From the NCBI GenBank assembly GCA_937923145.1, contig CALAJT010000014.1, positions 1 to 62,969 on the forward strand: DNA of 62,969 bases. Direction: 5' to 3'. Below the pieces are notes generated by a model. That model was not told the DNA's origin, did not search any database, and was given only the letters and a program-made list of their open reading frames with translations. Of the stretch, positions 1 through 62,969 are shown one piece after another (within the stretch, counting starts at the first letter, position 1; each line of letters begins with the position of its first letter). Source of the stretch: an uncultured Rubritalea sp. (lineage in GTDB: Bacteria > Verrucomicrobiota > Verrucomicrobiia > Verrucomicrobiales > Akkermansiaceae). Both the position numbers and the translations under genes were made by a program.

Positions 1-35
1 AGCTTTAGTGAAATTAGTTGAAATGAGAAGAAGTA

Positions 36-998
36 TTATCTCTTTTCTAGATAGTAAATCTTGGTGCCAAATTTGATGACGAACTCTTCTGTGAGTGCGT
101 AACTTCCAAAGAGACCCTTAGAGTCTGAATCTCTTACTGTGAATTCTTGCTTTTTCTCATCAAATCCAGTGACTATTAATGTGTGAGTCTGATGAGTCGC
201 TTTGAGCTCTTCAGTCATGGATGGTACTTTGTAGTTTAAACCTACCACTTGGTGGGCTAGCATGCTCTTAAGAGCATGGGTATTATTACGGTGACGAACA
301 CTCACACTCTTGATATCATATTTTTTGGCAAATTGTTTAATTTCCTCACGGCTAGAAAAATACTGTCCTTCTCTAGACAGGACCTTAAATGCGCCATTTT
401 TTTTGATTTTGTCGATTTCAATTTTAGTGAGATCTTTTTGTGAGCCTCCTTCTTTTACACCTTTTTTAATGTTATCAACACTTTGTCGCAGGATACGCAT
501 GCTTAGAGGAATTCCGATACCAAGTGGTGAGTAATTAATCTCCTTTTCCTTGGCTAGACCATATTTCTGTATGAGGCTGAAGCTTTCATGTACGTGACCT
601 ATTTCTAAATGACGTGGGTTCGACATATTTACTGCTTGGGCTAGATAGAATGACAAAGCTGCGTCCCAGCTAGGGGTGATTTTTTTGAGGTGCTTCAGGA
701 AAAGATCTGCTTCAGAAAGGTTGATTGTTTTCCCGATTTTACGATAATATTCTGATTCCAGTAGAGCTGTGGCTACGAAAACGTGGCAGGACCATACTGT
801 ATCTTGCTTGCTGTTGTGTTTCCACGCAGCTGAGTTCTTGTTAGCACTTGCTCTTTTATTGAACTTGCCAGTGTTAATATTACTGTTGAAGCCAGTTTTT
901 TTATTAACCACTAAATTATTCATCAAGCTACAGCTGGAACATGACAATGTGGTTATGAGCGCCAGTGCAGTAATTGTGGTTTTTTGTATTCTATTCAA
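36..998 (-). CDS. Papain-like (C1-type) cysteine peptidase, putative lipoprotein
   Basis: Protein of 320 residues. The N-terminus is a lipoprotein-type signal with Cys residues at about 20-23 (LSCSSC). A segment around residues 63-75 (QDTVWSCHVFVA) resembles the Gln...Cys active-site stretch of C1 peptidases. Near residues 270-290, THTLIVTGFD is followed by VRDSDSKGLFG, in the place where C1 enzymes carry the catalytic His and an Asn-Ser-Trp-Gly motif. The Asn appears to be replaced by Asp or Ser, so activity is uncertain. It probably acts outside the cytoplasm. It diverges from the helicase gene across about 225 bp. The family call rests on motif resemblance. Confidence 0.55.
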   Translation of the reverse strand: MNRIQKTTITALALITTLSCSSCSLMNNLVVNKKTGFNSNINTGKFNKRASANKNSAAWKHNSKQDTVWSCHVFVATALLESEYYRKIGKTINLSEADLFLKHLKKITPSWDAALSFYLAQAVNMSNPRHLEIGHVHESFSLIQKYGLAKEKEINYSPLGIGIPLSMRILRQSVDNIKKGVKEGGSQKDLTKIEIDKIKKNGAFKVLSREGQYFSSREEIKQFAKKYDIKSVSVRHRNNTHALKSMLAHQVVGLNYKVPSMTEELKATHQTHTLIVTGFDEKKQEFTVRDSDSKGLFGSYALTEEFVIKFGTKIYYLEKR

Positions 999-1224
999 TG
1001 TATCTCCTTTTATAATCTGTTCAAATCGTTACTTAGGAGGGTATCGGCTTGTTTTAATAAGGAGGTGATATCTTTATCAGGTATATTACATGAAGATGTT
1101 ATTGGATCAACCTTAAAGTCACATCGTGGTGAATCTATCAGAAAAGTTTTTGCTATCTATTCAAGAGAACTTCATTAGAGTGCCCCTACAGAAGGGCAAA
1201 TAATGCACTTCTCCTACCCAAGTT

Positions 1225-2643
1225 ATGATACAATTTTCAGATTTAAACCTTCATCCTGACATACTAAAGGCTGTCGAAGAAAAAGGCTACAAGACACCTT
1301 CTCCTATTCAAGAGAAAGCGATTCCCGTCGTGCTCAAAGGTTCAGACCTACTCGCGGCTGCTCAGACCGGAACAGGTAAGACAGCAGGATTCGTCCTTCC
1401 TATCCTTGACCAGATAGCTAAGAATCCGACTCAAGGACACCGTAATGTCAGAGCTCTAATCCTTACGCCTACAAGAGAGCTGGCTGCTCAGATTCAGCAA
1501 AATATAGTGGATTATAGTAAATACCTCAACATTAAGAGCCTTGTGGTCTTCGGTGGTGTTGGTATCAATCCTCAGATTAATAAACTCAAGCAAGGGATCG
1601 ATATCTTAGTAGCGACACCTGGTCGTCTGCTAGACCTCTGCCAGCAACGTGCTTGTAGAATCGATAAACTAGATGTACTTGTGCTTGATGAGGCGGACCG
1701 CATGCTCGACATGGGATTCATCCATGACATTAAGAAAGTGCTCAAGTTAGTGCCTGAAAAACGCCAGACATTACTATTCTCAGCTACATTTTCTAAAGAT
1801 ATCAAAGACATATCACGACAGTTCCTATATCGTCCAGAGACTGTAGAAGTTGCAGCACAGAATACTACTGCCGAGCGCGTGAAGCAAGTTGCTTACCGGT
1901 GTGATGCTACAGCTAAAGCTGATCTAGCACATCATCTTATCGAAAAGGGTAAATGGAACCAAGTCCTAATATTTACCAGAACCAAGCACGGAGCAAACCG
2001 CCTCAGTGATAAGTTAGATAAAGGGGGGATTTCATCCAGCGCTATTCACGGCAACAAATCTCAAGGAGCCAGAGAGCGTGCGCTCAAGGGTTTCAAGGAT
2101 AAGACTGTTAGAGTGCTAGTAGCTACTGATATTGCAGCCCGTGGAATTGATATTTCTGATCTCCCGCATGTGATCAACTATGAACTTCCAAACGTCCCTG
2201 CAGACTATGTTCACCGTATTGGCAGAACAGGAAGAGCTGGTAAGGCTGGTGATGCTATTTCATTAGTTGGAAATGATGAGCGTTCATTCTTAAAGGATAT
2301 CGAGAAGCTGATTAATCAGAAAATCCCACTCCTAACAGAAGAAGGATTTGAGCCAGGTTTATGGCCAGCACGTGCACCAACTGTGAGTGAAGTCATGAAG
2401 GCTGATGCCGAGCGCAAAAAGCAAAACAGACAAAACCGTGGACCAAGAAACGGTGGAGGTAGATCTAAGCAACCATCAAAACGAAGAGCTGGTGGATCTA
2501 AGTCAAGTAGTTCAGGAGGATCTAATAACTCTAACGGTGGTGGAGGAGGTGGAGCTGGTGGAGGTGACTCTAAGCCAAATAACAGCCGTCCAAGTAACCG
2601 TAGGTCTGCTAGAAGAAGAGGTGCTCCTAGAAGAAGTAGTTAA
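1225..2643 (+). CDS. DEAD-box ATP-dependent RNA helicase, RhlE-like
   Basis: Protein of 472 residues with all DEAD-box motifs in order: Q motif ([11 protein letters not shown]), motif [10 protein letters not shown], Ia PTRELAAQI, Ib [52 protein letters not shown] and [13 protein letters not shown]. From about residue 395 the C-terminus is a low-complexity basic Gly/Ser/Arg/Asn tail, as in RhlE/CsdA-type enzymes that bind structured RNA. Such helicases unwind short RNA duplexes in ribosome assembly or mRNA decay. It is followed by an intrinsic terminator that overlaps the end of the convergent gene. Confidence 0.93.
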
Positions 2644-2673
2644 TCTCTTCCTCTAGAACCAACCTAAGTAATT

Positions 2674-3201
2674 TTATAGAGCTCCCGCAAAGAGCTCTAT
2701 TTTTGCGTTTAGATCTTTGCTGAGTGTTTCGTCTTTGATTCCATCCTCGAAATTATCGTAGAACGATGGGAGAGAAAATTCTGAGATGACCTTAGCGCCT
2801 TGGTGAGGATAAAGCTCAACAGCAGTTTTCAGCACGCTAGAGCCTCCACGACCACCAGGGGAAGTGGCTAGCAGAAGCATAGGCTGGTCCTTCCAGAACT
2901 TCATGTCGCCACGAGATATCCAGTCTACTGCATTCTTGAATGCAGCTGTGAACGAGCCGTTATGCTCTGCTAGTGAGAGAACGATACCATCGCACTCTTC
3001 GATAGCTTTACTCAGTTTATTAGCATCTTCAGGAATTCCAGATGCTTCCTCCCGATCAACCCCGTAGAGTGGTAGATCGTAATCATTAAGGTCTAAAACG
3101 GTGACTTCGGCTCCATCTACGCGTTTTGCTGAGTAAGTAGCAAGTTGCTTATTGATAGAGGTCTTACTGTTACTACCTGCTAGAGCGATGATGTTTTTCA
3201 C
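2674..3201 (-). CDS. NADPH-dependent FMN reductase (flavodoxin-like quinone reductase)
   Basis: Protein of 175 residues with a flavodoxin-like fold. The N-terminal strand-loop MKNIIALAGSNSKTSINKQL is the FMN phosphate loop of the FMN_red family. The middle part, GIVLSLAEHNGSFTAAFKN, matches the PEYNxS(I/F)PxxLKN signature of this family, with AEHNGSF in place of PEYNGSI. LLLATSPGGRGG follows. Family members reduce quinones, azo compounds or flavins at the expense of NAD(P)H. It is the last gene of an apparent three-gene operon with DoxX and pirin, 6 bp after the DoxX gene. That is a common electrophile/quinone-stress arrangement, opposite a LysR regulator. Confidence 0.85.
   Translation of the reverse strand: MKNIIALAGSNSKTSINKQLATYSAKRVDGAEVTVLDLNDYDLPLYGVDREEASGIPEDANKLSKAIEECDGIVLSLAEHNGSFTAAFKNAVDWISRGDMKFWKDQPMLLLATSPGGRGGSSVLKTAVELYPHQGAKVISEFSLPSFYDNFEDGIKDETLSKDLNAKIELFAGAL
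2677..2704 (+). terminator. Intrinsic terminator of the helicase gene
   Basis: An 8-bp perfect stem, TAGAGCTC (2677-2684) with GAGCTCTA (2692-2699), has a 7-nt loop and is followed by TTTTT. The stem lies within the last codons of the convergent FMN reductase gene, so terminator and coding sequence overlap. Confidence 0.8.
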
Positions 3202-3207
3202 GGTGTT

Positions 3208-3597
3208 TTAATTGTTTAGAAGGTTACAGAACTTAGCGCGTGCGCTCCAGAGTAGGTAGGCTGCCATTACAGAGATGGCGATAACTGGTGGTTGGAATAC
3301 AGCATTGCCACCGATCACGTAAATATTCGTAATAATGATGCCTATCACGATAGGTCCGAGCACTAGCAATCCCCAGTTTCTAGTCTTAGGAATCGCCGTT
3401 AATATTCCTCCTATGATTTCTAATCCCTTGATGAATGCTAGAAACCCCGTTGGATAAATAGCTCCGAAGAAGAGGGCTTGGGCTGATCCTGGCTCGGGCT
3501 TACCTCCAGCAGGCATAAACTTAAGCCAGAAATTAATTCCGAATGTGATAAAAGCAATTCCTAGGAGTGCTCCGACTATGTTTGGTATGTTTTTCAT
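3208..3597 (-). CDS. DoxX-like integral membrane protein
   Basis: Protein of 129 residues with four hydrophobic segments (about 5-25, 44-68, 75-95 and 103-121), as usual for DoxX/DoxD small membrane proteins. The segment FFGAIYPTGFLAFIKGLEIIGGILTA resembles the DoxX core (given here as a region, residues about 44-69). The molecular role of such proteins is poorly defined; they are often linked to redox stress. Its position between pirin and FMN reductase supports that reading. Confidence 0.75.
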   Translation of the reverse strand: MKNIPNIVGALLGIAFITFGINFWLKFMPAGGKPEPGSAQALFFGAIYPTGFLAFIKGLEIIGGILTAIPKTRNWGLLVLGPIVIGIIITNIYVIGGNAVFQPPVIAISVMAAYLLWSARAKFCNLLNN

Positions 3598-3617
3598 ATT
3601 ATTATTATTTGTTCAGT

Positions 3618-4331
3618 TTAATTAAGATCGAAAAGTAATGCTTCTGTGTCCTCTACGGTATTGAGAACTATTTCGCCAGCATCTTCTGTGCTGATAGCGT
3701 CTCCACCACCGAGAGTTTCTTCACCTACTTTGACTGATCCTTTGATCACCTGAAGCCACGCTCCACGGTTTTCTGCTAGATCGTGGGTGATGGTTTCGCC
3801 AGCTTTCATCTGTAGTTTATAAATGGATACATCTTGATGGATCGTAGCTGACTGTTCACAACCATCTGCTGAGATGATGAGCATTTTTGACTGCTCTTTC
3901 TGCTCATCAGTAGGCTGCCATTCTGTATAGCTGGGTGTGAGGTTTTTCTCACGTGGTTGAATCCAGATTTGGAGAAGATGAACAGGCTTATCTGGCGATG
4001 GATTATACTCCGAGTGAGTCACACCTGTGCCAGCACTCATGAGCTGGATCATGCCAGGTTTGAGTGTTCTACTATTTCCCATACTGTCCTTGTGTGCTAG
4101 TGCTCCAGAGAGAATGTATGAGAATATCTCCATATTATCGTGTGGATGCTCAGGGAATCCTCCACCAGCGGCGATCACATCTTGATTGATCACGCGGATA
4201 CTGCGGAACCCCATATTTGCAGGGTCGAAATATTGGGCAAATGAGAAACTATGTTTCGCGTTCAACCATCCATGGTCTGCATGTCCACGTTCAGCTGATC
4301 TTTTAACTGTGTATCTATGGTTTGTTGTCAT
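3618..4331 (-). CDS. Pirin family protein
   Basis: I chose the ATG at 4331 (MTTNHRYTVKRSAERGH), which matches usual pirin starts; an upstream in-frame ATG at 4355 would add eight residues. The N-terminal cupin contains GFPEHPHDNMEIFSYILSG, whose His-x-His and Glu are the metal ligands seen in pirins, and later GVTHSEYNPS. The length of about 237 residues is typical. Pirins of this type act as iron-dependent quercetin 2,3-dioxygenases or redox sensors. It is first in the pirin-DoxX-FMN reductase operon, divergent from the broken LysR gene. Confidence 0.9.
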   Translation of the reverse strand: MTTNHRYTVKRSAERGHADHGWLNAKHSFSFAQYFDPANMGFRSIRVINQDVIAAGGGFPEHPHDNMEIFSYILSGALAHKDSMGNSRTLKPGMIQLMSAGTGVTHSEYNPSPDKPVHLLQIWIQPREKNLTPSYTEWQPTDEQKEQSKMLIISADGCEQSATIHQDVSIYKLQMKAGETITHDLAENRGAWLQVIKGSVKVGEETLGGGDAISTEDAGEIVLNTVEDTEALLFDLN

Positions 4332-4450
4332 GAGATAATAGTAGCTCACTAGCAATCGTTTTGTCTAATATTTAGGATGGGTGCATGCCATGCTTTAAGG
4401 TTATGTTTAGTTATGCTTGTTAGATATCAATAATTATGTTTATTAGGTTA

Positions 4451-5341
4451 ATGAATATCCAACATCTTCGCTATTTTCTAGCTGTGGTAGAGAAGGGTAG
4501 TATTACCTCAGCTGCTGATGAACTAAGGATATCCCAGCCATCACTAAGTAGGCAGATCCGAGCTTTCGAGAATGATCTGGGAAGTCCGCTCTTCGAGCGC
4601 GGAGCTCGCTCTATTCAATTAAACCATCGTGGTAGAGAAGTCAGAGATGAAGGACTGAAGTTGGTAAAGCAGATCGATCTTAGTATACTCAAAATACGCA
4701 GGGCAGTAGAGTCCGAGGTGATTAGGATAGGCTATGCTCCGAGCTTAGGTGGAGAAATTTTACAGAGAGCGATAGCAAGGTTTTCACAATGTCATCCACA
4801 GGTGCGTGTGGAAATGCGCGACAGCACTGGAACAGAGTAGCGAGACGGCTTAAAGGCTGAGGATTTTGATCTCTGTATATCTGAGCCGCATCGAGACCAC
4901 GGTGTAACCTGGCAGCAACTACTTCAACGCCCTCTAGTTTTAGCAATATTAAAATCTCACTCTCTACTCAAAGAAAAGCCCAATCGTAGATTTGTTAAGA
5001 TAGAGGAACTCAGAGATGAGCGATTCCTTTTCTTTTCTAGATTAGACTACCCGATAGCATGGAAACTGACAGCGGGTTACTTCCAAGCTGAAGAGCTAAA
5101 TGTAAAGATAGCAGGGGAATTTGATGGCATCTCTAGCCTGAGCCTAGCTTTAGAAGCTGGATTAGGAATGGCGCTAGTCACAGCCAACACCAGACTTCCT
5201 GAAAAGATCAAATTACTAAAGTTAAAGCCCGAGCCGAATCCAATCTGTGTCTCCGTAGGCTGGAAATCTCACAAGTCTCTCGATCCTATGAAACAAGAAT
5301 TTGTGAATGAGCTTATGAGATCGGCTAATGAGTCCTTATAG
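4451..5341 (+). pseudogene. LysR-type transcriptional regulator, interrupted by one in-frame TAG
   Basis: The start at 4451 (MNIQHLRYFLAVVEKGS) is the normal start of LysR proteins; an ATG at 4436 adds five residues. The winged HTH (ITSAADELRISQPSLSRQIR) and linker are intact, but codon 130 is TAG (4838-4840). The same frame then continues to TAG 5339-5341 and encodes a normal effector-binding half, from RDGLKAEDFDLCISEPHRD to FVNELMRSANESL. Full length would be 296 residues. With no frameshift, this looks like a recent point nonsense mutation, or a sequencing error. The likely ancestral target is the divergent pirin operon. Confidence 0.85.
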
Positions 5342-6487
5342 CTTAGCAACTCCGTCTACGAATGTCTGCTTCACTTGAAAATTCTTATCTAGAATAGCGA
5401 TGTCTGCACAGAAACCTTCTTCGAGTCTACCTATGCCTTCAAGACCTAGGGATTCTGCTTGGTTCCATGAGGTCGCTTTGACGATCTGCCAGAGTGGAAG
5501 ACCAGTGAGTTTGGCTACATTAGCTACACCCTCGTTGTAGATGAGGGTTGATCCAGCCAGTTCTCCACCGTTCTTGAGGCGAGCTACTTTGTCCTGGACC
5601 ACTACATCGAGTCCACCGAGCTGGCATACACCATTGTTGATCCATGAACCAGCCATTGAGTCGGTGATCATGATGATCTGCTCGATAGGTTTGAGCTTGA
5701 AGATTAGCTTGAGAAATTCTTGGGCTAGGTGGATTTCATCGCAGATGAGTTCTAGCTTAAGATCATCATCAAGTAGTCCTGATCCCACCATGCCTATCTC
5801 GCGGTGGTGGAGAGCAGTCATCGCATTTCCGTAGTGAGTGAGATGAGTAAGCCCTGCCTCTTTAGCTGAGAATACCTGCGCAGCGGTAGCTTCAGTGTGG
5901 GCGGCAGATGAGTTAATTCCTATTTCCTTGGCTTGTGAGATGACTTTGGTGGCGTTTGGCTGGCAGGGGGCGATAGAGAAGACTGTAGCGGGTGCTATAT
6001 CATGGAGTTCCTTGAGCTCTAAGAAATTAGGTTCACGTATAAACTCCGGATTCTGAGCACCTGCTTTTGAGACGTTGATAAATGGTCCTTCTAGGTGCAT
6101 TCCAGGAGTTTTTACAAATTCTTGATTACTCATATACTCAGCACATTTCTCAGCGATTTTTCTGAGCTTTTCTTGTGGTTGAGTTAGTGTGGTTGGTAGC
6201 CAGGTAGTGACACCTTCTTCGAGTTTCTTCTTCGCAATGTGGCGAATACTTTCGATGTCATTGTCACATACATCCTTAGTATCAGCACCGTGTGCATGAA
6301 TATCTACGAAACCTGGGAATGCGTAGTTGCCTTGAGCATCATAAGTCTCATCAGCCTCATGAGTAGTAGGCTGTTCAGTAGAAGTGTCACATACAGCTGA
6401 TATTTTACCATTTTCGATAAGGATAGATCCATTTTTGACTTCGAGATCTGGGGATACGATGTGGGCGTTAGTGATGATAGTAGACAT
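5336..6487 (-). CDS. nagA: N-acetylglucosamine-6-phosphate deacetylase
   Basis: Protein of 383 residues, full length for NagA. Amidohydrolase landmarks are GFVDIHAHG (metal-binding His-x-His, residues about 58-66), EGPF (metal-bridging Glu), AAHTEATAAQ, HLTHYGNAM and MITDSMAG (catalytic Asp). It removes the acetyl group from GlcNAc-6-phosphate in aminosugar catabolism and cell-wall recycling. It overlaps the end of the LysR pseudogene tail to tail by 6 bp and precedes a metallophosphatase gene on the same strand. Confidence 0.93.
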   Translation of the reverse strand: MSTIITNAHIVSPDLEVKNGSILIENGKISAVCDTSTEQPTTHEADETYDAQGNYAFPGFVDIHAHGADTKDVCDNDIESIRHIAKKKLEEGVTTWLPTTLTQPQEKLRKIAEKCAEYMSNQEFVKTPGMHLEGPFINVSKAGAQNPEFIREPNFLELKELHDIAPATVFSIAPCQPNATKVISQAKEIGINSSAAHTEATAAQVFSAKEAGLTHLTHYGNAMTALHHREIGMVGSGLLDDDLKLELICDEIHLAQEFLKLIFKLKPIEQIIMITDSMAGSWINNGVCQLGGLDVVVQDKVARLKNGGELAGSTLIYNEGVANVAKLTGLPLWQIVKATSWNQAESLGLEGIGRLEEGFCADIAILDKNFQVKQTFVDGVAKL

Positions 6488-6500
6488 AGTAAGTATATTA

Positions 6501-7151
6501 TTAAAGTCGTGCAGTTCTGACTTGGCTATTCATGTTAGTTTGCCAGTAGTTTCCATTGTCGACATCAAGACAGGTTAACCACCCACCTCTGCCGGGGTCA
6601 GTATCAATACAGATAGCATGTCCGAGATTGAGAGGAACGTGGGAAGCCTGCGCTGTGTGGCCGCATATCATAGTCTTCCCTGACTGGTGTGGTAGTGGAG
6701 TGCCAAGCTTCTTGTGAATGATCGTGTAGGGAATCTGCTCATCTACGGGAACATCTGCTTCCAAATTAGCATGAACAAAGATATGATTCTCTGTTTCTAA
6801 GTAGGGAAGAGTAGTGCGAAAAAATTCCCAATGCGTATCTGGGATAGCTTCCATCCCACCATAAGAGTCAAGTGTCTGCTGACCTCCCCAGTGGGCAAGC
6901 CAATCAGCTAGTTCTGATCTACCATGCTTTGCTAAAAAGAACTTTTCTTCATGGTTGCCTGTGAGAAAAGTGATGTTATGAGTCTTATTGATATTGATTA
7001 AAAACTCGATCACATGCTTAGTGTCTGCACCACGATCAACATAGTCACCTACAAATATAATTCGATCTTCAGTGGTTGGCTCTATGACCTCCCACAGTTT
7101 TATTAAAGGCTCTCGGCATCCGTGTATGTCTCCGATTGCTAATGTTCTCAA
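6501..7151 (-). CDS. Calcineurin-type metallophosphoesterase (serine/threonine phosphatase or ApaH-like)
   Basis: Protein of 216 residues with the signature motifs GDIHGC (residues 7-12), GDYVDRG, GNHEEKF, an FVHAN segment and CGHTAQ. These supply the binuclear metal site. The family includes diadenosine tetraphosphatases and PrpA/PrpE-type protein phosphatases, and the substrate cannot be told here. A paralogue lies at 23602-24285 with the same architecture and a similar ending (CLDV...GxYWQT). Confidence 0.88.
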   Translation of the reverse strand: MRTLAIGDIHGCREPLIKLWEVIEPTTEDRIIFVGDYVDRGADTKHVIEFLININKTHNITFLTGNHEEKFFLAKHGRSELADWLAHWGGQQTLDSYGGMEAIPDTHWEFFRTTLPYLETENHIFVHANLEADVPVDEQIPYTIIHKKLGTPLPHQSGKTMICGHTAQASHVPLNLGHAICIDTDPGRGGWLTCLDVDNGNYWQTNMNSQVRTARL

Positions 7152-7160
7152 GATCTCGTA

Positions 7161-8300
7161 TTATTGGATTCCGTATATTCTCTTGATATAGTTAGCATGA
7201 GCAAGAGCGTCTTCTACTGTGTTAGCGGTAAAAGTAACATGTCCCATTTTGCGACTAGCTCTTGCCTCTTGCTTACCATAAAGATGAAGCTTTGCTCCTG
7301 GAATTTTATGTATGGGTGTCCAGTCAGGAGGAGTGGAAGGAGCTTCCCAGATATCGCCAAGTAGATTGAGCATGACAACGGGCTGGATCAGCTTTGTGCT
7401 GCCAAGTGGAAGCCCACAGATAGCGCGGAGTTGTTGCTCAAACTGTGATGTAGCGCAGGCATCGATGGTGTGATGGCCTGAGTTGTGCGGTCGAGGTGCT
7501 ATTTCATTGACTAAAAGTGTGCCATCTTTATCGATGAAAAATTCTACACCCATGACACCCACATACTTAAGTGCTCGGGTGACATTAGCTGCAATATCCT
7601 GAACTTCTTTCTGTAGCTCAGGCGAAAGTCTCGCAGGTACTATAGATATATCGAGAATATGATTAGTGTGTTCATTTTCCGCAGGATCGTAGGTGATGAC
7701 TTCACCATCCTGACCGCTCACACAGATCACGGATAGCTCAGCAGCTAAGTTGATTCGCTTTTCAACAATCGCATGATCACTACCAAACTCTGCCCAGATA
7801 TTCTCTGCAGGCTGTCTTTCTGCATCATCTTTTACTAGAAGCTGACCTTTGCCATCATAACCTGCTTTTACAGTTTTTAGGATAACGTCTCCAGGAATAT
7901 TTTCTAAAGCTATCTTCAGTTCAGCAGCAGTTTTGACGATTTCAAATGCTGTAGTAGGAATATTGTTAGAGCGAAGGAATGTTTTCTCTTTCTCTCTATC
8001 CTGACAGATTCCCACAGCCTCAGTGGGTGGCATCACTGGAATTTTAGTAGATACACGGTCGATAAGTTCACGAGGTATATTTTCAAATTCTACTGTCGCT
8101 ACACAAGCGGTAGAAGTGAACACTTCAAATGCAGATTCTGAATCAAATCTATCTAATAAAATATGGTCTGCGAATCGAGCTGCGCCTGAGTTATCGCCAC
8201 CAGTCCACATCATCACACGGTAGCCCATTCTTCTAGCTTCTAGAGCAAGCATTCTGCCTAGCTGACCGCCACCTAGGACTCCTATACATGGTTCATCCAT
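7161..8300 (-). CDS. purK: 5-(carboxyamino)imidazole ribonucleotide synthase
   Basis: Protein of 379 residues, of the normal PurK length. The N-terminus EPCIGVLGGGQLGRMLALEA is diagnostic. The ATP-grasp region includes VILKTVKAGYDGKGQ, and VGVMGVEFFIDKDG with LVNEIAPRPHNSGH supplies the metal and ATP ligands. It makes N5-CAIR from AIR, bicarbonate and ATP in de novo purine synthesis. It sits 4 bp after purE and is presumably cotranscribed with it. Confidence 0.96.
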   Translation of the reverse strand: MDEPCIGVLGGGQLGRMLALEARRMGYRVMMWTGGDNSGAARFADHILLDRFDSESAFEVFTSTACVATVEFENIPRELIDRVSTKIPVMPPTEAVGICQDREKEKTFLRSNNIPTTAFEIVKTAAELKIALENIPGDVILKTVKAGYDGKGQLLVKDDAERQPAENIWAEFGSDHAIVEKRINLAAELSVICVSGQDGEVITYDPAENEHTNHILDISIVPARLSPELQKEVQDIAANVTRALKYVGVMGVEFFIDKDGTLLVNEIAPRPHNSGHHTIDACATSQFEQQLRAICGLPLGSTKLIQPVVMLNLLGDIWEAPSTPPDWTPIHKIPGAKLHLYGKQEARASRKMGHVTFTANTVEDALAHANYIKRIYGIQ

Positions 8301-8304
8301 CAGA

Positions 8305-8829
8305 TTATCCTAGTTGTGTTTTGATATCTTCCATTTGAGGCAGTGTACCAGCCTCAATCTTAGTGCGTTGGTTCTCGCGGAACGTCTTGAGCTTAGTAGC
8401 AATTTCTTCATCGCCCGTAGCAGCAAATATAGCTACAGCGAAGAGAGCCGCATTCGTAGCACCAGCTTGACCGATAGCAAAGGTGGCTGTAGGAATGCCT
8501 GCGGGCATCTGAACGATAGATAGTAGCGAGTCTACACCACTGAGAGTGCTAGATTTCACAGGAACGGCGAGCACTGGAAGCGTAGTGATAGCAGCCGCCA
8601 TACCTGGTAGGTGAGCCGCTCCACCTGCACCGGCGATAATGCACTGTATACCGCGATCAGCAGCAGATTCCGCATAGCTGTAGAGTAACTGTGGAGTGCG
8701 GTGAGCACTAACAACCTTAGCTTCCCATGGGATGCCAAATTCTGATAGAGTTTTAGCTGTGTGTTCTAGTGTTGGCCAGTCCGACTGACTGCCCATGATG
8801 ATACCTACTCGTGGTGGATTGTTACTCAT
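8305..8829 (-). CDS. purE: N5-carboxyaminoimidazole ribonucleotide mutase
   Basis: Protein of 174 residues. The N-terminus [19 protein letters not shown] and the motif [16 protein letters not shown] are typical of class I Pur[15 protein letters not shown] follows. It converts N5-CAIR to CAIR, using the product of PurK, which is encoded 4 bp downstream. The canonical purEK order is kept. Confidence 0.96.
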
Positions 8830-8892
8830 GCGGTTTTTGTAATCAATTACATTTTATTTTGCAATATCATCTGCAATAAAGTGCACAAAAAA

Positions 8893-9192
8893 TTATTTAA
8901 ATTTATCTTCACGCACTACCTCTACATCATTCATATAAGCGATGAGTGCATAGTTCTTCATGTAGCGTTCGCTAACGGCAGTCAGGACTAACTGTCCCAC
9001 TTCTGAGGATACAATAGTGTCTATCTGAATATTTCGGCCCTCGAAGTCTGAGGCATGGATTCCTTTTGATCCTTCACCTTCACAGGCTGTTATAGTGTAG
9101 CCTGTGCTGCCTTGAGCTTTTAGGATCTCGAGGATTCCTTCTTTGAGCAGGCTTTCTGCTACGATAGTGACTTTTTTTAGTTGGATAAGCAT
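8893..9192 (-). CDS. PII-like signalling protein, probable SbtB
   Basis: Protein of 99 residues with a ferredoxin-like PII fold: KKVTIVAESLLKEGILEILK, then a T-loop region GEGSKGIHASDFEGRNIQID, then a VLTAVSERY strand. The classical PII uridylylation Tyr motif is absent. It lies 3 bp downstream of an SbtA-type transporter, the partner that SbtB proteins bind in a nucleotide-dependent way. It therefore probably regulates bicarbonate uptake. Confidence 0.8.
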   Translation of the reverse strand: MLIQLKKVTIVAESLLKEGILEILKAQGSTGYTITACEGEGSKGIHASDFEGRNIQIDTIVSSEVGQLVLTAVSERYMKNYALIAYMNDVEVVREDKFK

Positions 9193-9195
9193 AAT

Positions 9196-10149
9196 TTAAA
9201 GTTGTGATAAGATTTCTGCAGTTTTCATATAGAGTGGGATGCCCAATATTAGATTAAATGGGAAGGTGACTCCCAATGCTAGTGTAAGATAGATTCCAGG
9301 ACTAGCTTCTGGCAATGCTATTCTGACCGCGGCTGGAGCTGCGATGTAGGAAGCACTTCCTACCATGGCTCCTAGAATAGCAGCGCCGCCTGGAGACATT
9401 CCTACTAAGATACCAGCCGCTGTTCCTAAAATACCATGCACTACAGGTATAGCAGATCCTAGAATGATGAGTTTCCAGCCTGCTTGCTTCATGTCGCGCA
9501 TCCTGCTAGCAGCCACAGTTCCTAGCTCTAGTAAGAAGAGGCAAAGAACACCTTTGAAGGGATCGATGAAGAATGGAGCAACTCCATCTATCTTATCTGC
9601 TCCACAAGCAGTTCCGATCACAAGACCACCAATAAGTAAGAAGATACTTTTGCCTGTTACTACATCATGGATGGCCGAGCCTAAGCTTCCGCTACCTTTG
9701 CCTCTGGCTAAAATCAGTCCTACAATAATTCCAGGGATTTCAAGGAGAGCCATGAGTGCAGCTACATAGCCTTCGAACTCTAGACCAGCAAGCTTAGCTG
9801 CTTCTATAGATGCTAGGAATGTTACAGCCGACACAGATCCATAATGTGCCGCTGTCGCAGCCGCATCAGTTTTATTCAGACCTCCAAACTTACGCATCAC
9901 GAAGAACGCTGATAGAGGAGTAATGATGCCTAATGCTAATGTAACTAGGGCTGGTAAGATCAGTTCATTGATCGGAGTTTTAGAGATAGCCACACCACCT
10001 TTGAGACCGATCGCTAAGAGTAAGTAAATGGATAAACTTTGGTAAACTGCATCTGGCAGCTTAAAATCACTCTTCACCCAGCGAGCGATAGCTCCTAAGA
10101 CAAAACATAATACAACGGGCGAAATAAGATTCTGTATAGCAAGTTCCAT
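9196..10149 (-). CDS. SbtA-type sodium-dependent bicarbonate transporter (DUF897)
   Basis: I used the ATG at 10149 (MELAIQNLISPVVLCFVLGA), because the segment upstream of it (MLCRCQKQSG...) looks non-genuine; the longer version would start at 10191. About ten hydrophobic segments span the 317 residues. The inverted-repeat features LLLAIGLKGGVAIS and AAHYGSVSAVTF match SbtA. Homologues import bicarbonate with sodium. The following PII-like gene is the expected regulator, making a two-gene operon. Confidence 0.85.
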   Translation of the reverse strand: MELAIQNLISPVVLCFVLGAIARWVKSDFKLPDAVYQSLSIYLLLAIGLKGGVAISKTPINELILPALVTLALGIITPLSAFFVMRKFGGLNKTDAAATAAHYGSVSAVTFLASIEAAKLAGLEFEGYVAALMALLEIPGIIVGLILARGKGSGSLGSAIHDVVTGKSIFLLIGGLVIGTACGADKIDGVAPFFIDPFKGVLCLFLLELGTVAASRMRDMKQAGWKLIILGSAIPVVHGILGTAAGILVGMSPGGAAILGAMVGSASYIAAPAAVRIALPEASPGIYLTLALGVTFPFNLILGIPLYMKTAEILSQL

Positions 10150-10318
10150 AATATGTGATGTGCCACTTTGTTTTTGGCATCGGCAGAGCATTATACATGA
10201 AAGTTATCTGACGCAATGTAAAACATGAAAAAAATGTCATGTTTATTTATCGAGAAACTATTTCAAGTTATAAATTTTATTTTAAAATGTTTTTATATAA
10301 AATTGTTTGTACGAAAAA

Positions 10319-10349
10319 ATACCCACTCCGAAAATATCGAAGTGGGTAT
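10319..10349 (-). terminator. Intrinsic terminator of the PEP-CTERM fragment
   Basis: The inverted repeat ATACCCACT(C)CG / CGAAGTGGGTAT is followed on the minus strand by TTTTTTCG. It lies about 30 bp downstream of the PEP-CTERM stop codon. Confidence 0.75.
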
Positions 10350-10379
10350 AGATTGTAGGTAAGATCCTAAATTAAAAAT

Positions 10380-10778
10380 TTATAGCTTACGACGAATGAT
10401 GAGTCCAAGTGCTCCGAGGCCTAGTAGCGTTGTGCTAGATGGCTCAGGAACAGCTCTCACAGATACATTATCAATAAATACCTCTTGGGCTCGTTTGTTG
10501 TTATTTTGGAAACCAATAATGTAACTACCACGCTCAAGCTTAACATCAAATGATCTAGAAGTTACAGCAGCATTAGATAATTCCTCATATGATTTGAGAA
10601 CGCTAACGCTAGCTCCATCAATATAAGCGTCAAAAGTAGCTGAAGATTCTTTTCTAGGACCAGTAAATGAGTCAAAACTAAATCTGTAGAGTCCAGATGT
10701 AGCGATATTGATTTTTTGCTCTGCAGAATTTGATCCTGTTTTAGTAGATCCTAAATTTTTAGTTTTAGTCCCATGTAA
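10380..10778 (-). pseudogene. 5'-truncated PEP-CTERM sorted protein
   Basis: The open frame ends at TAA 10380-10382 with VPEPSSTTLLGLGALGL followed by IIRRKL, a clear PEP-CTERM signal (VPEP motif, hydrophobic helix, basic tail). These signals are processed by exosortase for export and anchoring. The roughly 130 residues upstream look like a secreted beta-sandwich domain (LYRFSFDSFTG...). The frame is closed by a TAA at about 10779-10781 without any start codon or signal peptide. The gene has therefore lost its 5' part. Confidence 0.7.
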
Positions 10779-11066
10779 TTATAAAAACTAATTTCTAGTT
10801 ACTTGAAATGAGTCATTTGTGCTCGCTGTTGTTTTTTGTAGAATTCGGGCGTTTAGTTAACATTATTTAAATAAATTTAAAAATTAGCTATGTGATTGGT
10901 ATTGCAACGTTCTTTTGGAGTGTTTTTTCTATTTTTTTAAGGGAGTGCGCTTGAGGTGGTGCTATTAAATAGTTTTTAACTAGTGGAACAGTTTTTGAAA
11001 AAAATTGACTATGTTAAAAATTATAGATAACAATATCACCATCAATTTCATTCCCCACTGATCATT
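10779..11066. other. AT-rich intergenic region
   Basis: About 290 bp between the truncated PEP-CTERM gene and the next gene. I see no RNA gene, repeat or convincing promoter. The region probably includes the scar where the 5' part of the PEP-CTERM gene was lost. Confidence 0.5.
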
Positions 11067-11068
11067 TG

Positions 11069-11659
11069 ATGAAAATACCCTTTGAAGAACATCCCTTTCG
11101 TTATGAGTTGTTGCGAGCGCGACAGCTCTCCGAGGCGCATGATGAGATGAAGCGAGTCATTGATGGGGTAGTTATTCCAGAATTTAATAGCATTATTCAG
11201 GTATTCATAGAGAGATCACTACCATGGGATGTGAAAACACATGGTCACGGAGTAGTTTTAAATTTTGGTAAACCAGATAAACCATACACTATTGCCTATT
11301 ATGGCTATCCAGAAGTGAAGGAGTTTGAAGTAGCTATTACCTCAGACGCAGAGACTACAGAGAATTACCGCAGGTCTTTTAATAGAGTATTTCCTTCAGA
11401 TATAAAATTGATGTTTGAGGAGTTTTTCGATGCTCACATGGCAGATCTTGACTACAAGGCTAGGCATAAAGAATATGAATTACATGATCTAGGTCGTATA
11501 GGTCCTTATCAGTTAAGAATTGAAGATGAGGATGCGACTTCGGTGATAGCAACTTTAGAAGACTTCGAAGAGATTTTGACAATGGCAACAACTCTCTCCG
11601 AATCATTTAAAGAAAAAGACATGATCATCACAGATGAAACTGGTGTCCTAATCTGCTAG
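11069..11659 (+). CDS. Conserved-looking hypothetical protein
   Basis: About 196 residues, acidic, without signal peptide or membrane segment. I start at the ATG just after an in-frame TTG at 11066. It begins IPFEEHPFRYELLRARQLSE, has a central FERS-type helix and beta-rich segments (GVVLNFGKPDKPYTIAYYGY), and ends in an acidic helical tail. I do not recognise the family. The neighbouring membrane-protein gene is convergent, with a 12-bp gap. Confidence 0.65.
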   Translation: MKIPFEEHPFRYELLRARQLSEAHDEMKRVIDGVVIPEFNSIIQVFIERSLPWDVKTHGHGVVLNFGKPDKPYTIAYYGYPEVKEFEVAITSDAETTENYRRSFNRVFPSDIKLMFEEFFDAHMADLDYKARHKEYELHDLGRIGPYQLRIEDEDATSVIATLEDFEEILTMATTLSESFKEKDMIITDETGVLIC

Positions 11660-11670
11660 TCAGGATATTA

Positions 11671-12207
11671 TTATAGGAAGAAATGGTGGATGACCATCGT
11701 CAGGATCATTACACCACCTAAAATGAAAGATCCTACGAAAGTTCCTAAATATAGGAACCAAAAGAAGGGTGTAGAGACGAAAGATGCCATACCTATGCCG
11801 TCTACTACATCAGTAGCTTCCCAAAGGATCTTGCCGACTGTTTTTAGATACCTAAATTTACTGAGCTTATTATTCTCTAATAAGTCGAGTTTTTTACGAT
11901 GTGATTTTACGATCTGTATGAATTCACCAGAAGCATTCTTGACAGCTCCAGGTACGCACATGACAGCATCTAGTATATAAATAATAGCGATCACTGAAAG
12001 GAGAGGGACTAGCATGACGAGAGTCGGAATACCCCAGCCCCAGTGCCCTATATCAGGCAGTCTCATAAAGTAATAGAGCCCTATCACTGTAATGATAATA
12101 TTAAGAATTAAGAGGGGAATAGCAGCTATTTTTAAACCATTGGCGATCTTACTCAGCTTACTGAGTATCCTGAAAAGTTTGTCTCTTAACGTAGCTTCAT
12201 CGTTCAT
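11671..12207 (-). CDS. Multi-pass membrane protein of unknown function
   Basis: Protein of 178 residues. Hydrophobic segments lie at about 23-48, 62-88, 140-152 and 155-178, and a charged cytoplasmic-type loop (KNASGEFIQIVKSHRKKLD) lies in the middle. No recognised catalytic motif. It is convergent with the preceding gene and divergent from the HAD gene. Confidence 0.6.
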   Translation of the reverse strand: MNDEATLRDKLFRILSKLSKIANGLKIAAIPLLILNIIITVIGLYYFMRLPDIGHWGWGIPTLVMLVPLLSVIAIIYILDAVMCVPGAVKNASGEFIQIVKSHRKKLDLLENNKLSKFRYLKTVGKILWEATDVVDGIGMASFVSTPFFWFLYLGTFVGSFILGGVMILTMVIHHFFL

Positions 12208-12315
12208 CCTAAGTGAGATTTACTAACTGATCCTAGAATTAAATTAAAGAATGAAATGGAGAGGACGAGAAAAAGATTTGCAAAGAGCCTGAGAGTATTT
12301 AATTCTCCTTAGGTA

Positions 12316-13197
12316 ATGGCAATCCCACAGAATACAATCGCGCTGATCTATGACTATGATCAGACACTTAGTCCTAGCTATATGCAGGATGATGTATTGT
12401 TTCCGGAGTTCGGAATTAATCCTGAGTCATTCTGGAATAAGTGTAATGTATTAGTGAAGGAACAAAAGTGGGACGGAGAGCTGGCTTACTTAAAATGTCT
12501 GCTGGACTATCTAGCTATGGATAGAGTTTCTAATGCTAGGCTCAGGGAACTAGGTGAGAATCTTAATTTTTTCCCAGGACTGCCAGAGATGTTCGAGGAA
12601 ATTTCAGGCTCATGTCTTTCTGACCTGCACCGTGCTGGTGGAGTTAAGATAGAGCACTATATAGTATCCTCTGGGCTAAAAGCCCTCATAGATGGTAGTA
12701 AACTGGCGCAACATTTTAAGATGATTTACGGCTGCGAATTCGGCGAAGATGAGAATGGTGTGATTAGCTTCCCAAAGCGAGCAATCTCTCATACTACGAA
12801 AACACAGTATTTATTCCGTATTAACAAAGGCTTACTAAATCATGACGAAGATGTGAATGACCACATGCCTGCTGATTTACGACCTATACCTTTTGAAAAT
12901 ATGGTCTATGTGGGTGATGGACCTACCGATGTGCCGTGCTTTACAGTAATGCAGAAAAATGGCGGACATGGTATCGCAGTCTATAATCCAGAGGATGTGA
13001 CGCGGCGTAGTTTTGAAAAATGCTACCAGCTTAGTGGACAGGCTCATAGGGTAAATTACATAGCCCCTGCGGATTATCGCCAAGGGAGCCACCTTCGCTT
13101 GATATTAGAGAGTATGGTGAAAGAGATGGCAGATAAAATTTTAATGAAACGTCAAGACGAGATGGACAGCGGTAAGGTAGCTGCCCCAACATTTTAA
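12316..13197 (+). CDS. HAD-superfamily phosphatase
   Basis: Protein of 293 residues. HAD motif I is [10 protein letters not shown] (nucleophile Asp), motif II is in [13 protein letters not shown], and motif IV is [13 protein letters not shown]. The cap region between motifs I and II is large and helical (about residues 25-105). The substrate is unknown. It is 20 bp upstream of mpl and may be cotranscribed with it. Confidence 0.85.
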
Positions 13198-13217
13198 AGT
13201 AAACAATTAAAAAAATT

Positions 13218-14606
13218 ATGAGTGATAAGAAAAATTTCCACTTTGTAGGTGTCTGTGGCACAGCGATGGGTTCCGTGGCTGCTGCGATGAAGGCAAAAGG
13301 TTTTAAGGTAACAGGATCAGATAAAAATGTCTACCCACCCATGTCCACATTTCTGGAGCAACAAGGTGTGGAAATATTCTCTGGCTACAAGGCTGAGCAT
13401 ATCCCAGACGATGCAGATGTGATCGTCATAGGTAATGCTATTTCTAGAGGTAATCCAGAAGCGGAAGAGGCGCTTAATAGAAAGCTTCTCTATGTATCTC
13501 TGCCTGAAGTTCTCAAAGATTTCTTCCTCAGAGGTAAAAGAAATATCGTAGTCTCAGGCACTCACGGTAAAACAACCACTACTTCCATGCTCGCATGGAT
13601 ACTAGAGTCAGCTGGTAAGAATCCGAGTCACATGATCGGTGGTATTCCTAGTAATCTAGGTAAAGGTGCTCGTTTCACAGACAGTGATTTTACTGTGCTA
13701 GAAGGGGATGAATACGACACAGCATTCTTTGATAAACGTTCTAAATTCCTCCACTACCTTCCAGAGGTGGTGATAATGAACAACATAGAGTTCGATCATG
13801 CGGATATATACGACAATATAGATCAGATCAAACTTACCTTCGAGCGACTGCTCAAAGTTGTGCCGAGCAATGGCATCGCCTATATAAATGGAGACGATCC
13901 TAACTGCCGTGATGTAGCTGTAGACGCACCAGCTCCGGTAAAGCGTGTCGGTCTTGGAAAGATGAATGACATCATCATTGAAGATATCGCTTACGAAGGA
14001 AGTAACAGCAGTTTCACATTAGAGGGAGAGCGATTCACAGTTCCAATGTCTGGTGAGTTCAATGTGAGAAATGCTGCAATGGCTTGCTGTGCTGCTCTAT
14101 TCTCTGGTCTGACTCCTGATGAAGTTAGAGAGGGTCTTATTGGCTTCTCAGGTATTGCTAGAAGACAGGAGCTGAAAGGAGAAGTTCGTGGAATTAAAGT
14201 GATCGACGATTTCGCCCACCATCCAACAGCTATTGAGCTAGCTATAGATGCTCTTAAGCAACGATTCCCATGTGAAAATCTCTGGGTAGTCTTTGAGCCC
14301 CGCTCTAATACGACTCGCAGAAAAATCTTTCAAGTCCAGTTAGCAGAGGCTCTCTCTGGTGCTGAAAAATCGATCATCGCTGGTGTCCCAGACCCTGAGA
14401 AAGTAGATGTAGATGACCGTCTAGATCCTAGTCAGCTAGCATCCGACATCATCGCACATGGATCAGAGTCTTGGTTTATCGATAAGGTAGAGGACATAGT
14501 CATTCATGTAGCAGCTAACGCTAAAGAAGGTGACGTAGTTGCTGTGCTTAGTAATGGTGGTTTCGAAGGGATTCACCAGAAGCTGTTAGATGCTCTCGGT
14601 AAATAA
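13218..14606 (+). CDS. mpl: UDP-N-acetylmuramate:L-Ala-gamma-D-Glu-meso-DAP ligase
   Basis: Protein of 462 residues of the Mur ligase superfamily. It has the N-terminal FVGVCGTAMGSVAAAMKAKG, the central ATP loop VVSGTHGKTTTTSMLAW, NNIEFDHADIY, the C-terminal VIDDFAHHPTAIELA and EPRSNTTRR. The early GTAMG and the EPRSNT motif distinguish Mpl from MurC. It reattaches recycled tripeptide to UDP-MurNAc in cell-wall recycling. That fits with NagA in the same neighbourhood and implies a meso-DAP peptidoglycan. Confidence 0.93.
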   Translation: MSDKKNFHFVGVCGTAMGSVAAAMKAKGFKVTGSDKNVYPPMSTFLEQQGVEIFSGYKAEHIPDDADVIVIGNAISRGNPEAEEALNRKLLYVSLPEVLKDFFLRGKRNIVVSGTHGKTTTTSMLAWILESAGKNPSHMIGGIPSNLGKGARFTDSDFTVLEGDEYDTAFFDKRSKFLHYLPEVVIMNNIEFDHADIYDNIDQIKLTFERLLKVVPSNGIAYINGDDPNCRDVAVDAPAPVKRVGLGKMNDIIIEDIAYEGSNSSFTLEGERFTVPMSGEFNVRNAAMACCAALFSGLTPDEVREGLIGFSGIARRQELKGEVRGIKVIDDFAHHPTAIELAIDALKQRFPCENLWVVFEPRSNTTRRKIFQVQLAEALSGAEKSIIAGVPDPEKVDVDDRLDPSQLASDIIAHGSESWFIDKVEDIVIHVAANAKEGDVVAVLSNGGFEGIHQKLLDALGK

Positions 14607-14618
14607 TCACTTGAAATT

Positions 14619-15920
14619 ATGCTACCAGACTTAGTCACAGCAATCCCAGGACCCAAGTCTCTCGCCTTAGCTGAAAAGCTCAGGAAATATGAAAGTCATA
14701 ATGTCACCTACGTGGCGGATGACTGGCCTATTTTCTGGGACCGAGCGGATGGGACTAATATCTGGGATGCTGATGGGAATAGATTTATAGATCTTACTAG
14801 TGCCTTCGGTGTCGCTGGGCTAGGTCATACTCATCGCCCTCTGCGTGATGCTATGGTAGCGCAGTCCGAGAAGCTAATCCACGCGATGGGGGATGTGCAC
14901 CCCACGGAACTTAAAGTTGAGGTCTGTAAGCTACTCTCAGAAATGACCTTTGAACGATGGGGATTAGGTTGTGGAAAAACAGTACTGTCTAACTCAGGCT
15001 CTGAAGCTGTCGAAACGGCATTAAAAACAGCTTATGTAGCCACTGGTAAACCTGGTATCATATCATTTGTGAACGGCTATCATGGTCTAGGCTACGGAGC
15101 TCTGTTAGGTGGTGGGTTTACTAAATTTAGAGAACCTTTTAATGCCCAGTTAGCTGACCTTAGAACAGTTCTTCAATATCCTCGTTCAGAAGAAAAGTTA
15201 AATTCTGTTAGGGATGAACTTTCACAGGTAGATTCTACTAAAATAGGAGCTTTACTAGTGGAGCCGATTCAGGGCAGGGGAGGAAAGATAGTTCCTCCAG
15301 CCAGTTTTTTAAAGCTACTCAGAGCATGGTGTGATGATAATGATGTAATCTTAATTTTTGATGAAATCTACACAGGTTTTAATCGTACAGGAAAACTCTT
15401 CGCCTGCGAGTGGGAAGAAGTATATCCAGACCTCATCTGCCTAGGAAAAGCAATGAGCGGAGGCTACCCGATCTCTGCTTGTGTTGGCAAAGTTGAGGTC
15501 ATGGACAAATGGCCAGTATCTCCAGGTGAAGCTCTGCATACCAGCACCTACCTAGGTAACCCAGTAGGATGTGCGATGGCTATTGAAGCTCTAAAAATTC
15601 ATCGTGAACCTAGCCTAGCTGAAGATGTTCTCAAGCAAGGTGAGGAACTAATAGTGATGCTCAAGGACATAGAGTCTCACTACATTCATGAAGTCAGAGG
15701 TAGGGGAATGATGATTGGCATCGAACTCCACCACAAAAATGGCGAACCTGCTGGAGATGTAGCAGCCAAAATCCTCAGTGAAATGCTAGCAGAGGGAATC
15801 ATTATGCTAGCTGATGGTCCGAACGGTAATATTCTAGCATTCACTCCACCATTCCACATGAAGCTAGGAGAGATGGTCTTCGTAGTTGAGCAGTTACGAA
15901 AGTTACTAGCTAGCTCGTGA
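14619..15920 (+). CDS. Class-III pyridoxal-phosphate aminotransferase
   Basis: Protein of 433 residues. SNSGSEAVETALKTAY is the PLP-phosphate binding region, LIFDEIYTGFNRTGK gives the ring-stacking Asp/Glu, and LICLGKAMSGGYPIS carries the Schiff-base Lys. HTSTYLGNPVGCAMA completes the fold. The substrate (GABA, ornithine, acetylornithine or another amine) cannot be fixed from sequence. It ends in TGA (15918-15920), showing that TGA is a stop in host genes. It starts 12 bp after mpl. Confidence 0.88.
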   Translation: MLPDLVTAIPGPKSLALAEKLRKYESHNVTYVADDWPIFWDRADGTNIWDADGNRFIDLTSAFGVAGLGHTHRPLRDAMVAQSEKLIHAMGDVHPTELKVEVCKLLSEMTFERWGLGCGKTVLSNSGSEAVETALKTAYVATGKPGIISFVNGYHGLGYGALLGGGFTKFREPFNAQLADLRTVLQYPRSEEKLNSVRDELSQVDSTKIGALLVEPIQGRGGKIVPPASFLKLLRAWCDDNDVILIFDEIYTGFNRTGKLFACEWEEVYPDLICLGKAMSGGYPISACVGKVEVMDKWPVSPGEALHTSTYLGNPVGCAMAIEALKIHREPSLAEDVLKQGEELIVMLKDIESHYIHEVRGRGMMIGIELHHKNGEPAGDVAAKILSEMLAEGIIMLADGPNGNILAFTPPFHMKLGEMVFVVEQLRKLLASS

Positions 15921-15921
15921 T

Positions 15922-17241
15922 TTAAGCAAAGAGATCAAGAATAGGCTTTCCATCTTTGGTAGACATCTTGAATGGTCGCTTGCTTGCAGAGTGGATCGCT
16001 TTGTCGTAGTCTAGTCCGAGTGCGTAGCCGATGCTGGCGTTGAAGTCTCTGGCATCTACTTTGCCTTCGATGACAGTTGATCCTGTAGCATCAGTCTTAC
16101 CGTGAACATGGCCGCCTTTCACACCGCCACCTGCCATGATGCAGGAGAAGGCTTTAGGGAAGTGGTTTCTGCCACCCTCTGGAGTGAGCTTCGGTGAGCG
16201 GCCGAATTCTGTGGCTAGCACTACGAGAGTTGAGTCTAACAGACCCTTCACTTTGAGGTCTTCGAGAAGTGCTGAGAAGCCTTGATCCAGCATAGGTAGT
16301 TTTTCTCCTGCTTGGCCGAAGACATCATTATGCCAATCAAAACCACCGAGTTCTACCTCTACAAATCTAACTCCATGCTCTACGAGGCGACGGGCTAGCA
16401 GACAGCCTTTAGAAAATTTACTTGAGCCGTATAGCTTGTGAGTAGTCGGAGATTCTTTGGATAGATCGAAGGCTTCGAGGTCTTTACTGCGCATGAGTTT
16501 AACAGCAGCTTTATACATTTCATTATAGGCACGGACGTCCTTGTAGCCAGGAGCGAATTTAGCATCGAAGTCATGGTCTAGCTCTTCACGGAGCGAGAGC
16601 TGTTGATGGAAATTATGCAGGGTTGTATTCTTTGAAATACGTGAGTTTTGTAGACCAGCGAGAGCATTTCCTATTGGTAGTGGCTGGTAATTTGGCTCTA
16701 GGAATCCAGCACCAGGGTGACCACTACCGCAGTTCACGGTAATAAATCCTGGGATAGTTTTGTTGATAGGTTCAGCGAGTTTATTTACCCAGCCACCAGT
16801 AGAGGGATGGGTGATAGATGCCCGTGGAGTGTAGCCAGTGCGCATGAAGTAGCGACCAGGAGCGTGTGCTCCCTGAGTTGTATTCATTGAGCGGATGATG
16901 CAGAGCTTGTCTGCATGACGAGCTAGATTTGGTAAGTATTGACTGAGCTGGACGCCATCGGCATTAGTCTTGATCGCTTTTTTATCACCATGGATTTCAG
17001 CAGCAGCATCAGGCTTCGGGTCAAAAGTATCGAGATGAGTCATACCACCCGACATGTAGAGATAGATGACATGCTTTGCCTTCGCTGCTTTATTGATCAA
17101 ATTAGGATCAGCGCCATCCGCAAAGGCTGGCGTATTAAAAAGGCTAGCTATGCTACCACCAAGAGTCACACCGAAGCATGTTCTAGCTGTGTTAGAGAGG
17201 AAGTCTCGGCGGTTTAGGGTATCTAGTTTATTAGCTGACAT
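15922..17241 (-). CDS. DUF1501 family protein with Tat-type signal
   Basis: Protein of 439 residues. The N-terminus LDTLNRRDFLSNTARTCFGV carries a twin-arginine-like RRDFL motif. HVIYLYMSGGMTHLDTFDPK, LVVLATEFGRSPKL and GRNHFPKAFSCIMAGGG are typical of DUF1501 proteins, which resemble alkaline-phosphatase/sulfatase folds. These proteins are abundant in Planctomycetes and Verrucomicrobia and nearly always follow a DUF1549/DUF1553 gene, as here with a 22-bp gap. Their substrate is not established. Confidence 0.93.
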   Translation of the reverse strand: MSANKLDTLNRRDFLSNTARTCFGVTLGGSIASLFNTPAFADGADPNLINKAAKAKHVIYLYMSGGMTHLDTFDPKPDAAAEIHGDKKAIKTNADGVQLSQYLPNLARHADKLCIIRSMNTTQGAHAPGRYFMRTGYTPRASITHPSTGGWVNKLAEPINKTIPGFITVNCGSGHPGAGFLEPNYQPLPIGNALAGLQNSRISKNTTLHNFHQQLSLREELDHDFDAKFAPGYKDVRAYNEMYKAAVKLMRSKDLEAFDLSKESPTTHKLYGSSKFSKGCLLARRLVEHGVRFVEVELGGFDWHNDVFGQAGEKLPMLDQGFSALLEDLKVKGLLDSTLVVLATEFGRSPKLTPEGGRNHFPKAFSCIMAGGGVKGGHVHGKTDATGSTVIEGKVDARDFNASIGYALGLDYDKAIHSASKRPFKMSTKDGKPILDLFA

Positions 17242-17263
17242 ATTGAAATGAACTTTAGATTTA

Positions 17264-19489
17264 TTATTGTACGAAGAGAAAGCGCTTAGAGTTAAGCATC
17301 GCTTTGGCGAAGACCTGCATCGTCTTGGTTTCTGACATATGCTTGGTATATTTACTGCGCTCAGCAGCCGTAGGATAGCATCCGTAAATGGCTATGAAGA
17401 GGGTGTCTAGACGCTCGGCATCAGTTCTAGCGGAACGAATGAGGGCGGGAAGGCTGCCCTGAACTCCTTTTCTATCTGATACAGCGCTTACTTCGCGTCC
17501 ATTCAGAAGAGTGAGAGCTTGCGGTATAGATGCATGAGTATTGGCAGCGTCTGAAGTTTGGCGATCTGATGCCCCGAACTGGTGGAGCAAGTTACCATTT
17601 TTGGAAGGCGCTGAGAGGTCAGAAGATCTGACTACACCTTTTTTAAAGACTTTAAGGTTTGAATTCATCGCTGAGGACATCTCAGCCATCTGTATCATCT
17701 CGGGGTCGGAGCTAGCCATAGCAGCTTTTTTAGCCTTCTCTTTAGCTTTCTTTATTTTAGCATAAACTTTTCGAAGTCTAGATGATAGTTCCTTCACTTT
17801 TTCTGAATCACCATCATTTTCTGCCTGGTCTTTAGCTGCCCTCAATAAACGAGCTTCTTTTTTAATATCCTCTAGGATTGCTTCATTCTGGTCTGTGAAT
17901 TCGTCAATTTTCACCAACATTTCTGCCGAGGTATTCAAGATGTGATTGATGGATTTGGTGTAGCTATTCCACTTGCTCTTGAACTGTGTATTCTTTCTGT
18001 CGTCGATGTTACCATTCTCAAGCGTGATTAGAGAGTCATGTATCTGCTCGGCGGACAGCCGCATCAGCACTGGACCTCGGAATTGATATGCTTGACCACC
18101 TTCGATCTCTACAGAGGTAACTTGACGTTGGAATAACTGAGTGTGGTAGAGTACTCGGAGAGTCTCGCGGATATCGTAGTCATTAGTGCGTAGTAGCTTC
18201 TCTACTATTGCGAGAGCTTCTGGGTGGGAAACTCTAGTGCTGTCAGTCCAGTCATCTATCGGCTCAGCAAGTGCGTAGCCATATACTCGTTTCCAGAGCC
18301 GGTTTGCTATTGTCTTGGTAAACTGAGGGTTCTTAGGATTCGTTACCCAATCAGCAAATGCAGTCAGTCGATCTTGACCTGGCTTCATTTTAGGCATTTC
18401 ACCGAAGAGCACTGCAGGATGAACTACTTCACCTGGTTTACCATCATTGTATTGATAGTCCTGAGGTAGTTTAAGCACTTTATCATTATTTACAGTAACT
18501 TCGTTTTTGTTGAATTTTTTAAATACCGAGCGCAGATCATAAGAGACCTTTCTATAGAATTTCCTAAATATCTTCTTAGCTTCAAGATCGCTATTATATT
18601 TTCTATTACCCTGAATCTTTTTACCTTTTTTCTTATTTTTATAGTTTAAATATTTTATGGGAAATACAGTGAGACCTTCTTTCTTAGCAAGGTGTATAGT
18701 AGTTTCGCTAATCTTCGCTTGAGCACTTTGAGTTTTATATTCCACATTGCTAGCAAAGGCGGCTAAGCGGTAGTAGGATTTCTGAGTCCAGTCTTCAGAT
18801 GGATGGTCATGGCACTGAGCGCAACCGATCTGGGTGCCCAAGAACACCTGAACGGTATTACTAATATTATCGAGTAGCATATTGCGATCTCTCAAATAGT
18901 ATGCGACCGCAGGATTTTTGCTGACGTGCCCGTTGGATGCTAGCATCTTGTGGACGAATTGATCGTAGGGCATATTATTATCCACAGCATCACGTATCCA
19001 GACGTGCCATCCGAGCCCGTGCTGATCTTGATTTGTCTTCAGTCTGAGCATATCTGCCCAGTAGTTGAAGAGGCTTGAGTTGAAGCCAGTGGAGTAGACT
19101 AGATTATCAATCAATCGCGCACGTTTATCAGCGGAATTATCCTTAAGAAACGCCTCAGCCTCTTGATGGGTGGGAATACGACCGATGATCTTGATATAAG
19201 CTCTACGCAGAAAGGTAGTGTCACCAATAACAGGATAGGGAGTGAGGGATTTTTCCTTAAGGTCCTTCATTACTAATTGGTCAATAAGACTACTAGTATT
19301 CCGGACGATTTGTTGATCTTTACTACCAGGGCGATCAGTCAGTTGCTTATCATTTGAAGCGGTAGCTATAGTAGATGCTATACTAGGTCTCGCTTCGAGA
19401 CTCAAATAAGCCATAGAGCTGATAGCAACAAGAGCTGAAATAAAAAGAAATGTAGTCATAGGGTGATTCAATCTCATAAAACTAGACAT
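17264..19489 (-). CDS. DUF1549 and DUF1553 domain protein (planctomycetal cytochrome-like)
   Basis: Protein of 741 residues with an N-terminal membrane anchor or signal (about residues 10-30). DUF1549 follows: IDQLVMKDLKEKSLTPYP, FLRRAYIKIIGRIPT, and GCAQCHDHPSEDW with a CxxCH haem-type motif at about residue 225. The C-terminal DUF1553 contains ADWVTNPKNPQFTKTIANRL and VSHPEALAIVEKLL. A long Lys/Glu-rich coiled segment (about 540-600) interrupts DUF1553. It is paired with the downstream DUF1501 gene and probably works at the cell envelope. Confidence 0.93.
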   Translation of the reverse strand: MSSFMRLNHPMTTFLFISALVAISSMAYLSLEARPSIASTIATASNDKQLTDRPGSKDQQIVRNTSSLIDQLVMKDLKEKSLTPYPVIGDTTFLRRAYIKIIGRIPTHQEAEAFLKDNSADKRARLIDNLVYSTGFNSSLFNYWADMLRLKTNQDQHGLGWHVWIRDAVDNNMPYDQFVHKMLASNGHVSKNPAVAYYLRDRNMLLDNISNTVQVFLGTQIGCAQCHDHPSEDWTQKSYYRLAAFASNVEYKTQSAQAKISETTIHLAKKEGLTVFPIKYLNYKNKKKGKKIQGNRKYNSDLEAKKIFRKFYRKVSYDLRSVFKKFNKNEVTVNNDKVLKLPQDYQYNDGKPGEVVHPAVLFGEMPKMKPGQDRLTAFADWVTNPKNPQFTKTIANRLWKRVYGYALAEPIDDWTDSTRVSHPEALAIVEKLLRTNDYDIRETLRVLYHTQLFQRQVTSVEIEGGQAYQFRGPVLMRLSAEQIHDSLITLENGNIDDRKNTQFKSKWNSYTKSINHILNTSAEMLVKIDEFTDQNEAILEDIKKEARLLRAAKDQAENDGDSEKVKELSSRLRKVYAKIKKAKEKAKKAAMASSDPEMIQMAEMSSAMNSNLKVFKKGVVRSSDLSAPSKNGNLLHQFGASDRQTSDAANTHASIPQALTLLNGREVSAVSDRKGVQGSLPALIRSARTDAERLDTLFIAIYGCYPTAAERSKYTKHMSETKTMQVFAKAMLNSKRFLFVQ

Positions 19490-19655
19490 GATAGGTAGGT
19501 GATAATCTATGAACCCCTGAAAGTTAAAAAAGTTTCAATAAATTTTAATAATTATTTAATGAGAAGAAAAGCCTACTTGATATTACCGATTTCACATTTT
19601 ACTCGCTTCACTATTGGCTGTTGCAAAATAGGTAAGACTTCGCTATATCGCACAT

Positions 19656-20381
19656 ATGCAACGAGGAAGAATTCAGTTTTCTAGGAATAACACGATCATC
19701 ACAGCCCAGAGGAAAGGTGCAGGAAAAATTAAATTTCTATTTGTTCTACTCATTATCAGTATCTTAGTTGGGATGATGGCTTATGTTTACTTCGCATGGC
19801 AAAAGAAAGATCTCTCTGGCATAGATGGCAGAGAAAAGATCATCTCTAGTAATTCACTTTCTGGAGAAACTAATCTCCTTAAAAAGCTCCAGAATGCCTA
19901 TGCTGGTAACTATGTAGTCACTCTCACAGAGGAGGAAGTTAACCTCTACATTGCCAAAAAAATGAGTATGAAACAGGGTGGACCTCTTAAAGGATTTTCT
20001 AAGGTGAAGGGCGTGTACGTGGATCTTACAGAGGATATGATGGAAGTATTTATCGAGCGCGAAGTAGCCCAGTATGGCGAAGATGGTGTCCCTAAGACGG
20101 AATACCTCCAGCCATTCGACCACACAATATCGATGAAATTTAATATCTACACCCATGAAAATACAGAAGATGATGGCACTACAAATGTAGTAGAATTTCC
20201 AGGCGGGAGCATCGGTAAGTCGCCAGCGCCCGGCATGTTAGTTAAAGTAATGAAGCCTAGTTATGACGCTCTTGCAGAGTTTTTTACAGACGAGCTAATG
20301 CTAGCTCATACTAAAATCATCCACATCAAAATTGAGGACGGAAAAGTAACTCTAGATCCTAGAAAACGCTATAAAAAGTAG
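19656..20381 (+). CDS. Membrane-anchored protein of unknown function
   Basis: Protein of 241 residues. A basic N-terminus is followed by one transmembrane segment (about residues 27-48), and the rest is predicted outside. A weakly recognisable beta-rich domain contains NAYAGNYVVTLTEEEVNLYI and FNIYTHENTEDDGT. It is 2 bp upstream of the next gene, so the two are probably translated together. I do not recognise the family. Confidence 0.65.
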   Translation: MQRGRIQFSRNNTIITAQRKGAGKIKFLFVLLIISILVGMMAYVYFAWQKKDLSGIDGREKIISSNSLSGETNLLKKLQNAYAGNYVVTLTEEEVNLYIAKKMSMKQGGPLKGFSKVKGVYVDLTEDMMEVFIEREVAQYGEDGVPKTEYLQPFDHTISMKFNIYTHENTEDDGTTNVVEFPGGSIGKSPAPGMLVKVMKPSYDALAEFFTDELMLAHTKIIHIKIEDGKVTLDPRKRYKK

Positions 20382-20383
20382 TA

Positions 20384-21805
20384 ATGAGAATTGAAAAATA
20401 TAGTCGTATACCAAAGACTCAAACTAATATTCAGTTAGTGAGTCTTATAACGGCTATTTTCTCAGTAATTACTCCATCCAAAACGCTTGCTCAGGCTCAG
20501 TTGCCAGTATTTCAACCGGACGGAGGTCATGTAGCGCCAATCATCAGAGCGCCTAATAGCTCTCGTGGCTCTACAGGTCACGTCACAGTATTCGGTGATG
20601 ATATAAGGGGAAATAGAGCGGTCTCGTCGATAGGTGATGACCTAGTGCGCAAGCTCGCTAGATTTCTTAAAGAGCAAGAACCTAAGGAGAGTGTCTACCC
20701 GATCCACCTCACTCTCTACTCAAAGGGAAATGCTAAAAAGGGTGTGAAGTTTTCTACCTCGGTATTACCTATTGAAGGCAAAGGCTACAGAATTGATATC
20801 ATCGTAGATATTCGTGAAGGTTTTGATAAATCAATCACTGAGCAAGCCATCATGCAGGCACTCGTCCTAGAGCGCACCATGCGCACCAAGCCTAAAATAA
20901 ATAGGCAGACTATCGTAAAAGTTCCCCGCTGGCTCAGTGATGGTCTAGTAGGTGCGCTGCATTGGAAAGATGCCCCTAGTAATAAAGCTGTTTACAATCT
21001 TCTAACACAACGACCCGAACTCTACCCTGTAAAAGAACTCTTCACTACAGACCAGAAGAAATTTGAGCAACTGGGAGTGACTAAAACAGAGATCTATCAT
21101 GCTTCAGCAACAGCCTTAGTTCTATCACTTCAGCGGCAAGCCGGTGGAGCTGGGTCTTTAACAAAGTTACTCTCAGAGGTATCAGTATTTGAGGGAGAAA
21201 CTGAGGAAATCCTAAGACGAAATTTTCCAACGATGAATGTAGGCTCCAGAGGCTTACAAAAACTCTGGAACCTTCAGCTAGCAGATATGTCAGCCTCTCG
21301 TATGCTGGACACGTTGACCATCAGAGAGACCGAGCAAAGATTAGCAAAATCGCTTTTCTTCACATTACGAGGCAATGCAGGAATTGCTAAAATGATTCCT
21401 TTAAAGAACTTTGATGTTTTAGTGGGCTTGGTAGACTCAGAGAGGATTCAAGTCATCAATGGGCTACGCCAAAAGCTTCGCCAACTAAGCTACAGGTGCT
21501 ACCCTGATTACCAGCCATTGATCGCTGAATACAGTTTTACTCTTACCGATATTACCAAAGGGAATTTTGAGAAAGTGAATCTCCGACTTAAAAACTTAGA
21601 AGAAGAACGAGCCAGATTACTAGAAGCTGGTAAACGAGTAAGAAATGTTCTCGACTGGTATCTAATATCAGAAGCAAAGGGACTCAAAGGCGACTTTAGT
21701 GGCTACGCCAGAGTAATAGGGCAGATCGAACTAGAAAAGAAAAGAAACGCAGACCCAGTAATAGCCCCTTACGTAAATCAGATCAATGATCTGATGAAGC
21801 GCTAG
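20384..21805 (+). CDS. Secreted protein of unknown function, possibly inactive peptidase-like
   Basis: Protein of 473 residues with a signal-peptide-like start (LVSLITAIFSVITPSKTLAQA). A central stretch VPRWLSDGLVGALHW resembles the helix that carries HExxH in gluzincin-type peptidases, but no HExxH is present, so activity cannot be claimed. The C-terminal third is helical and charged (GNFEKVNLRLKNLEEERARL). It forms a two-gene unit with the membrane-anchored protein upstream. Confidence 0.6.
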   Translation: MRIEKYSRIPKTQTNIQLVSLITAIFSVITPSKTLAQAQLPVFQPDGGHVAPIIRAPNSSRGSTGHVTVFGDDIRGNRAVSSIGDDLVRKLARFLKEQEPKESVYPIHLTLYSKGNAKKGVKFSTSVLPIEGKGYRIDIIVDIREGFDKSITEQAIMQALVLERTMRTKPKINRQTIVKVPRWLSDGLVGALHWKDAPSNKAVYNLLTQRPELYPVKELFTTDQKKFEQLGVTKTEIYHASATALVLSLQRQAGGAGSLTKLLSEVSVFEGETEEILRRNFPTMNVGSRGLQKLWNLQLADMSASRMLDTLTIRETEQRLAKSLFFTLRGNAGIAKMIPLKNFDVLVGLVDSERIQVINGLRQKLRQLSYRCYPDYQPLIAEYSFTLTDITKGNFEKVNLRLKNLEEERARLLEAGKRVRNVLDWYLISEAKGLKGDFSGYARVIGQIELEKKRNADPVIAPYVNQINDLMKR

Positions 21806-21900
21806 ATAATCTCCTTAAGGGAAGAGCGATTTCAAATCCTACGACTTTAGTCATAGGTATTTAAACCTAACTCAGCCGATACTGAAGGCAGGGTGGATAA

Positions 21901-22539
21901 CTACTCTGAAACGATAGACAATAAATCAGCCAGGGAATACACAAAATAATTCGCCTCCGCCTTGACCTTATCCCTAGGAGTATATCTCCCGAATCCGATG
22001 AACTTATCCACATGAGCCTTGGTCTCTAGATCGGAAACCCCATCACCCACCATGATAATCTCGGTCGCTCCGTGTTGTTGCTTCAGCATATTAATGATCT
22101 CTGGTTTACCACCATTATAAGTGGTTGGGTAACTGGCATCGAAACTAATATAATTCCCATCTTTGTCTAAATTCAAAGGCACAGCCTCGATCTGCTCAAT
22201 GCCTAACAACTTTGCCAAAGGCTCAATCAAAATCTTAAACCCACCTGAGAGAATTATCGGTGTATAGCCTTTTTCTCTCAGAGCATTGAGTGTATCGACC
22301 GCAGTAGGCTCGATCATATCGATATAAAGCTGAGCAATCTCAGCGCAGCTTTTTTGATCTGGCTGAATGATAGCCAATCTTCGAGAAAAGACCTCGTCCA
22401 AAGCTACCTCACCATTCATCGCCGCATGAGTCAGTGCCGCTACTTGATCAAAGATATCATCACCTTTCACACGGGCTAGTTCATCAATGCCCTCGATAGA
22501 GGAAAGGGTGGAGTCACAGTCAAATACGATTAATTTCAT
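21901..22539 (-). CDS. HAD phosphatase, phosphoserine phosphatase-like (SerB-like)
   Basis: Protein of 212 residues. Motif I is VFDCDSTLSSIEGIDELA, motif II is PIILSGGFKILIEP, and motif IV is IIMVGDGVSDLETKAH. The DCDSTL...EGIDELA start and the GDGVSDLET motif are typical of SerB-type enzymes, which dephosphorylate L-phosphoserine. A related phosphatase substrate cannot be excluded. It starts 2 bp after the DUF1287 gene. Confidence 0.85.
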   Translation of the reverse strand: MKLIVFDCDSTLSSIEGIDELARVKGDDIFDQVAALTHAAMNGEVALDEVFSRRLAIIQPDQKSCAEIAQLYIDMIEPTAVDTLNALREKGYTPIILSGGFKILIEPLAKLLGIEQIEAVPLNLDKDGNYISFDASYPTTYNGGKPEIINMLKQQHGATEIIMVGDGVSDLETKAHVDKFIGFGRYTPRDKVKAEANYFVYSLADLLSIVSE

Positions 22540-22541
22540 AG

Positions 22542-23162
22542 CTATCTTATCCTATAGTGACCCGTGATAGGGAAAGAAAAAAGCATGGCATTTTCACGAG
22601 TGCCTCCACCAGAATTATGAATCACCTTCGGATTACCTTCACCATCTAGCACATCACTAACGATTAGAATATGTGGGCGATTCCCTGGATACATTGCAGT
22701 CACTAAGTCACCAGGCTTATAATCACTCCCTTTATCAGAAATTTTCAGTGCCCAGCCTGTGCGCCTAAAATAAGTCTGTAAATTAGGCACTCTACGATGA
22801 TCAATATTTTTATCTGCTCTACTCAGCCCCCAAATCTTTGGATACTCTGAAAAATATGCTTTCATATCACGATGCACTTGTTTCTGCAGATCAAACTGAA
22901 TCGATTTTCTCAACGCCCGAATCACTACATCCGTGCACACACCACGCTCCAGAGAAATATCCCCGTTAGGGTAGTCCAGCTTCACATAAGCAGGATCATA
23001 GTAAACTGTCTTGCCTATCTGAGACTTTGCAGCAGCGATGACCTTAGCGGCTTTTTCCGTAGCAGGAATGTTCTTCTTAGCAAGATCTTGGCTGCATGAG
23101 AACGAGGTTAAAGCGAACAAGAATAAGAGAGTAAATTGGAAAATATGCATAGATTGATTCAT
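22542..23162 (-). CDS. DUF1287 lipoprotein (predicted cysteine amidase fold)
   Basis: Protein of 206 residues with a lipoprotein signal (LFALTSFSCSQD). DUF1287 features are AKSQIGKTVYYDPAYVKLDYPNGD (region about 45-68), ERGVCTDVVIRALR with Cys and Asp, NLQTYFRRTGW, and HILIVSD with VIHNSGGGTRE. The conserved Cys, His and Asp suggest an NlpC/P60-like or transglutaminase-like fold. The function is unknown and it probably acts on the cell envelope. Confidence 0.85.
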   Translation of the reverse strand: MNQSMHIFQFTLLFLFALTSFSCSQDLAKKNIPATEKAAKVIAAAKSQIGKTVYYDPAYVKLDYPNGDISLERGVCTDVVIRALRKSIQFDLQKQVHRDMKAYFSEYPKIWGLSRADKNIDHRRVPNLQTYFRRTGWALKISDKGSDYKPGDLVTAMYPGNRPHILIVSDVLDGEGNPKVIHNSGGGTRENAMLFSFPITGHYRIR

Positions 23163-23197
23163 ATATACGGAAGTTAGTGATACTTGTTATCAGCATT

Positions 23198-23605
23198 CTA
23201 GCTAATTTGTAAAATCTGAGAAAGAACAACCTTATCCGCCTCAGCCCAATCCAAAACACCAGCATCATCTAACTTAACCCATTGTAAACTTTCATGCTCC
23301 AGCGCTTGAGGTTCTCTACCAGCCTCTATTCTACATAGAAAGGGATGAAGCGAAACATGAAAGCCAGGATACTGATGCTCTACTGTCTGTAACTCACCAT
23401 GTAGATAAATAGAAACTCCTAACTCCTCCTGAATCTCTCGCAGAATAGCTTCCTTCTTACTTTCCCCAGCCTCAATCTTTCCACCAGCAAACTCCCATTT
23501 ACCAGCTAGAGACGTCGTAGCACACCTCTGACAGGCTAAAATTTCTCCAACCTCATTACTAATCACAGCGCACACCACCTGAAGAGAATCAACAGGGGGC
23601 TTCAT
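23198..23605 (-). CDS. NUDIX hydrolase, MutT-like
   Basis: Protein of 135 residues. The Nudix box is complete: GKIEAGESKKEAILREIQEELGV (residues about 42-64). The start VVCAVISNEVGEILACQRC and the preceding WEFAGG are typical of MutT/8-oxo-dGTPase-like enzymes, which clean oxidised nucleotides. It overlaps the next gene upstream (the metallophosphatase) by 4 bp, indicating translational coupling. Confidence 0.9.
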   Translation of the reverse strand: MKPPVDSLQVVCAVISNEVGEILACQRCATTSLAGKWEFAGGKIEAGESKKEAILREIQEELGVSIYLHGELQTVEHQYPGFHVSLHPFLCRIEAGREPQALEHESLQWVKLDDAGVLDWAEADKVVLSQILQIS

Positions 23606-24285
23606 GGCATGATGAGGTTAGCCTGTCGCTTATTTTCGGAGAAATTACTCGTCTGCCAATAGTCGCCACTATTCACATCCAGGCATGTTAGAAAGCCATT
23701 AACATTATACACGTGTGTATCTATACACACTGCATGGGGCTTAACAGTAGGTTGAAATTTAGGTTGTGGAGTGTGCCCGCACACGATGATCTTACGAGAT
23801 TCATGAGCTTTCAGATCTCGAAAACGGATCCAGCACAGACTATCTATCTTCTGCTTAATGATAGGCACATCAGGCAGTGCGCCACCGTGAACGAAAATAA
23901 ATTTATCCGTTTCATAAGAAAGCTCACAGCGATCAAAAAAGTCCCAATATTTCTGCTCAATATCCTCAAGCTCCGCATCGAAAGATTGTATCGTAGGATT
24001 ACCGCCATTCATTACCCAAAAAAGATAATCATCAAAGTTAGTAGAAGCATTTTCCATCATCACCTCGTGATTCCCAATCAGGGTTCTTATATTGAGTGTC
24101 TCATTACGCTCGAAAATCCAATCAATCACCTGCTTAGAATGCATGCCTCGGTCAATGTAATCACCGAGTAAAATGATCTCATCTTCCGGCTGGAAATCTA
24201 CATATTTCTCAAGCGCCAGTAAGGCATCTAGGCAACCGTGGATATCACCGACCACGAGCGTTCTATGAGTAGCATTCTGAGACAT
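23602..24285 (-). CDS. Calcineurin-type metallophosphoesterase
   Basis: Protein of 227 residues with GDIHGCLDALLALE, GDYIDRGMHSKQV, GNHEVMM, FVHGGALPDVP and CGHTPQPKFQP. It is a paralogue of the protein at 6501-7151, and both end with a CLDV...GDYWQT or GNYWQT segment. It probably acts on a phosphoprotein or dinucleotide. It is the first gene of the unit that continues with the Nudix gene (4-bp overlap). Confidence 0.88.
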   Translation of the reverse strand: MSQNATHRTLVVGDIHGCLDALLALEKYVDFQPEDEIILLGDYIDRGMHSKQVIDWIFERNETLNIRTLIGNHEVMMENASTNFDDYLFWVMNGGNPTIQSFDAELEDIEQKYWDFFDRCELSYETDKFIFVHGGALPDVPIIKQKIDSLCWIRFRDLKAHESRKIIVCGHTPQPKFQPTVKPHAVCIDTHVYNVNGFLTCLDVNSGDYWQTSNFSENKRQANLIMP

Positions 24286-24436
24286 TAAGAAGACTTTAAT
24301 GAGAATCTAAAATTTATCCATGCAAAATTTAACCTAGATCAACTGTTTCGCTTGCCAGAATGCCCAATCATCTTTAACCAATAGTAAGTAAGTGCAGTAA
24401 ATAACCTATTATAAAACCTACGCATCTATAAAGACC

Positions 24437-25087
24437 ATGTCACAGATTCCGCAGCGCAAACACTCAAATGATGAACTAGCAAGGCTCAGAGCGCAGAAAG
24501 CGATGCAAATGGCAGGCCAGCCAGTAGTGAACCCTTATGATAAAAAACTAGCCAAAAAGCCTCTCATTATCTTTGGTTACCTTTGCGCACTATTTGCTCC
24601 ACTCTATCTCATGTTATTGAAGATTAAGGATAAATTCAGCTACGAAATGTCCGATCTCAAGATCATGTGTTTGGGTCTTGCTCTATGTATTCTCATCGCC
24701 GCTTTCATTTTTATTAAAAGAAGCCTCTCCAGACACCATGCTTCATTCATGATTATCATCGCTCTTATCTCATCGTTTTCGATGGTTTACTTAGTGAAAA
24801 ATGATTCGACATTACAGCGTCAAGTTATGGTAATATTAGGACAAGATGTAGCACCTGAGAAATCTCAAGCAGATTTAATACTTGAAGAATCTCTAAATAA
24901 AGATTCTGAAGAACGAGTGGGGACCACTGATGTGAGTCCTCCTAGAAGACAGCTCACACCTGAAGAAATCCAACTCCGCGAGGATGCCAGAAGAGCATTT
25001 GCTGAAGCGGAGGCAGAGGGTGCTAGAAGATTTGAAGCAGAGCAGAAACTCAGAGAGAGTCAGGAAGCTGGCATAGACTCAGAGTAA
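24437..25087 (+). CDS. Membrane protein with C-terminal coiled coil, unknown function
   Basis: Protein of 216 residues. Three hydrophobic segments (about 44-63, 74-92 and 102-120) are followed by an acidic, helical C-terminus (RRAFAEAEAEGARRFEAEQK). No family recognised. Its 3' end overlaps the convergent queG gene by 28 bp. Confidence 0.6.
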   Translation: MSQIPQRKHSNDELARLRAQKAMQMAGQPVVNPYDKKLAKKPLIIFGYLCALFAPLYLMLLKIKDKFSYEMSDLKIMCLGLALCILIAAFIFIKRSLSRHHASFMIIIALISSFSMVYLVKNDSTLQRQVMVILGQDVAPEKSQADLILEESLNKDSEERVGTTDVSPPRRQLTPEEIQLREDARRAFAEAEAEGARRFEAEQKLRESQEAGIDSE

Positions 25088-26118
25088 CGTTCTCTAAGCT
25101 GCCCAATAGCCCACTGAGCATGCTCAATGATCAATAAGTCAGATTCAGACTCACATAAGTTTTCTAACAACTTTATATCGCTGCGTGTCCCAGTATTTCC
25201 AAGAGCTACACACACATTTCTCAAAAATCGGTTGCGCTTAATCCGTTTAATAGGGGACTTTGCGAAAACTCGGCTAAATTCAGCATCTGTCATAGATAGA
25301 AAGTTCCTCAAGCTATAATTAAATATGGCCTCTTTAGCATGAAACTTAGTTTCACTACTCAGCTTCGCAAATCGATTCCACGGGCAGACCTCAAGGCAAA
25401 CATCACAGCCATAAATACGATTACCAATCTGTTTGCGAAACTCCACTGGAATACTCCCCAGATGCTCAATCGTTAAATAAGAAATACAGCGCCTAGCGTC
25501 CATCTCTCTAGGACCAGTGATCGCCTGCGTGGGGCAGTGATCTATACATTGGGTGCATTTACCACAGTGATCGGGCAGGGGAGCATCAGGCTCTAATTTT
25601 AACGTAGTGATCAGCTCACAAAGAAATGTCCACGTCCCATACTCCTTATGAATCTGCACCGTAGATTTACCATTCCAACCCAGCCCTGCATCGCTAGCGA
25701 AATCTCTCTCCAGCACAGGACCTGTATCTACATAAAACCTCTGACTGCCACCCATTTCCTCCATGGCTAGATTTAAGTCCCTGAGCTTCTCCTCGACCAT
25801 ATCGTGATAATCCTCATTCCAAGCATAACGAGCAATTCGGTAATCATCATCTTCACGTGCTAGATCTCCAGGGAAGTAATTTATAGCCAAGCAAACCAGC
25901 GACTCAGCACCAGGCAAAACCTCAGTAGGATTCACCCTACGGTTAATGTTTCGCTCCAGCCACTTCATATCACCAGCCGTTCCAGCATCCACCCATTCCT
26001 TAAACCGCTCCGAATGCGTGGCTTTCTGAGCCGCCGCGATACGACAATCACTAAAACCAAGTGCCTTAGCGACGAATTTGATATTTTTTTTAAGAGTGTC
26101 TGGAGAAGCCTCAGTCAT
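25060..26118 (-). CDS. queG: Epoxyqueuosine reductase
   Basis: About 352 residues from the ATG at 26118 (MTEASPDTLKK); an upstream ATG at 26151 would add a hydrophobic run. DUF1730 features appear in the N-terminal half (WLERNINRRVNPTEVLPGA). The ferredoxin-like part has CGKCTQCIDHCPTQAI and YGCDVCLEVCPWNRFA, giving two 4Fe-4S clusters, and a HEAT-like C-terminus follows. It is the cobalamin-dependent final step of queuosine synthesis for tRNAs with GUN anticodons, which include the neighbouring tRNA-Tyr. Confidence 0.94.
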   Translation of the reverse strand: MTEASPDTLKKNIKFVAKALGFSDCRIAAAQKATHSERFKEWVDAGTAGDMKWLERNINRRVNPTEVLPGAESLVCLAINYFPGDLAREDDDYRIARYAWNEDYHDMVEEKLRDLNLAMEEMGGSQRFYVDTGPVLERDFASDAGLGWNGKSTVQIHKEYGTWTFLCELITTLKLEPDAPLPDHCGKCTQCIDHCPTQAITGPREMDARRCISYLTIEHLGSIPVEFRKQIGNRIYGCDVCLEVCPWNRFAKLSSETKFHAKEAIFNYSLRNFLSMTDAEFSRVFAKSPIKRIKRNRFLRNVCVALGNTGTRSDIKLLENLCESESDLLIIEHAQWAIGQLRERYSESMPAS

Positions 26119-26270
26119 AGTAGAAAAACTAACATGATAGAAAAAATTCAAAAAGAGTTATTTTAGCCTTGCAACAAACCAATATTAATCCTAGAAAACC
26201 ACCGCTTCGCAAGAGGTAACTAACCGCAAGTTCGCAACAGCAATGTAAAAAACTTGAAATTTTCTACGAT

Positions 26271-26356
26271 GGGTAGATGGCCGAGTGGTTAAAGGCGGCA
26301 GACTGTAAATCTGCTCACGTAAGTGTACGAAGGTTCGAATCCTTCTCTGCCCACCA
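26271..26356 (+). tRNA. tRNA-Tyr (GTA anticodon)
   Basis: A class II tRNA of 86 nt including an encoded CCA. The acceptor GGGTAGA pairs with TCTGCCC. The D arm is GCCGAGTGGTTAAAGGC. The anticodon stem-loop is GCAGA-CTGTAAA-TCTGC with anticodon GTA, followed by a long variable arm and the T arm GAAGGTTCGAATCCTTC. Its 3' 57 bp form the left attachment site of the integrated element, so the tRNA is kept functional after insertion. Confidence 0.96.
26300..26356 (+). repeat. Left attachment site (attL) in tRNA-Tyr
   Basis: This 57-bp segment, from the anticodon arm to CCA, is identical to 58698-58754. Integration by tyrosine recombinases typically uses the 3' half of tRNA genes, and this orientation leaves an intact tRNA on the left. 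Confidence 0.9.
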
Positions 26357-26363
26357 CTTTTAC

Positions 26364-26400
26364 TAAGGGAGTTACGAGAAATCGTGACTCCCTTAATTTT
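26364..26400 (+). terminator. Terminator just inside the element, downstream of tRNA-Tyr
   Basis: The stem TAAGGGAGTTACGA (26364-26377) pairs with TCGTGACTCCCTTA (26382-26395) across a GAAA loop with one wobble, and ATTTTTG follows. It replaces the native tRNA terminator, which now lies beyond attR at 58762-58790. Confidence 0.85.
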
Positions 26401-26622
26401 TGCCCTGAAGCCAAGGATGGGCGAAAGATGGGCGTTTTTTAACGTCCACAACTGACGTTTTATGACTCTTTTAGACTCACTTTTTTTTAGTAGTGAAAAT
26501 AATTTCTGATGGCGAAATATTTAGTTTAGATTTCTTAACCTTGCGATCTTAGGCGCACCTCCAGATAGCCGATCCCAAAAAATATCATCTTTCTCGGATG
26601 AGATCAATTACCCTGCGTATCT

Positions 26623-27228
26623 ATGAATGAAGGGCTCGATCATTTACACTCAGCATCCCTTAGAATAGATTTAGAAACCACTAAGATGAATAACCCCAAT
26701 AGACCCGAGATTTTTGACTCCGCTGTGAAAGAGCATAGCGGGGCAATGCTGCATTACTTATACAGTCTCTGCAACGACTGGCAAATCGCAGAGGATTTGA
26801 GCCAGGACTTATGGAAGGCGGTGCATCGTGGTTTCACTGAACATGCTATGCAGCAAAAATCATTGCTCTATCATAAAGCCAAGCAAGTCTTCATCGATTA
26901 CTACAGGAAGATAAAGCGTAGGGTGGAACTAGATTACACAGACGAACTGCCAGAGCCTATCCTCATGCCAAAGAGAGCAGAGCCAGAAAACAAGCAGGAA
27001 GACAAATTGCTATACGATCGGTTCTGGGAGATCTTCTACCCAGATGAATATGACGAGACATCGAAGCTAATCTTTTGGCTTCATGAGCGCTATGGATATA
27101 CTATGCAGGAAGTGAGTAAAATCACGGGTGTCTCTAAATCCACAGCACACGATAAATTAACAAGACTCAAGTCAGCCTGTAAACGCAGAATTGAGCGCAA
27201 CAATGAACAGGAGGTAAACCATGCCTAA
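26623..27228 (+). CDS. ECF-type RNA polymerase sigma factor
   Basis: Protein of 201 residues (or 180 if the ATG at 26686, MNNPNRPEIFD, is the true start). Region 2 is LYSLCNDWQIAEDLSQDLWKA with the typical DAEDLxQxxW-like motif. Region 4 is YGYTMQEVSKITGVSKSTAHDKLTRLKSACKRR (residues about 156-188), an HTH. It is the first element gene after attL. It overlaps the small downstream gene by 8 bp, so the small protein is probably its partner or regulator. Targets are unknown. Confidence 0.8.
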   Translation: MNEGLDHLHSASLRIDLETTKMNNPNRPEIFDSAVKEHSGAMLHYLYSLCNDWQIAEDLSQDLWKAVHRGFTEHAMQQKSLLYHKAKQVFIDYYRKIKRRVELDYTDELPEPILMPKRAEPENKQEDKLLYDRFWEIFYPDEYDETSKLIFWLHERYGYTMQEVSKITGVSKSTAHDKLTRLKSACKRRIERNNEQEVNHA

Positions 27229-27433
27229 CACAGAAACATTCACCGACGCAGACCTCACTAACATGGTGAGAGGATTCGACGCACCAGCGAAAGAAGAGCT
27301 ACTCGAAAAGCTTCTCTCACAAGCGAAAGAGCGCGACCAAGAAATCAACGAACAATCCGAGGACGATTCCCTAGACGCGTTTTACCGTAGAAAGGATGAA
27401 AGCAAGAATAGAGATAATGATAGAGAACGATAG
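27221..27433 (+). CDS. Small acidic protein coupled to the sigma factor
   Basis: Protein of 70 residues: very acidic and charged, with an Asp/Glu/Arg-rich C-terminus and no membrane segment. AGGAGG at 27209-27214 is a strong ribosome binding site, six bases before the ATG, and the gene overlaps the sigma gene by 8 bp. It could be a soluble anti-sigma factor, by position only. Confidence 0.55.
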   Translation: MPNTETFTDADLTNMVRGFDAPAKEELLEKLLSQAKERDQEINEQSEDDSLDAFYRRKDESKNRDNDRER

Positions 27434-27560
27434 GGAAGTGTTCCTGTCTGTTCTAATCCCCAAAAATACCACAACGCTTCCTGTTGTTTAATATCTTTAA
27501 TAGGTTTAGATACTTTAGCCTGTCATTCTCTGCTCTATCAGCGGCTTTCTGGACGGGATA

Positions 27561-27696
27561 CATGACTGTCTACAGTAGGATAGCTGACCTTTAGCGGTAA
27601 CTTGCATGACCTTCTACAGTGGCAAAGATGACTGTCTACAGTATGTGTTTTCCTGAAAATGACCTTTTCGAGTGAGATACATGACCTTTTACAGTA
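27561..27696 (+). repeat. Iteron array, putative plasmid replication origin
   Basis: Six direct copies of a 17-bp motif, consensus catgacYKTYTACAGTa, start at 27561, 27583 (degenerate), 27605, 27627, 27658 (degenerate) and 27680. Spacing is exactly 22 bp except for one 31-bp step. Iterons phased at two helical turns upstream of a Rep_3 gene are the classic binding sites of the initiator. The AT-rich stretch that follows may be the melting region. Confidence 0.85.
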
Positions 27697-27777
27697 TCAC
27701 AGTGATAAGGATTTTCCCACTTTCGTCATATACAAGGGAAAAGGAGAATCTGCATCAAATCTAGGATATGGTCTATT

Positions 27778-27838
27778 TACCGTAAAAGGTCATGTTTCAT
27801 AATAAATGGATGACCATAGAATTTTTTGACATGGTCAT
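27778..27838 (+). promoter_or_regulatory. Inverted iteron and rep operator/promoter
   Basis: An inverted iteron, TACCGTAAAAGGTCATG (27778-27794), is followed by the inverted half-iterons ATGACCAT (27810-27817) and ATGGTCAT (27831-27838). A TTGACA box lies at 27826-27831 between them. Rep_3 initiators often repress their own promoter by binding such inverted half-iterons. I see no clear -10 at standard spacing; TACAAT at 27867-27872 is a candidate. Confidence 0.6.
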
Positions 27839-27878
27839 GTTTATCGATAAACTGATATTTATTTGCTACAATCCATCT

Positions 27879-29222
27879 ATGTCATGAGTTTTGACTTCAT
27901 TGCTGGAAAAGAATCAGATGGTGAAGAAGCACATCGCCACAGTGCATGTAGAAGCGAATCTGAGTTTGTTAGAGCGTAAAATGTTCAATGTCCTATTGCT
28001 CAATGCCTATCCCAAACTTCTCCAGCAGAAGAATCACAAAATGCGATACACTGCACTATGTGAACTAATCGGCTACGATTCTTGAGATCGACTAGCGATC
28101 AAGAAAGCCCTTCGTAATATCGCCAAGACTCAAATCGAATGGATCTGAACGAATGACAAATGAAAAGAGGTGTCCTGGAAGGTCTATAATTATCTATCTT
28201 CCGCTGAGATTAAATGGTGAGCCGACTCATTTGAATATGGCTTTGATGAGAAGCTTGCGGAGCATCTCTATAATCCAGAAGTATTCGCCCAGATAAGCCT
28301 TATTTCGCAGAGAAAATTCAGTAGTAAATACACACTGAATCTCTACGAAAATTGCGCTCGCTATCGAAAAAATAAGAAGTTCAAGGGTCTTACTCCAGTC
28401 TGGGATATTGACCTCTTCCGTAAGTTCATGGGAATCTGAGAGGCAAAGCTCTACTCAACCTTTGCTGAACTCAATCGACGGATCTTGAAGCCATCGATTA
28501 AAGAGATTAACGAGCACTCAGATATTTATTTAGATCTAGAAATTTTCAAAGAGGGCAGGAGAGTCTCAGGGCTACAATTTCAAGTCACAGACAATCCCAA
28601 TCAAGCTCAAATGAAATTACCGTGAGTAGAGGATGAAACTGAAATAGCGAGTGCCTCAGATAATCCTGCGGTGATAAAGTGCATCGAATTAGGGGTAGGA
28701 GAGTGAGTATCTATTCAATGGCTCAAGAGCTATGGAGAAGCCTACATGATGGAAAAAATCCAACTTGCTGAAACAGCTAAGAAAGAAGATTGAATCCGAA
28801 CGAGTGTCGCTGGATGGCTAGTTCGAGCAGTTCGTGATAATTACCAGAATGAAAACCCATCTGCACAGCTAGCAGAACAGAAAAAAATCACCCGTGAAAC
28901 CAAGCGGCAACAACAGGAAAAACAGTGGGAAGAAGCTGATCAACATGCAGAAGAGCTACGTAAGAAAAGAGAGGATTCAAGGTTAGCTGTAAACCAACAC
29001 CTCGAATCTTTAACTGAAGATGCACTTCAGGCTCAGCAAAACGCCTTCATTGAAGCTCTAGCTCTTAATCCAGAGAAAGACCTGTCAGAACTCGACAAAT
29101 CGCACCACGAGGCATTCCACGACTGGATTGCCGAACAGAATAATCTCTGAAACCCTTATCCAGTAATCAGAGCCAACCGACAGAAGCAAAAGCTTCTGGA
29201 TAAAGTAAGTTTACCAGATTAG
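27879..29222 (+). CDS. rep: Rep_3-family plasmid replication initiator, intact only with TGA = Gly
   Basis: Read with TGA as glycine, one frame runs 447 codons from ATG 27879 to TAG 29220. It has ten in-frame TGAs (27885, 28083, 28146, 28161, 28218, 28437, 28623, 28704, 28791, 29148) and no TAA, TAG or frameshift. The standard code leaves only a 64-residue piece. Rep_3 landmarks run in order: LSLLERKMFNVLLLNAYPKL, LCELIGYDS, LYNPEVFAQISLISQRKFSS, YTLNLYENCARYR, WDIDLFRKFMGI, FAELNRRILKPSIKEINEHS and EGRRVSGLQFQV. These are the two winged-helix domains that bind iterons. The C-terminal third is charged and helical. Trp is always TGG, so TGA is not Trp. The only plausible ATG, at 27879, has TGA as its third codon. 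Confidence 0.88.
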
Positions 29223-29277
29223 CTATCTCCACAGAACGCAACAAGTAGGGGAGCCTTCCTCACTTCACATTGTAATC

Positions 29278-29299
29278 CCTCCAGTCTCGGAGGTATTTT
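29278..29299 (+). terminator. Intrinsic terminator after rep
   Basis: The stem CCTCC (29278-29282) pairs with GGAGG (29289-29293) over a 6-nt loop, followed by TATTTTT. It lies 56 bp downstream of the rep stop codon. Confidence 0.7.
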
Positions 29300-29421
29300 T
29301 AGTAGTCTCATTTTTAACAACCTAGAACCTCCTTACAGTCGGTCTCCAAGTTGCCTCCTCACTTCTCGGGATTTCTATGACTCGTGAGTCACATGGCTCA
29401 ATTATTCTTAACCATTTTATT

Positions 29422-29913
29422 ATGGGACAATATCATCAGTTGGTGAACTTTGATCGGAAGGAGGTTGTTCATCCGCATAAGTTAGGGCTGGGACTTAAAC
29501 AGGCTGAGCATACTGGGTGTCCTGCATCGTTGAGCGATGCACTGTATATGCTTGTTTGCACTTCTCCAGCTGGGGGAGGTGGAGATTTACTAATGCTTCC
29601 CGAGCGAGAATTAGAATTTAAGAGCTTTTGACGATGGGTAGGTGATATAGTAACCGTGTTTTGAGACTATACAGATGCATCTGAACTTGCTCTTCTTGAT
29701 AGAGTTTATCCCAATGACTGGGCGAGGGATAACGCTAGCCTAAGCACGTATATCGGGTTTTTTACTGACATAACAGATCAACTCATTCCTGCATTTGAAG
29801 CTGCTTATGGAGTCAAAATAGAGAAAGATTCGAAGGGGTGGAGAGAGCGGAATTTAGTCGCAGAAGAATGGAGCTGGCTTTTTCCAGATCTTGACGACGA
29901 AAAAACCGCCTAG
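29422..29913 (+). CDS. Recoded hypothetical protein, two TGA = Gly codons
   Basis: Protein of 163 residues with TGA at 29629 and 29662 read as Gly, giving FKSF-G-RWVGDIVTVF-G-DYTD; it ends at TAG 29911. I prefer the ATG at 29422 (MGQYHQLVNFDRKEVVHPHK), although the frame is open from 29377. It resembles small MGQYHxxVN-type proteins of phages and plasmids, whose function is unknown. There are no other stops. It lies between rep and the DUF2958 gene on the same strand. Confidence 0.75.
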
Positions 29914-29930
29914 TCTTAAATCGGCGGTTT
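29903..29930 (+). terminator. Hairpin overlapping the stop of the recoded hypothetical gene
   Basis: AAACCGCC (29903-29910) pairs perfectly with GGCGGTTT (29923-29930) across a 12-nt loop that contains the TAG stop. The T-run is short, so this may be a terminator or an RNA-stability element. Confidence 0.5.
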
Positions 29931-29991
29931 AACTTACACGAGGGCATCAGATTTACTGGAGCTCTCTTTTACTATTCTAATCATTTTATAA

Positions 29992-30384
29992 ATGAATTCA
30001 ATTTCTTCTAACGACCAGTCAAATGACGGACACTTTCCATACGGTAATCAACCAAGTTACCGAGACTTCCTCATTCCAAAGGAACTCATCAAGCTATTCC
30101 AAGAACATAATCAAGCGAATCGTGAGACTTCTGATCCGCTCATTGTAACTAAATACTTCAATCCAGCATGAGCGCAGACTTGGTATATGACCGAGTATTA
30201 TGAGGATGATGGAATCTTCTACGGATTTGTTACAGGTATGCCATTTCCAGAATGGTGAACGATGAGCCTTCAAGAGTTCATCTGACTTAACCTACCGTTC
30301 AGACTAAAAGTAGAACGTGATATTCACTTTCATCCTACACCTTTTAGCAAGGCTGTGTCAGAGGCTGATAAAGAATATAGCTAA
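29992..30384 (+). CDS. DUF2958-family protein, intact only with TGA = Gly
   Basis: Protein of 130 residues ending at TAA 30382, with TGAs at 30169, 30256 and 30283. The core reads KYFNPA-G-AQTWYMTEYYED, then FPEW-G-TMSLQEFI-G-LNLP, then LKVERDIHFHPTPF. DUF2958 proteins carry a conserved Gly before the TW(Y/L)xTE motif and another in the PE(L/W)GxxSLxE motif. The first two TGAs sit exactly on these glycines, which is the best single piece of evidence for the glycine meaning. The role of DUF2958 is unknown; such genes are common on plasmids and phages. Confidence 0.88.
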
Positions 30385-30400
30385 GCCCTTCGGGGCTTTT
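30384..30400 (+). terminator. Intrinsic terminator after the DUF2958 gene
   Basis: AGCCC-TTCG-GGGCT (30384-30397), with a stable UUCG tetraloop, is followed by TTT. It starts on the last base of the TAA stop codon. Confidence 0.85.
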
Positions 30401-30462
30401 AGTTAGTCATTTTCACATAATCTACAATCTAAATTTGACGAACATGTCCTTGACGGATACAA

Positions 30463-30480
30463 TGTACATGTTTATTGTAC
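30463..30480 (+). promoter_or_regulatory. Probable YefM-type operator
   Basis: TGTACATGTTTATTGTAC is an imperfect palindrome built around TGTAC/GTAC(A), close in type to YefM operators. It lies 13 bp before the antitoxin ATG and overlaps the expected promoter (TTGACG at 30450). Autoregulation by the toxin-antitoxin complex is usual for this family. Confidence 0.5.
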
Positions 30481-30492
30481 CTATATTCTATT

Positions 30493-30747
30493 ATGACCAC
30501 TATAAGTTACAGTTCTTTGAGACAAAATTTACGCTCCGTTATGGATAACATTAACGCAGATAGGAGTGTGTTTGAAGTTGCCCGTAAAGGACAAGAGACA
30601 GTCGTGATGATGAGTAAACATGACTATGACTCGCTTCAAGAAACTTTATATTTACTATCTAGTAAGGCCAATGCAGACCGTTTACACGAATCATTGAAGC
30701 AGGCGGAGCGAGGAGAGTTTGTTCATCATGATTTAATCGAAGAATAA
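30493..30747 (+). CDS. yefM: Antitoxin of the Phd/YefM family
   Basis: 84 residues from the ATG at 30493 (MTTISYSSLRQNLRSVMDNI); a TTG at 30475 would extend it. The N-terminal DNA-binding domain is typical of Phd/YefM, and the segment VEVARKGQETVVMMSKHDYD-like (FEVARKGQETVVMM) is diagnostic. The acidic C-terminus binds the toxin. TAA and the toxin ATG overlap by one base. The code cannot be told: no in-frame TGA and TAA stops. Confidence 0.88.
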   Translation: MTTISYSSLRQNLRSVMDNINADRSVFEVARKGQETVVMMSKHDYDSLQETLYLLSSKANADRLHESLKQAERGEFVHHDLIEE

Positions 30748-31007
30748 TGCTACTTTCTTGGACAAAAATTGGCTGGGAAGATTACACATTCTGGCAACAA
30801 GAGGATAAAAGAACAATTAAGCGAATCAATAAGCTGATAAAAGATATTCTTCGTGATCCTTTTGATGGACTAGGTAACCCAGAACCTCTCAAACATTCAC
30901 TCACGGGATTATGGTCGAGAAGGATTACCCAAGAGCATCGAATCATTTATGAGATAAAAAAAGATCAATTGATCGTTCATCAATGTCGGTTTCATTATCG
31001 AAAATAA
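30747..31007 (+). CDS. yoeB: Toxin of the YoeB family (Txe/YoeB mRNA endonuclease)
   Basis: 86 residues, normal for YoeB. LLSWTKIGWEDYTFWQQEDK, then IKDILRDPFDGLGNPEPLKH, LWSRRITQEHRIIYE and a final VHQCRFHYRK match YoeB, including the catalytic Glu, Arg, His and C-terminal Tyr region. It is a ribosome-dependent mRNA interferase that would stabilise the plasmid or element. Confidence 0.9.
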   Translation: MLLSWTKIGWEDYTFWQQEDKRTIKRINKLIKDILRDPFDGLGNPEPLKHSLTGLWSRRITQEHRIIYEIKKDQLIVHQCRFHYRK

Positions 31008-31023
31008 TTGAGGCGCATAGTTT

Positions 31024-31602
31024 TCAAATCTTTTTCTCAATCACCCCAATATCCCGCTGAATAGTCCTCAGTGATACACTGGGCAACCTCTCTACAATCT
31101 CAGACGCACTTTGTCCTCCAGCTAGCAGGCGTTCCACTTCTGCTAGACGAGCTTCTTTACTCAGGGGCTTATCAGCCTCTTGCCTCGCTACCTGGATACC
31201 ACGTTCCATCTCTTTCTTAATCGAGTGCATCAGCGACTCGAAGGAAAGGAAGAGCAGCACTGGGGGAGTAGCAGCGAGACAACGAGCCAGCCACGAGTCT
31301 CCCACATGCATCATGTTGAACAACACACTGCCTGTAGTCGCCAATACTACTAGTAACCGCATCATCGTGGCTGACTCCTTTCGCAAAGAAGCTCTCAAGG
31401 CACACAAAGAAAATACCACTACTGCGCCATCTACCATGAGTGGAAATAAGTAGCCGAGATGTGCTAGCACTACTTTTTCTCTGACCGCCAAATCTTTGAG
31501 TGCTTCGAAGGACAGAGAGAAAGAAACTAAAGCTAGGCCTCCGACCATGAAAGAACTTAGCCAACTAATTTTACCGACGATATGATGATCACTGAGCTTC
31601 AT
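31024..31602 (-). CDS. DUF2637-like membrane protein with C-terminal HTH
   Basis: Protein of 192 residues. Four hydrophobic segments (about 12-30, 45-68, 80-96 and 106-120) match the DUF2637 pattern, with SLSFEALKDLAV and LGYLFPLMVDGAVVVFSLCA. The last 60 residues contain LAEVERLLAGGQSASEIVERL followed by a SLRTIQRD helix, a DNA-binding HTH. DUF2637 proteins are common on mobile elements, and the actual function is unknown. It is convergent with yoeB, and a repeat-rich region lies upstream. Confidence 0.7.
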   Translation of the reverse strand: MKLSDHHIVGKISWLSSFMVGGLALVSFSLSFEALKDLAVREKVVLAHLGYLFPLMVDGAVVVFSLCALRASLRKESATMMRLLVVLATTGSVLFNMMHVGDSWLARCLAATPPVLLFLSFESLMHSIKKEMERGIQVARQEADKPLSKEARLAEVERLLAGGQSASEIVERLPSVSLRTIQRDIGVIEKKI

Positions 31603-31689
31603 AACATCATATACGAACCCATCGACATGTCATCCGAACTCATACCACGCGCTCTCAGAGGAGTGCCATGAGATACAGAGTGTCAGACC

Positions 31690-31714
31690 TTGTTCTGCCG
31701 CATTGTTCTGCCGC
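31690..31714 (-). repeat. Tandem 12-bp repeat upstream of the DUF2637 gene
   Basis: TTGTTCTGCCGC occurs at 31690-31701 and again at 31703-31714 (13-bp period). It lies about 90-110 bp upstream of the gene start and is followed by loosely repeated GACATG motifs. It could be an operator for the HTH-containing protein. Confidence 0.4.
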
Positions 31715-31834
31715 CCTGAGACATTCTGGCGACATGCTACGCCACTTGGGTGACATGTTTACGTCATCTTTTTTCTGAAAAACACACCTCACCGGCTGTC
31801 GAATAATGCTCCTGAAAATCCCAGAGAGGGTCAC

Positions 31835-31856
31835 AGGGAGAGACTGGTCTCTCCCT
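31835..31856. repeat. Perfect 10-bp palindrome
   Basis: AGGGAGAGAC-TG-GTCTCTCCCT. It lies just beyond the stop of the 50-residue ORF on the minus strand, so it may act as a terminator or as a protein-binding site. No long T-run follows. Confidence 0.5.
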
Positions 31857-31879
31857 TCCATTACTCCGAGCGCAGCGAG

Positions 31880-32032
31880 CTACCTCTTTCCTGTGCCTGT
31901 CTTTTCCGTATCCAAGATGTAGAGCCATCCTACCGAGCCAGAATCTATGTAGTCATCATCTCCGATGACTTGATAGATTCCGCCTCTCCCGATGATACAA
32001 GCAAGCCAGTTTGCAATCATCTGTTTATTCAT
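31880..32032 (-). CDS. Small hypothetical protein
   Basis: 50 residues, starting MNKQMIANWLACIIGRGGIY and ending TAG at 31880. The composition looks coding (VIGDDDYIDSGSVGWLYIL). No family recognised. It may be a remnant of a larger plasmid gene. Confidence 0.4.
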   Translation of the reverse strand: MNKQMIANWLACIIGRGGIYQVIGDDDYIDSGSVGWLYILDTEKTGTGKR

Positions 32033-32247
32033 AAAATACATTCTGCACTAGGGGAGGGACGGAAGCTCTGCGGGGACGCAACTTTCCCAGCGCCTACTAG
32101 TGTGACAATACGGTGAGGACTTTATGTCTGAACTACCTGAGGAGCACGTCTGAAATATGACGTGCTCCTTCTTTTTAACGATTATTAAATAAAACTTCTT
32201 TTGTTGTGTTCTATAGTGGTTAAAATCGTTTTAGAAAAATAGATTCA
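32033..32247. other. Intergenic region before the methyltransferase operon
   Basis: Contains one clear terminator (32141-32173) and an AT-rich leader (32174-32247) with no obvious -35/-10 pair or ribosome binding site before the GTG start. A nine-codon ORF at 32124-32153 overlaps the terminator and is probably meaningless. Confidence 0.5.
32141..32173 (+). terminator. Strong intrinsic terminator
   Basis: GGAGCACGTC (32141-32150) pairs perfectly with GACGTGCTCC (32159-32168) across an 8-nt loop, followed by TTCTTTTT. It separates the defence-like operon from upstream transcription. Confidence 0.9.
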
Positions 32248-33573
32248 GTGGTTACATTTGAAAAACAGTCAGAGGCTATATCATCTCTACAGGAAGAATT
32301 CTGTGCGAGAGGCACGGCTGTGTCTATTTCGGTTAGAGACATTATGGACTCAACTCCGATATGTTCAGCCCATAAGATTCATTCGTATCCTGCGAAGTTA
32401 TTACCAAATCTTGCGAAACTACTAATTAATTCTCATTTAATGCCTAGTGGGGGAAAGTTACTAGATCCTTTCTGCGGAACGGGCACAACTTTGCTAGAAG
32501 GAGTAAGTGTAGCCTCACGTTTATATGGGGCTGACGCAAATCCTTTAGCAAGATTAATAACCTCAGTTAAGTTAAGTAAAGCCCCTATAGGCAGTGAGGC
32601 AATTTTGAAATCGATCGAACGAGGGATCAGGCAACGTCGAAAAGAAATCAAGAGTCATCACGAAATTCTATCTAGGTGGTTCACTAAAAAAGACTTAAAT
32701 GATATTACATATATCAAAAACAGAATTTCATTGATTGACAACAATTGCCTTAAAAACTTTCTGAATGTATGCTTATCATCTATTTTGAAAGATCTTTCGT
32801 GTGCTGATCCAAGGATAGCTGTTCCTGTAAAATTGAAGGACTCGACATACCCTGAAGATCATTGGTATAGAAGACAGTCTTTGAAGAAAATCACTGATTT
32901 TGGGTCAAAAGATGTATTTAATGAATTTTCTCGCCGAGTTTTACAATACTTGAACATCAAACAGCAGCAGAATTACAGTGAAAATTTTTATCTTTTTGAG
33001 GATTCAAGAGAACTAGCTTATAGAAATAACCATAGAACCCTCCAGTCAAATTCAATTGATTTTGTAGTTACATCTCCTCCATATGGAACTGCTCAAAAAT
33101 ACATTAGATCATCCACATTTTCGTTGTTGGTATTGGATTTACATGAAGATCTAAGTATGTCAGAATTAGATAGGAAAATCATAGGCTCTGAAAAAGTGTT
33201 GATTTCAGATAGGTCGGCACCACCTCAGCAGACGAAATCACGACAAGCAAACAAAGTAATCACTGACGTTTTTGAAGAGTCGCCATATCGAGCACACCTT
33301 TATGCAACATACATGAATGAAATGCAAAAGTTCCTTGAAGAGTCTTATAGAGTCTTAAAACCTAACGCAAATTTGTGCCTTGTTGTTGGCAATAACCAAG
33401 TATCGGGTAGATTATTTGAAACTTCTGAGTATTTAAAAGAGGCTGCTGGACTTATCGGGTTTAAAACTACTGGGCACTTCATTGATAGCATTAAGTCTAG
33501 AGGACTAATGACAAGAAGAAATAGCAGTTCAGGATTAATTGCTCATGAGCACATTCTAGTTTTTCAAAAGTAA
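32248..33573 (+). CDS. DNA methyltransferase (N4-cytosine/N6-adenine type)
   Basis: 441 residues with a GTG start. Motif I is LLDPFCGTGTTLLEG (residues about 72-86), and the catalytic motif IV is VVTSPPYGTAQKY (about 274-286); SPPY is often N4-cytosine. VLKPNANLCLVVGNN follows. The large insert between motifs (about 110-255) may be the target-recognition part. No restriction nuclease is next to it. It begins a tight operon (2-, 15- and -14-bp gaps) with a PRTase-like and an ATPase gene. The gene contains no in-frame TGA, unlike the recoded genes nearby. Confidence 0.88.
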   Translation: MVTFEKQSEAISSLQEEFCARGTAVSISVRDIMDSTPICSAHKIHSYPAKLLPNLAKLLINSHLMPSGGKLLDPFCGTGTTLLEGVSVASRLYGADANPLARLITSVKLSKAPIGSEAILKSIERGIRQRRKEIKSHHEILSRWFTKKDLNDITYIKNRISLIDNNCLKNFLNVCLSSILKDLSCADPRIAVPVKLKDSTYPEDHWYRRQSLKKITDFGSKDVFNEFSRRVLQYLNIKQQQNYSENFYLFEDSRELAYRNNHRTLQSNSIDFVVTSPPYGTAQKYIRSSTFSLLVLDLHEDLSMSELDRKIIGSEKVLISDRSAPPQQTKSRQANKVITDVFEESPYRAHLYATYMNEMQKFLEESYRVLKPNANLCLVVGNNQVSGRLFETSEYLKEAAGLIGFKTTGHFIDSIKSRGLMTRRNSSSGLIAHEHILVFQK

Positions 33574-33575
33574 TT

Positions 33576-34472
33576 ATGACTATCCCTCCGGAATCCATCA
33601 GAAAATTTAGAGTCCTCATTAATACCGTTTGGAAGGATAAAGGTATCACAATACCACGGATAGAGGAGTGGGTTCAAAACTTTAATGGGGCGAGCCTTGA
33701 TGAGGATAAAGAACGTGCACTTATGATTAAGTTACTTGAGCATTTTTTATTTATTGGGGCTGATGAAAGAAAGGAGTTAAGTCGTAGTTTGTTTACAAAT
33801 TTATGCAGAGATTTAACTGCCTATCCTGTAGGCGATGACTCAAGTTCTGCGAAGAAAATAATTAGTGAGCGTCTGAATAAAACACGGTTTGCTGCTGTTG
33901 GAGGACCTTCTGAGAGTTCGACTATGATTCTGTATGAAATACGAACTTTTAATGGGTTACCTAATAGTATAATTCCAGATTTGGAGAACTTGTTAGAACA
34001 AGTAGAACGGGGAGAAGTGGAATACATTATATTTATAGATGATTTTTGCTGCACAGGTCAACAGGTTAAGGAAAGAGAAACGAAATTCATTAACAACGTA
34101 AGAACTATGAATCCTAATATTTATATAGGATATCGACTCTTATGTGCGACTAAATCAGCAATTAACAACTTAACCGCAAGCAAACTTTTTGACTCTGTTG
34201 ATGCATCCATGGTCTTTGATGATGATTACAAATCATTTAATCAAAATAGCGTGTTTTTCAAAGACAGAGAAAAAGATCTAGAGCTAAGTAAAACTGTTGC
34301 ACATGAATATGGCAGGTCTCTATGGTGTGATAAACACTCTTTGGGGTATAAAGGCTCTCAAATGCTATTAGGGTTTGTCCATAATGTTCCTGATAATACG
34401 TTACCGATCTTTTGGTTTAATGAAAATCCCGAAAAATGGTGTTCAATTTTTCCACGCGCACATAAAATTTAA
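33576..34472 (+). CDS. Phosphoribosyltransferase-like protein (PRTase-CE-like) of a conflict system
   Basis: 298 residues. The segment VEYIIFIDDFCCTGQQVKE matches the PRPP-binding loop of type I phosphoribosyltransferases (hydrophobic strand, DD, then TG). Upstream, FAAVGGPSESSTMILYEIRT would be the neighbouring strand-helix. I recall a family of this kind (PRTase-CE), described computationally together with ORC/CDC6-like ATPases in prokaryotic conflict systems. I could not search, so the assignment rests on motif and neighbourhood. The substrate is unknown. It lies 2 bp after the methyltransferase gene. Confidence 0.65.
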   Translation: MTIPPESIRKFRVLINTVWKDKGITIPRIEEWVQNFNGASLDEDKERALMIKLLEHFLFIGADERKELSRSLFTNLCRDLTAYPVGDDSSSAKKIISERLNKTRFAAVGGPSESSTMILYEIRTFNGLPNSIIPDLENLLEQVERGEVEYIIFIDDFCCTGQQVKERETKFINNVRTMNPNIYIGYRLLCATKSAINNLTASKLFDSVDASMVFDDDYKSFNQNSVFFKDREKDLELSKTVAHEYGRSLWCDKHSLGYKGSQMLLGFVHNVPDNTLPIFWFNENPEKWCSIFPRAHKI

Positions 34473-34487
34473 CTTGCCCAATCAACT

Positions 34488-36446
34488 ATGTCTAATGAAA
34501 ATCCTTTCTCACTTACCCGAGCTTCTGATTTAAAGGATCAGCAGATTGCAGAATTTTGGGTTGATCCAGAGTCTCTCCTGTTTAACAGATTGCGCCCGCA
34601 ATCTCAGTTACCGATGTTTATTTTGGGTGGTAAGGGTTCAGGGAAAACCCATATTATGAGATACCTTTCGTATGCTATACAAAGAATCGTCTTTACTGAA
34701 AAAGATTCAGTGCGTGAGTATGGCTATTTGGGAGTATATCTTAGAGCTTCAGGTTTAAATGGTAATCGATTTAAAGGCAAGGGGTTTACTGATGAAGAGT
34801 GGGAGAAAGTCTTCGTTTACCATTCAGAGCTTTGGCTTGGAAGGGAACTTTGTAACACTATATCTACCTACCTAGAAGATATTGGTCAAATTGACTTATT
34901 AGATAATAGAGTTTTAATGGACAATATCATAAAGTTGTTAGATTACGATGACGTGTCGATAGAAAAATTTGATGATCTTGTAGACCATTTAGAAAACCGG
35001 AGAAGAGATCTTGATTTGAAAATTAACAACATGAGTTTTTCACGAGAGCTTAAGTTGAATATCGATTTGACTGTTGGTTTCTTGTTTAGACTAGCTAATG
35101 TTGTAAGCGCCTGTATACCTTGCCTTAAAAATACTCAATTTACAATTTTGATAGATGAGTATGAGAATCTAACGGAAATGCAACAACGGCATTTTAATAC
35201 ACTTGTAAGAGAACGTGAAGGGAGTGTCTCATTCAAAATAGGCGCTCGCTTGTATGGTGTGAAGACATGGCGAACTAATTCTGCCCAAGAAGAATTAAAG
35301 TTAGATTCAGAATACGAAAGGATTAATCTCGATGAAATGCTGAGAAAAGATTCTTCGAAATATCGAGATTTTGCACGAAGCCTCACGCTAGATAAAATAT
35401 CAAAAGCTTTTGATAAGCCTGTTAAGGATATATCACTAGATGATATTTTTCCTGTCATTAAAGGTTCAGAGTTTAATACAGATAGAAGACCTTGGTTGGA
35501 TTCTCTACGGAATGACTTAGGTAAATATTCTTTAAGGATAGATTCGTTGAACGTTACTAGCCCTCAACGAATCAATGAAATTATAGAAAATATAGCTCAC
35601 CATGATGCTTTGATAGAAAAAACAAATTGTTTTTTACTATATAGAGCATGGTCAAAAAATAGTGATTTACTTCAACTCTCTATCGAAATTAAGGAGTCAG
35701 CGGTTATCTACAGCGCTGATTTTTCAAAGCCTTCACTACATCACACGGCCCTAGATAAATTCAGGTCAGATCTTGTAGATCAGATGAAAAGGGATCTTAA
35801 TATCCCGTTACTCAACTCTGGTGTAGATAAATGGATAGACATGTCTAACGGAATTATCAGGAATTATTTGACTATACTTAAGAACATATTTGATGGGGCA
35901 AATGATTGCGGTGAGTCAGATTTATTAAATGTAGGAATCTCTGAAAGAGCCCAAACCATGGGTGTGGAGGATAGCTGTCAATGGTTTTTAGATGACGCTA
36001 CAGTTTTAGGAGACTCAGAGGGAATCGTTAAACAATCGCTCTCTAGTATTTGTCACCTACTTGAACAATTACGCTTTTCTAAGAAACCTTCAGAGTGTTC
36101 TTTGTCTACATTTTCTGTTGATTTATCAACTATGATTCCATCTGCTAGAGATTGTATTGACCAAGCTTATAAGTGGTCACTACTCATACCTCAAAACTCA
36201 AGATACGATAGAAATAGTTCAATTAAGATAGCTCAGTTTAGAGTTAATGGCATGGTGGCACCAATTTATAATTTACCTCTATACACACGTGGTCAGATAA
36301 CTCTAACATCGGAAGAATCTAATGTGATTTTTTCAGGGGTAGCAGATAAGGACTACCTGAATTTAGTGAAGAAACGAGTAAAGAGATGTAATCCTCCATT
36401 CGAGTTATCAAAACAACCTAAAAAATCAGAAGATGAACTTTTCTAA
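34488..36446 (+). CDS. ORC/CDC6-like AAA+ ATPase of a conflict system
   Basis: 652 residues. Walker A is FILGGKGSGKTHIMRYL (residues about 45-61), Walker B is FTILIDEYENLTE (about 217-229), and RREGSVSFKIGAR-like (EREGSVSFKIGARLYG) may supply sensor 1. The domain before Walker A, NPFSLTRASDLKDQQIAEFW, fits ORC-CDC6-like family proteins. The C-terminal half (about 350-650) has no recognised domain. In such systems the ATPase is thought to sense invading DNA or its absence of methylation; that role is inference here. It overlaps the next gene by 14 bp. Confidence 0.65.
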   Translation: MSNENPFSLTRASDLKDQQIAEFWVDPESLLFNRLRPQSQLPMFILGGKGSGKTHIMRYLSYAIQRIVFTEKDSVREYGYLGVYLRASGLNGNRFKGKGFTDEEWEKVFVYHSELWLGRELCNTISTYLEDIGQIDLLDNRVLMDNIIKLLDYDDVSIEKFDDLVDHLENRRRDLDLKINNMSFSRELKLNIDLTVGFLFRLANVVSACIPCLKNTQFTILIDEYENLTEMQQRHFNTLVREREGSVSFKIGARLYGVKTWRTNSAQEELKLDSEYERINLDEMLRKDSSKYRDFARSLTLDKISKAFDKPVKDISLDDIFPVIKGSEFNTDRRPWLDSLRNDLGKYSLRIDSLNVTSPQRINEIIENIAHHDALIEKTNCFLLYRAWSKNSDLLQLSIEIKESAVIYSADFSKPSLHHTALDKFRSDLVDQMKRDLNIPLLNSGVDKWIDMSNGIIRNYLTILKNIFDGANDCGESDLLNVGISERAQTMGVEDSCQWFLDDATVLGDSEGIVKQSLSSICHLLEQLRFSKKPSECSLSTFSVDLSTMIPSARDCIDQAYKWSLLIPQNSRYDRNSSIKIAQFRVNGMVAPIYNLPLYTRGQITLTSEESNVIFSGVADKDYLNLVKKRVKRCNPPFELSKQPKKSEDELF

Positions 36447-37377
36447 TTATCTCCTTTCAAAGACACAGCGTTTTGATGCAACAAGTAAATTTCCTGAAAA
36501 GGCTTACGATGTTTTCATCAGTGTATATAATACTAGTGAGCGAGTTACCGCTGCATTCAATCAGGTTAATGCACGTCGTAAAATTTGGATCGTTTTGCCT
36601 GAATATGGGGTTGCAGGAGAAGGACTAGATGGTGAGATTTTTGTTGGAGGAGGTTTTAGTGAAGATGAAGTGATTGGTGAGATTTTAAAGCAATTAAACT
36701 TAACTCCATCATTGCGTGTTTGCATAGATTCTACAGGTTTTTTAAGACCACATCTCCTGTATAGTTTAGCTTGGCTGAATTATCATAGTATTCGTAAATA
36801 TTTCATACTCTATACTAATCCAATATCTTATAAAAAAGGATCCGAAACAATTTTTTCTGAAGGGGGAAGTGCCAAGGAAGTAAGACAGATATACGGATAT
36901 GAAGGAATACATAGCAGTGATACAAATAAAGAATTTTTAATTGTAGGATGTGGATATGATGCTAACAGAGTAATCGAAGTAAATAAAGATAAAGCCAGAT
37001 CTAGAAAAGTTAAAATGTTTTCATTTCCTCCTCTTCGACCTCATATGTATCAAGAAAGTCGCATAAGAATTCAAGCATGTGATGATTCATTTGGAGATCC
37101 TTTTGGTACTATTTTTTCACCAGCTGAAGATCCTTTTGCAACAGCTGATGCTCTAAGTAGATTTTATAATAGTTATAAAAATAAAATTAGTAATTTGTAT
37201 TTAAGTCCATTATCAACCAAAGCTCAAGTTGTAGGTTTCGGTATTTTTTACTTGAACGAATGCCAAGGGAAAGCTGTTAGTATTATTTACCCCTTTGTTA
37301 ATGCATACAACCCTGATACCAGTGATGGCGTATCAAATTTTTGGGAGTATCACGTTAATTTAGACCTTTATATTTGA
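36433..37377 (+). CDS. Unknown alpha/beta protein, last gene of the defence-like operon
   Basis: 314 residues. An alternating strand-helix N-terminus contains YDVFISVYNTSERVTAAF and RRKIWIVLPEYG; a second half is YLIFILYTNPISYKK-like (YFILYTNPISYKKG), FLIVGCGYDANRVIEV and FGDPFGTIFSPAEDPFATAD. The Rossmann-like pattern suggests a nucleotide or ligand-binding protein. I recognise no family. It overlaps the ATPase by 14 bp, so it is part of the same system and could be effector or sensor. It ends in TGA (37375-37377), so the operon is standard-code. Confidence 0.55.
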   Translation: MNFSNYLLSKTQRFDATSKFPEKAYDVFISVYNTSERVTAAFNQVNARRKIWIVLPEYGVAGEGLDGEIFVGGGFSEDEVIGEILKQLNLTPSLRVCIDSTGFLRPHLLYSLAWLNYHSIRKYFILYTNPISYKKGSETIFSEGGSAKEVRQIYGYEGIHSSDTNKEFLIVGCGYDANRVIEVNKDKARSRKVKMFSFPPLRPHMYQESRIRIQACDDSFGDPFGTIFSPAEDPFATADALSRFYNSYKNKISNLYLSPLSTKAQVVGFGIFYLNECQGKAVSIIYPFVNAYNPDTSDGVSNFWEYHVNLDLYI

Positions 37378-37385
37378 TGGTTCAT

Positions 37386-37413
37386 TTTTCACATAACAAT
37401 CATTATGTGAAAA
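37386..37413 (+). terminator. Hairpin after the defence-like operon
   Basis: TTTTCACATAA (37386-37396) pairs perfectly with TTATGTGAAAA (37403-37413) across a 6-nt loop; TATTTTAAAA follows. Symmetric enough to work on both strands. Confidence 0.7.
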
Positions 37414-37455
37414 TATTTTAAAATCTCAGAGTTACTTCCCTATCTTGTGGTTCGT

Positions 37456-37490
37456 GCAAATTTAAAACATGATTTTAAATTTGCGTTTTT
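37456..37490 (+). terminator. Second terminator before the DUF4143 ATPase gene
   Basis: GCAAATTTAAAA (37456-37467) pairs perfectly with TTTTAAATTTGC (37473-37484) over a 5-nt loop, followed by GTTTTTC. Confidence 0.8.
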
Positions 37491-37523
37491 CTTGCTAGTG
37501 GGTAATCTTGGTGAAAATAAATT

Positions 37524-38651
37524 ATGATTACACGTAAATCCGCTAAGAATCAGGTTCAGCAAGCTCTCGATTGGAGCCGTGCCGTGGCACTCGTGGGGCC
37601 TCGTCAATGTGGGAAAACAACTTTGGCTAGAGAATTTGTGGCTTTTGACTCTCCAAATTATTTTGATCTTGAGGATGATGCTGACCTTGCTCGCTTATCG
37701 AATCCATCTTTTGCCTTGAGCAAATTAGAAGGACTTGTGGTCATTGATGAGGTGCAGAGACGACCAGATCTCTTCCCTTCTCTGCGGGTTCAAATTGATC
37801 GACCTGATAATAAGGCTCAATTCTTGATATTGGGCAGTGCTTCACCTGAGTTATTAAGACAGTCATCTGAGACTTTGGCAGGAAGAATTGCTACCATTGA
37901 AATGGATGGTTTTTCATTATCAGAATTAGGTGAAAAACACCTAGATCAATTATGGACACGAGGGGGATATCCTTTGTCTTTTCTTTCTGATTCAGATGAG
38001 CAGAGCTTATTTTGGAGAAAGAACTTCACAAGAGATTTTGTTGAGCGTGATTTAGGTCAGCTAGGTTTTCAAATCCCGCCTGAAGCAATGGGTAGGCTGT
38101 GGAAAATGGTAGCACACTATCATGGTCAAAATATAAATGCTTCTGAGCTTTCACGATCCCTAGAAATGAGCAGCCCGACAGTGAAGCGTTATCTCGATAT
38201 TCTTTCTGGTGCGTTTATGCTGCGACAGCTTCAGCCTTGGTTCGAGAATATTAAAAAACGTCAGGTCAAGACACCTAAGATTTATTATAGGGATACGGGG
38301 CTTCTCCATCATCAGTTGGGGATTAAAACTCATCATGATCTTATGGGGCATCCCACAGTGGGAGCAAGCTGGGAAGGATTTGTGATAGAACAAGCGATTA
38401 AGTTCTATCAGCCCGATGAAGTGTATTTTTGGTCAACGCAAAGTGATGCAGAACTTGATTTACTCATTTTTAAGGACGGAAAACGGATCGGATTAGAGTG
38501 CAAGTTTACAGGAGCTCCTAAGGTGACAAAGTCTATGAGAACTGCATGTGAAATTCTCAAACTCGATGAACTAAAAGTTGTCCATACTGGGAATAAATCG
38601 TATTTTCTCGATGAGGGAATAGAAGCCATTAACCTTTCAAGCCTATTATGA
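37524..38651 (+). CDS. AAA_14/DUF4143 ATPase
   Basis: 375 residues. Walker A is VALVGPRQCGKTTLAREF and Walker B is LVVIDEVQRRPDLFPSLR, followed by FLILGSASPELLRQSSETLAG and MDGFSLSELG. The C-terminal DUF4143 has a winged helix (ELSRSLEMSSPTVKRYLDIL) and a restriction-like region FWSTQSDAELDLLIFKDGKRIGLECKF (about 307-333) with Asp, Glu and Lys. The family is widespread and its function is not established. It ends in TGA (38649-38651), again standard code. The next reading frame starts within this stop (ATGA overlap). Confidence 0.88.
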   Translation: MITRKSAKNQVQQALDWSRAVALVGPRQCGKTTLAREFVAFDSPNYFDLEDDADLARLSNPSFALSKLEGLVVIDEVQRRPDLFPSLRVQIDRPDNKAQFLILGSASPELLRQSSETLAGRIATIEMDGFSLSELGEKHLDQLWTRGGYPLSFLSDSDEQSLFWRKNFTRDFVERDLGQLGFQIPPEAMGRLWKMVAHYHGQNINASELSRSLEMSSPTVKRYLDILSGAFMLRQLQPWFENIKKRQVKTPKIYYRDTGLLHHQLGIKTHHDLMGHPTVGASWEGFVIEQAIKFYQPDEVYFWSTQSDAELDLLIFKDGKRIGLECKFTGAPKVTKSMRTACEILKLDELKVVHTGNKSYFLDEGIEAINLSSLL

Positions 38652-39029
38652 ATGAATCATTTGACCCGTTAGGCTACGACTTCGTATTGCTTCCCAAGTT
38701 AAAGCAACAGACTCTGGATTTTTACGAACTTAAGAATCATTCAGGAGCTGATGGAATCCAATGACTTCTCTCGAGTTAATGTTTATCTTTGCAAGGATGG
38801 CAACTGGGTGCATATTTGGTATGGAGTAGTAGATTCTATAGGGATGGATATATTTTTTGAGAAAAATGGTGTCGATTTTGAACATCATGAAGAACGTCTT
38901 TTTAGAGGGTATATCATAACAAAAGACGAGGCGAATGTAATCTTGCCTGCACTAGATTATAGGAAATTTCCACCTATGAAATATTATATTGATGATAAGG
39001 GGAAACTGAAGAGTGAAAATCTCACATAA
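38648..39029 (+). pseudogene. Frameshifted hypothetical gene coupled to the DUF4143 ATPase
   Basis: A frame from ATG 38648, overlapping the ATPase stop as ATGA, encodes NESFDPLGYDFVLLPKLKQQ and then DFYELKNHSGADGI; it stops at TGA 38762. The open frame from 38751 encodes MESNDFSRVNVYLCKDGNWV and then HIWYGVVD to TAA 39027-39029. Skipping one base near 38759 joins them smoothly (GADGI-NDFSRVNVYL). Reading TGA as Gly does not help, because TAA follows. So this is a +1 frameshifted gene, a sequencing error, or two ORFs. No family recognised. Confidence 0.5.
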
Positions 39030-39035
39030 ATTCAC

Positions 39036-39066
39036 ATAATCTCACATGCTTCTCGTGTGAGATTAT
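39036..39066. terminator. Bidirectional terminator between convergent genes
   Basis: ATAATCTCACA (39036-39046) pairs with TGTGAGATTAT (39056-39066), a perfect 11-bp stem with a 9-nt loop and a T-rich tail on the plus strand. It overlaps the stop codon of the minus-strand RHH gene. Confidence 0.8.
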
Positions 39067-39419
39067 TTCTTTGGCCATTTAATCCCCTGTTTCAGTGAGT
39101 ATTCTTTGATCGCACGATAGAGAAATTCGTTTTTCCCTTTTATTTTACGCTCGAAAAAATAGCGGTCTATTTCTTCATTGAGTGATTCTGGGAGTTCAAG
39201 ACGGACTCGAACATAAGACTCTTTCACAGATTTGAGAGAAGCTGGTCAAGGTGTTGGATGATCTTTTGCGGGAGTAGGTATATGTTTAAGTTTGGTTTCC
39301 GGGATAAGCTGTTCTCGCTTGTCTGTCTTGGCAGCTTCTTTGACGAGAGGCTTATGTTTCCTGTGAGTTTTGCCATGAGTAGATTGATTATATAATAATG
39401 GAACGTGGTGATATGGAGT
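39063..39419 (-). CDS. RHH-type DNA-binding partition protein (ParG-like), recoded, start undecided
   Basis: The open frame below the parA TAG ends at TAA 39063-39065 and contains one TGA (39246-39248) within HPTP-G-PASLKSVKESYV. The C-terminus VRVRLELPESLNEEIDRYFF, then NEFLYRAIKEYSLKQG, is a ribbon-helix-helix domain. The N-terminus is a basic Lys/Thr/Pro-rich arm. No ATG, GTG or TTG lies in frame after the parA stop. The one nearby ATG (about 39376) is in another frame, so a frameshift or an unusual start is possible. Pairing with ParA suggests it binds the centromere-like repeats. Confidence 0.6.
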
Positions 39420-39998
39420 CTATATTCCTAGATGCTTGTAGAGATCCAGGAATTGCGCTCGAATGTCTTTGAGTGCATAGCGTGTGAGTCATCCTCGCTT
39501 GTATTTCTCCTCAATGGATTCTGGGATGAATAGCATTTCAGCGACAAATTTAGAGTTTCGTATATGAAAGACAGGGTATCCGCTCTCCCCTGAGATAAGG
39601 TCTTTGATTTCTTCATATTCAGCGACTTTCATTGAGTTCGCTACTATGACGATATTTTTGTTGAGCTTCTCGACTTGTTTAATACCTCTCAGAGCTCGTT
39701 TAAGCTCTTCTACTCCGTAGATAGTGGGAATGATCACCCAATCAGCTCTCTGGATCGCCTGCTTGACCACAGGCTCATCAATTCCCGCTTTCCCATCGAA
39801 GACGACTCACATATCAGCAGGAATGTCTGGAAGTTCGTCATCGTTACGAAGCTTGATGACTCTCTCTTCAGGAAGAAATTCATCCACGGAACTATCTATG
39901 TCATTAGTGATAATGCCGAATCCTTTTTCGTATGCAATAGCATGAGAAATGGTGGACTTCCCTTGTGATCCTTTTGTCCCGACAACTGTGATTAACAT
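39420..39998 (-). CDS. parA: ParA-like partition ATPase, intact only with TGA = Gly
   Basis: 192 residues from ATG 39998 to TAG 39420-39422, with TGAs at 39807-39809 and 39489-39491. MLITVVGTKGSQGKSTISHA is the deviant Walker A motif of ParA/MinD ATPases (KGxxGKST with two Lys). IPADM-G-VVFDGKAGID is the Walker B region, and ADWVIIPTIYGVEELKRAL follows. The short length is typical of plasmid ParA/ParF types that work with a small RHH partner, which is encoded directly downstream. In the standard code the gene falls into three pieces. Confidence 0.82.
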
Positions 39999-40000
39999 AG

Positions 40001-40251
40001 GAACGTGGTTACGTGGTAATATTGGAACGTTGTGTTTAGGTGTCTTCGATTCTTTAATACATAGTGTCGTCGAAACCTAGTGTTTTGTGAACGTAGTGTC
40101 TTCGTATCGTGGAAACAAGGACACTATAGAACATGGTGACATTAAAACCTCGTAACTACGAAACGTGGTGTTGTTCATTCAATAGAACGCTGTAGCGAAG
40201 ATACATTAATACCTAGAGACAACGTGTCTAGGTAACCTTGGAACGAGGTAA
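40001..40251 (+). repeat. Centromere-like degenerate repeat region upstream of parA
   Basis: About twelve degenerate copies of gAACgtGGTg-like motifs occur in 250 bp, for instance at 40002, 40010, 40025, 40073, 40089, 40130, 40159, 40184, 40219 and 40240. Another copy lies at 39401 inside the RHH frame. Iterated short sites in front of parA are the usual operator and centromere (parS/parC/parH) for RHH partner proteins. Boundaries and consensus are approximate. Confidence 0.6.
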
Positions 40252-40330
40252 TTATATTCATTTTTTATGATGAGCAAATTTTTTGTTCGAAGAAAGTGGT
40301 AGTATAGATCAGATGATCGTAGATTTATGT

Positions 40331-40378
40331 CATTTTGTCTCATCCTGAGTCATTATTTCTTACTAAAGTGACAAAATG
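40331..40378. promoter_or_regulatory. Inverted repeat upstream of groES, possible activator site
   Basis: CATTTTGTC (40331-40339) and GACAAAATG (40370-40378) are perfect 9-bp arms about 30 bp apart. They lie roughly 85-130 bp upstream of a sigma-54-like promoter, where enhancer-binding proteins bind. Confidence 0.5.
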
Positions 40379-40460
40379 TCTAGCTGTCAATTTGCTGGTG
40401 ACTCAGGCTGTAAATTCGCAAAGTATTGATAAACAATGATCTATAATTTTTTTTGAAGGA

Positions 40461-40476
40461 TGGCATGATTTGTGCA
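40461..40476 (+). promoter_or_regulatory. Sigma-54-type promoter of groES/groEL
   Basis: TGGCATG-ATTT-GTGCA fits the -24/-12 consensus TGGCAYR-N4-TTGCW except for one base, with correct GG and GC spacing. It lies about 60 bp before groES. I see no CIRCE element. If correct, this groESL is not under classical heat-shock control. Confidence 0.5.
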
Positions 40477-40538
40477 TATTTTGAGTCTGATTGTGAAGGT
40501 ATCACAGTCAGTAATACAAACGTAAAATTAAGAATACT

Positions 40539-40829
40539 ATGACTAATATTAAACCATTAGGTCAACGCGTTCTGCTGAAGCGTGTTGAACCAGAAACAAC
40601 TAGTGAGGGAGGGATTATCCTCGTTGAATCTGCTCAAGAAAAGCCGCAAGAGGCTATTGTAATAGCCTTAGGCTTGGGAGCAAAAAATGAGGATGGCTCT
40701 GAGTTTAAATTCTCTGTGTCGGTTGATGACAGGGTGGTTTTACCAAAATATGGTGGGACGGAAATTAAAATAAGTGGAGAGGATCACCTCATTGTTACAG
40801 AGGGTGAGATTCTAGGTATCGTTGCATAA
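40539..40829 (+). CDS. groES: Co-chaperonin GroES
   Basis: 96 residues. IKPLGQRVLLKRVEPETTSEGGIILVESAQE-type start (residues about 4-34) contains the mobile loop; VVLPKYGGTEIKISGEDHLI and EGEILGIV end it. It caps the GroEL cavity. It is followed by groEL after 31 bp. That it is carried inside an integrated element is unusual. Confidence 0.96.
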   Translation: MTNIKPLGQRVLLKRVEPETTSEGGIILVESAQEKPQEAIVIALGLGAKNEDGSEFKFSVSVDDRVVLPKYGGTEIKISGEDHLIVTEGEILGIVA

Positions 40830-40845
40830 CTTACTAAAAATATAA

Positions 40846-42492
<1,647 letters not shown>

Positions 42493-42671
42493 TCATAATG
42501 CTTCAAAAGTTCTTAGGGTATGATGATCAATGCTTTATGCTCTAAGAGCTTCTTATAAAGAAAAATTTTACGCAAAAAGACAAAAGTGGCGGATGGTGTC
42601 GCTAGTTAGTGTGATTGCTAATTAGGTAAAAAGCATTTCTTGAGAAAAGAACTATAAACGATTAACTAAAG

Positions 42672-43394
42672 ATGATTGAAGTCACTGATCTGACCAAAAA
42701 ATTCGGAAGTAAACATGCTGTGGACAGCCTATCGTTCACTGTTGAAAAAGGGGAGGTATTAGGATTCCTAGGACCGAATGGTGCGGGGAAATCTACTACT
42801 ATGAGGATGATTACGGGATTTGTCTCGCCTTCTGCGGGAACGATTCGTGTCTGTGGTTATGATGTTAGTAAAGATCCTGAAGCGGTGAAAACTAAGATAG
42901 GTTATTTGCCAGAGTCGGCTCCATTATATCCAGATATGACCGTTTTGAGCTTTTTGAAGTTCTGTGCAAGTATCAGGGGGATCAAGGGGCAGCCGCAAAA
43001 GGATGCTGTGGAGAAAGTGATTGAGACATGCTTCCTTCATAAGGTGACGCATCAATCTATAGATACTTTGTCTAAGGGGTATCAACATAGAACATGCTTG
43101 GCTCAGGCTTTATTACACGATCCAGAGGTCTTAATTTTAGACGAACCTACAGATGGACTTGACCCTAATCAAAAGCATGAGGTGAGGAAGTTGATTAGAG
43201 AATTAGGGAAAACAAAATCTGTTCTATTTTCAACTCATATTCTTGAGGAGGTGGATGCTGCATGTTCTAGAGTAGTCATCGTCGATCAAGGGAAGATGAT
43301 AAAGGAGGGAACACCTGAGAAACTTTTGGCAGAGTCAGGGTGTTCAGATTTACATACATTATTTAGAGAAATAACCACTACTGAAACTTATTAG
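42672..43394 (+). CDS. ABC transporter ATP-binding protein (GldA-like)
   Basis: 240 residues. Walker A GPNGAGKST, Walker B VLILDEPTDGLD and a degenerate signature LSKGYQHRT. With the ABC-2 permease and the GldG-like protein it forms the GldA/F/G-type complex, known from gliding motility in Bacteroidetes but widespread in other phyla, including Verrucomicrobiota. It is the first gene of a long same-strand run with short gaps. Confidence 0.9.
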   Translation: MIEVTDLTKKFGSKHAVDSLSFTVEKGEVLGFLGPNGAGKSTTMRMITGFVSPSAGTIRVCGYDVSKDPEAVKTKIGYLPESAPLYPDMTVLSFLKFCASIRGIKGQPQKDAVEKVIETCFLHKVTHQSIDTLSKGYQHRTCLAQALLHDPEVLILDEPTDGLDPNQKHEVRKLIRELGKTKSVLFSTHILEEVDAACSRVVIVDQGKMIKEGTPEKLLAESGCSDLHTLFREITTTETY

Positions 43395-43398
43395 AACC

Positions 43399-44154
43399 AT
43401 GAAAATATCGTATCTTCGTTGCACTGGTGCTGTTGAGGTATTTAAACGCGAATTGATTAGTTTTTTTACTCAGATCACAGCTTACGCACTCATTGTTGTC
43501 TTCCTACTTCTCTCGTTAGGATTTTGTTTTTCCTTTGGTCATTTTATGGAAATAGGTGACGCAAGCTTGGAGTTTTCTTTCTTTCGCTGGCTACCATGGT
43601 TCTTTATGTTTCTGGTGCCGGCTGTGGGAATGCGCTTATGGTCTGATGAATACCGCAACGGCACTATAGAATTGATCGGGACAATGCCGATTCCTACTCA
43701 CTCTATCATCATTGGGAAATATTGCGCTGCGCTGGCAGTATGGGGAGTAGCATTAGCTCTGACCTTTCCTATCTGGATAGTGGTGAATTATCTTGGTGAA
43801 CCAGATAATAGCCTGATTCTAGCGAGCTACCTTACCAGTTTCCTGGTTTGTGCTTGTTTTCTTGCTGTGACCTCTCTGGTCTCGGCATTTACTCGGGATC
43901 AGGTGGTGAGCTTGGTTGTCGCTGTTTTCCTTTGTGCTTGTATGACGTTAGCAGGATACGAGCCTATTTTACGTTCTTTTAGAACGGTTTTCCCAGACTG
44001 GTTGACTGAGGTTATTGCTTCAGCCACGGTCGATGAGCATTTTCGCTCAGGTATACGAGGGCATCTTCGTATCCATGATCTCGTCTGGTTTGTTAGTATT
44101 ATAGTAAGTTGCTTGATTGGAACTAGTGCCGTTCTCAAAGCAAAAAGAACCTAA
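43399..44154 (+). CDS. ABC-2 type permease (GldF-like)
   Basis: 251 residues with six hydrophobic segments (about 24-46, 57-77, 105-125, 135-157, 166-184 and 226-245) and the ABC-2 motif EYRNGTIELIGTMPI after the second segment. The 4-bp gap to the ATPase gene indicates one complex. The exported substrate is unknown. Confidence 0.88.
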   Translation: MKISYLRCTGAVEVFKRELISFFTQITAYALIVVFLLLSLGFCFSFGHFMEIGDASLEFSFFRWLPWFFMFLVPAVGMRLWSDEYRNGTIELIGTMPIPTHSIIIGKYCAALAVWGVALALTFPIWIVVNYLGEPDNSLILASYLTSFLVCACFLAVTSLVSAFTRDQVVSLVVAVFLCACMTLAGYEPILRSFRTVFPDWLTEVIASATVDEHFRSGIRGHLRIHDLVWFVSIIVSCLIGTSAVLKAKRT

Positions 44155-44181
44155 ATAAATCAATTATAACTATTATAAATT

Positions 44182-46131
44182 ATGACAAAAATAAGTCCTA
44201 CGCTACGTGCTATTTTGGGAATTATAGCACTTCTTGTTATTGTAATATCTGCTAGTTGGCTCACTCGGCTTACGGTTTTTGGCAACTCGGGTATCGATCT
44301 AACAGAACATAAAATACACACTCTTACTGATGGAACGAGAAAGATTCTTGAGGAGTTAGACTCAGCGACTCCTGTAACAGTGAGATTTTATGCCACACGG
44401 GAAAGTCCGCTTTTATCACGTGAGCAGAAACTCTTCATAGGCAAAGTGGATGCTCTTCTGAAGAAGTATGAATCCTTAGCAGGAGGATCTCTGAATGTTG
44501 AATATCTAGACCCTCAGCCTGATACGGAAGAGGAGGATTCTGCTAGATTAGATGGTATTCAGGGGCAACGTGTCACACTCGATAATCAAGAAGAGAATCT
44601 TTATTTAGGTATCGCTGTGACGTGCTTAGATCAGAAGGCTCAAGTTGCTTCTCTTTCTCCTAGCAAAGAGACCATGTTAGAGTATGAACTTTCTAAATCG
44701 ATTGCCGAAGTGTCTCGCATTGATAAACCATTGGTCGGTCTTATTAGTGGTTTACCTCTGAAATCTAATCCTGCTGCAATGCGTGGTCAGAGACCTCAAG
44801 AGCCATGGATTATTTATCAGGCTTTAGCGAAGTCATTTGAAATAAAAGATCTAGGCAGCAGTCCTGAGAAGATTGATTCAAAAATCACGAGTTTGCTGGT
44901 GTTACATCCGCAGAATATCAGCAAAGAAACCGAATACGCCATAGATCAGTATTTATTACAGGGAGGAACGGTGATAGCTTGCTTAGATCCACATTGCTAT
45001 GCCGCCAATTCAGGTTTTGGTGGCACAAGTAGCTCTGATTTGCCAAATCTATTGAAAGCTTGGAAGGTCAGTTATGACTCATCAAAGGTCTTATTTGATC
45101 ATAAATACCGCACTGCCTTGCAGGGAGGTATCACTTCTCCAGTATTCCTGAGCTTGAATAGAGACTCTATTGTAAATGAGAAAGAGATTGTCACCGAAGG
45201 ACTGAATGACTTGGTGATGGTGATGACTGGTAGTTTCAGAGGAGGGAGTAAGGATCTGGAGGTAGAACGCCTTATTAGCTCATCGAAGCAGTCAGGTCTC
45301 ATGGATTCCATAGAAGCTGCTGATATTAGAGGCAGTGCTCGCAGAGTGCTCAATCAGCCAACAGATGGTGGAGTCCATACATTGGCGATGCGACTCAAAG
45401 GGAACTTTAAAACAGCTTTTCCAGATGGTAATCCTAAGAACGGGGAAAAGAAAACAGAAGATAAGGAGGATGAAAAAGATATCAGCTCTGAAGAAGCCGA
45501 TCCAGAAATGGCTAAGAAAGAAATATCCGCTGAAAATGATGGGGAGAAAGAGATTCATTTGAAGGAATCGAGTGGCAAAGGATCTGTTATTCTCATTGCA
45601 GATGCAGATTTTATTGCCAATCCATTTTCCTATCGCATGTCTAACATCATGGGAATGCAGATGGTCGAGCCTGTTAATGGGAACTCCTCCTTGTTTCTCA
45701 ATATTGTTGATCAGACCTTAGGTTCTAAGCATCTGATTGGAGCACGGGGTAGAGTGTCAACACGTCGTCCGTTCACGGTAGTAGAGGAGATGGAGTCTGA
45801 ATTTGAGCGAAATGTGGGTGAGAAAATCGCTGAAATCGAACTGAAACAGTCTCAAACAATCAGTAAGATACGTCAGCTTGAGTCACAAAGGACTGAATCA
45901 GGAAGTTTCTCATTAAGTAAAGATTCAGCAAAAGAAATTGAAAAACTTAACGCAGAACAGGTCTCATACGCCAAAGAAATTAGAACCATGCAGAAAGGGC
46001 TAAAAAGTCAAAAAAGTAGCCTCGCAGGTAAAATGATTCAGGTTACGATTATTCCTATTATTAGTCTGGTAGTTCTCACAGGAGTCGTTGTGTGGAGTAT
46101 TCGTAAACGTCGCTCAGCTGCTAAAGTATAA
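44182..46131 (+). CDS. GldG-like ABC auxiliary protein
   Basis: 649 residues with a transmembrane segment at each end (about 10-30 and 622-642). The large extracytoplasmic part begins with DLTEHKIHTLTDGTRKILEEL and contains PVTVRFYATRESPL and a VGLISGLPL segment, matching the GldG/DUF4350-type domain. A Lys/Glu-rich insert lies at about 420-455 and a coiled coil at about 540-615. It works with the ATPase and permease encoded upstream. Confidence 0.85.
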   Translation: MTKISPTLRAILGIIALLVIVISASWLTRLTVFGNSGIDLTEHKIHTLTDGTRKILEELDSATPVTVRFYATRESPLLSREQKLFIGKVDALLKKYESLAGGSLNVEYLDPQPDTEEEDSARLDGIQGQRVTLDNQEENLYLGIAVTCLDQKAQVASLSPSKETMLEYELSKSIAEVSRIDKPLVGLISGLPLKSNPAAMRGQRPQEPWIIYQALAKSFEIKDLGSSPEKIDSKITSLLVLHPQNISKETEYAIDQYLLQGGTVIACLDPHCYAANSGFGGTSSSDLPNLLKAWKVSYDSSKVLFDHKYRTALQGGITSPVFLSLNRDSIVNEKEIVTEGLNDLVMVMTGSFRGGSKDLEVERLISSSKQSGLMDSIEAADIRGSARRVLNQPTDGGVHTLAMRLKGNFKTAFPDGNPKNGEKKTEDKEDEKDISSEEADPEMAKKEISAENDGEKEIHLKESSGKGSVILIADADFIANPFSYRMSNIMGMQMVEPVNGNSSLFLNIVDQTLGSKHLIGARGRVSTRRPFTVVEEMESEFERNVGEKIAEIELKQSQTISKIRQLESQRTESGSFSLSKDSAKEIEKLNAEQVSYAKEIRTMQKGLKSQKSSLAGKMIQVTIIPIISLVVLTGVVVWSIRKRRSAAKV

Positions 46132-46159
46132 CTCTAAACACTAAATAAAATAATTAATT

Positions 46160-47434
46160 ATGTCTATTAAATCACTTATCAGTTTATGGGTAATAGCCAT
46201 TACTCTTTTGGTTGTTACACTCACTATACGGTCTAATCAAAATGTAGAGATTAGCTCAGATACAAAGATACAGGTAGGAAAAGCATTACTGAGTCATTTG
46301 GATTCTGACCCTATCCGAGAAGTTAAAATCCATTCGAAGGGGAAATCTAAGCACTTCAAAAAAGTTGGAGATAGCTGGGTGATACCTTCCAAAGAGGACT
46401 TTCCTGCAAACTCGCAAAAGGTGATCCGAGAGTTGACAGGCTTGTTTGACTCTAAGGTGTCTCAACCTTTGAAAACTTCGGATAAATATCATGAGAGGTT
46501 TGGAGTAGATGAAAAATCAGAATCTCTAACAAAAGTAGAGTTTTATGATGAACAAGGCAATACGATAGAAAAGGTCTATCTTGGAAATACGATCAAAGGA
46601 GCTTCTAGCAATCCCATGATGGGAGGAGCTAGTTATCCTATCGGGAGGAAAGTGAGGCTGGATTCTGAACCTGACACAGTTTATTCCCTCAGTCAGACAC
46701 ACGCGGGGCTGGAAAGTGAGATAGCTGATTGGCTAAATAAGAAGTTCCTTGTGATAGAGGGTATCCAATCGATTTCTAAAGAGGCTACAACTAAAACGAA
46801 AAAAAATGATGGGTGGAAAATGTTTGATCCTGCTCGCAAGGCATTGCCTTACTTTGGATTTAGTTTCATGTCGATGGTTGAGGATGGCTGGACATTGAGT
46901 AAAACTAAAAAAGACGAATCTTTTGCTCTTATCAATACACCAAAGGGAAAGCAAGTGAAGCAAAGTGCTGTTGACCAATTTAAATCGTTATTAAGTAGCG
47001 CTAGCTTTGAAGAGGTTCTTGGGAAGAAATCTTTGAGTAAATGGCTTGAAAAACGTCCAGATAGTCAGGTGAATAAATATTCTATCACCACATTTGATGG
47101 ATTTACTTATAAGATTCAACTGGCTCCAGAGAACTCAGATAAAAAGGACTCTAATTATGTCCTTTCTTATGAGGTGATTCACAATATTCCAAAGAACTCT
47201 GAGGCTGAAAAGGCATTTGAGGACGATAAAAAGGAGCAGAAAAAACTAACAGAGAGATTAGAGGTTCAGATAGTATTTAGTCAATACCTTTACATGGTTC
47301 AGCGCAGTATTATTGAGCCATTACTACGAAATAAAGAAGACTTTCTAGAAGGTCTTCCTGATCCTGAAACTAATAAGAAAGCATCTGAAAAAGTTGGGAA
47401 TGAAGTAGAATCTGATGAAATAAAGCAAGAATGA
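46160..47434 (+). CDS. DUF4340 domain membrane-anchored protein
   Basis: 424 residues. N-terminal transmembrane segment (about 7-24), then repeated DUF4340 beta-rich units (HSKGKSKHFKKVGDSWVIPS and GVDEKSESLTKVEFYDEQGN). DUF4340 proteins typically follow GldG-like genes, as here. It ends in TGA (47432-47434), consistent with the standard code. The function is unknown. Confidence 0.85.
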   Translation: MSIKSLISLWVIAITLLVVTLTIRSNQNVEISSDTKIQVGKALLSHLDSDPIREVKIHSKGKSKHFKKVGDSWVIPSKEDFPANSQKVIRELTGLFDSKVSQPLKTSDKYHERFGVDEKSESLTKVEFYDEQGNTIEKVYLGNTIKGASSNPMMGGASYPIGRKVRLDSEPDTVYSLSQTHAGLESEIADWLNKKFLVIEGIQSISKEATTKTKKNDGWKMFDPARKALPYFGFSFMSMVEDGWTLSKTKKDESFALINTPKGKQVKQSAVDQFKSLLSSASFEEVLGKKSLSKWLEKRPDSQVNKYSITTFDGFTYKIQLAPENSDKKDSNYVLSYEVIHNIPKNSEAEKAFEDDKKEQKKLTERLEVQIVFSQYLYMVQRSIIEPLLRNKEDFLEGLPDPETNKKASEKVGNEVESDEIKQE

Positions 47435-47519
47435 ATATCACTAGAAACCTTATTAGAATTATCATTCCTTTTCTTAAACGACTGATCCAACATACCGTAA
47501 AATAAACATAATAGATAGA

Positions 47520-48671
47520 ATGAAGAGCAAACTGAAAAGCCGACTGAAATGGATGTTATTACCATGTTTCATTGGTTTAACTTGTTACTTTTCCTCTGAG
47601 TGCATGAAGGGCGCAGAAGGACTAAATGTAAATATCGATAGTCACCCCATTGGTCGCTCCAATGGCGCAAGCTACGCTAGTATGTTAGAGGAGGCACAGA
47701 AGTCTGTGGTTTCTGTTTATACTGCGGAATTAGTTCAATACTTAGGCTATAGTGGCTCATCAAGGGATGATTTACTCCGAGAATTCTTAGGACTACCTCC
47801 TATGAATAGAAGAGGCTCGAATGTTGAAACGCACAAAGTTCCTCAAGGAGTAGGTTCTGGTGTGATTCTGAATGCCAATGGTTATATTATTACTAATAAC
47901 CATGTCATTTCTAATCAGCAAGGTGGAGTGGCAGATGAGATTCTTGTGCGGTTAAGTAGTGGTAAAGAATATAAAGCACGAGTTGTAGGTCGTGATCCTA
48001 AGACAGATGTCGCGGTGCTTAAGGTAAATGCAAAGGGACTGCCTTTCGCTAAGGTCGCCGATAGTGAACAAGCCAAAGTTGGTGATATTGTGTTCGCAAT
48101 CGGTAATCCTATGGGGGTAGGTTTAACTGTTACCAGTGGTATTATTTCTGCTAAAAATAGAAATATAGGTGTCTATGGAATGGATGGATATGAGAACTTC
48201 ATCCAAACAGACGCATCCATTAACCCAGGTAATTCAGGAGGAGCATTAGTCGATATAAAGGGACGTTTGATTGGCATTAATTCAGCCATTGTGTCTCGCT
48301 CAGGTGGAAATGTGGGTATAGGTTTCGCTATTCCATCTAATCTTGCAGTAAATATTAGCACTCAGCTTACTAAAACAGGCAAAGTGGACCGCCGAACAAT
48401 AGGGGTGTATATAGCTCCTATTTCAGAAGCTGAAGCTCAGCATTTAGGGCTGAGTAATAAATCTGTAGTGGTTCAGAGAGTGTTGGCTGATACCGCTGCG
48501 TCTAAAGCTGGCATATTACCTGGCGATGTGATTACTCATATTAATGGTAGAGGTCTAGAAGGAGCAGGAGGTCTTAGATCGTCTATTGCTCACTTAAAAA
48601 AAGGAGATATTATAACGATTGATCTTTGGCGGAATAATAATAAGCATCGAGTAAAATTATCTATTGAGTAA
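47520..48671 (+). CDS. Trypsin-like serine protease with PDZ domain (HtrA/DegQ type)
   Basis: 383 residues with a signal peptide (about 12-32). The catalytic triad is visible in GYIITNNHVIS (His), KTDVAVLKVNA (Asp) and INPGNSGGALVDIKGR (Ser). One C-terminal PDZ domain contains VQRVLADTAASKAGILPGDV. It degrades misfolded periplasmic proteins. It lies between the ABC unit and the Bat unit. Confidence 0.95.
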   Translation: MKSKLKSRLKWMLLPCFIGLTCYFSSECMKGAEGLNVNIDSHPIGRSNGASYASMLEEAQKSVVSVYTAELVQYLGYSGSSRDDLLREFLGLPPMNRRGSNVETHKVPQGVGSGVILNANGYIITNNHVISNQQGGVADEILVRLSSGKEYKARVVGRDPKTDVAVLKVNAKGLPFAKVADSEQAKVGDIVFAIGNPMGVGLTVTSGIISAKNRNIGVYGMDGYENFIQTDASINPGNSGGALVDIKGRLIGINSAIVSRSGGNVGIGFAIPSNLAVNISTQLTKTGKVDRRTIGVYIAPISEAEAQHLGLSNKSVVVQRVLADTAASKAGILPGDVITHINGRGLEGAGGLRSSIAHLKKGDIITIDLWRNNNKHRVKLSIE

Positions 48672-48763
48672 TTTTTTATAATCTTTTCATGAACTGGGCC
48701 GCGGGCTTGGTTTGCGAATCTTAATGAGATATTCAGGAAGGAATAATACAGGAACTTATACTT

Positions 48764-50665
48764 ATGAACGAGATCACTTTTGCACAGCCAGTATGGATTC
48801 TGATTGGTTTGATTGTAACTATAGGAATGATTATTTGGTTTGTCCTTTCCGATAAAAGGAACAAGCTGGCCTTGGAAAGCTTTATTACAGGAAAGCTTTT
48901 GGCGAAATTACGTTCCAGTATTTCCAGACCGAAGCGTTGGATAAAGAGAGCGAGCTTGGTGATTTGCACAGTGCTTTTATTTTTGACGTTGGCTCGTCCT
49001 CAGCTTGGACATGAATGGAAAGAGGTGAAGAGAAAGGGGATCGATATACTTTTCGCGATTGATGCTTCGCGTTCAATGTTGGCTGAGGATATTCAGCCTA
49101 ACAGATTAGAAAGAGTGAAGATGGGGGTTATGGATTTTGTGAACCAACTTGAGGGTGATCGTGTGGGCTTACTACCTTTCTCAGGGAGTTCATTTTTACT
49201 TTGCCCATTTACCTTAGATTATAGAGCTTTTGAGCAGTCTTTAAATGCAATTACTACTGAAATAATCCCTAAAAAGGGAACTGATTTAGCAAGTGCGATT
49301 AATGAAGCGTCTAGCATTTTTGAGGAGGCTGGAAACAATCATCGGATTCTTGTTGTAGTGACTGACGGGGAAGATTTACAGGGAGAGGCTCTGGAGGCAG
49401 CGAGTAATGCGGTGAAGCAAAATGTTATTGTTTACTCACTTGGGGTCGGGTCAGCAGAGGGTGAACTGATTCCTATCTCACATCCTCAATACGGAACGGA
49501 TTACCTGAAAGATTCATCTGGCAAACTAGTCCGAACAAAGTTGGATGAAAAAGGGTTGAAGAAAATTGCTGAAATTACAGGTGGAATCTATGCTTCATTC
49601 GGTAAGGGTGGGGAGGGACTAAGGAAAATCTATCAAGAAAAACTAAGTTTAGTTCCTAAGGAAGAACTCAAGCAACGAATGCAGAAAGTAGCGATAGAAA
49701 GGTATCAATGGCCCTTGGGTGGGGCTATAGCATTGCTGGTTGTCTCGATGATGATCGGCGACCGCCGTAGGCCGTCGAAGAAGAGTAGCTTCAGGCAACA
49801 GCAAGCTTCGGTTGCGACAGTCATCATTTTCTTTATTGTTAGCCTAGTTGAGGTGCGTGCTGAAGATGGAAAGGAGGCTTACAATGAGGCAATTAAAAAG
49901 TATCAATCGGGGGAGGCTTCCAATGCTGAACGTCTATTTCAACAATCAATTGAGCAAAGCGATGACCTAAGTCTGCAATCTAACTCATATTATAATATGG
50001 GGAACGCTCTATTCAAGCAGGGAGCTATGCTGCTCTCTAATGGAGATGCCGAGGAAACGATCAAGCTGTGGGAGAAAAGTGTTACAGCTTATGAAGGTTC
50101 TCTTGCTTTAAATAAATCAGATGAAGATGCTGAGAAAAACAGAAAGTATGTGCAGAAGAAAATCGACGAGCTAAAACAGCAGAAAAAAAACGAAGATCAG
50201 CAACAGAAGGATCAAAATAAAAAAGAGCAGAAAGATCAGGAAAAAAAGGAAAAGGACGAAGAAAACAAGGACGATCAAAGTAAAGAAAAGCAAGGCGAGG
50301 ACAAACAAAGTGAAAACAAGGAGAGTAAAAGTGAACAGGAGAAGGATGAGCAAAGTAAGGAAAAACAAGGCAAAGAGAAGAACGAAAAAAGTGAGGGAGG
50401 TCAGGGTAAGGAAGAGAAATCTCAAAGCGAGGATGATAAAGCTCAGAACGGAGATGAAGGAAAGCCATCTGATGAGAATGCTTCTGAAAAGGAGGACTCT
50501 ACTCCACTTAATGAAGAGCGCGGTGCAGCAGGCAAGATGACAAAAGAAGAGGCGCTTCAACTACTCAAGTCTCTCGAAGGTGATGAAGAGCGAGTGCTCG
50601 TTGTCCCTGCTCGTAAAGGTCATCCGAGTGACCCTGAGAACACAACAAAAGGTAAAGACTGGTAA
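48764..50665 (+). CDS. BatB-BatC-like fusion: VWA domain, TPR region and charged tail
   Basis: 633 residues. Two N-terminal membrane segments (about 8-28 and 62-80) precede a VWA domain with MIDAS motif DILFAIDASRSMLAED and VVTDGEDLQG, closed by a segment about 320-340. Then follow a TPR region (YNEAIKKYQSGEASNAERLF, SYYNMGNALFKQGAML), and a Lys/Glu/Gln-rich tail from about 470 to 590. In Bacteroides, BatB and BatC are separate; here they are fused. Bat proteins are linked to aerotolerance and stress, but the mechanism is not known. Confidence 0.88.
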   Translation: MNEITFAQPVWILIGLIVTIGMIIWFVLSDKRNKLALESFITGKLLAKLRSSISRPKRWIKRASLVICTVLLFLTLARPQLGHEWKEVKRKGIDILFAIDASRSMLAEDIQPNRLERVKMGVMDFVNQLEGDRVGLLPFSGSSFLLCPFTLDYRAFEQSLNAITTEIIPKKGTDLASAINEASSIFEEAGNNHRILVVVTDGEDLQGEALEAASNAVKQNVIVYSLGVGSAEGELIPISHPQYGTDYLKDSSGKLVRTKLDEKGLKKIAEITGGIYASFGKGGEGLRKIYQEKLSLVPKEELKQRMQKVAIERYQWPLGGAIALLVVSMMIGDRRRPSKKSSFRQQQASVATVIIFFIVSLVEVRAEDGKEAYNEAIKKYQSGEASNAERLFQQSIEQSDDLSLQSNSYYNMGNALFKQGAMLLSNGDAEETIKLWEKSVTAYEGSLALNKSDEDAEKNRKYVQKKIDELKQQKKNEDQQQKDQNKKEQKDQEKKEKDEENKDDQSKEKQGEDKQSENKESKSEQEKDEQSKEKQGKEKNEKSEGGQGKEEKSQSEDDKAQNGDEGKPSDENASEKEDSTPLNEERGAAGKMTKEEALQLLKSLEGDEERVLVVPARKGHPSDPENTTKGKDW

Positions 50666-50693
50666 TTAGATAAGGTCGAACTCTTAACAAACT

Positions 50694-52559
50694 ATGAAAA
50701 CAAGAAATCTTATTTTCCTAATTATCATCACTTTAGCAGGACTCTTCACCAGCGCTGTTGCAGCACCGTCAGTTTCGGTCACATTGGAGCCTAAGACGAT
50801 ACCATTGAATGAGACTGCGAGGTTCACTGTGAATATTAAGAACGGGGAACGAAATGCTGTGCCTCAGCTAGCTGAGATAGATAATCTTACCTTTATCCCG
50901 GCTGGCCAGTCTAGTCAGATTCGTATTGTCAATGGAGACATGACTTCCGTGTTTAGCTATAGCTATCAAGTTACAGCGACTAAGGAAGGTAAGTATCAAA
51001 TCCCAGCTGTGACGGTGCAATCTGGAGGTCAGCAGTATAGCAGTAATTCTCTCAAACTTACAGTCACTGCTCCACAGAAAAATGCTTCGCAGCCGCCTCT
51101 TCAACATGGTGATCAACTAAGTGATGAAGAAAAAAAACAAACAGCGTTTCTAACCATTAATCGTGCTGATAACAAAGGTAGAGAACATCTCTATGTCGGA
51201 GAATCCACTCCTGTGATGATTCGTGTTTATCTTCGCTCAGGACTCCGTGTTAGTGCTCTTAATAAACCATCGGTATCTAGCGAAGCATTTACCCTTTCAG
51301 CATTGAGTGACGAACCAGAACAGAGCACAGAGGTGCTTGAAGGTATTCGCTATCGCGTCTTTAGCTGGTATGGAAATCTCTCGGGGATAAAGGCTGGTGA
51401 CTATGATCTAACAACTGATCTCAAAGCCACGCTGAGTGTGCCTAGTAAACGCCCAACCAACAGAAGGCGGAGCAATGATCCATTTGACGATCCGTTTTTT
51501 GATAGTTTTTTCACCCAATATGAAAGCAGAGACATTACTCTTACTAGTGAACAGAAGAAGACCAAGGTGATCACACCTCCTCTGAAAGGTCGTCCAGATT
51601 CATTCACTGGAGCAGTGGGGCAATATAAGATCAGGGCTAGTTCACTTCCATCTTCTCTCGAAACTGGAGAAGCCACCACACTCAAAGTATCCATTGAAGG
51701 AAAAGGAAATTTCGATCGAGTTGACAAACCAACTCTTATTCCATCTAAAACTTGGAAGACCTACAAGGCAAAGACTGATCTTGAACGTGGAGACATCGTT
51801 GACTTTCATGCCAGAAAAAACTTTACCGTTCCTGCCGTGGCTACCGAGCCTGGGGAGTTCGAAACCTTTTTTCAGTTTAGTTTCTTTGATCCTGAAACGG
51901 AAGAATACAAAACCATAGAAACAGCAAAGCATAAAATCAAGGTGTCAGGAAAAGCTGTTTCTATGACTGCTCCGTTGATCACAGCTAAAGAAACTCCTGT
52001 AACAATTGATGAACAAAGCTTACCTGTGATTAAGGAAAGCATAGGCTCTTTATTTGCTGCGACTCCAGAACTTTATCAGAAGCCTTGGTTCAAAGGGCTC
52101 ATTTCGATGCTTATTCTAGTGATACTGGGGTGCCTTATTGTCAGTTTCCTCCAACAGCATCAAAATGAGCATCCTGAAGCCTATAGCCGCCGTAAACTTA
52201 GCCGAGAAACCAAACGTCAGCTCTCTAACATCGAGGCAAATACAGAAAAAGGAGAGGCACTAACGTTTTTCCGAGAGTGCCGTCTGGTTTTACAAAATCA
52301 GATTGCTCAGGAAACGGGAGGGCAAGCAGAGGCTATTACGCTGAATAATGTTCTAGAGAAGTTTCCAACTTGCAAGACAGCCATAGAAGTTTTCAAGAAA
52401 GCAGATGAAATAGAATTCGCTGCTCTAGAAGAGTCCCAAGAAAGCATGGATGAATGGCTCAATAAAATGCGAGTCGCTCTTGAAGAAATTCAAACACCTC
52501 CAGCATTTATTAAACAACAAAATGAATCAGCATGGGGGCAAGTCGCATCCTCAGTTTAA
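50694..52559 (+). CDS. BatD-like protein
   Basis: 621 residues. Signal peptide (IFLIIITLAGLFTSAVAAPS), then beta-sandwich repeats (VSVTLEPKTIPLNETARFTV, PEQSTEVLEGIRYRVFSWYG), and a transmembrane segment at about 457-478 before a helical cytoplasmic part. This matches BatD (oxygen tolerance) architecture. It lies between BatB/C and BatE. Confidence 0.88.
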   Translation: MKTRNLIFLIIITLAGLFTSAVAAPSVSVTLEPKTIPLNETARFTVNIKNGERNAVPQLAEIDNLTFIPAGQSSQIRIVNGDMTSVFSYSYQVTATKEGKYQIPAVTVQSGGQQYSSNSLKLTVTAPQKNASQPPLQHGDQLSDEEKKQTAFLTINRADNKGREHLYVGESTPVMIRVYLRSGLRVSALNKPSVSSEAFTLSALSDEPEQSTEVLEGIRYRVFSWYGNLSGIKAGDYDLTTDLKATLSVPSKRPTNRRRSNDPFDDPFFDSFFTQYESRDITLTSEQKKTKVITPPLKGRPDSFTGAVGQYKIRASSLPSSLETGEATTLKVSIEGKGNFDRVDKPTLIPSKTWKTYKAKTDLERGDIVDFHARKNFTVPAVATEPGEFETFFQFSFFDPETEEYKTIETAKHKIKVSGKAVSMTAPLITAKETPVTIDEQSLPVIKESIGSLFAATPELYQKPWFKGLISMLILVILGCLIVSFLQQHQNEHPEAYSRRKLSRETKRQLSNIEANTEKGEALTFFRECRLVLQNQIAQETGGQAEAITLNNVLEKFPTCKTAIEVFKKADEIEFAALEESQESMDEWLNKMRVALEEIQTPPAFIKQQNESAWGQVASSV

Positions 52560-52577
52560 CAAATAAGCTCATTTAAA

Positions 52578-53366
52578 ATGAATCCTCAAAAATACATAGC
52601 CGTCCTCACTGGCATAGTCGTTCTGATCGCCATCGGATTGATTTTGAGTTCCAGTAACGGCAGCAGCCCCAGTCCTGAGCAGGAGCAGATATTTGAGCAA
52701 GCCAATCAACATTATCAAGAACAGCAATACTTAGAAGCCATAACGAAATATCGAGAGCTTCTGAACCAAGATGTCAATGGAGCTCATATTCATAATAATC
52801 TAGCTAGTTCTTACCAGCGGATGGGAGATGTGGGCAGAAGTATTCTTCACTTTGAAAAAGCCATTCAGTTAGATCACTATGATAGTGATATTCGGAATAA
52901 CCTTAACAAGGCTCGGCAAAATAGTGCTACCTATGAGGACACGGAGCTAAGTAATTGGCAGAAGATCATCGCTACCTTTTCTTCTACTCACTGGGTGGTG
53001 CTTGCTAGTTTGGCTCTGCTGGGTTTGACTGGGGGTCTGGTGTTGAAGTTTATGGGCTATATCAAGCCGTCAATTAAACTGCAGGTGTTTACCGCTTTGG
53101 CGGTTGTTGGGCTTATCACGCTCTCTATTTTCGCCGTCAAAACTCAGCAAGATAATCTTCAGAATAAGGCGATCGTTCTTATTAAAAATACTAATCTTCG
53201 AATTTCTCCATTCCAGAACGCTGACCAAATTGTAGTTCTTCAGCCAGGGAAAATCATCACGATCATTTCTAACAAAAAACACGATGAATATACACAGGTT
53301 AAGCTCGATACGGGTAAGTCTGGATGGCTGAAAACCAGCAATGTTGAACCTATTTACAACAGATGA
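52578..53366 (+). CDS. BatE-like TPR protein with SH3-like end
   Basis: 262 residues. N-terminal signal/membrane segment, TPR repeats (ANQHYQEQQYLEAITKYREL, GAHIHNNLASSYQRMGDVGR), two membrane segments (about 133-153 and 165-182), and a C-terminal SH3-like domain (KNTNLRISPFQNADQIVVLQ). It ends in TGA (53364-53366). This order is that of BatE. Confidence 0.85.
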   Translation: MNPQKYIAVLTGIVVLIAIGLILSSSNGSSPSPEQEQIFEQANQHYQEQQYLEAITKYRELLNQDVNGAHIHNNLASSYQRMGDVGRSILHFEKAIQLDHYDSDIRNNLNKARQNSATYEDTELSNWQKIIATFSSTHWVVLASLALLGLTGGLVLKFMGYIKPSIKLQVFTALAVVGLITLSIFAVKTQQDNLQNKAIVLIKNTNLRISPFQNADQIVVLQPGKIITIISNKKHDEYTQVKLDTGKSGWLKTSNVEPIYNR

Positions 53367-53399
53367 GTTTTAAATCTAACAAATTAACGAATAAAGAAC

Positions 53400-54434
53400 A
53401 TGACAACAATTAATCAACCACAAAACAGTAAGGGTCAGGTGTCTGGCCAGAGCAATATCAAAGAACTCACTCAGATGGTTACTGTTCACTCGCAATGGAT
53501 CACTCCACTTAAATCTGAGCTAGCGAAAGTCGTTGTCGGTCAGCAAGAATTGGTTGACCGTTTATTGACGGCACTTTTAGTCAACGGCCATGTATTGTTA
53601 GAAGGTGTCCCTGGCTTAGCAAAGACATTGGCACTCAAATCTCTCTCGACCTTGATCGATGGATCATTCCAGCGGATTCAATTTACTCCCGACATGCTCC
53701 CTGCCGATATTGTGGGCACGGAAATGTTTAATCCACAGACTGCGACGTTTGAGACAAAGAAGGGAGTGGTCTTTGCAAACTTCGTGTTAGCAGATGAAAT
53801 TAACCGAGCCCCGGCGAAGGTGCAGAGTGCTCTGTTAGAGGCTATGCAAGAGCGTCAGGTGACGATTGGTGATGACACTTATCAACTGCCTGAACCGTTT
53901 TTGGTGATGGCTACGCAGAACCCTATCGAGCAAGAGGGGACTTATCCTTTGCCAGAAGCTCAGGTGGATCGCTTCATGATGAAGGTGGTGGTGAACTACC
54001 CGACAATTGAGGAAGAAAGACTGATTCTCGACACAGCTGCCACCACCGAACCGTTACCGAAGCTTGCTCCTGTAGTCAGTATTGATGAGATAGTGAATGC
54101 TCGTCGTTTGGTAAACAGCCTCTACATGGATGATAAAGTGAGAGACTACATTGTTGCTCTTGTTTATGCCACTAGAGATCCAGAGCGCTATGGATTGAAT
54201 CTGAAATCTTATATTCGCAACGGAGCATCTCCACGAGCTACGATTGCTCTCACTTTAGCGAGTAAGGCGAATGCGTTCCTCAATGGCAGAGGCTATGTCA
54301 CTCCACAAGATGTGAAAACTGTCAGCAAAGAGGTGATGTCTCACCGAGTAGGTGTCACCTATGAAGCTGATGCCGAGCGCATCACGAGTGACCAAATCGT
54401 TTCCACGATACTCAATGAAGTGGCTGTTCCATAG
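53400..54434 (+). CDS. MoxR-family AAA+ ATPase
   Basis: 344 residues with Walker A-like GHVLLEGVPGLAKTLALKSL, RIQFTPDMLPADIVGTEMF, Walker B FVLADEINRAPAKVQSALLE and sensor 1 FLVMATQNPIEQEGTYPLPE. MoxR ATPases usually pair with DUF58 and VWA proteins, assisting their maturation or assembly. Here both follow directly. Confidence 0.96.
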   Translation: MTTINQPQNSKGQVSGQSNIKELTQMVTVHSQWITPLKSELAKVVVGQQELVDRLLTALLVNGHVLLEGVPGLAKTLALKSLSTLIDGSFQRIQFTPDMLPADIVGTEMFNPQTATFETKKGVVFANFVLADEINRAPAKVQSALLEAMQERQVTIGDDTYQLPEPFLVMATQNPIEQEGTYPLPEAQVDRFMMKVVVNYPTIEEERLILDTAATTEPLPKLAPVVSIDEIVNARRLVNSLYMDDKVRDYIVALVYATRDPERYGLNLKSYIRNGASPRATIALTLASKANAFLNGRGYVTPQDVKTVSKEVMSHRVGVTYEADAERITSDQIVSTILNEVAVP

Positions 54435-54479
54435 GAGACTCTAAAAGCTCTATTTTGAAATCAGACTCACTCTGAAAAA

Positions 54480-55403
54480 ATGAAAGAAGAAGATCAAAGA
54501 ATTAAGGATATTATCTCCAAAGTAAGGGAGATAGAGATTCGCGCGCGTCGTCTTGTAGAAGAGAGCCTCGCTGGGCAATATCACTCGGTCTTCAAAGGAA
54601 GGGGAATGGATTTTGATCGAGCACGCGAGTATGTAAGAGGTGATGAGGTTCGCACTATTGATTGGAATGTCACCGCTCGGACAGGTTCGCCACACATTAA
54701 GCTATTTACCGAGGAACGGGAGATGACGATGCTTATCATTATTGATGTGAGCGCCTCATTGGACTTTGGCTCGAATCCACAGACGAAGAGAGAACTTGCT
54801 GCGGAAGTGGCTAGTGTGATGGCTTTCTCTGCTCTGCGAAATAACGATAAGGTCGGACTTATTCTTTGCACGGATGAAGTAGAATATTATCTACCTCCAG
54901 CTAGTGGTCGTCGGCATGTACTACGACTTATTCGAGATATACTTTATTTCGAGCCAAAAGGTCGAGGCACAAATCTAGTCGCAGCTATCGACTTTGCCAA
55001 TCGCGTGCAACCCCGTAAATGCCTGATGCTCCTGATGTCTGATTATACCTTTCCTGGTTCGCAAGCAGAGGCTTTAGAAGTTCTCAAACCCAAGATCAGC
55101 ACTACGTCCAAACGTCACGACTTGGTGACTTTAGCGATCAATGATCAGAGAGAAGAAGAACTACCTAACGTTGGGATGATCCGTATCGAAGACTCTGAAA
55201 GTGGAGATGTTATCACTCTTAACACAGGGAGTAAAAAAATCCGTGAAAATTTTAAAGCTGAAGCGGCTTCCCAACGAACTGAAATGAAACGTCTTTTTAC
55301 TCAGCACGGCATTGACTTTCTTGAACTCAAGACAGGGGAACCTTATCAGCCGATCTTGAAACAGTTTTTTTCAACTCGCGAACAGAGAGCCACTCGATCA
55401 TGA
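54480..55403 (+). CDS. DUF58 domain protein
   Basis: 307 residues. GQYHSVFKGRGMDFDRAREY, then VRGDEVRTIDWNVTARTGSP are diagnostic of DUF58. A VWA-like core with IIDVSASLDFGS follows. It ends in TGA at 55401-55403, which overlaps the ATG of the next gene by 4 bp (55400). It functions with the adjacent MoxR. Confidence 0.94.
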   Translation: MKEEDQRIKDIISKVREIEIRARRLVEESLAGQYHSVFKGRGMDFDRAREYVRGDEVRTIDWNVTARTGSPHIKLFTEEREMTMLIIIDVSASLDFGSNPQTKRELAAEVASVMAFSALRNNDKVGLILCTDEVEYYLPPASGRRHVLRLIRDILYFEPKGRGTNLVAAIDFANRVQPRKCLMLLMSDYTFPGSQAEALEVLKPKISTTSKRHDLVTLAINDQREEELPNVGMIRIEDSESGDVITLNTGSKKIRENFKAEAASQRTEMKRLFTQHGIDFLELKTGEPYQPILKQFFSTREQRATRS

Positions 55404-55966
55404 GTTCACTAGCACAAGCACCTATTATAAATCAACCCGCGCAACCATCCGCACCATCGGTGGATGAACTGATGTCAGGCTTGCGACCTCTCAAACCTGC
55501 GGTTGAACTACCCACAGAACCCGAGCCATTTTCTTATGAAATATTGGCTTGGGGAGTTGTTGGGGTAATTATCCTAGCTCTGTTGTCTTGGTGGATATGG
55601 AAAAGGTTGCGCCGAGAAAAAAGCCTAACTCCAGAACAAACAGCAATGCAGTCTTTGGATGAAATTGCTGAGGAAGATTTGAGCCATGATGATTTCATCA
55701 TGAAAGTGTCTCATATTCTTAAGGGCTACCTAGAAGAGAAAAAGCTCTTCATTGCTGTCCGCCAAACAACCGAGGAGTTTCTCGATTCCTTGAAAAACAG
55801 TGAAAAACTTAGCGAACAACGTGAGACATTGAAGACGTTTTTTGAGCAATGTGACCATGTGAAATTCGCTGGAGGAACCTTAGCTGATGAACAACGCCGA
55901 GAGCTTATAAATAGTGTTCGATCTCTTGTTAAAGGCATAAGCCAATCTGAACCAGATAAATCTTAA
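55400..55966 (+). CDS. DUF4381-like membrane protein
   Basis: 188 residues. One transmembrane segment (about 50-68) and a helical C-terminal region (DFIMKVSHILKGYLEEKKLF, TTEEFLDSLKN). DUF4381 proteins occupy this slot in MoxR-DUF58-Bat operons. Translationally coupled to the upstream gene. Confidence 0.75.
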   Translation: MSSLAQAPIINQPAQPSAPSVDELMSGLRPLKPAVELPTEPEPFSYEILAWGVVGVIILALLSWWIWKRLRREKSLTPEQTAMQSLDEIAEEDLSHDDFIMKVSHILKGYLEEKKLFIAVRQTTEEFLDSLKNSEKLSEQRETLKTFFEQCDHVKFAGGTLADEQRRELINSVRSLVKGISQSEPDKS

Positions 55967-55978
55967 CTCTATAGAATC

Positions 55979-56977
55979 ATGTACTTTTTTGCTCAACCAC
56001 ATTTTCTCTGGCTTCTTTTACTACTTCCTCTAATCGCTTGGTTAAGAGGGAGGAAAGGGCAGACTTCCGCTGTGAGCTTTCCTAGCACCAACATAGCCAA
56101 GATGGTCGGAGCTAAGCCGAAATCTAAAATGGGCAATCTGCTTGTTACTCTAAGTCTTCTTGCTCTAGGCCTGTTGATCGTCGCTATGGCACGTCCACAA
56201 CTAGGGAAGGGTCATGCAGAAGTCGAGGCAAGTGGTATTGATATAATGCTAGCCATTGATGTTTCTAGCTCAATGGAAGCACTGGATTTCCAAGTGGATG
56301 GGAAAAGGGTGAATCGCCTCGAAGCAGTGAAAGACACCGTTGCAAAATTTATCAAAGAACGTCCCAACGATCGGATTGGCCTGGTAGCTTTTGCTGGTCG
56401 TCCCTATCTCGTGAGCCCGCTGACTCATGATCACGAGTGGTTAGAGACTCGTCTTAAATCTATCGATATCGGTCAAGTTGAAGGCGGCACGGCTATTGGT
56501 TCTGCTATTGCCTCATCGAGTAACCACCTGAATAGCTCTGATGCTAAATCTCGTATCAACATTCTGCTCACGGACGGAAATAACAACGCTGGTAAAGTAT
56601 CGCCTATGACTGCTGCCGAGGTTGCCGAGACTCTAGGAATAAAAATCTACACCATCGGAGCGGGAACTAGAGGGCAGGCTCCCATCCCAGTGCAAGATGT
56701 TTTTGGAAGGCGGAGTCTTCGAATGGCTAAGGTCGATATCGACGAGAAGGCTCTTACAGAAGTAGCGAGTCTAACAGGAGGCCTTTATTTCCGTGCAACT
56801 GACACCTCTTCATTAGGAAATATTTATCAGGAGATTGATAAACTGGAAGCCACAACTCGCAAACTAAAGAAATACGAGGAAGTCGATGACCTCTTTGCTT
56901 ATGCCGCTATTCCAGGCACCCTTATTCTTTTACTCAGTATAATTCTGGGGAATACTGTCTATCGAGAATTACCTTAA
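55979..56977 (+). CDS. BatA-like VWA protein
   Basis: 332 residues. Two N-terminal membrane segments, then a VWA domain with intact MIDAS DIMLAIDVSSSMEALDF and LLTDGNNNAG, and a final membrane segment (about 310-330). It completes the Bat set. The terminal position after DUF4381 shows circular permutation of the usual order. Confidence 0.93.
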   Translation: MYFFAQPHFLWLLLLLPLIAWLRGRKGQTSAVSFPSTNIAKMVGAKPKSKMGNLLVTLSLLALGLLIVAMARPQLGKGHAEVEASGIDIMLAIDVSSSMEALDFQVDGKRVNRLEAVKDTVAKFIKERPNDRIGLVAFAGRPYLVSPLTHDHEWLETRLKSIDIGQVEGGTAIGSAIASSSNHLNSSDAKSRINILLTDGNNNAGKVSPMTAAEVAETLGIKIYTIGAGTRGQAPIPVQDVFGRRSLRMAKVDIDEKALTEVASLTGGLYFRATDTSSLGNIYQEIDKLEATTRKLKKYEEVDDLFAYAAIPGTLILLLSIILGNTVYRELP

Positions 56978-57045
56978 TATAAAACCCTATATTCTTTTTG
57001 TAAAGGCTCTCGGATGTAGAGTCTTGAAAGGACGTAGTAGTTAGC

Positions 57046-57258
57046 ATGAAGACACAACAACGACCTCAGCCATTTGTGAAAGTAATCCAGACAGAAGATA
57101 AGCTCATTACTCGTAAGATGGCTTCTGAGCGTCTCTGTGTGTCGACCAGAACGATTGACCGAATGGTAGAGAAGGGATGGCTTGAGAAGGTCTTTGTGGG
57201 GGCTTCTCCACGATTTCGTAAACATGACATCGATAAGATTGTCGAGCAGGTGGTTTAA
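57046..57258 (+). CDS. Small HTH protein, putative excisionase
   Basis: 70 residues. LITRKMASERLCVSTRTIDR then MVEKGWLEKVF is a MerR/HTH_17-like winged helix as in excisionase-like proteins. It is 6 bp from the end of the integrase gene, with converging orientation, a common position for recombination directionality factors. Confidence 0.75.
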   Translation: MKTQQRPQPFVKVIQTEDKLITRKMASERLCVSTRTIDRMVEKGWLEKVFVGASPRFRKHDIDKIVEQVV

Positions 57259-57264
57259 ACTTTC

Positions 57265-58368
57265 TTAGCTGAGTAGATTATTTCCAATAGACGGAACAAC
57301 TCTGTTTTTCTGGTCTGCGTAGATACTGGAGGTTATGCGGATATCACTGTGTCGGAGGTATCGTGATGATGCAAAAATACCTTCTTCGCTGGCTATAATG
57401 CTGCCGATTTCTTTTCTAAGTTCATGGATAGGCTTTTGTGCATGAACACCGTTCGCTCGAAGCCATTTTTTAAGTGTTTCTATTGCTCCACGGCAACGGT
57501 AGGAGCGGGTTGTTTTAGAACGATCTAATGTGCCTTTGGATTCGATCACAAATTCTCCTGAAGCTTGTTTCTGGAAATTTTTGAAGATTCGCTTCATGTC
57601 TTCACTGAGTGCTATTTCACCAGCAGAGTCTTCGCTCTTGAGTTGGTGGTATTCTGTGTCTTCGATGATGAGTAAGCCTGTGGAGAAATCAAAGGCATCC
57701 CAGAGAAGGTAGTCGATTTCAGAAACACGGAGTCCACAGACAAGGGCAAGGAGGATCATCTTGTAGGATTCTGGTTCTTGGTCTTTTAGGTCTTGATGAG
57801 CGAGTTTCAGGATGTTTTTTGCATCTATTTTACTGTGATAGCGAGAAGAAGGGGGCTTTTCCATGGTGACGTCTGCAAAGGGGAGTGGGGATGGGATTTC
57901 TAGGTCTTGTGTCAGAAACGGAAGAAGCTTTTTTGCAAAGAGCGTCTTTGAATTTCGGATGATACTATTGACGGTTGTAATAGCTTTCTTTTTAGCGGTA
58001 GCGGTCTTGCTGTGTTCTCTGAAGTAAGTCTGCTTCCAGTTCTGGATACGAGCAGGAGTGAGTTCTGAGAGGAGAACAGAGTCTACCTGTGCTCTCCAAT
58101 CATCTAGTCTACATTCTTTACGAGGAACAAAAGATTTTTGTTCAAGTTCCATGACACCAGAGACTATTCTGCGGAATGCTTTGATGTATGCTTGTAGGCT
58201 CTGAACACGGGCTGAAGAGTATTTGAGGTTCGCTTGAATTAGCTCACCTACAGTCTTCCCTAATGGAGACTCTTCAGGTTCTTCTTTAATGGCATGAGGT
58301 TTGTATTTTTCAAGAGTAGCGTCCCAGCCATTTTCTATGAGGTAATTGAATATTTTGGAGGCTTTCAC
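57265..58368 (-). CDS. int: Tyrosine recombinase (phage-type integrase)
   Basis: 367 residues from GTG 58368. The N-terminal SAM-like core-binding domain is at about 30-170. The catalytic part has LVCGLRVSEIDYLLWD (Arg), a YHQLKSEDSAGEI stretch (Lys), HELRKEIGSIIA (His-x-x-Arg), YLRHSDIRITSSIYAD (His and nucleophilic Tyr). It would catalyse the integration into tRNA-Tyr. It lies 330 bp from attR. Confidence 0.95.
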   Translation of the reverse strand: MKASKIFNYLIENGWDATLEKYKPHAIKEEPEESPLGKTVGELIQANLKYSSARVQSLQAYIKAFRRIVSGVMELEQKSFVPRKECRLDDWRAQVDSVLLSELTPARIQNWKQTYFREHSKTATAKKKAITTVNSIIRNSKTLFAKKLLPFLTQDLEIPSPLPFADVTMEKPPSSRYHSKIDAKNILKLAHQDLKDQEPESYKMILLALVCGLRVSEIDYLLWDAFDFSTGLLIIEDTEYHQLKSEDSAGEIALSEDMKRIFKNFQKQASGEFVIESKGTLDRSKTTRSYRCRGAIETLKKWLRANGVHAQKPIHELRKEIGSIIASEEGIFASSRYLRHSDIRITSSIYADQKNRVVPSIGNNLLS

Positions 58369-58697
58369 CGCACATGCTTCTTTGTTCGGTGAATTTCAAG
58401 GGAATCGTTCACGGCGTTTTTGATGACCAATGCGAGCACTGTAGTGAGGGGATTCAAAACCTCCTCTACAGGTTACCTTTTGAACTTTAGTTCTCCAATA
58501 CGCAACTGTCGTGCGTGCGAGTGTTGTTCTCTGAGGCTGGCCATTTCGTGAGACCCTCATCAGTCTTGGTGTGTCTTTTCATGTCACCAATAGGTTGTGA
58601 TGTAATTATCTAATACACAACGATTTGTTTTTTAAAAATGGCGAAAATGAAGCCCTGAAGAGACAGCGTGAGACTCCTTGAGAAAGCGTTATTTAGT
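58369..58697. other. Noncoding interval between integrase and attR
   Basis: About 330 bp without a gene. It probably includes the integrase promoter and arm sites. I see loose AT-rich stretches but no repeated arm-type motif that I can defend. Confidence 0.5.
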
Positions 58698-58754
58698 AGA
58701 CTGTAAATCTGCTCACGTAAGTGTACGAAGGTTCGAATCCTTCTCTGCCCACCA
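58698..58754 (+). repeat. Right attachment site (attR)
   Basis: Identical to 26300-26356, the 3' 57 bp of tRNA-Tyr including CCA. The 5' half of the tRNA is missing here (replaced by AGCGTTATTTAGT), so it is not a second tRNA gene. Confidence 0.9.
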
Positions 58755-58761
58755 TCTTTTA

Positions 58762-58790
58762 AAAGAGTCACTCAACTGAGTGGCTCTTTT
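58762..58790 (+). terminator. Original tRNA-Tyr terminator, separated from the gene by the element
   Basis: AAAGAGTCACTC (58762-58773) pairs with GAGTGGCTCTTT (58778-58789) with one mismatch-type wobble, followed by TTTT. It lies 7 bp beyond attR, where a tRNA terminator would be before the insertion. Confidence 0.8.
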
Positions 58791-59068
58791 TAGGTCAACG
58801 CCAAAGCTTTGGGAAAGGGGCATTATTTAATTTCGGGTCAATGCCAATCATTGATGAAGAGCCGTTTTTTCTTCTGAAGACATTATCTCTACAAAGCTTA
58901 GGGACAAATGTCTTAAACTTAACATTTTAATATGAGTTAGCCCTTTCCCTCTGTTGTATCTAAACGTAAATCTACTGGAAGCATAGAGCTATCGAACCCT
59001 TGATATGTTATTGTGTGCGTCTAAGGTGACCTTTACAGGTTGGTCATATTCCACTCTCGATACGGGTT
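58791..59068. other. Intergenic region right of the element
   Basis: About 280 bp, no gene seen. GTCAACGCCAAAGC and GTCAATGCCAATC are two loosely similar runs (58795 and 58838 areas). It ends at the target duplication of a MITE-like element. Confidence 0.4.
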
Positions 59069-59078
59069 GAGTATTACT

Positions 59079-59340
59079 CAGGGCAACCAAGCTAGGGAAT
59101 TTCTTGACTGGATTTTATATGAACCGCTGATTTTCGCTGATTAGCGCTGATTTTTCTCAGTTCTATGAAGCAAAAAACTCTATTTGGAAGATTAGTGAGT
59201 GTCGTTAGCCGTTTCCAACTTCAGAGCCGTGATTTTAATGAAATTAAGAATGCTTTTCACAGAAATCTGTGTAAAATCAGCGTAATCTGCGGTAATTTTT
59301 TTGCTTTTTCTTAATAGCTCTCCCTAGCTTGATCGCCCTG
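59079..59340 (+). mobile_element. MITE-like element, 262 bp, with 20-bp terminal inverted repeats and 10-bp target duplication
   Basis: The left end CAGGGCAACCAAGCTAGGGA (59079-59098) and the right end (59321-59340, reverse complement CAGGGCGATCAAGCTAGGGA) match in 18 of 20 bases. GAGTATTACT flanks both sides exactly (59069-59078 and 59341-59350). The interior has no ORF, but carries CGCTGATTTTCGCTGATTA and, near the right end, the complementary AATCAGCGTAATCTGCGG, so the RNA or DNA could fold back. A second copy lies at 62719-62969 in the same direction. No transposase in the window carries these ends. Confidence 0.88.
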
Positions 59341-59462
59341 GAGTATTACTAGCTAATGCTTTATTGACACCTGTTTTAATGATATCTAGCCTTAGTGTAT
59401 ACCCACTATTAATAGTGTAAGATATTGTTTTTACGGTAACTACCGTTTTATTAATGATTCGC

Positions 59463-60164
59463 TCAGCTAGGAGCACTTAACTTAGAGCGAGAAGTCTTAC
59501 GAACGCGTGGTTTTGTAGTGGTTCGTTTTTTAGTGGTTCGTTTTGAAGTAACTGGTTTCTCCTTCTTAATATCAAGAGCCGCTTCTACAGCTAGCCTAGA
59601 TTTGATCTGGCGTTGAAGTTCAGCTTGTTTCTTCCGAGATAGCACGGCTAGTTCAGGGTCATACTTACATGCTTTTCTGATAGAATAGTTGAGGTCCTTA
59701 AACTTCACATTAGCAATACCAGTGGAGTGGATAAAGGTCACATGAGTGGCTCTTACCTCAGAGGCTTTAGCATCTTTGAGCGTTTTACCGCCATTTAGAA
59801 TTATTGTCTCGTATTTAGTCCCTATGTATTTAGTCCATGCTTGTTTTTGCTCTTTTTGTTTTCTAGTGATTTCAGCAAGTTCCGCCTCTAGTTTCTCTTC
59901 TGCCAGCTTTTCGGCAGCCGCCTGTTCTTCCTCGATTCTAATTGCGAGTAGTTCGGCTTTTTCTTCCAATCTTGCTTTAGCTATTTTAGCTTGATTAATT
60001 GCATCCTTTTTCGCATCAATCTGTTTTTGTTTAATTTCTCTTGCTAACACTCTTGCATATGAATTCCTGTAATCATTTTGTTTTGTTTGCTTATCCTTCT
60101 CAGAACATGAGATGAAGAAAGTAGATGAAATAGCGAAAGCGATGTGAAAATACTTAGGTGGCAT
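59463..60164 (-). CDS. Coiled-coil lipoprotein of unknown function
   Basis: 233 residues. Lipoprotein signal with FFISCSEKD, a long charged helix (about 50-115, Lys/Glu/Ala-rich) and a small beta-rich domain at about 120-178 (TKYETIILNGGKTLKDAKAS, ATHVTFIHSTGIANVKFKDL). A Lys/Arg/Thr-rich tail follows. The beta domain resembles a motif frequent in Verrucomicrobiota periplasmic proteins (HxxGxxxVxxxDL). No function assigned. Confidence 0.7.
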   Translation of the reverse strand: MPPKYFHIAFAISSTFFISCSEKDKQTKQNDYRNSYARVLAREIKQKQIDAKKDAINQAKIAKARLEEKAELLAIRIEEEQAAAEKLAEEKLEAELAEITRKQKEQKQAWTKYIGTKYETIILNGGKTLKDAKASEVRATHVTFIHSTGIANVKFKDLNYSIRKACKYDPELAVLSRKKQAELQRQIKSRLAVEAALDIKKEKPVTSKRTTKKRTTTKPRVRKTSRSKLSAPS

Positions 60165-60414
60165 AACTGAGTTAGGTAGATTTTAATTCTAATGTGATCT
60201 CTGATGAAAGATTGTCAATATAAAGAAAGTGACGCGTTAGAGCCTAGAGTTAGATTGTTGGTAGCTAAGAAAGGACGGTCATTCATGATACGATCAATAC
60301 TTATGAGCACTTGATCGGAGTCATGATACCAGTTTGTAGCTAGCACTCGGATGACTTGCCAGCGAAATACTTCGAGGATATAAGCTTCCTAGGAGTGTAG
60401 CATTCTGATGAAGG
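60165..60414. other. Intergenic region
   Basis: 250 bp between two minus-strand genes. I see no RNA gene and no clear terminator. Confidence 0.4.
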
Positions 60415-61719
60415 CTATTTACTGATCTGCGATCTGATTTCTTTAGGATATTCGTCCCAGCTTGCGGGAGTCAGATCTGCTTCTGCTGGGAATTTAGGAT
60501 CTAGTTCTAGTTTGGAAGCGATACGGACAGTTTTAGTAGTTCCTCTGTGCATATTAGAACGGAGATTTTGAATGGTGTAATCACCAAGAGCAACCCAAGT
60601 AAATTTCTCGAACTTCTTCGCTCTAGTATTCCAAATTGCTTTGCCCAATAAAGTTCCCTTGTAAGAAGATTGATTCCATTTATAGTCTGCATTTTGAAGG
60701 AAGTCTCCATGGTAATGAATCTGTATTTTCTCTCCCTTAACTGCTTTGACTTCCATAGTGAGGTCACCTTTTTTAATATGTTCCAGCCACCAAGCCGCTG
60801 AGGTCGTAATTAGGTGACTGTGACTGAGTAATCTATGCACAAGAAGCTTATCTACGCTGCCTCTACCCCCGATAGTGAGTTGAGGGGGTAGTAGTTTTAG
60901 CTTTTCTGTCTCAGTAAACCAAAGCTTATCAATTTTATTGTAAACAGGGTTGCGAATATCGAATAAGTCCATTTCTGAGAATGCATAAGATCGACTGGTG
61001 TTCCGTAGTTGGAGCCAGGATTTAGGTGTTATTATAAATTTTTCCTTAGGCAGTGAACGTTCTGAGTCAGCCATCGCTGAAGAGCCGAGCCTATCAGATT
61101 TACTCATTGAGTTATAGCTAGCAATAGCTTCAATTAATTGTGCATTCATTTTATCTGTATCAGGTGTAGGCCATCCCCAGTTAAGTTGCTTTATGAGCTT
61201 TCCAGAGGGTGTGATGAGATAGATACCTTGGTGAATCCCGTGTTTAGTATCAGTTAATGATTTTTTGAGAAATTGATATTCACCTTTAGATTTCTGCCCA
61301 TCTGTTAGACTATTATAAGCTATGTCACTTCCGGCGACAGTGACACACTGTGCTTTAATCGTTTCTACAAATTCTTTATTTTGCAAGGCAGACTGCCTAA
61401 GTTTTACGCCATTTTGTCAGCAGTTAAGCCGATGATCTCCGAAGAACAGAATCATTATAATAGGCTTATCTGCATTATGAGCTCGCTGCTGTGCTTCTAA
61501 GACTGAGTTCTCCCATTTCACCTCATGGTAGCGTCGCTCCTGGTCGTCTTGAGATGCGTAATTAGCAACTGCCTCGAAGTCTGTCCAAGTAAGCTTCTCA
61601 GGTGCTACTATTTTGATGAAATCTTGCTGAGATTCAGCCAGTGTCTGTGACATAGTCGGCAGCATTAGTAGGCAGGATAGACTAGTAGTGGCAGTGATGG
61701 CTGTGAAAAATTGTTTCAT
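60415..61719 (-). CDS. Secreted thioredoxin-like protein, candidate selenoprotein (Cys-TGA) or nonsense-interrupted gene
   Basis: One frame of 434 codons from ATG 61719 contains a single in-frame TGA at codon 101 (61417-61419). The halves on each side fit together without a frameshift. Signal peptide (about 1-28), then a thioredoxin-like segment: KPIIMILFFGDHRLNC, then TGA, then QNGVKLRQSALQNKEFVETI and VTVAGSDIAY. The TGC-TGA lies where such proteins carry the redox CxxC. After TGA, 23 nt run to a hairpin AGGCA-GTC-TGCCT (about 61384-61397) whose loop begins with G, as in bacterial SECIS elements. The C-terminal half (about 112-434) is unrecognised. Alternatives are a nonsense mutation, or re-initiation at TTG 61386. 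Confidence 0.55.
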
Positions 61720-61935
61720 AGCTTTTTATAAGGATAGTAAATTGATAAGTTACATTTAGAATATGCTCTAATAACTACTATATATATCATTGTGTCTGAA
61801 GAAAATAATATTGTGGTAATGTTACTTTTCTTTAAATAGTGACACAAAATTTAGGATGAATAGAAGCTAGTTCTGTCTGGTAAAATAGTATTGTGTTGAT
61901 AATAAGCATAAAGAATTCAATTCTTGATTTCTAAT

Positions 61936-62508
61936 ATGAATTATCTAACGAAAAGAATAGGTTGCGCTAAATACGATCTACTAGACCTAGACCAAAAAGC
62001 AGTAGAGAAGAGGATCATTGCTGATATGGAATCAGGAGTAGATGTCTACTACGACCGACGTTGGGAAGTGACTGACTATCTTACAACTTGGTTAGAGAAT
62101 CACCAGGATGTCTATAGTGGTAAACGTGTTCTTGTATTGGGTGCTGGCGTGGGGGCGGAGACGCTTGTATTGGGGAGATTGTCAAAAGTGATCTATTTAA
62201 ATGATCTTTCACCGACAGCATTGGAATTATGTGGGGAACAGTTACAGCATAATGGAATGGAGAATTTCGAAATGTTGTTAGGTTGCTATGAACAACTAGA
62301 TTTACCCAAAGTGGATTTAGTGGTAGCGAGTTTTTTAGTTTATAATCGTGAAACGCTCGATGCGATGAAGACTTTTGTGGCTGATAATAACTGTCAATTC
62401 ATTCTGGTGAACGAGAACCTGAAGGAGTTTAAATCTCTTTTAGATGAATTTCATCATGAAGTATTATTCGAAGAGGAGGGGGCAACTTGTATCTTGTTTG
62501 GAACATGA
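61936..62508 (+). CDS. Class-I SAM-dependent methyltransferase (METTL21/ETFB-like)
   Basis: 190 residues from ATG 61936; an in-frame TTG at 61924 adds four. SAM motif I is VLVLGAGVGAETLVLGRL, acidic VIYLNDLSPTALELC, and motif IV VDLVVASFLVYN. The family methylates lysines of proteins (for example EF-Tu or ribosomal proteins), but the substrate here is unknown. Confidence 0.75.
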   Translation: MNYLTKRIGCAKYDLLDLDQKAVEKRIIADMESGVDVYYDRRWEVTDYLTTWLENHQDVYSGKRVLVLGAGVGAETLVLGRLSKVIYLNDLSPTALELCGEQLQHNGMENFEMLLGCYEQLDLPKVDLVVASFLVYNRETLDAMKTFVADNNCQFILVNENLKEFKSLLDEFHHEVLFEEEGATCILFGT

Positions 62509-62718
62509 ATACTTAACCTGATATAGTAAAGCGAGTTTGATAGAAATGACTGTAGAAAATTCTATGGAGTTACCTATGGAGTTACCTATGGAAGCTACTC
62601 TAGCTAGTAAAGGATATGCTAAGCGGAGTGATGTGATGGGTTCTAGAGACCTTTCAGTGAGTTCTTGAAAAAGCAGGCGACTAATTGAAGCTCAGGTAAT
62701 GTGACTAAACCTTGGTCA
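62509..62718. other. Intergenic region with a small tandem repeat
   Basis: About 210 bp. A 40-codon ORF (ATG 62546) contains two tandem ATGGAGTTACCT units (about 62564-62587), which encode MELP repeated. I do not consider it a supported gene. Confidence 0.4.
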
Positions 62719-62969
62719 CAGGGCAACCAAGCTAGGGAATTTCTTGACTAGATTTTATAAGAACCGCTGATTTTCGCAGATTAGCGCTGATTTTTCTTAG
62801 TTCTTTGAAGCAAAAAAAAGCTTTTTTTGAAGGTTCTTGACTGTCGCCAGCAACTTCCAACTTCGGAGCCGTGTTTTTCAATGAATTTAAGAATGCTTCC
62901 TATAGAAATCTGTATAAAATCTGCGTAATCTGCGGTAACTTTTTTACTTTTTCTTATTAGCTCTCCCTA
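62719..62969 (+). mobile_element. Second copy of the MITE-like element, cut by the window end
   Basis: Begins CAGGGCAACCAAGCTAGGGA exactly as the copy at 59079. Clear base changes and small indels show divergence, as in a run of A/T around 62811-62826. The end lies beyond the window, so the target duplication cannot be seen. Confidence 0.85.

What the first reader, a model, noticed from the sequence alone, without database searches (positions are those of the whole stretch)
27879..30384. Plasmid replication genes that are intact only with TGA read as glycine
Three consecutive genes (rep, a hypothetical, a DUF2958 gene) contain 15 in-frame TGAs, no internal TAA or TAG, and no frameshift. All end in TAG or TAA. 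Reading TGA as Gly restores full proteins, and two TGAs coincide with conserved DUF2958 glycines (30169, 30256). Trp is always TGG. This is genetic code 25, known from Absconditabacteria (SR1) and Gracilibacteria. Finding it in a standard-code Verrucomicrobiota-like chromosome suggests transfer of a replicon from a recoded epibiont or predator. In this host the genes would be dead.
Basis: partly seen in the sequence, partly recalled or inferred. Interest (0 to 1): 0.97.

Follow-up and report, generated by a model that had tools for sequence, protein, structure and literature searches.

The report
Mobile element written in two codes
A family of mobile elements sits in the chromosomes of bacteria that use TGA as a stop, yet their conserved plasmid-maintenance genes carry TGA mostly at glycine positions, so these genes would be silent in the present hosts and likely work only in a cell that reads TGA as glycine.

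Summary
Observation confirmed. Rep (10 TGA), a hypothetical gene (2) and a DUF2958 gene (3) have no internal TAA/TAG. Gly is the best reading of TGA: +8.2 log10 odds over 33 columns, next Ala -9.6, Trp -35.

The one-off transfer story is not supported. The same rep lies in 6 of 260 genomes of the host's family; all 8 copies have in-frame TGA and no TAA/TAG. Rep evolves as a working gene with TGA as a glycine codon: dN/dS 0.13 and 0.08 in two pairs, with TGA swapping mainly with GGN. ParA (window 39423-39998) and a Xer recombinase in a relative are recoded too. The element's integrase, sigma factor, DUF2637 and Fic genes are TGA-free inside, some ending in TGA. The hosts carry RF2 (5 of 6 above cut-off), and I found no UCA tRNA.

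Best reading: an integrative element in two codes. Integration genes are standard; plasmid-state genes assume UGA=Gly and should be silent in this host. They are probably decoded in a code-25 cell, or by a glycine suppressor tRNA supplied in trans; neither was found. Closest precedent: recoded phages and prophages in standard-code hosts, which often carry their own suppressor tRNA.

The parts
26271..26356 (+). tRNA-Tyr gene, integration site; its last 57 bp (26300-26356) are the left attachment repeat
   Evidence: ARAGORN; exact 57-bp direct repeat
26623..27228 (+). ECF-type sigma factor, standard code, ends TAA; 0 TGA in the aligned region of 8 copies
   Evidence: Pfam Sigma70_r2 2.5e-6; NCBIfam sigma70-ECF
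27221..27433 (+). small charged protein, 70 aa, found in the same 8 loci as sigma; 0 TGA in the aligned region
27561..27707 (+). iteron-like direct repeats upstream of rep (5 copies, spacing 22-44 bp)
27879..29222 (+). rep, Rep_3-family initiator, 10 in-frame TGA (one possibly upstream of the start), ends TAG
29422..29913 (+). conserved hypothetical gene, 2 in-frame TGA at Gly columns (Gly in 30 of 30 and 28 of 30 database rows used), ends TAG
29992..30384 (+). DUF2958 gene, 3 in-frame TGA, ends TAA
30475..30747 (+). YefM-type antitoxin, no TGA
   Evidence: Pfam PhdYeFM_antitox 2.9e-19
30747..31007 (+). YoeB-type toxin, no TGA
   Evidence: Pfam YoeB_toxin 5.1e-38
31024..31602 (-). DUF2637 gene, standard code, ends in TGA
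   Evidence: Pfam 1.4e-19; stop codon
32248..37377 (+). four-gene cargo (N6/N4 DNA methylase, PRTase-CE protein, 652-aa protein, 314-aa protein), standard code
   Evidence: the last two genes were not searched against families
39423..39998 (-). ParA-like partition ATPase, 2 in-frame TGA; 4 of 4 matches in the family carry TGA
   Evidence: Pfam CbiA/ParA 2.2e-4, 21.6 bits, below the curated cut-off of 25.4
40300..57000 (.). groEL copy to vWA/MoxR genes (names of the latter by eye): a segment absent at the corresponding junction in relative G343 (cargo or rearrangement)
57046..57258 (+). small excisionase-like gene, name by eye, no TGA
   Evidence: sequence; relatives beside integrase
57265..58368 (-). 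tyrosine integrase, 0 TGA, ends TAA
   Evidence: Pfam Phage_integrase 2.3e-12
58698..58754 (+). right attachment repeat, exact copy of 26300-26356

Best explanation
This is a tRNA-integrating mobile element of standard-code Verrucomicrobiales that holds genes in two codes: its integration genes use the standard code, while conserved plasmid-state genes (rep, ParA, DUF2958, a hypothetical; in a relative a Xer recombinase) carry TGA chiefly where glycine is expected, so they would be truncated in this host and are likely translated only where UGA is read as glycine. Shown: the anatomy, Gly as the best reading of TGA, purifying selection on rep, ParA and Xer, recurrence in several genomes, RF2 in the hosts, no UCA tRNA found. 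Inferred: while integrated, the replication module is silent and the element rides passively. When its DNA reaches a UGA=Gly environment, Rep, ParA and the recombinase are made in full and it replicates as a plasmid from the iterons; on return to a standard-code cell the TGA-free integrase inserts it at a tRNA gene. I think the most likely such environment is a code-25 bacterium in contact with the host. A glycine suppressor tRNA supplied in trans is the main rival.
For: All 8 rep copies in 6 of 260 family genomes have 4-10 in-frame TGA and no TAA/TAG. Five distant rep relatives elsewhere in the phylum have none, nor do the matched stretches of 7 relatives from other bacteria and 1 viral contig. 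DUF2958: the 5 element-type copies carry 1-4 TGA, while 15 other DUF2958 matches in the same 260 genomes have no stop. ParA: 4 of 4 matches at E <= 1e-8 carry TGA. Column test over 33 columns: Gly +8.2, Ala -9.6, Trp -35.1; controls GGA, GGC, CGA, AGA and TGG come out right, TGC does not. TGA faces Gly in 75 of 218 residues of other rep copies, Trp and Cys in 0. TGA swaps with GGN at 8 sites between two G317 rep copies, against 2 with other codons, at 2 of 5 TGA sites of Xer and once in ParA. dN/dS 0.134 and 0.078 for two rep pairs; Xer 122 synonymous to 13 non-synonymous codon differences; ParA 29 to 3. TGA codes the Gly of the recombinase GHS motif (motif name recalled; alignments, Pfam). 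Attachment repeats and integrase. L034 shows the element in a 72-kb contig with dnaX, tgt and secDF.
Against: No copy was found in a code-25 genome (reached only close relatives). Rep GC3 is 0.41-0.62, not uniformly low; its correlation with host GC3 is r 0.55, p 0.16, n 8, so it decides nothing. Some TGAs do not face Gly: rep 187 and 305, DUF2958 30283, a nearly invariant Arg in the rep-less G262 copy, the three comparable TGA columns of a second hypothetical gene (Glu, Leu, Glu), and those of the 'Alteromonadaceae' copy L033. Selection is not clear for every gene: window against G343 shows 9 synonymous to 7 non-synonymous codons in the hypothetical gene and 34 to 42 in DUF2958; the mosaic G268 rep pair gives dN/dS 0.38 (0.26 in its C-terminal part), and 4 other rep pairs had saturated dS. 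The window's ParA is a sub-threshold Pfam match. The element-bearing genomes are draft assemblies of 53-350 contigs. No translation or replication was observed.
Confidence: 0.6

Rival explanations
1. Same two-code element, but UGA is decoded in the Verrucomicrobiales cell itself by a glycine suppressor tRNA that a helper phage or plasmid supplies in trans; the TGAs gate replication to the helper's presence, as helper plasmids switch on replication of SGI1-like islands.
For: Recoded phages and prophages live in standard-code hosts, often with suppressor tRNAs (PMC10746230, passages). Helper-triggered island replication exists (PMC7433901, abstract). Rep GC3 is in the host range (correlation not significant).
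Against: No UCA tRNA in the window, among the 35 host tRNAs, in element loci or by pattern in six host genomes (40 matches). No helper was identified.
Confidence: 0.25
2. The hosts read UGA as glycine at low level or under stress by an unrecognised tRNA or mechanism, so the module is weakly expressed in place.
For: Conservation of rep in these hosts.
Against: RF2 above cut-off in 5 of 6 hosts and partial in the sixth; up to 10 UGAs per gene would make yield tiny (reasoning); no candidate tRNA found. Near-cognate Trp reading does not fit Gly columns.
Confidence: 0.1
3. Recent one-way transfer of a code-25 plasmid into the chromosome, now a dead fragment.
For: The code matches code 25.
Against: Eight rep copies in three genera of the family, down to about 40% identity, integrases beside four different tRNA genes, recurring TGA-free neighbours, purifying selection on rep.
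Confidence: 0.04
4. Ordinary pseudogenes or assembly error.
For: In-frame stops; draft genomes. The G262 copy has lost rep and shows a TGA at a nearly invariant Arg.
Against: Only TGA, never TAA/TAG, in the element-type rep, DUF2958 and ParA matches; TGA mostly at Gly columns; separate assemblies.
Confidence: 0.01

Closest known systems
Alternatively coded phages and prophages in standard-code hosts (code 4 and 15; described in passages of PMC10746230)
   Same: Mobile DNA in a standard-code host with genes in another code; recoding may delay expression of selected genes.
   Different: Here the recoded genes are plasmid replication and partition genes, the meaning is UGA=Gly, no suppressor tRNA was found, and the element looks plasmid-like.
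Genetic code 25 of Gracilibacteria and Absconditabacteria
   Same: UGA=Gly with UAA and UAG as stops.
   Different: Hosts have RF2 and use TGA as stop; no tRNA-Gly(UCA) found; CGA is Arg, unlike Absconditabacteria.
Rep_3 (RepE-like) iteron plasmids
   Same: WH1 and WH2 domains, iteron-like repeats; profile matches RepE, PDB 1rep.
   Different: In-frame TGA at glycine positions; integrated beside tRNA genes.
SGI1-like helper-dependent integrative elements (PMC7433901, abstract)
   Same: Integrated island with its own rep and iteron origin, replicating only under a condition.
   Different: There the gate is transcriptional (AcaCD); here it would be the genetic code.

Membership tests
Genetic code 25 (UGA=Gly) | UGA codons at glycine positions | tested here: met
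   column test, one search counts; exceptions listed under evidence against
Genetic code 25 (UGA=Gly) | tRNA-Gly(UCA) present | tested here: not met
Genetic code 25 (UGA=Gly) | RF2 absent from the genome | tested here: not met
   matches in 6 of 6 hosts, 5 above cut-off; in G343 only partial or sub-threshold ones
Absconditabacteria variant (CGA/CGG=Trp) | CGA at Trp columns | tested here: not met
   CGA reads Arg (+9.7)
Rep_3 plasmid initiators | WH1 and WH2 domains | tested here: met
Rep_3 plasmid initiators | iterons by the gene | tested here: met
   (repeats; binding not tested)
Rep_3 plasmid initiators | drives replication | not testable with these tools
   needs experiment
tRNA-integrating mobile element | integrase beside tRNA-derived direct repeats | tested here: met
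   window. In L034, L065 and L066 an integrase frame lies beside a tRNA, but no second repeat was found in the fetched stretch; the L065 frame has no Pfam hit at 1e-5 and is named by 55% identity to that of L064
Alternatively coded phage or prophage | own suppressor tRNA | tested here: not met
Alternatively coded phage or prophage | phage structural genes | not tested
   no PHROGs search was run
SGI1-like helper-dependent element | replication triggered by a helper | not testable with these tools
   no helper identified

The most novel reading that the evidence does not exclude
A shuttle between two genetic codes: the element rides silently in the chromosome of a standard-code bacterium and replicates as a plasmid only inside a partner that reads UGA as glycine. 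The code itself is the switch between its integrated and plasmid lives.
Probability: 0.4. Interest if true: 0.97.

Novelty: new variant of a known kind. Interest (0 to 1): 0.9.

Why it matters
A difference in genetic code is usually seen as a barrier to gene transfer. Here an element family appears to live on both sides of it and may use the barrier as a switch. It would be a plasmid-like counterpart of code-switching phages, it points to an unseen UGA=Gly partner or tRNA of these bacteria, and it warns that gene callers miss or mistranslate such genes: 8 of 53 database relatives examined show Trp at Gly columns, as table 4 would give.

Tried and rejected
Rejected: TGA=Trp (worst score, -35.1) and TGA=Cys (-34.0). 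Random decay: rejected by purifying selection on rep, ParA and Xer and the absence of TAA/TAG. G to A or C to T hypermutation: GGA to TGA is a transversion (reasoning, no call). A tRNA-Sec explanation was not tested, since the columns are Gly.

Led nowhere: IMG/VR scans with A4 and A5 gave one distant relative without stops and none, with A2 none. Phage records held no match to the hypothetical gene. Plasmid records gave only matches below 60% identity for Rep and DUF2958. The GC3 test was not significant. A 12-tRNA array in G317 (L119) has no UCA. The Fisher test (83 TGA to 225 GGN in recoded genes, 0 to 203 in the others) is circular, because genes were grouped by having TGA; I use the counts as description only. 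The syn/non counts and the Xer part came from wrong frames or strand; others (ParA; Xer) replace them. In one search, 9 of 42 TGA columns were dropped (fewer than four rows or low occupancy), the second hypothetical gene was left out, and Trp in database rows was left out because it may be TGA read by table 4. In one search, P0008 (same gene as L033) and P0024 were left out, and 30 of 94 hits for the hypothetical gene were used. Paper searches run; no listed title or abstract start described such an element, but preprints and most subscription papers are not held.

Full report
Observation. The three genes are as described: 10, 2 and 3 in-frame TGA, no internal TAA or TAG. Pfam finds Rep3_N and Rep3_C in the first and DUF2958 in the third; the second matches no Pfam family. 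The window is a whole contig (C14) of a 2.70-Mb draft genome, 92.1% complete and 0.05% contaminated.

Meaning of TGA. I aligned element copies and database relatives with TGA masked and asked which amino acid best fits each TGA column. Over 33 of 42 columns (the rest had too few rows) glycine scores +8.2 (log10 odds), alanine -9.6, tryptophan -35.1 and cysteine -34.0; 14 of the window's 15 columns give Gly +7.5, next Ser -4.9. The control codons GGA, GGC, CGA, AGA and TGG are read correctly; TGC is not (Ala first, Cys third; 11 columns). Residues facing TGA in other rep copies are Gly in 75 of 218 cases, Ala 31, Lys 22, Trp 0, Cys 0. Seven of nine rep TGA sites fall in loops of the predicted model against 28% of residues 26-444 (the model, mean pLDDT 74.4 was built with Gly there, so this is weak support).

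Recurrence. A rep profile finds 8 copies in 6 of 260 genomes of the host's family; each has 4-10 TGA and no TAA or TAG inside, some copies being cut by contig ends (the order-wide search, 386 genomes, adds two genomes with only weak stop-free matches). A related copy with few TGAs lies in a contig labelled Alteromonadaceae (L033). In the phylum at large (387 genomes) five distant relatives, all in one other family, have no stops, and the matched stretches of seven relatives from other bacteria and one viral contig have none. DUF2958 gives an internal control: five element-type copies carry TGA, fifteen other DUF2958 matches in the same genomes, four of them in G317 itself, have no stop. So the recoding belongs to the element, not to the host or the protein family.

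Which genes. In clusters of homologous frames, sigma factor (8 copies), the small gene beside it (8), DUF2637 (5) and integrase (L064, L065, L066 and the window) carry no TGA over their aligned region; rep, the hypothetical gene and DUF2958 do. DUF2637 in the window, and Fic and sigma in G317, end in TGA, so TGA is used as a stop within the same elements. A scan for further TGA-carrying frames found a ParA-like gene in the window (39423-39998; Pfam 2.2e-4, below cut-off) with copies in G163, G343 and G269, 4 of 4 with TGA, and in G317 a second ParA (Pfam 7.8e-10) and a tyrosine recombinase with 5 TGA (Pfam 1.3e-25). A second recombinase copy in G317 has 3 TGA, two of the five sites being GGA there, one of them the Gly of the GHS motif. 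Thus the recoded set looks like what a plasmid needs (replication, partition, dimer resolution), and the standard set like what an integrated element needs. That grouping is my reading, made after seeing the data.

Selection. With TGA counted as Gly, dN/dS is 0.134 between window and G343 rep and 0.078 between the two G317 copies (the latter with near-saturated dS 2.8). The mosaic G268 pair gives 0.38, or 0.26 in its C-terminal part; four other pairs had saturated dS. ParA differs from G163 by 29 synonymous and 3 non-synonymous codons, from G343 by 57 and 10 and from G269 by 48 and 16; Xer copies by 122 and 13. The small genes are less clear: window against G343, the hypothetical gene 9 and 7, DUF2958 34 and 42. 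Between the G317 rep copies TGA swaps with GGN at 8 sites, with other codons at 2, and is shared at 4.

Anatomy. A 57-bp exact repeat of the tRNA-Tyr end (26300-26356 and 58698-58754) brackets the element, with an integrase just inside the right end. In relatives the integrase frame lies beside tRNA-Asn (L034), tRNA-Lys (L065) and tRNA-Val (L066); their second repeats were not found in the stretches fetched. In G343 the sequence matching window 39.6-40.3 kb lies 57 bp from the match to the integrase end, so the groEL-to-vWA stretch 40.3-57.0 kb in the window is an extra insertion or rearrangement. G262 holds a shorter, rep-less copy at the same tRNA-Tyr. Upstream of rep lie five iteron-like repeats.

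Decoding. The host uses TGA as a stop: 11 of 47 window ORFs of 150 aa or more. RF2 matches lie above the cut-off in 5 of 6 element-bearing genomes; G343 has only partial or sub-threshold ones. No tRNA with anticodon UCA was found among 35 host tRNAs, in the window, or in the fetched element loci. A pattern for such tRNAs in six hosts gave 40 matches: 30 were typed in their 29 loci, 8 were fetched and typed, one is a Leu tRNA typed, and one has the same letters as that Leu tRNA; none is a UCA tRNA. Genomes are 77-98% complete, so an unbinned replicon could still carry one.

Interpretation. Rep, ParA and Xer are preserved by selection, so they are translated somewhere at some time; the hosts' normal machinery should stop at the first UGA. 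I favour a UGA=Gly partner cell, because this exact code is known from Gracilibacteria and Absconditabacteria (PMC8629427 and PMC10746230, passages seen), which are described as likely episymbiotic (PMC8406219, abstract start). CGA read as Arg argues against Absconditabacteria. A suppressor supplied in trans is the main rival. I could not separate them: no code-25 copy and no helper was found, and the GC3 comparison is inconclusive.

Prior knowledge. PMC10746230 (passages) reports phages linked by CRISPR spacers to both CPR and standard-code bacteria, two of them clearly in code 25, and cites prophages that are recoded within standard-code genomes. PMC8204192 (passages) describes a Verrucomicrobia endosymbiont with UGA=Trp, a different meaning. 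I found no report of a plasmid-like element with a UGA=Gly replication module in standard-code hosts (searches; listings only).

Noticed in passing
window 40300-57000: A second groEL (71% to the one on contig C22) and a vWA/MoxR gene set (names by eye) sit inside the attachment repeats; in relative G262 the matching genes lie on another contig than its tRNA-Tyr element.
   Followed up: partly
window 32248-37377: A cargo block with an N6/N4 DNA methylase and a PRTase-CE protein, perhaps a defence system.
   Followed up: no
L119 (G317:C36) 10919-13694: An array of 12 tRNA genes on one strand, perhaps of a phage, without a UCA anticodon.
   Followed up: partly
L065 1507-2871 and L052 1344-2567: Two rep copies of one genome (G268) are nearly alike at the C-terminus but unlike at the N-terminus, a mosaic.
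   Followed up: no
P0004, P0005, P0009, P0025, P0026, P0028, P0029, P0030: Database relatives have Trp at Gly columns, as if TGA-containing genes had been translated with table 4 (8 of 53 rows examined).
   Followed up: partly
L060 2106-3218, L065, L120 2772-3962: A Fic protein gene (DUF4172 plus Fic in L060; the others by similarity) lies downstream of rep or of the rep site and ends in TGA in G317, between TGA-carrying genes.
   Followed up: partly
L162 (G269:C97): A ParA copy with 2 TGA loses its similarity after about 134 codons near a tRNA-Lys.
   Followed up: no
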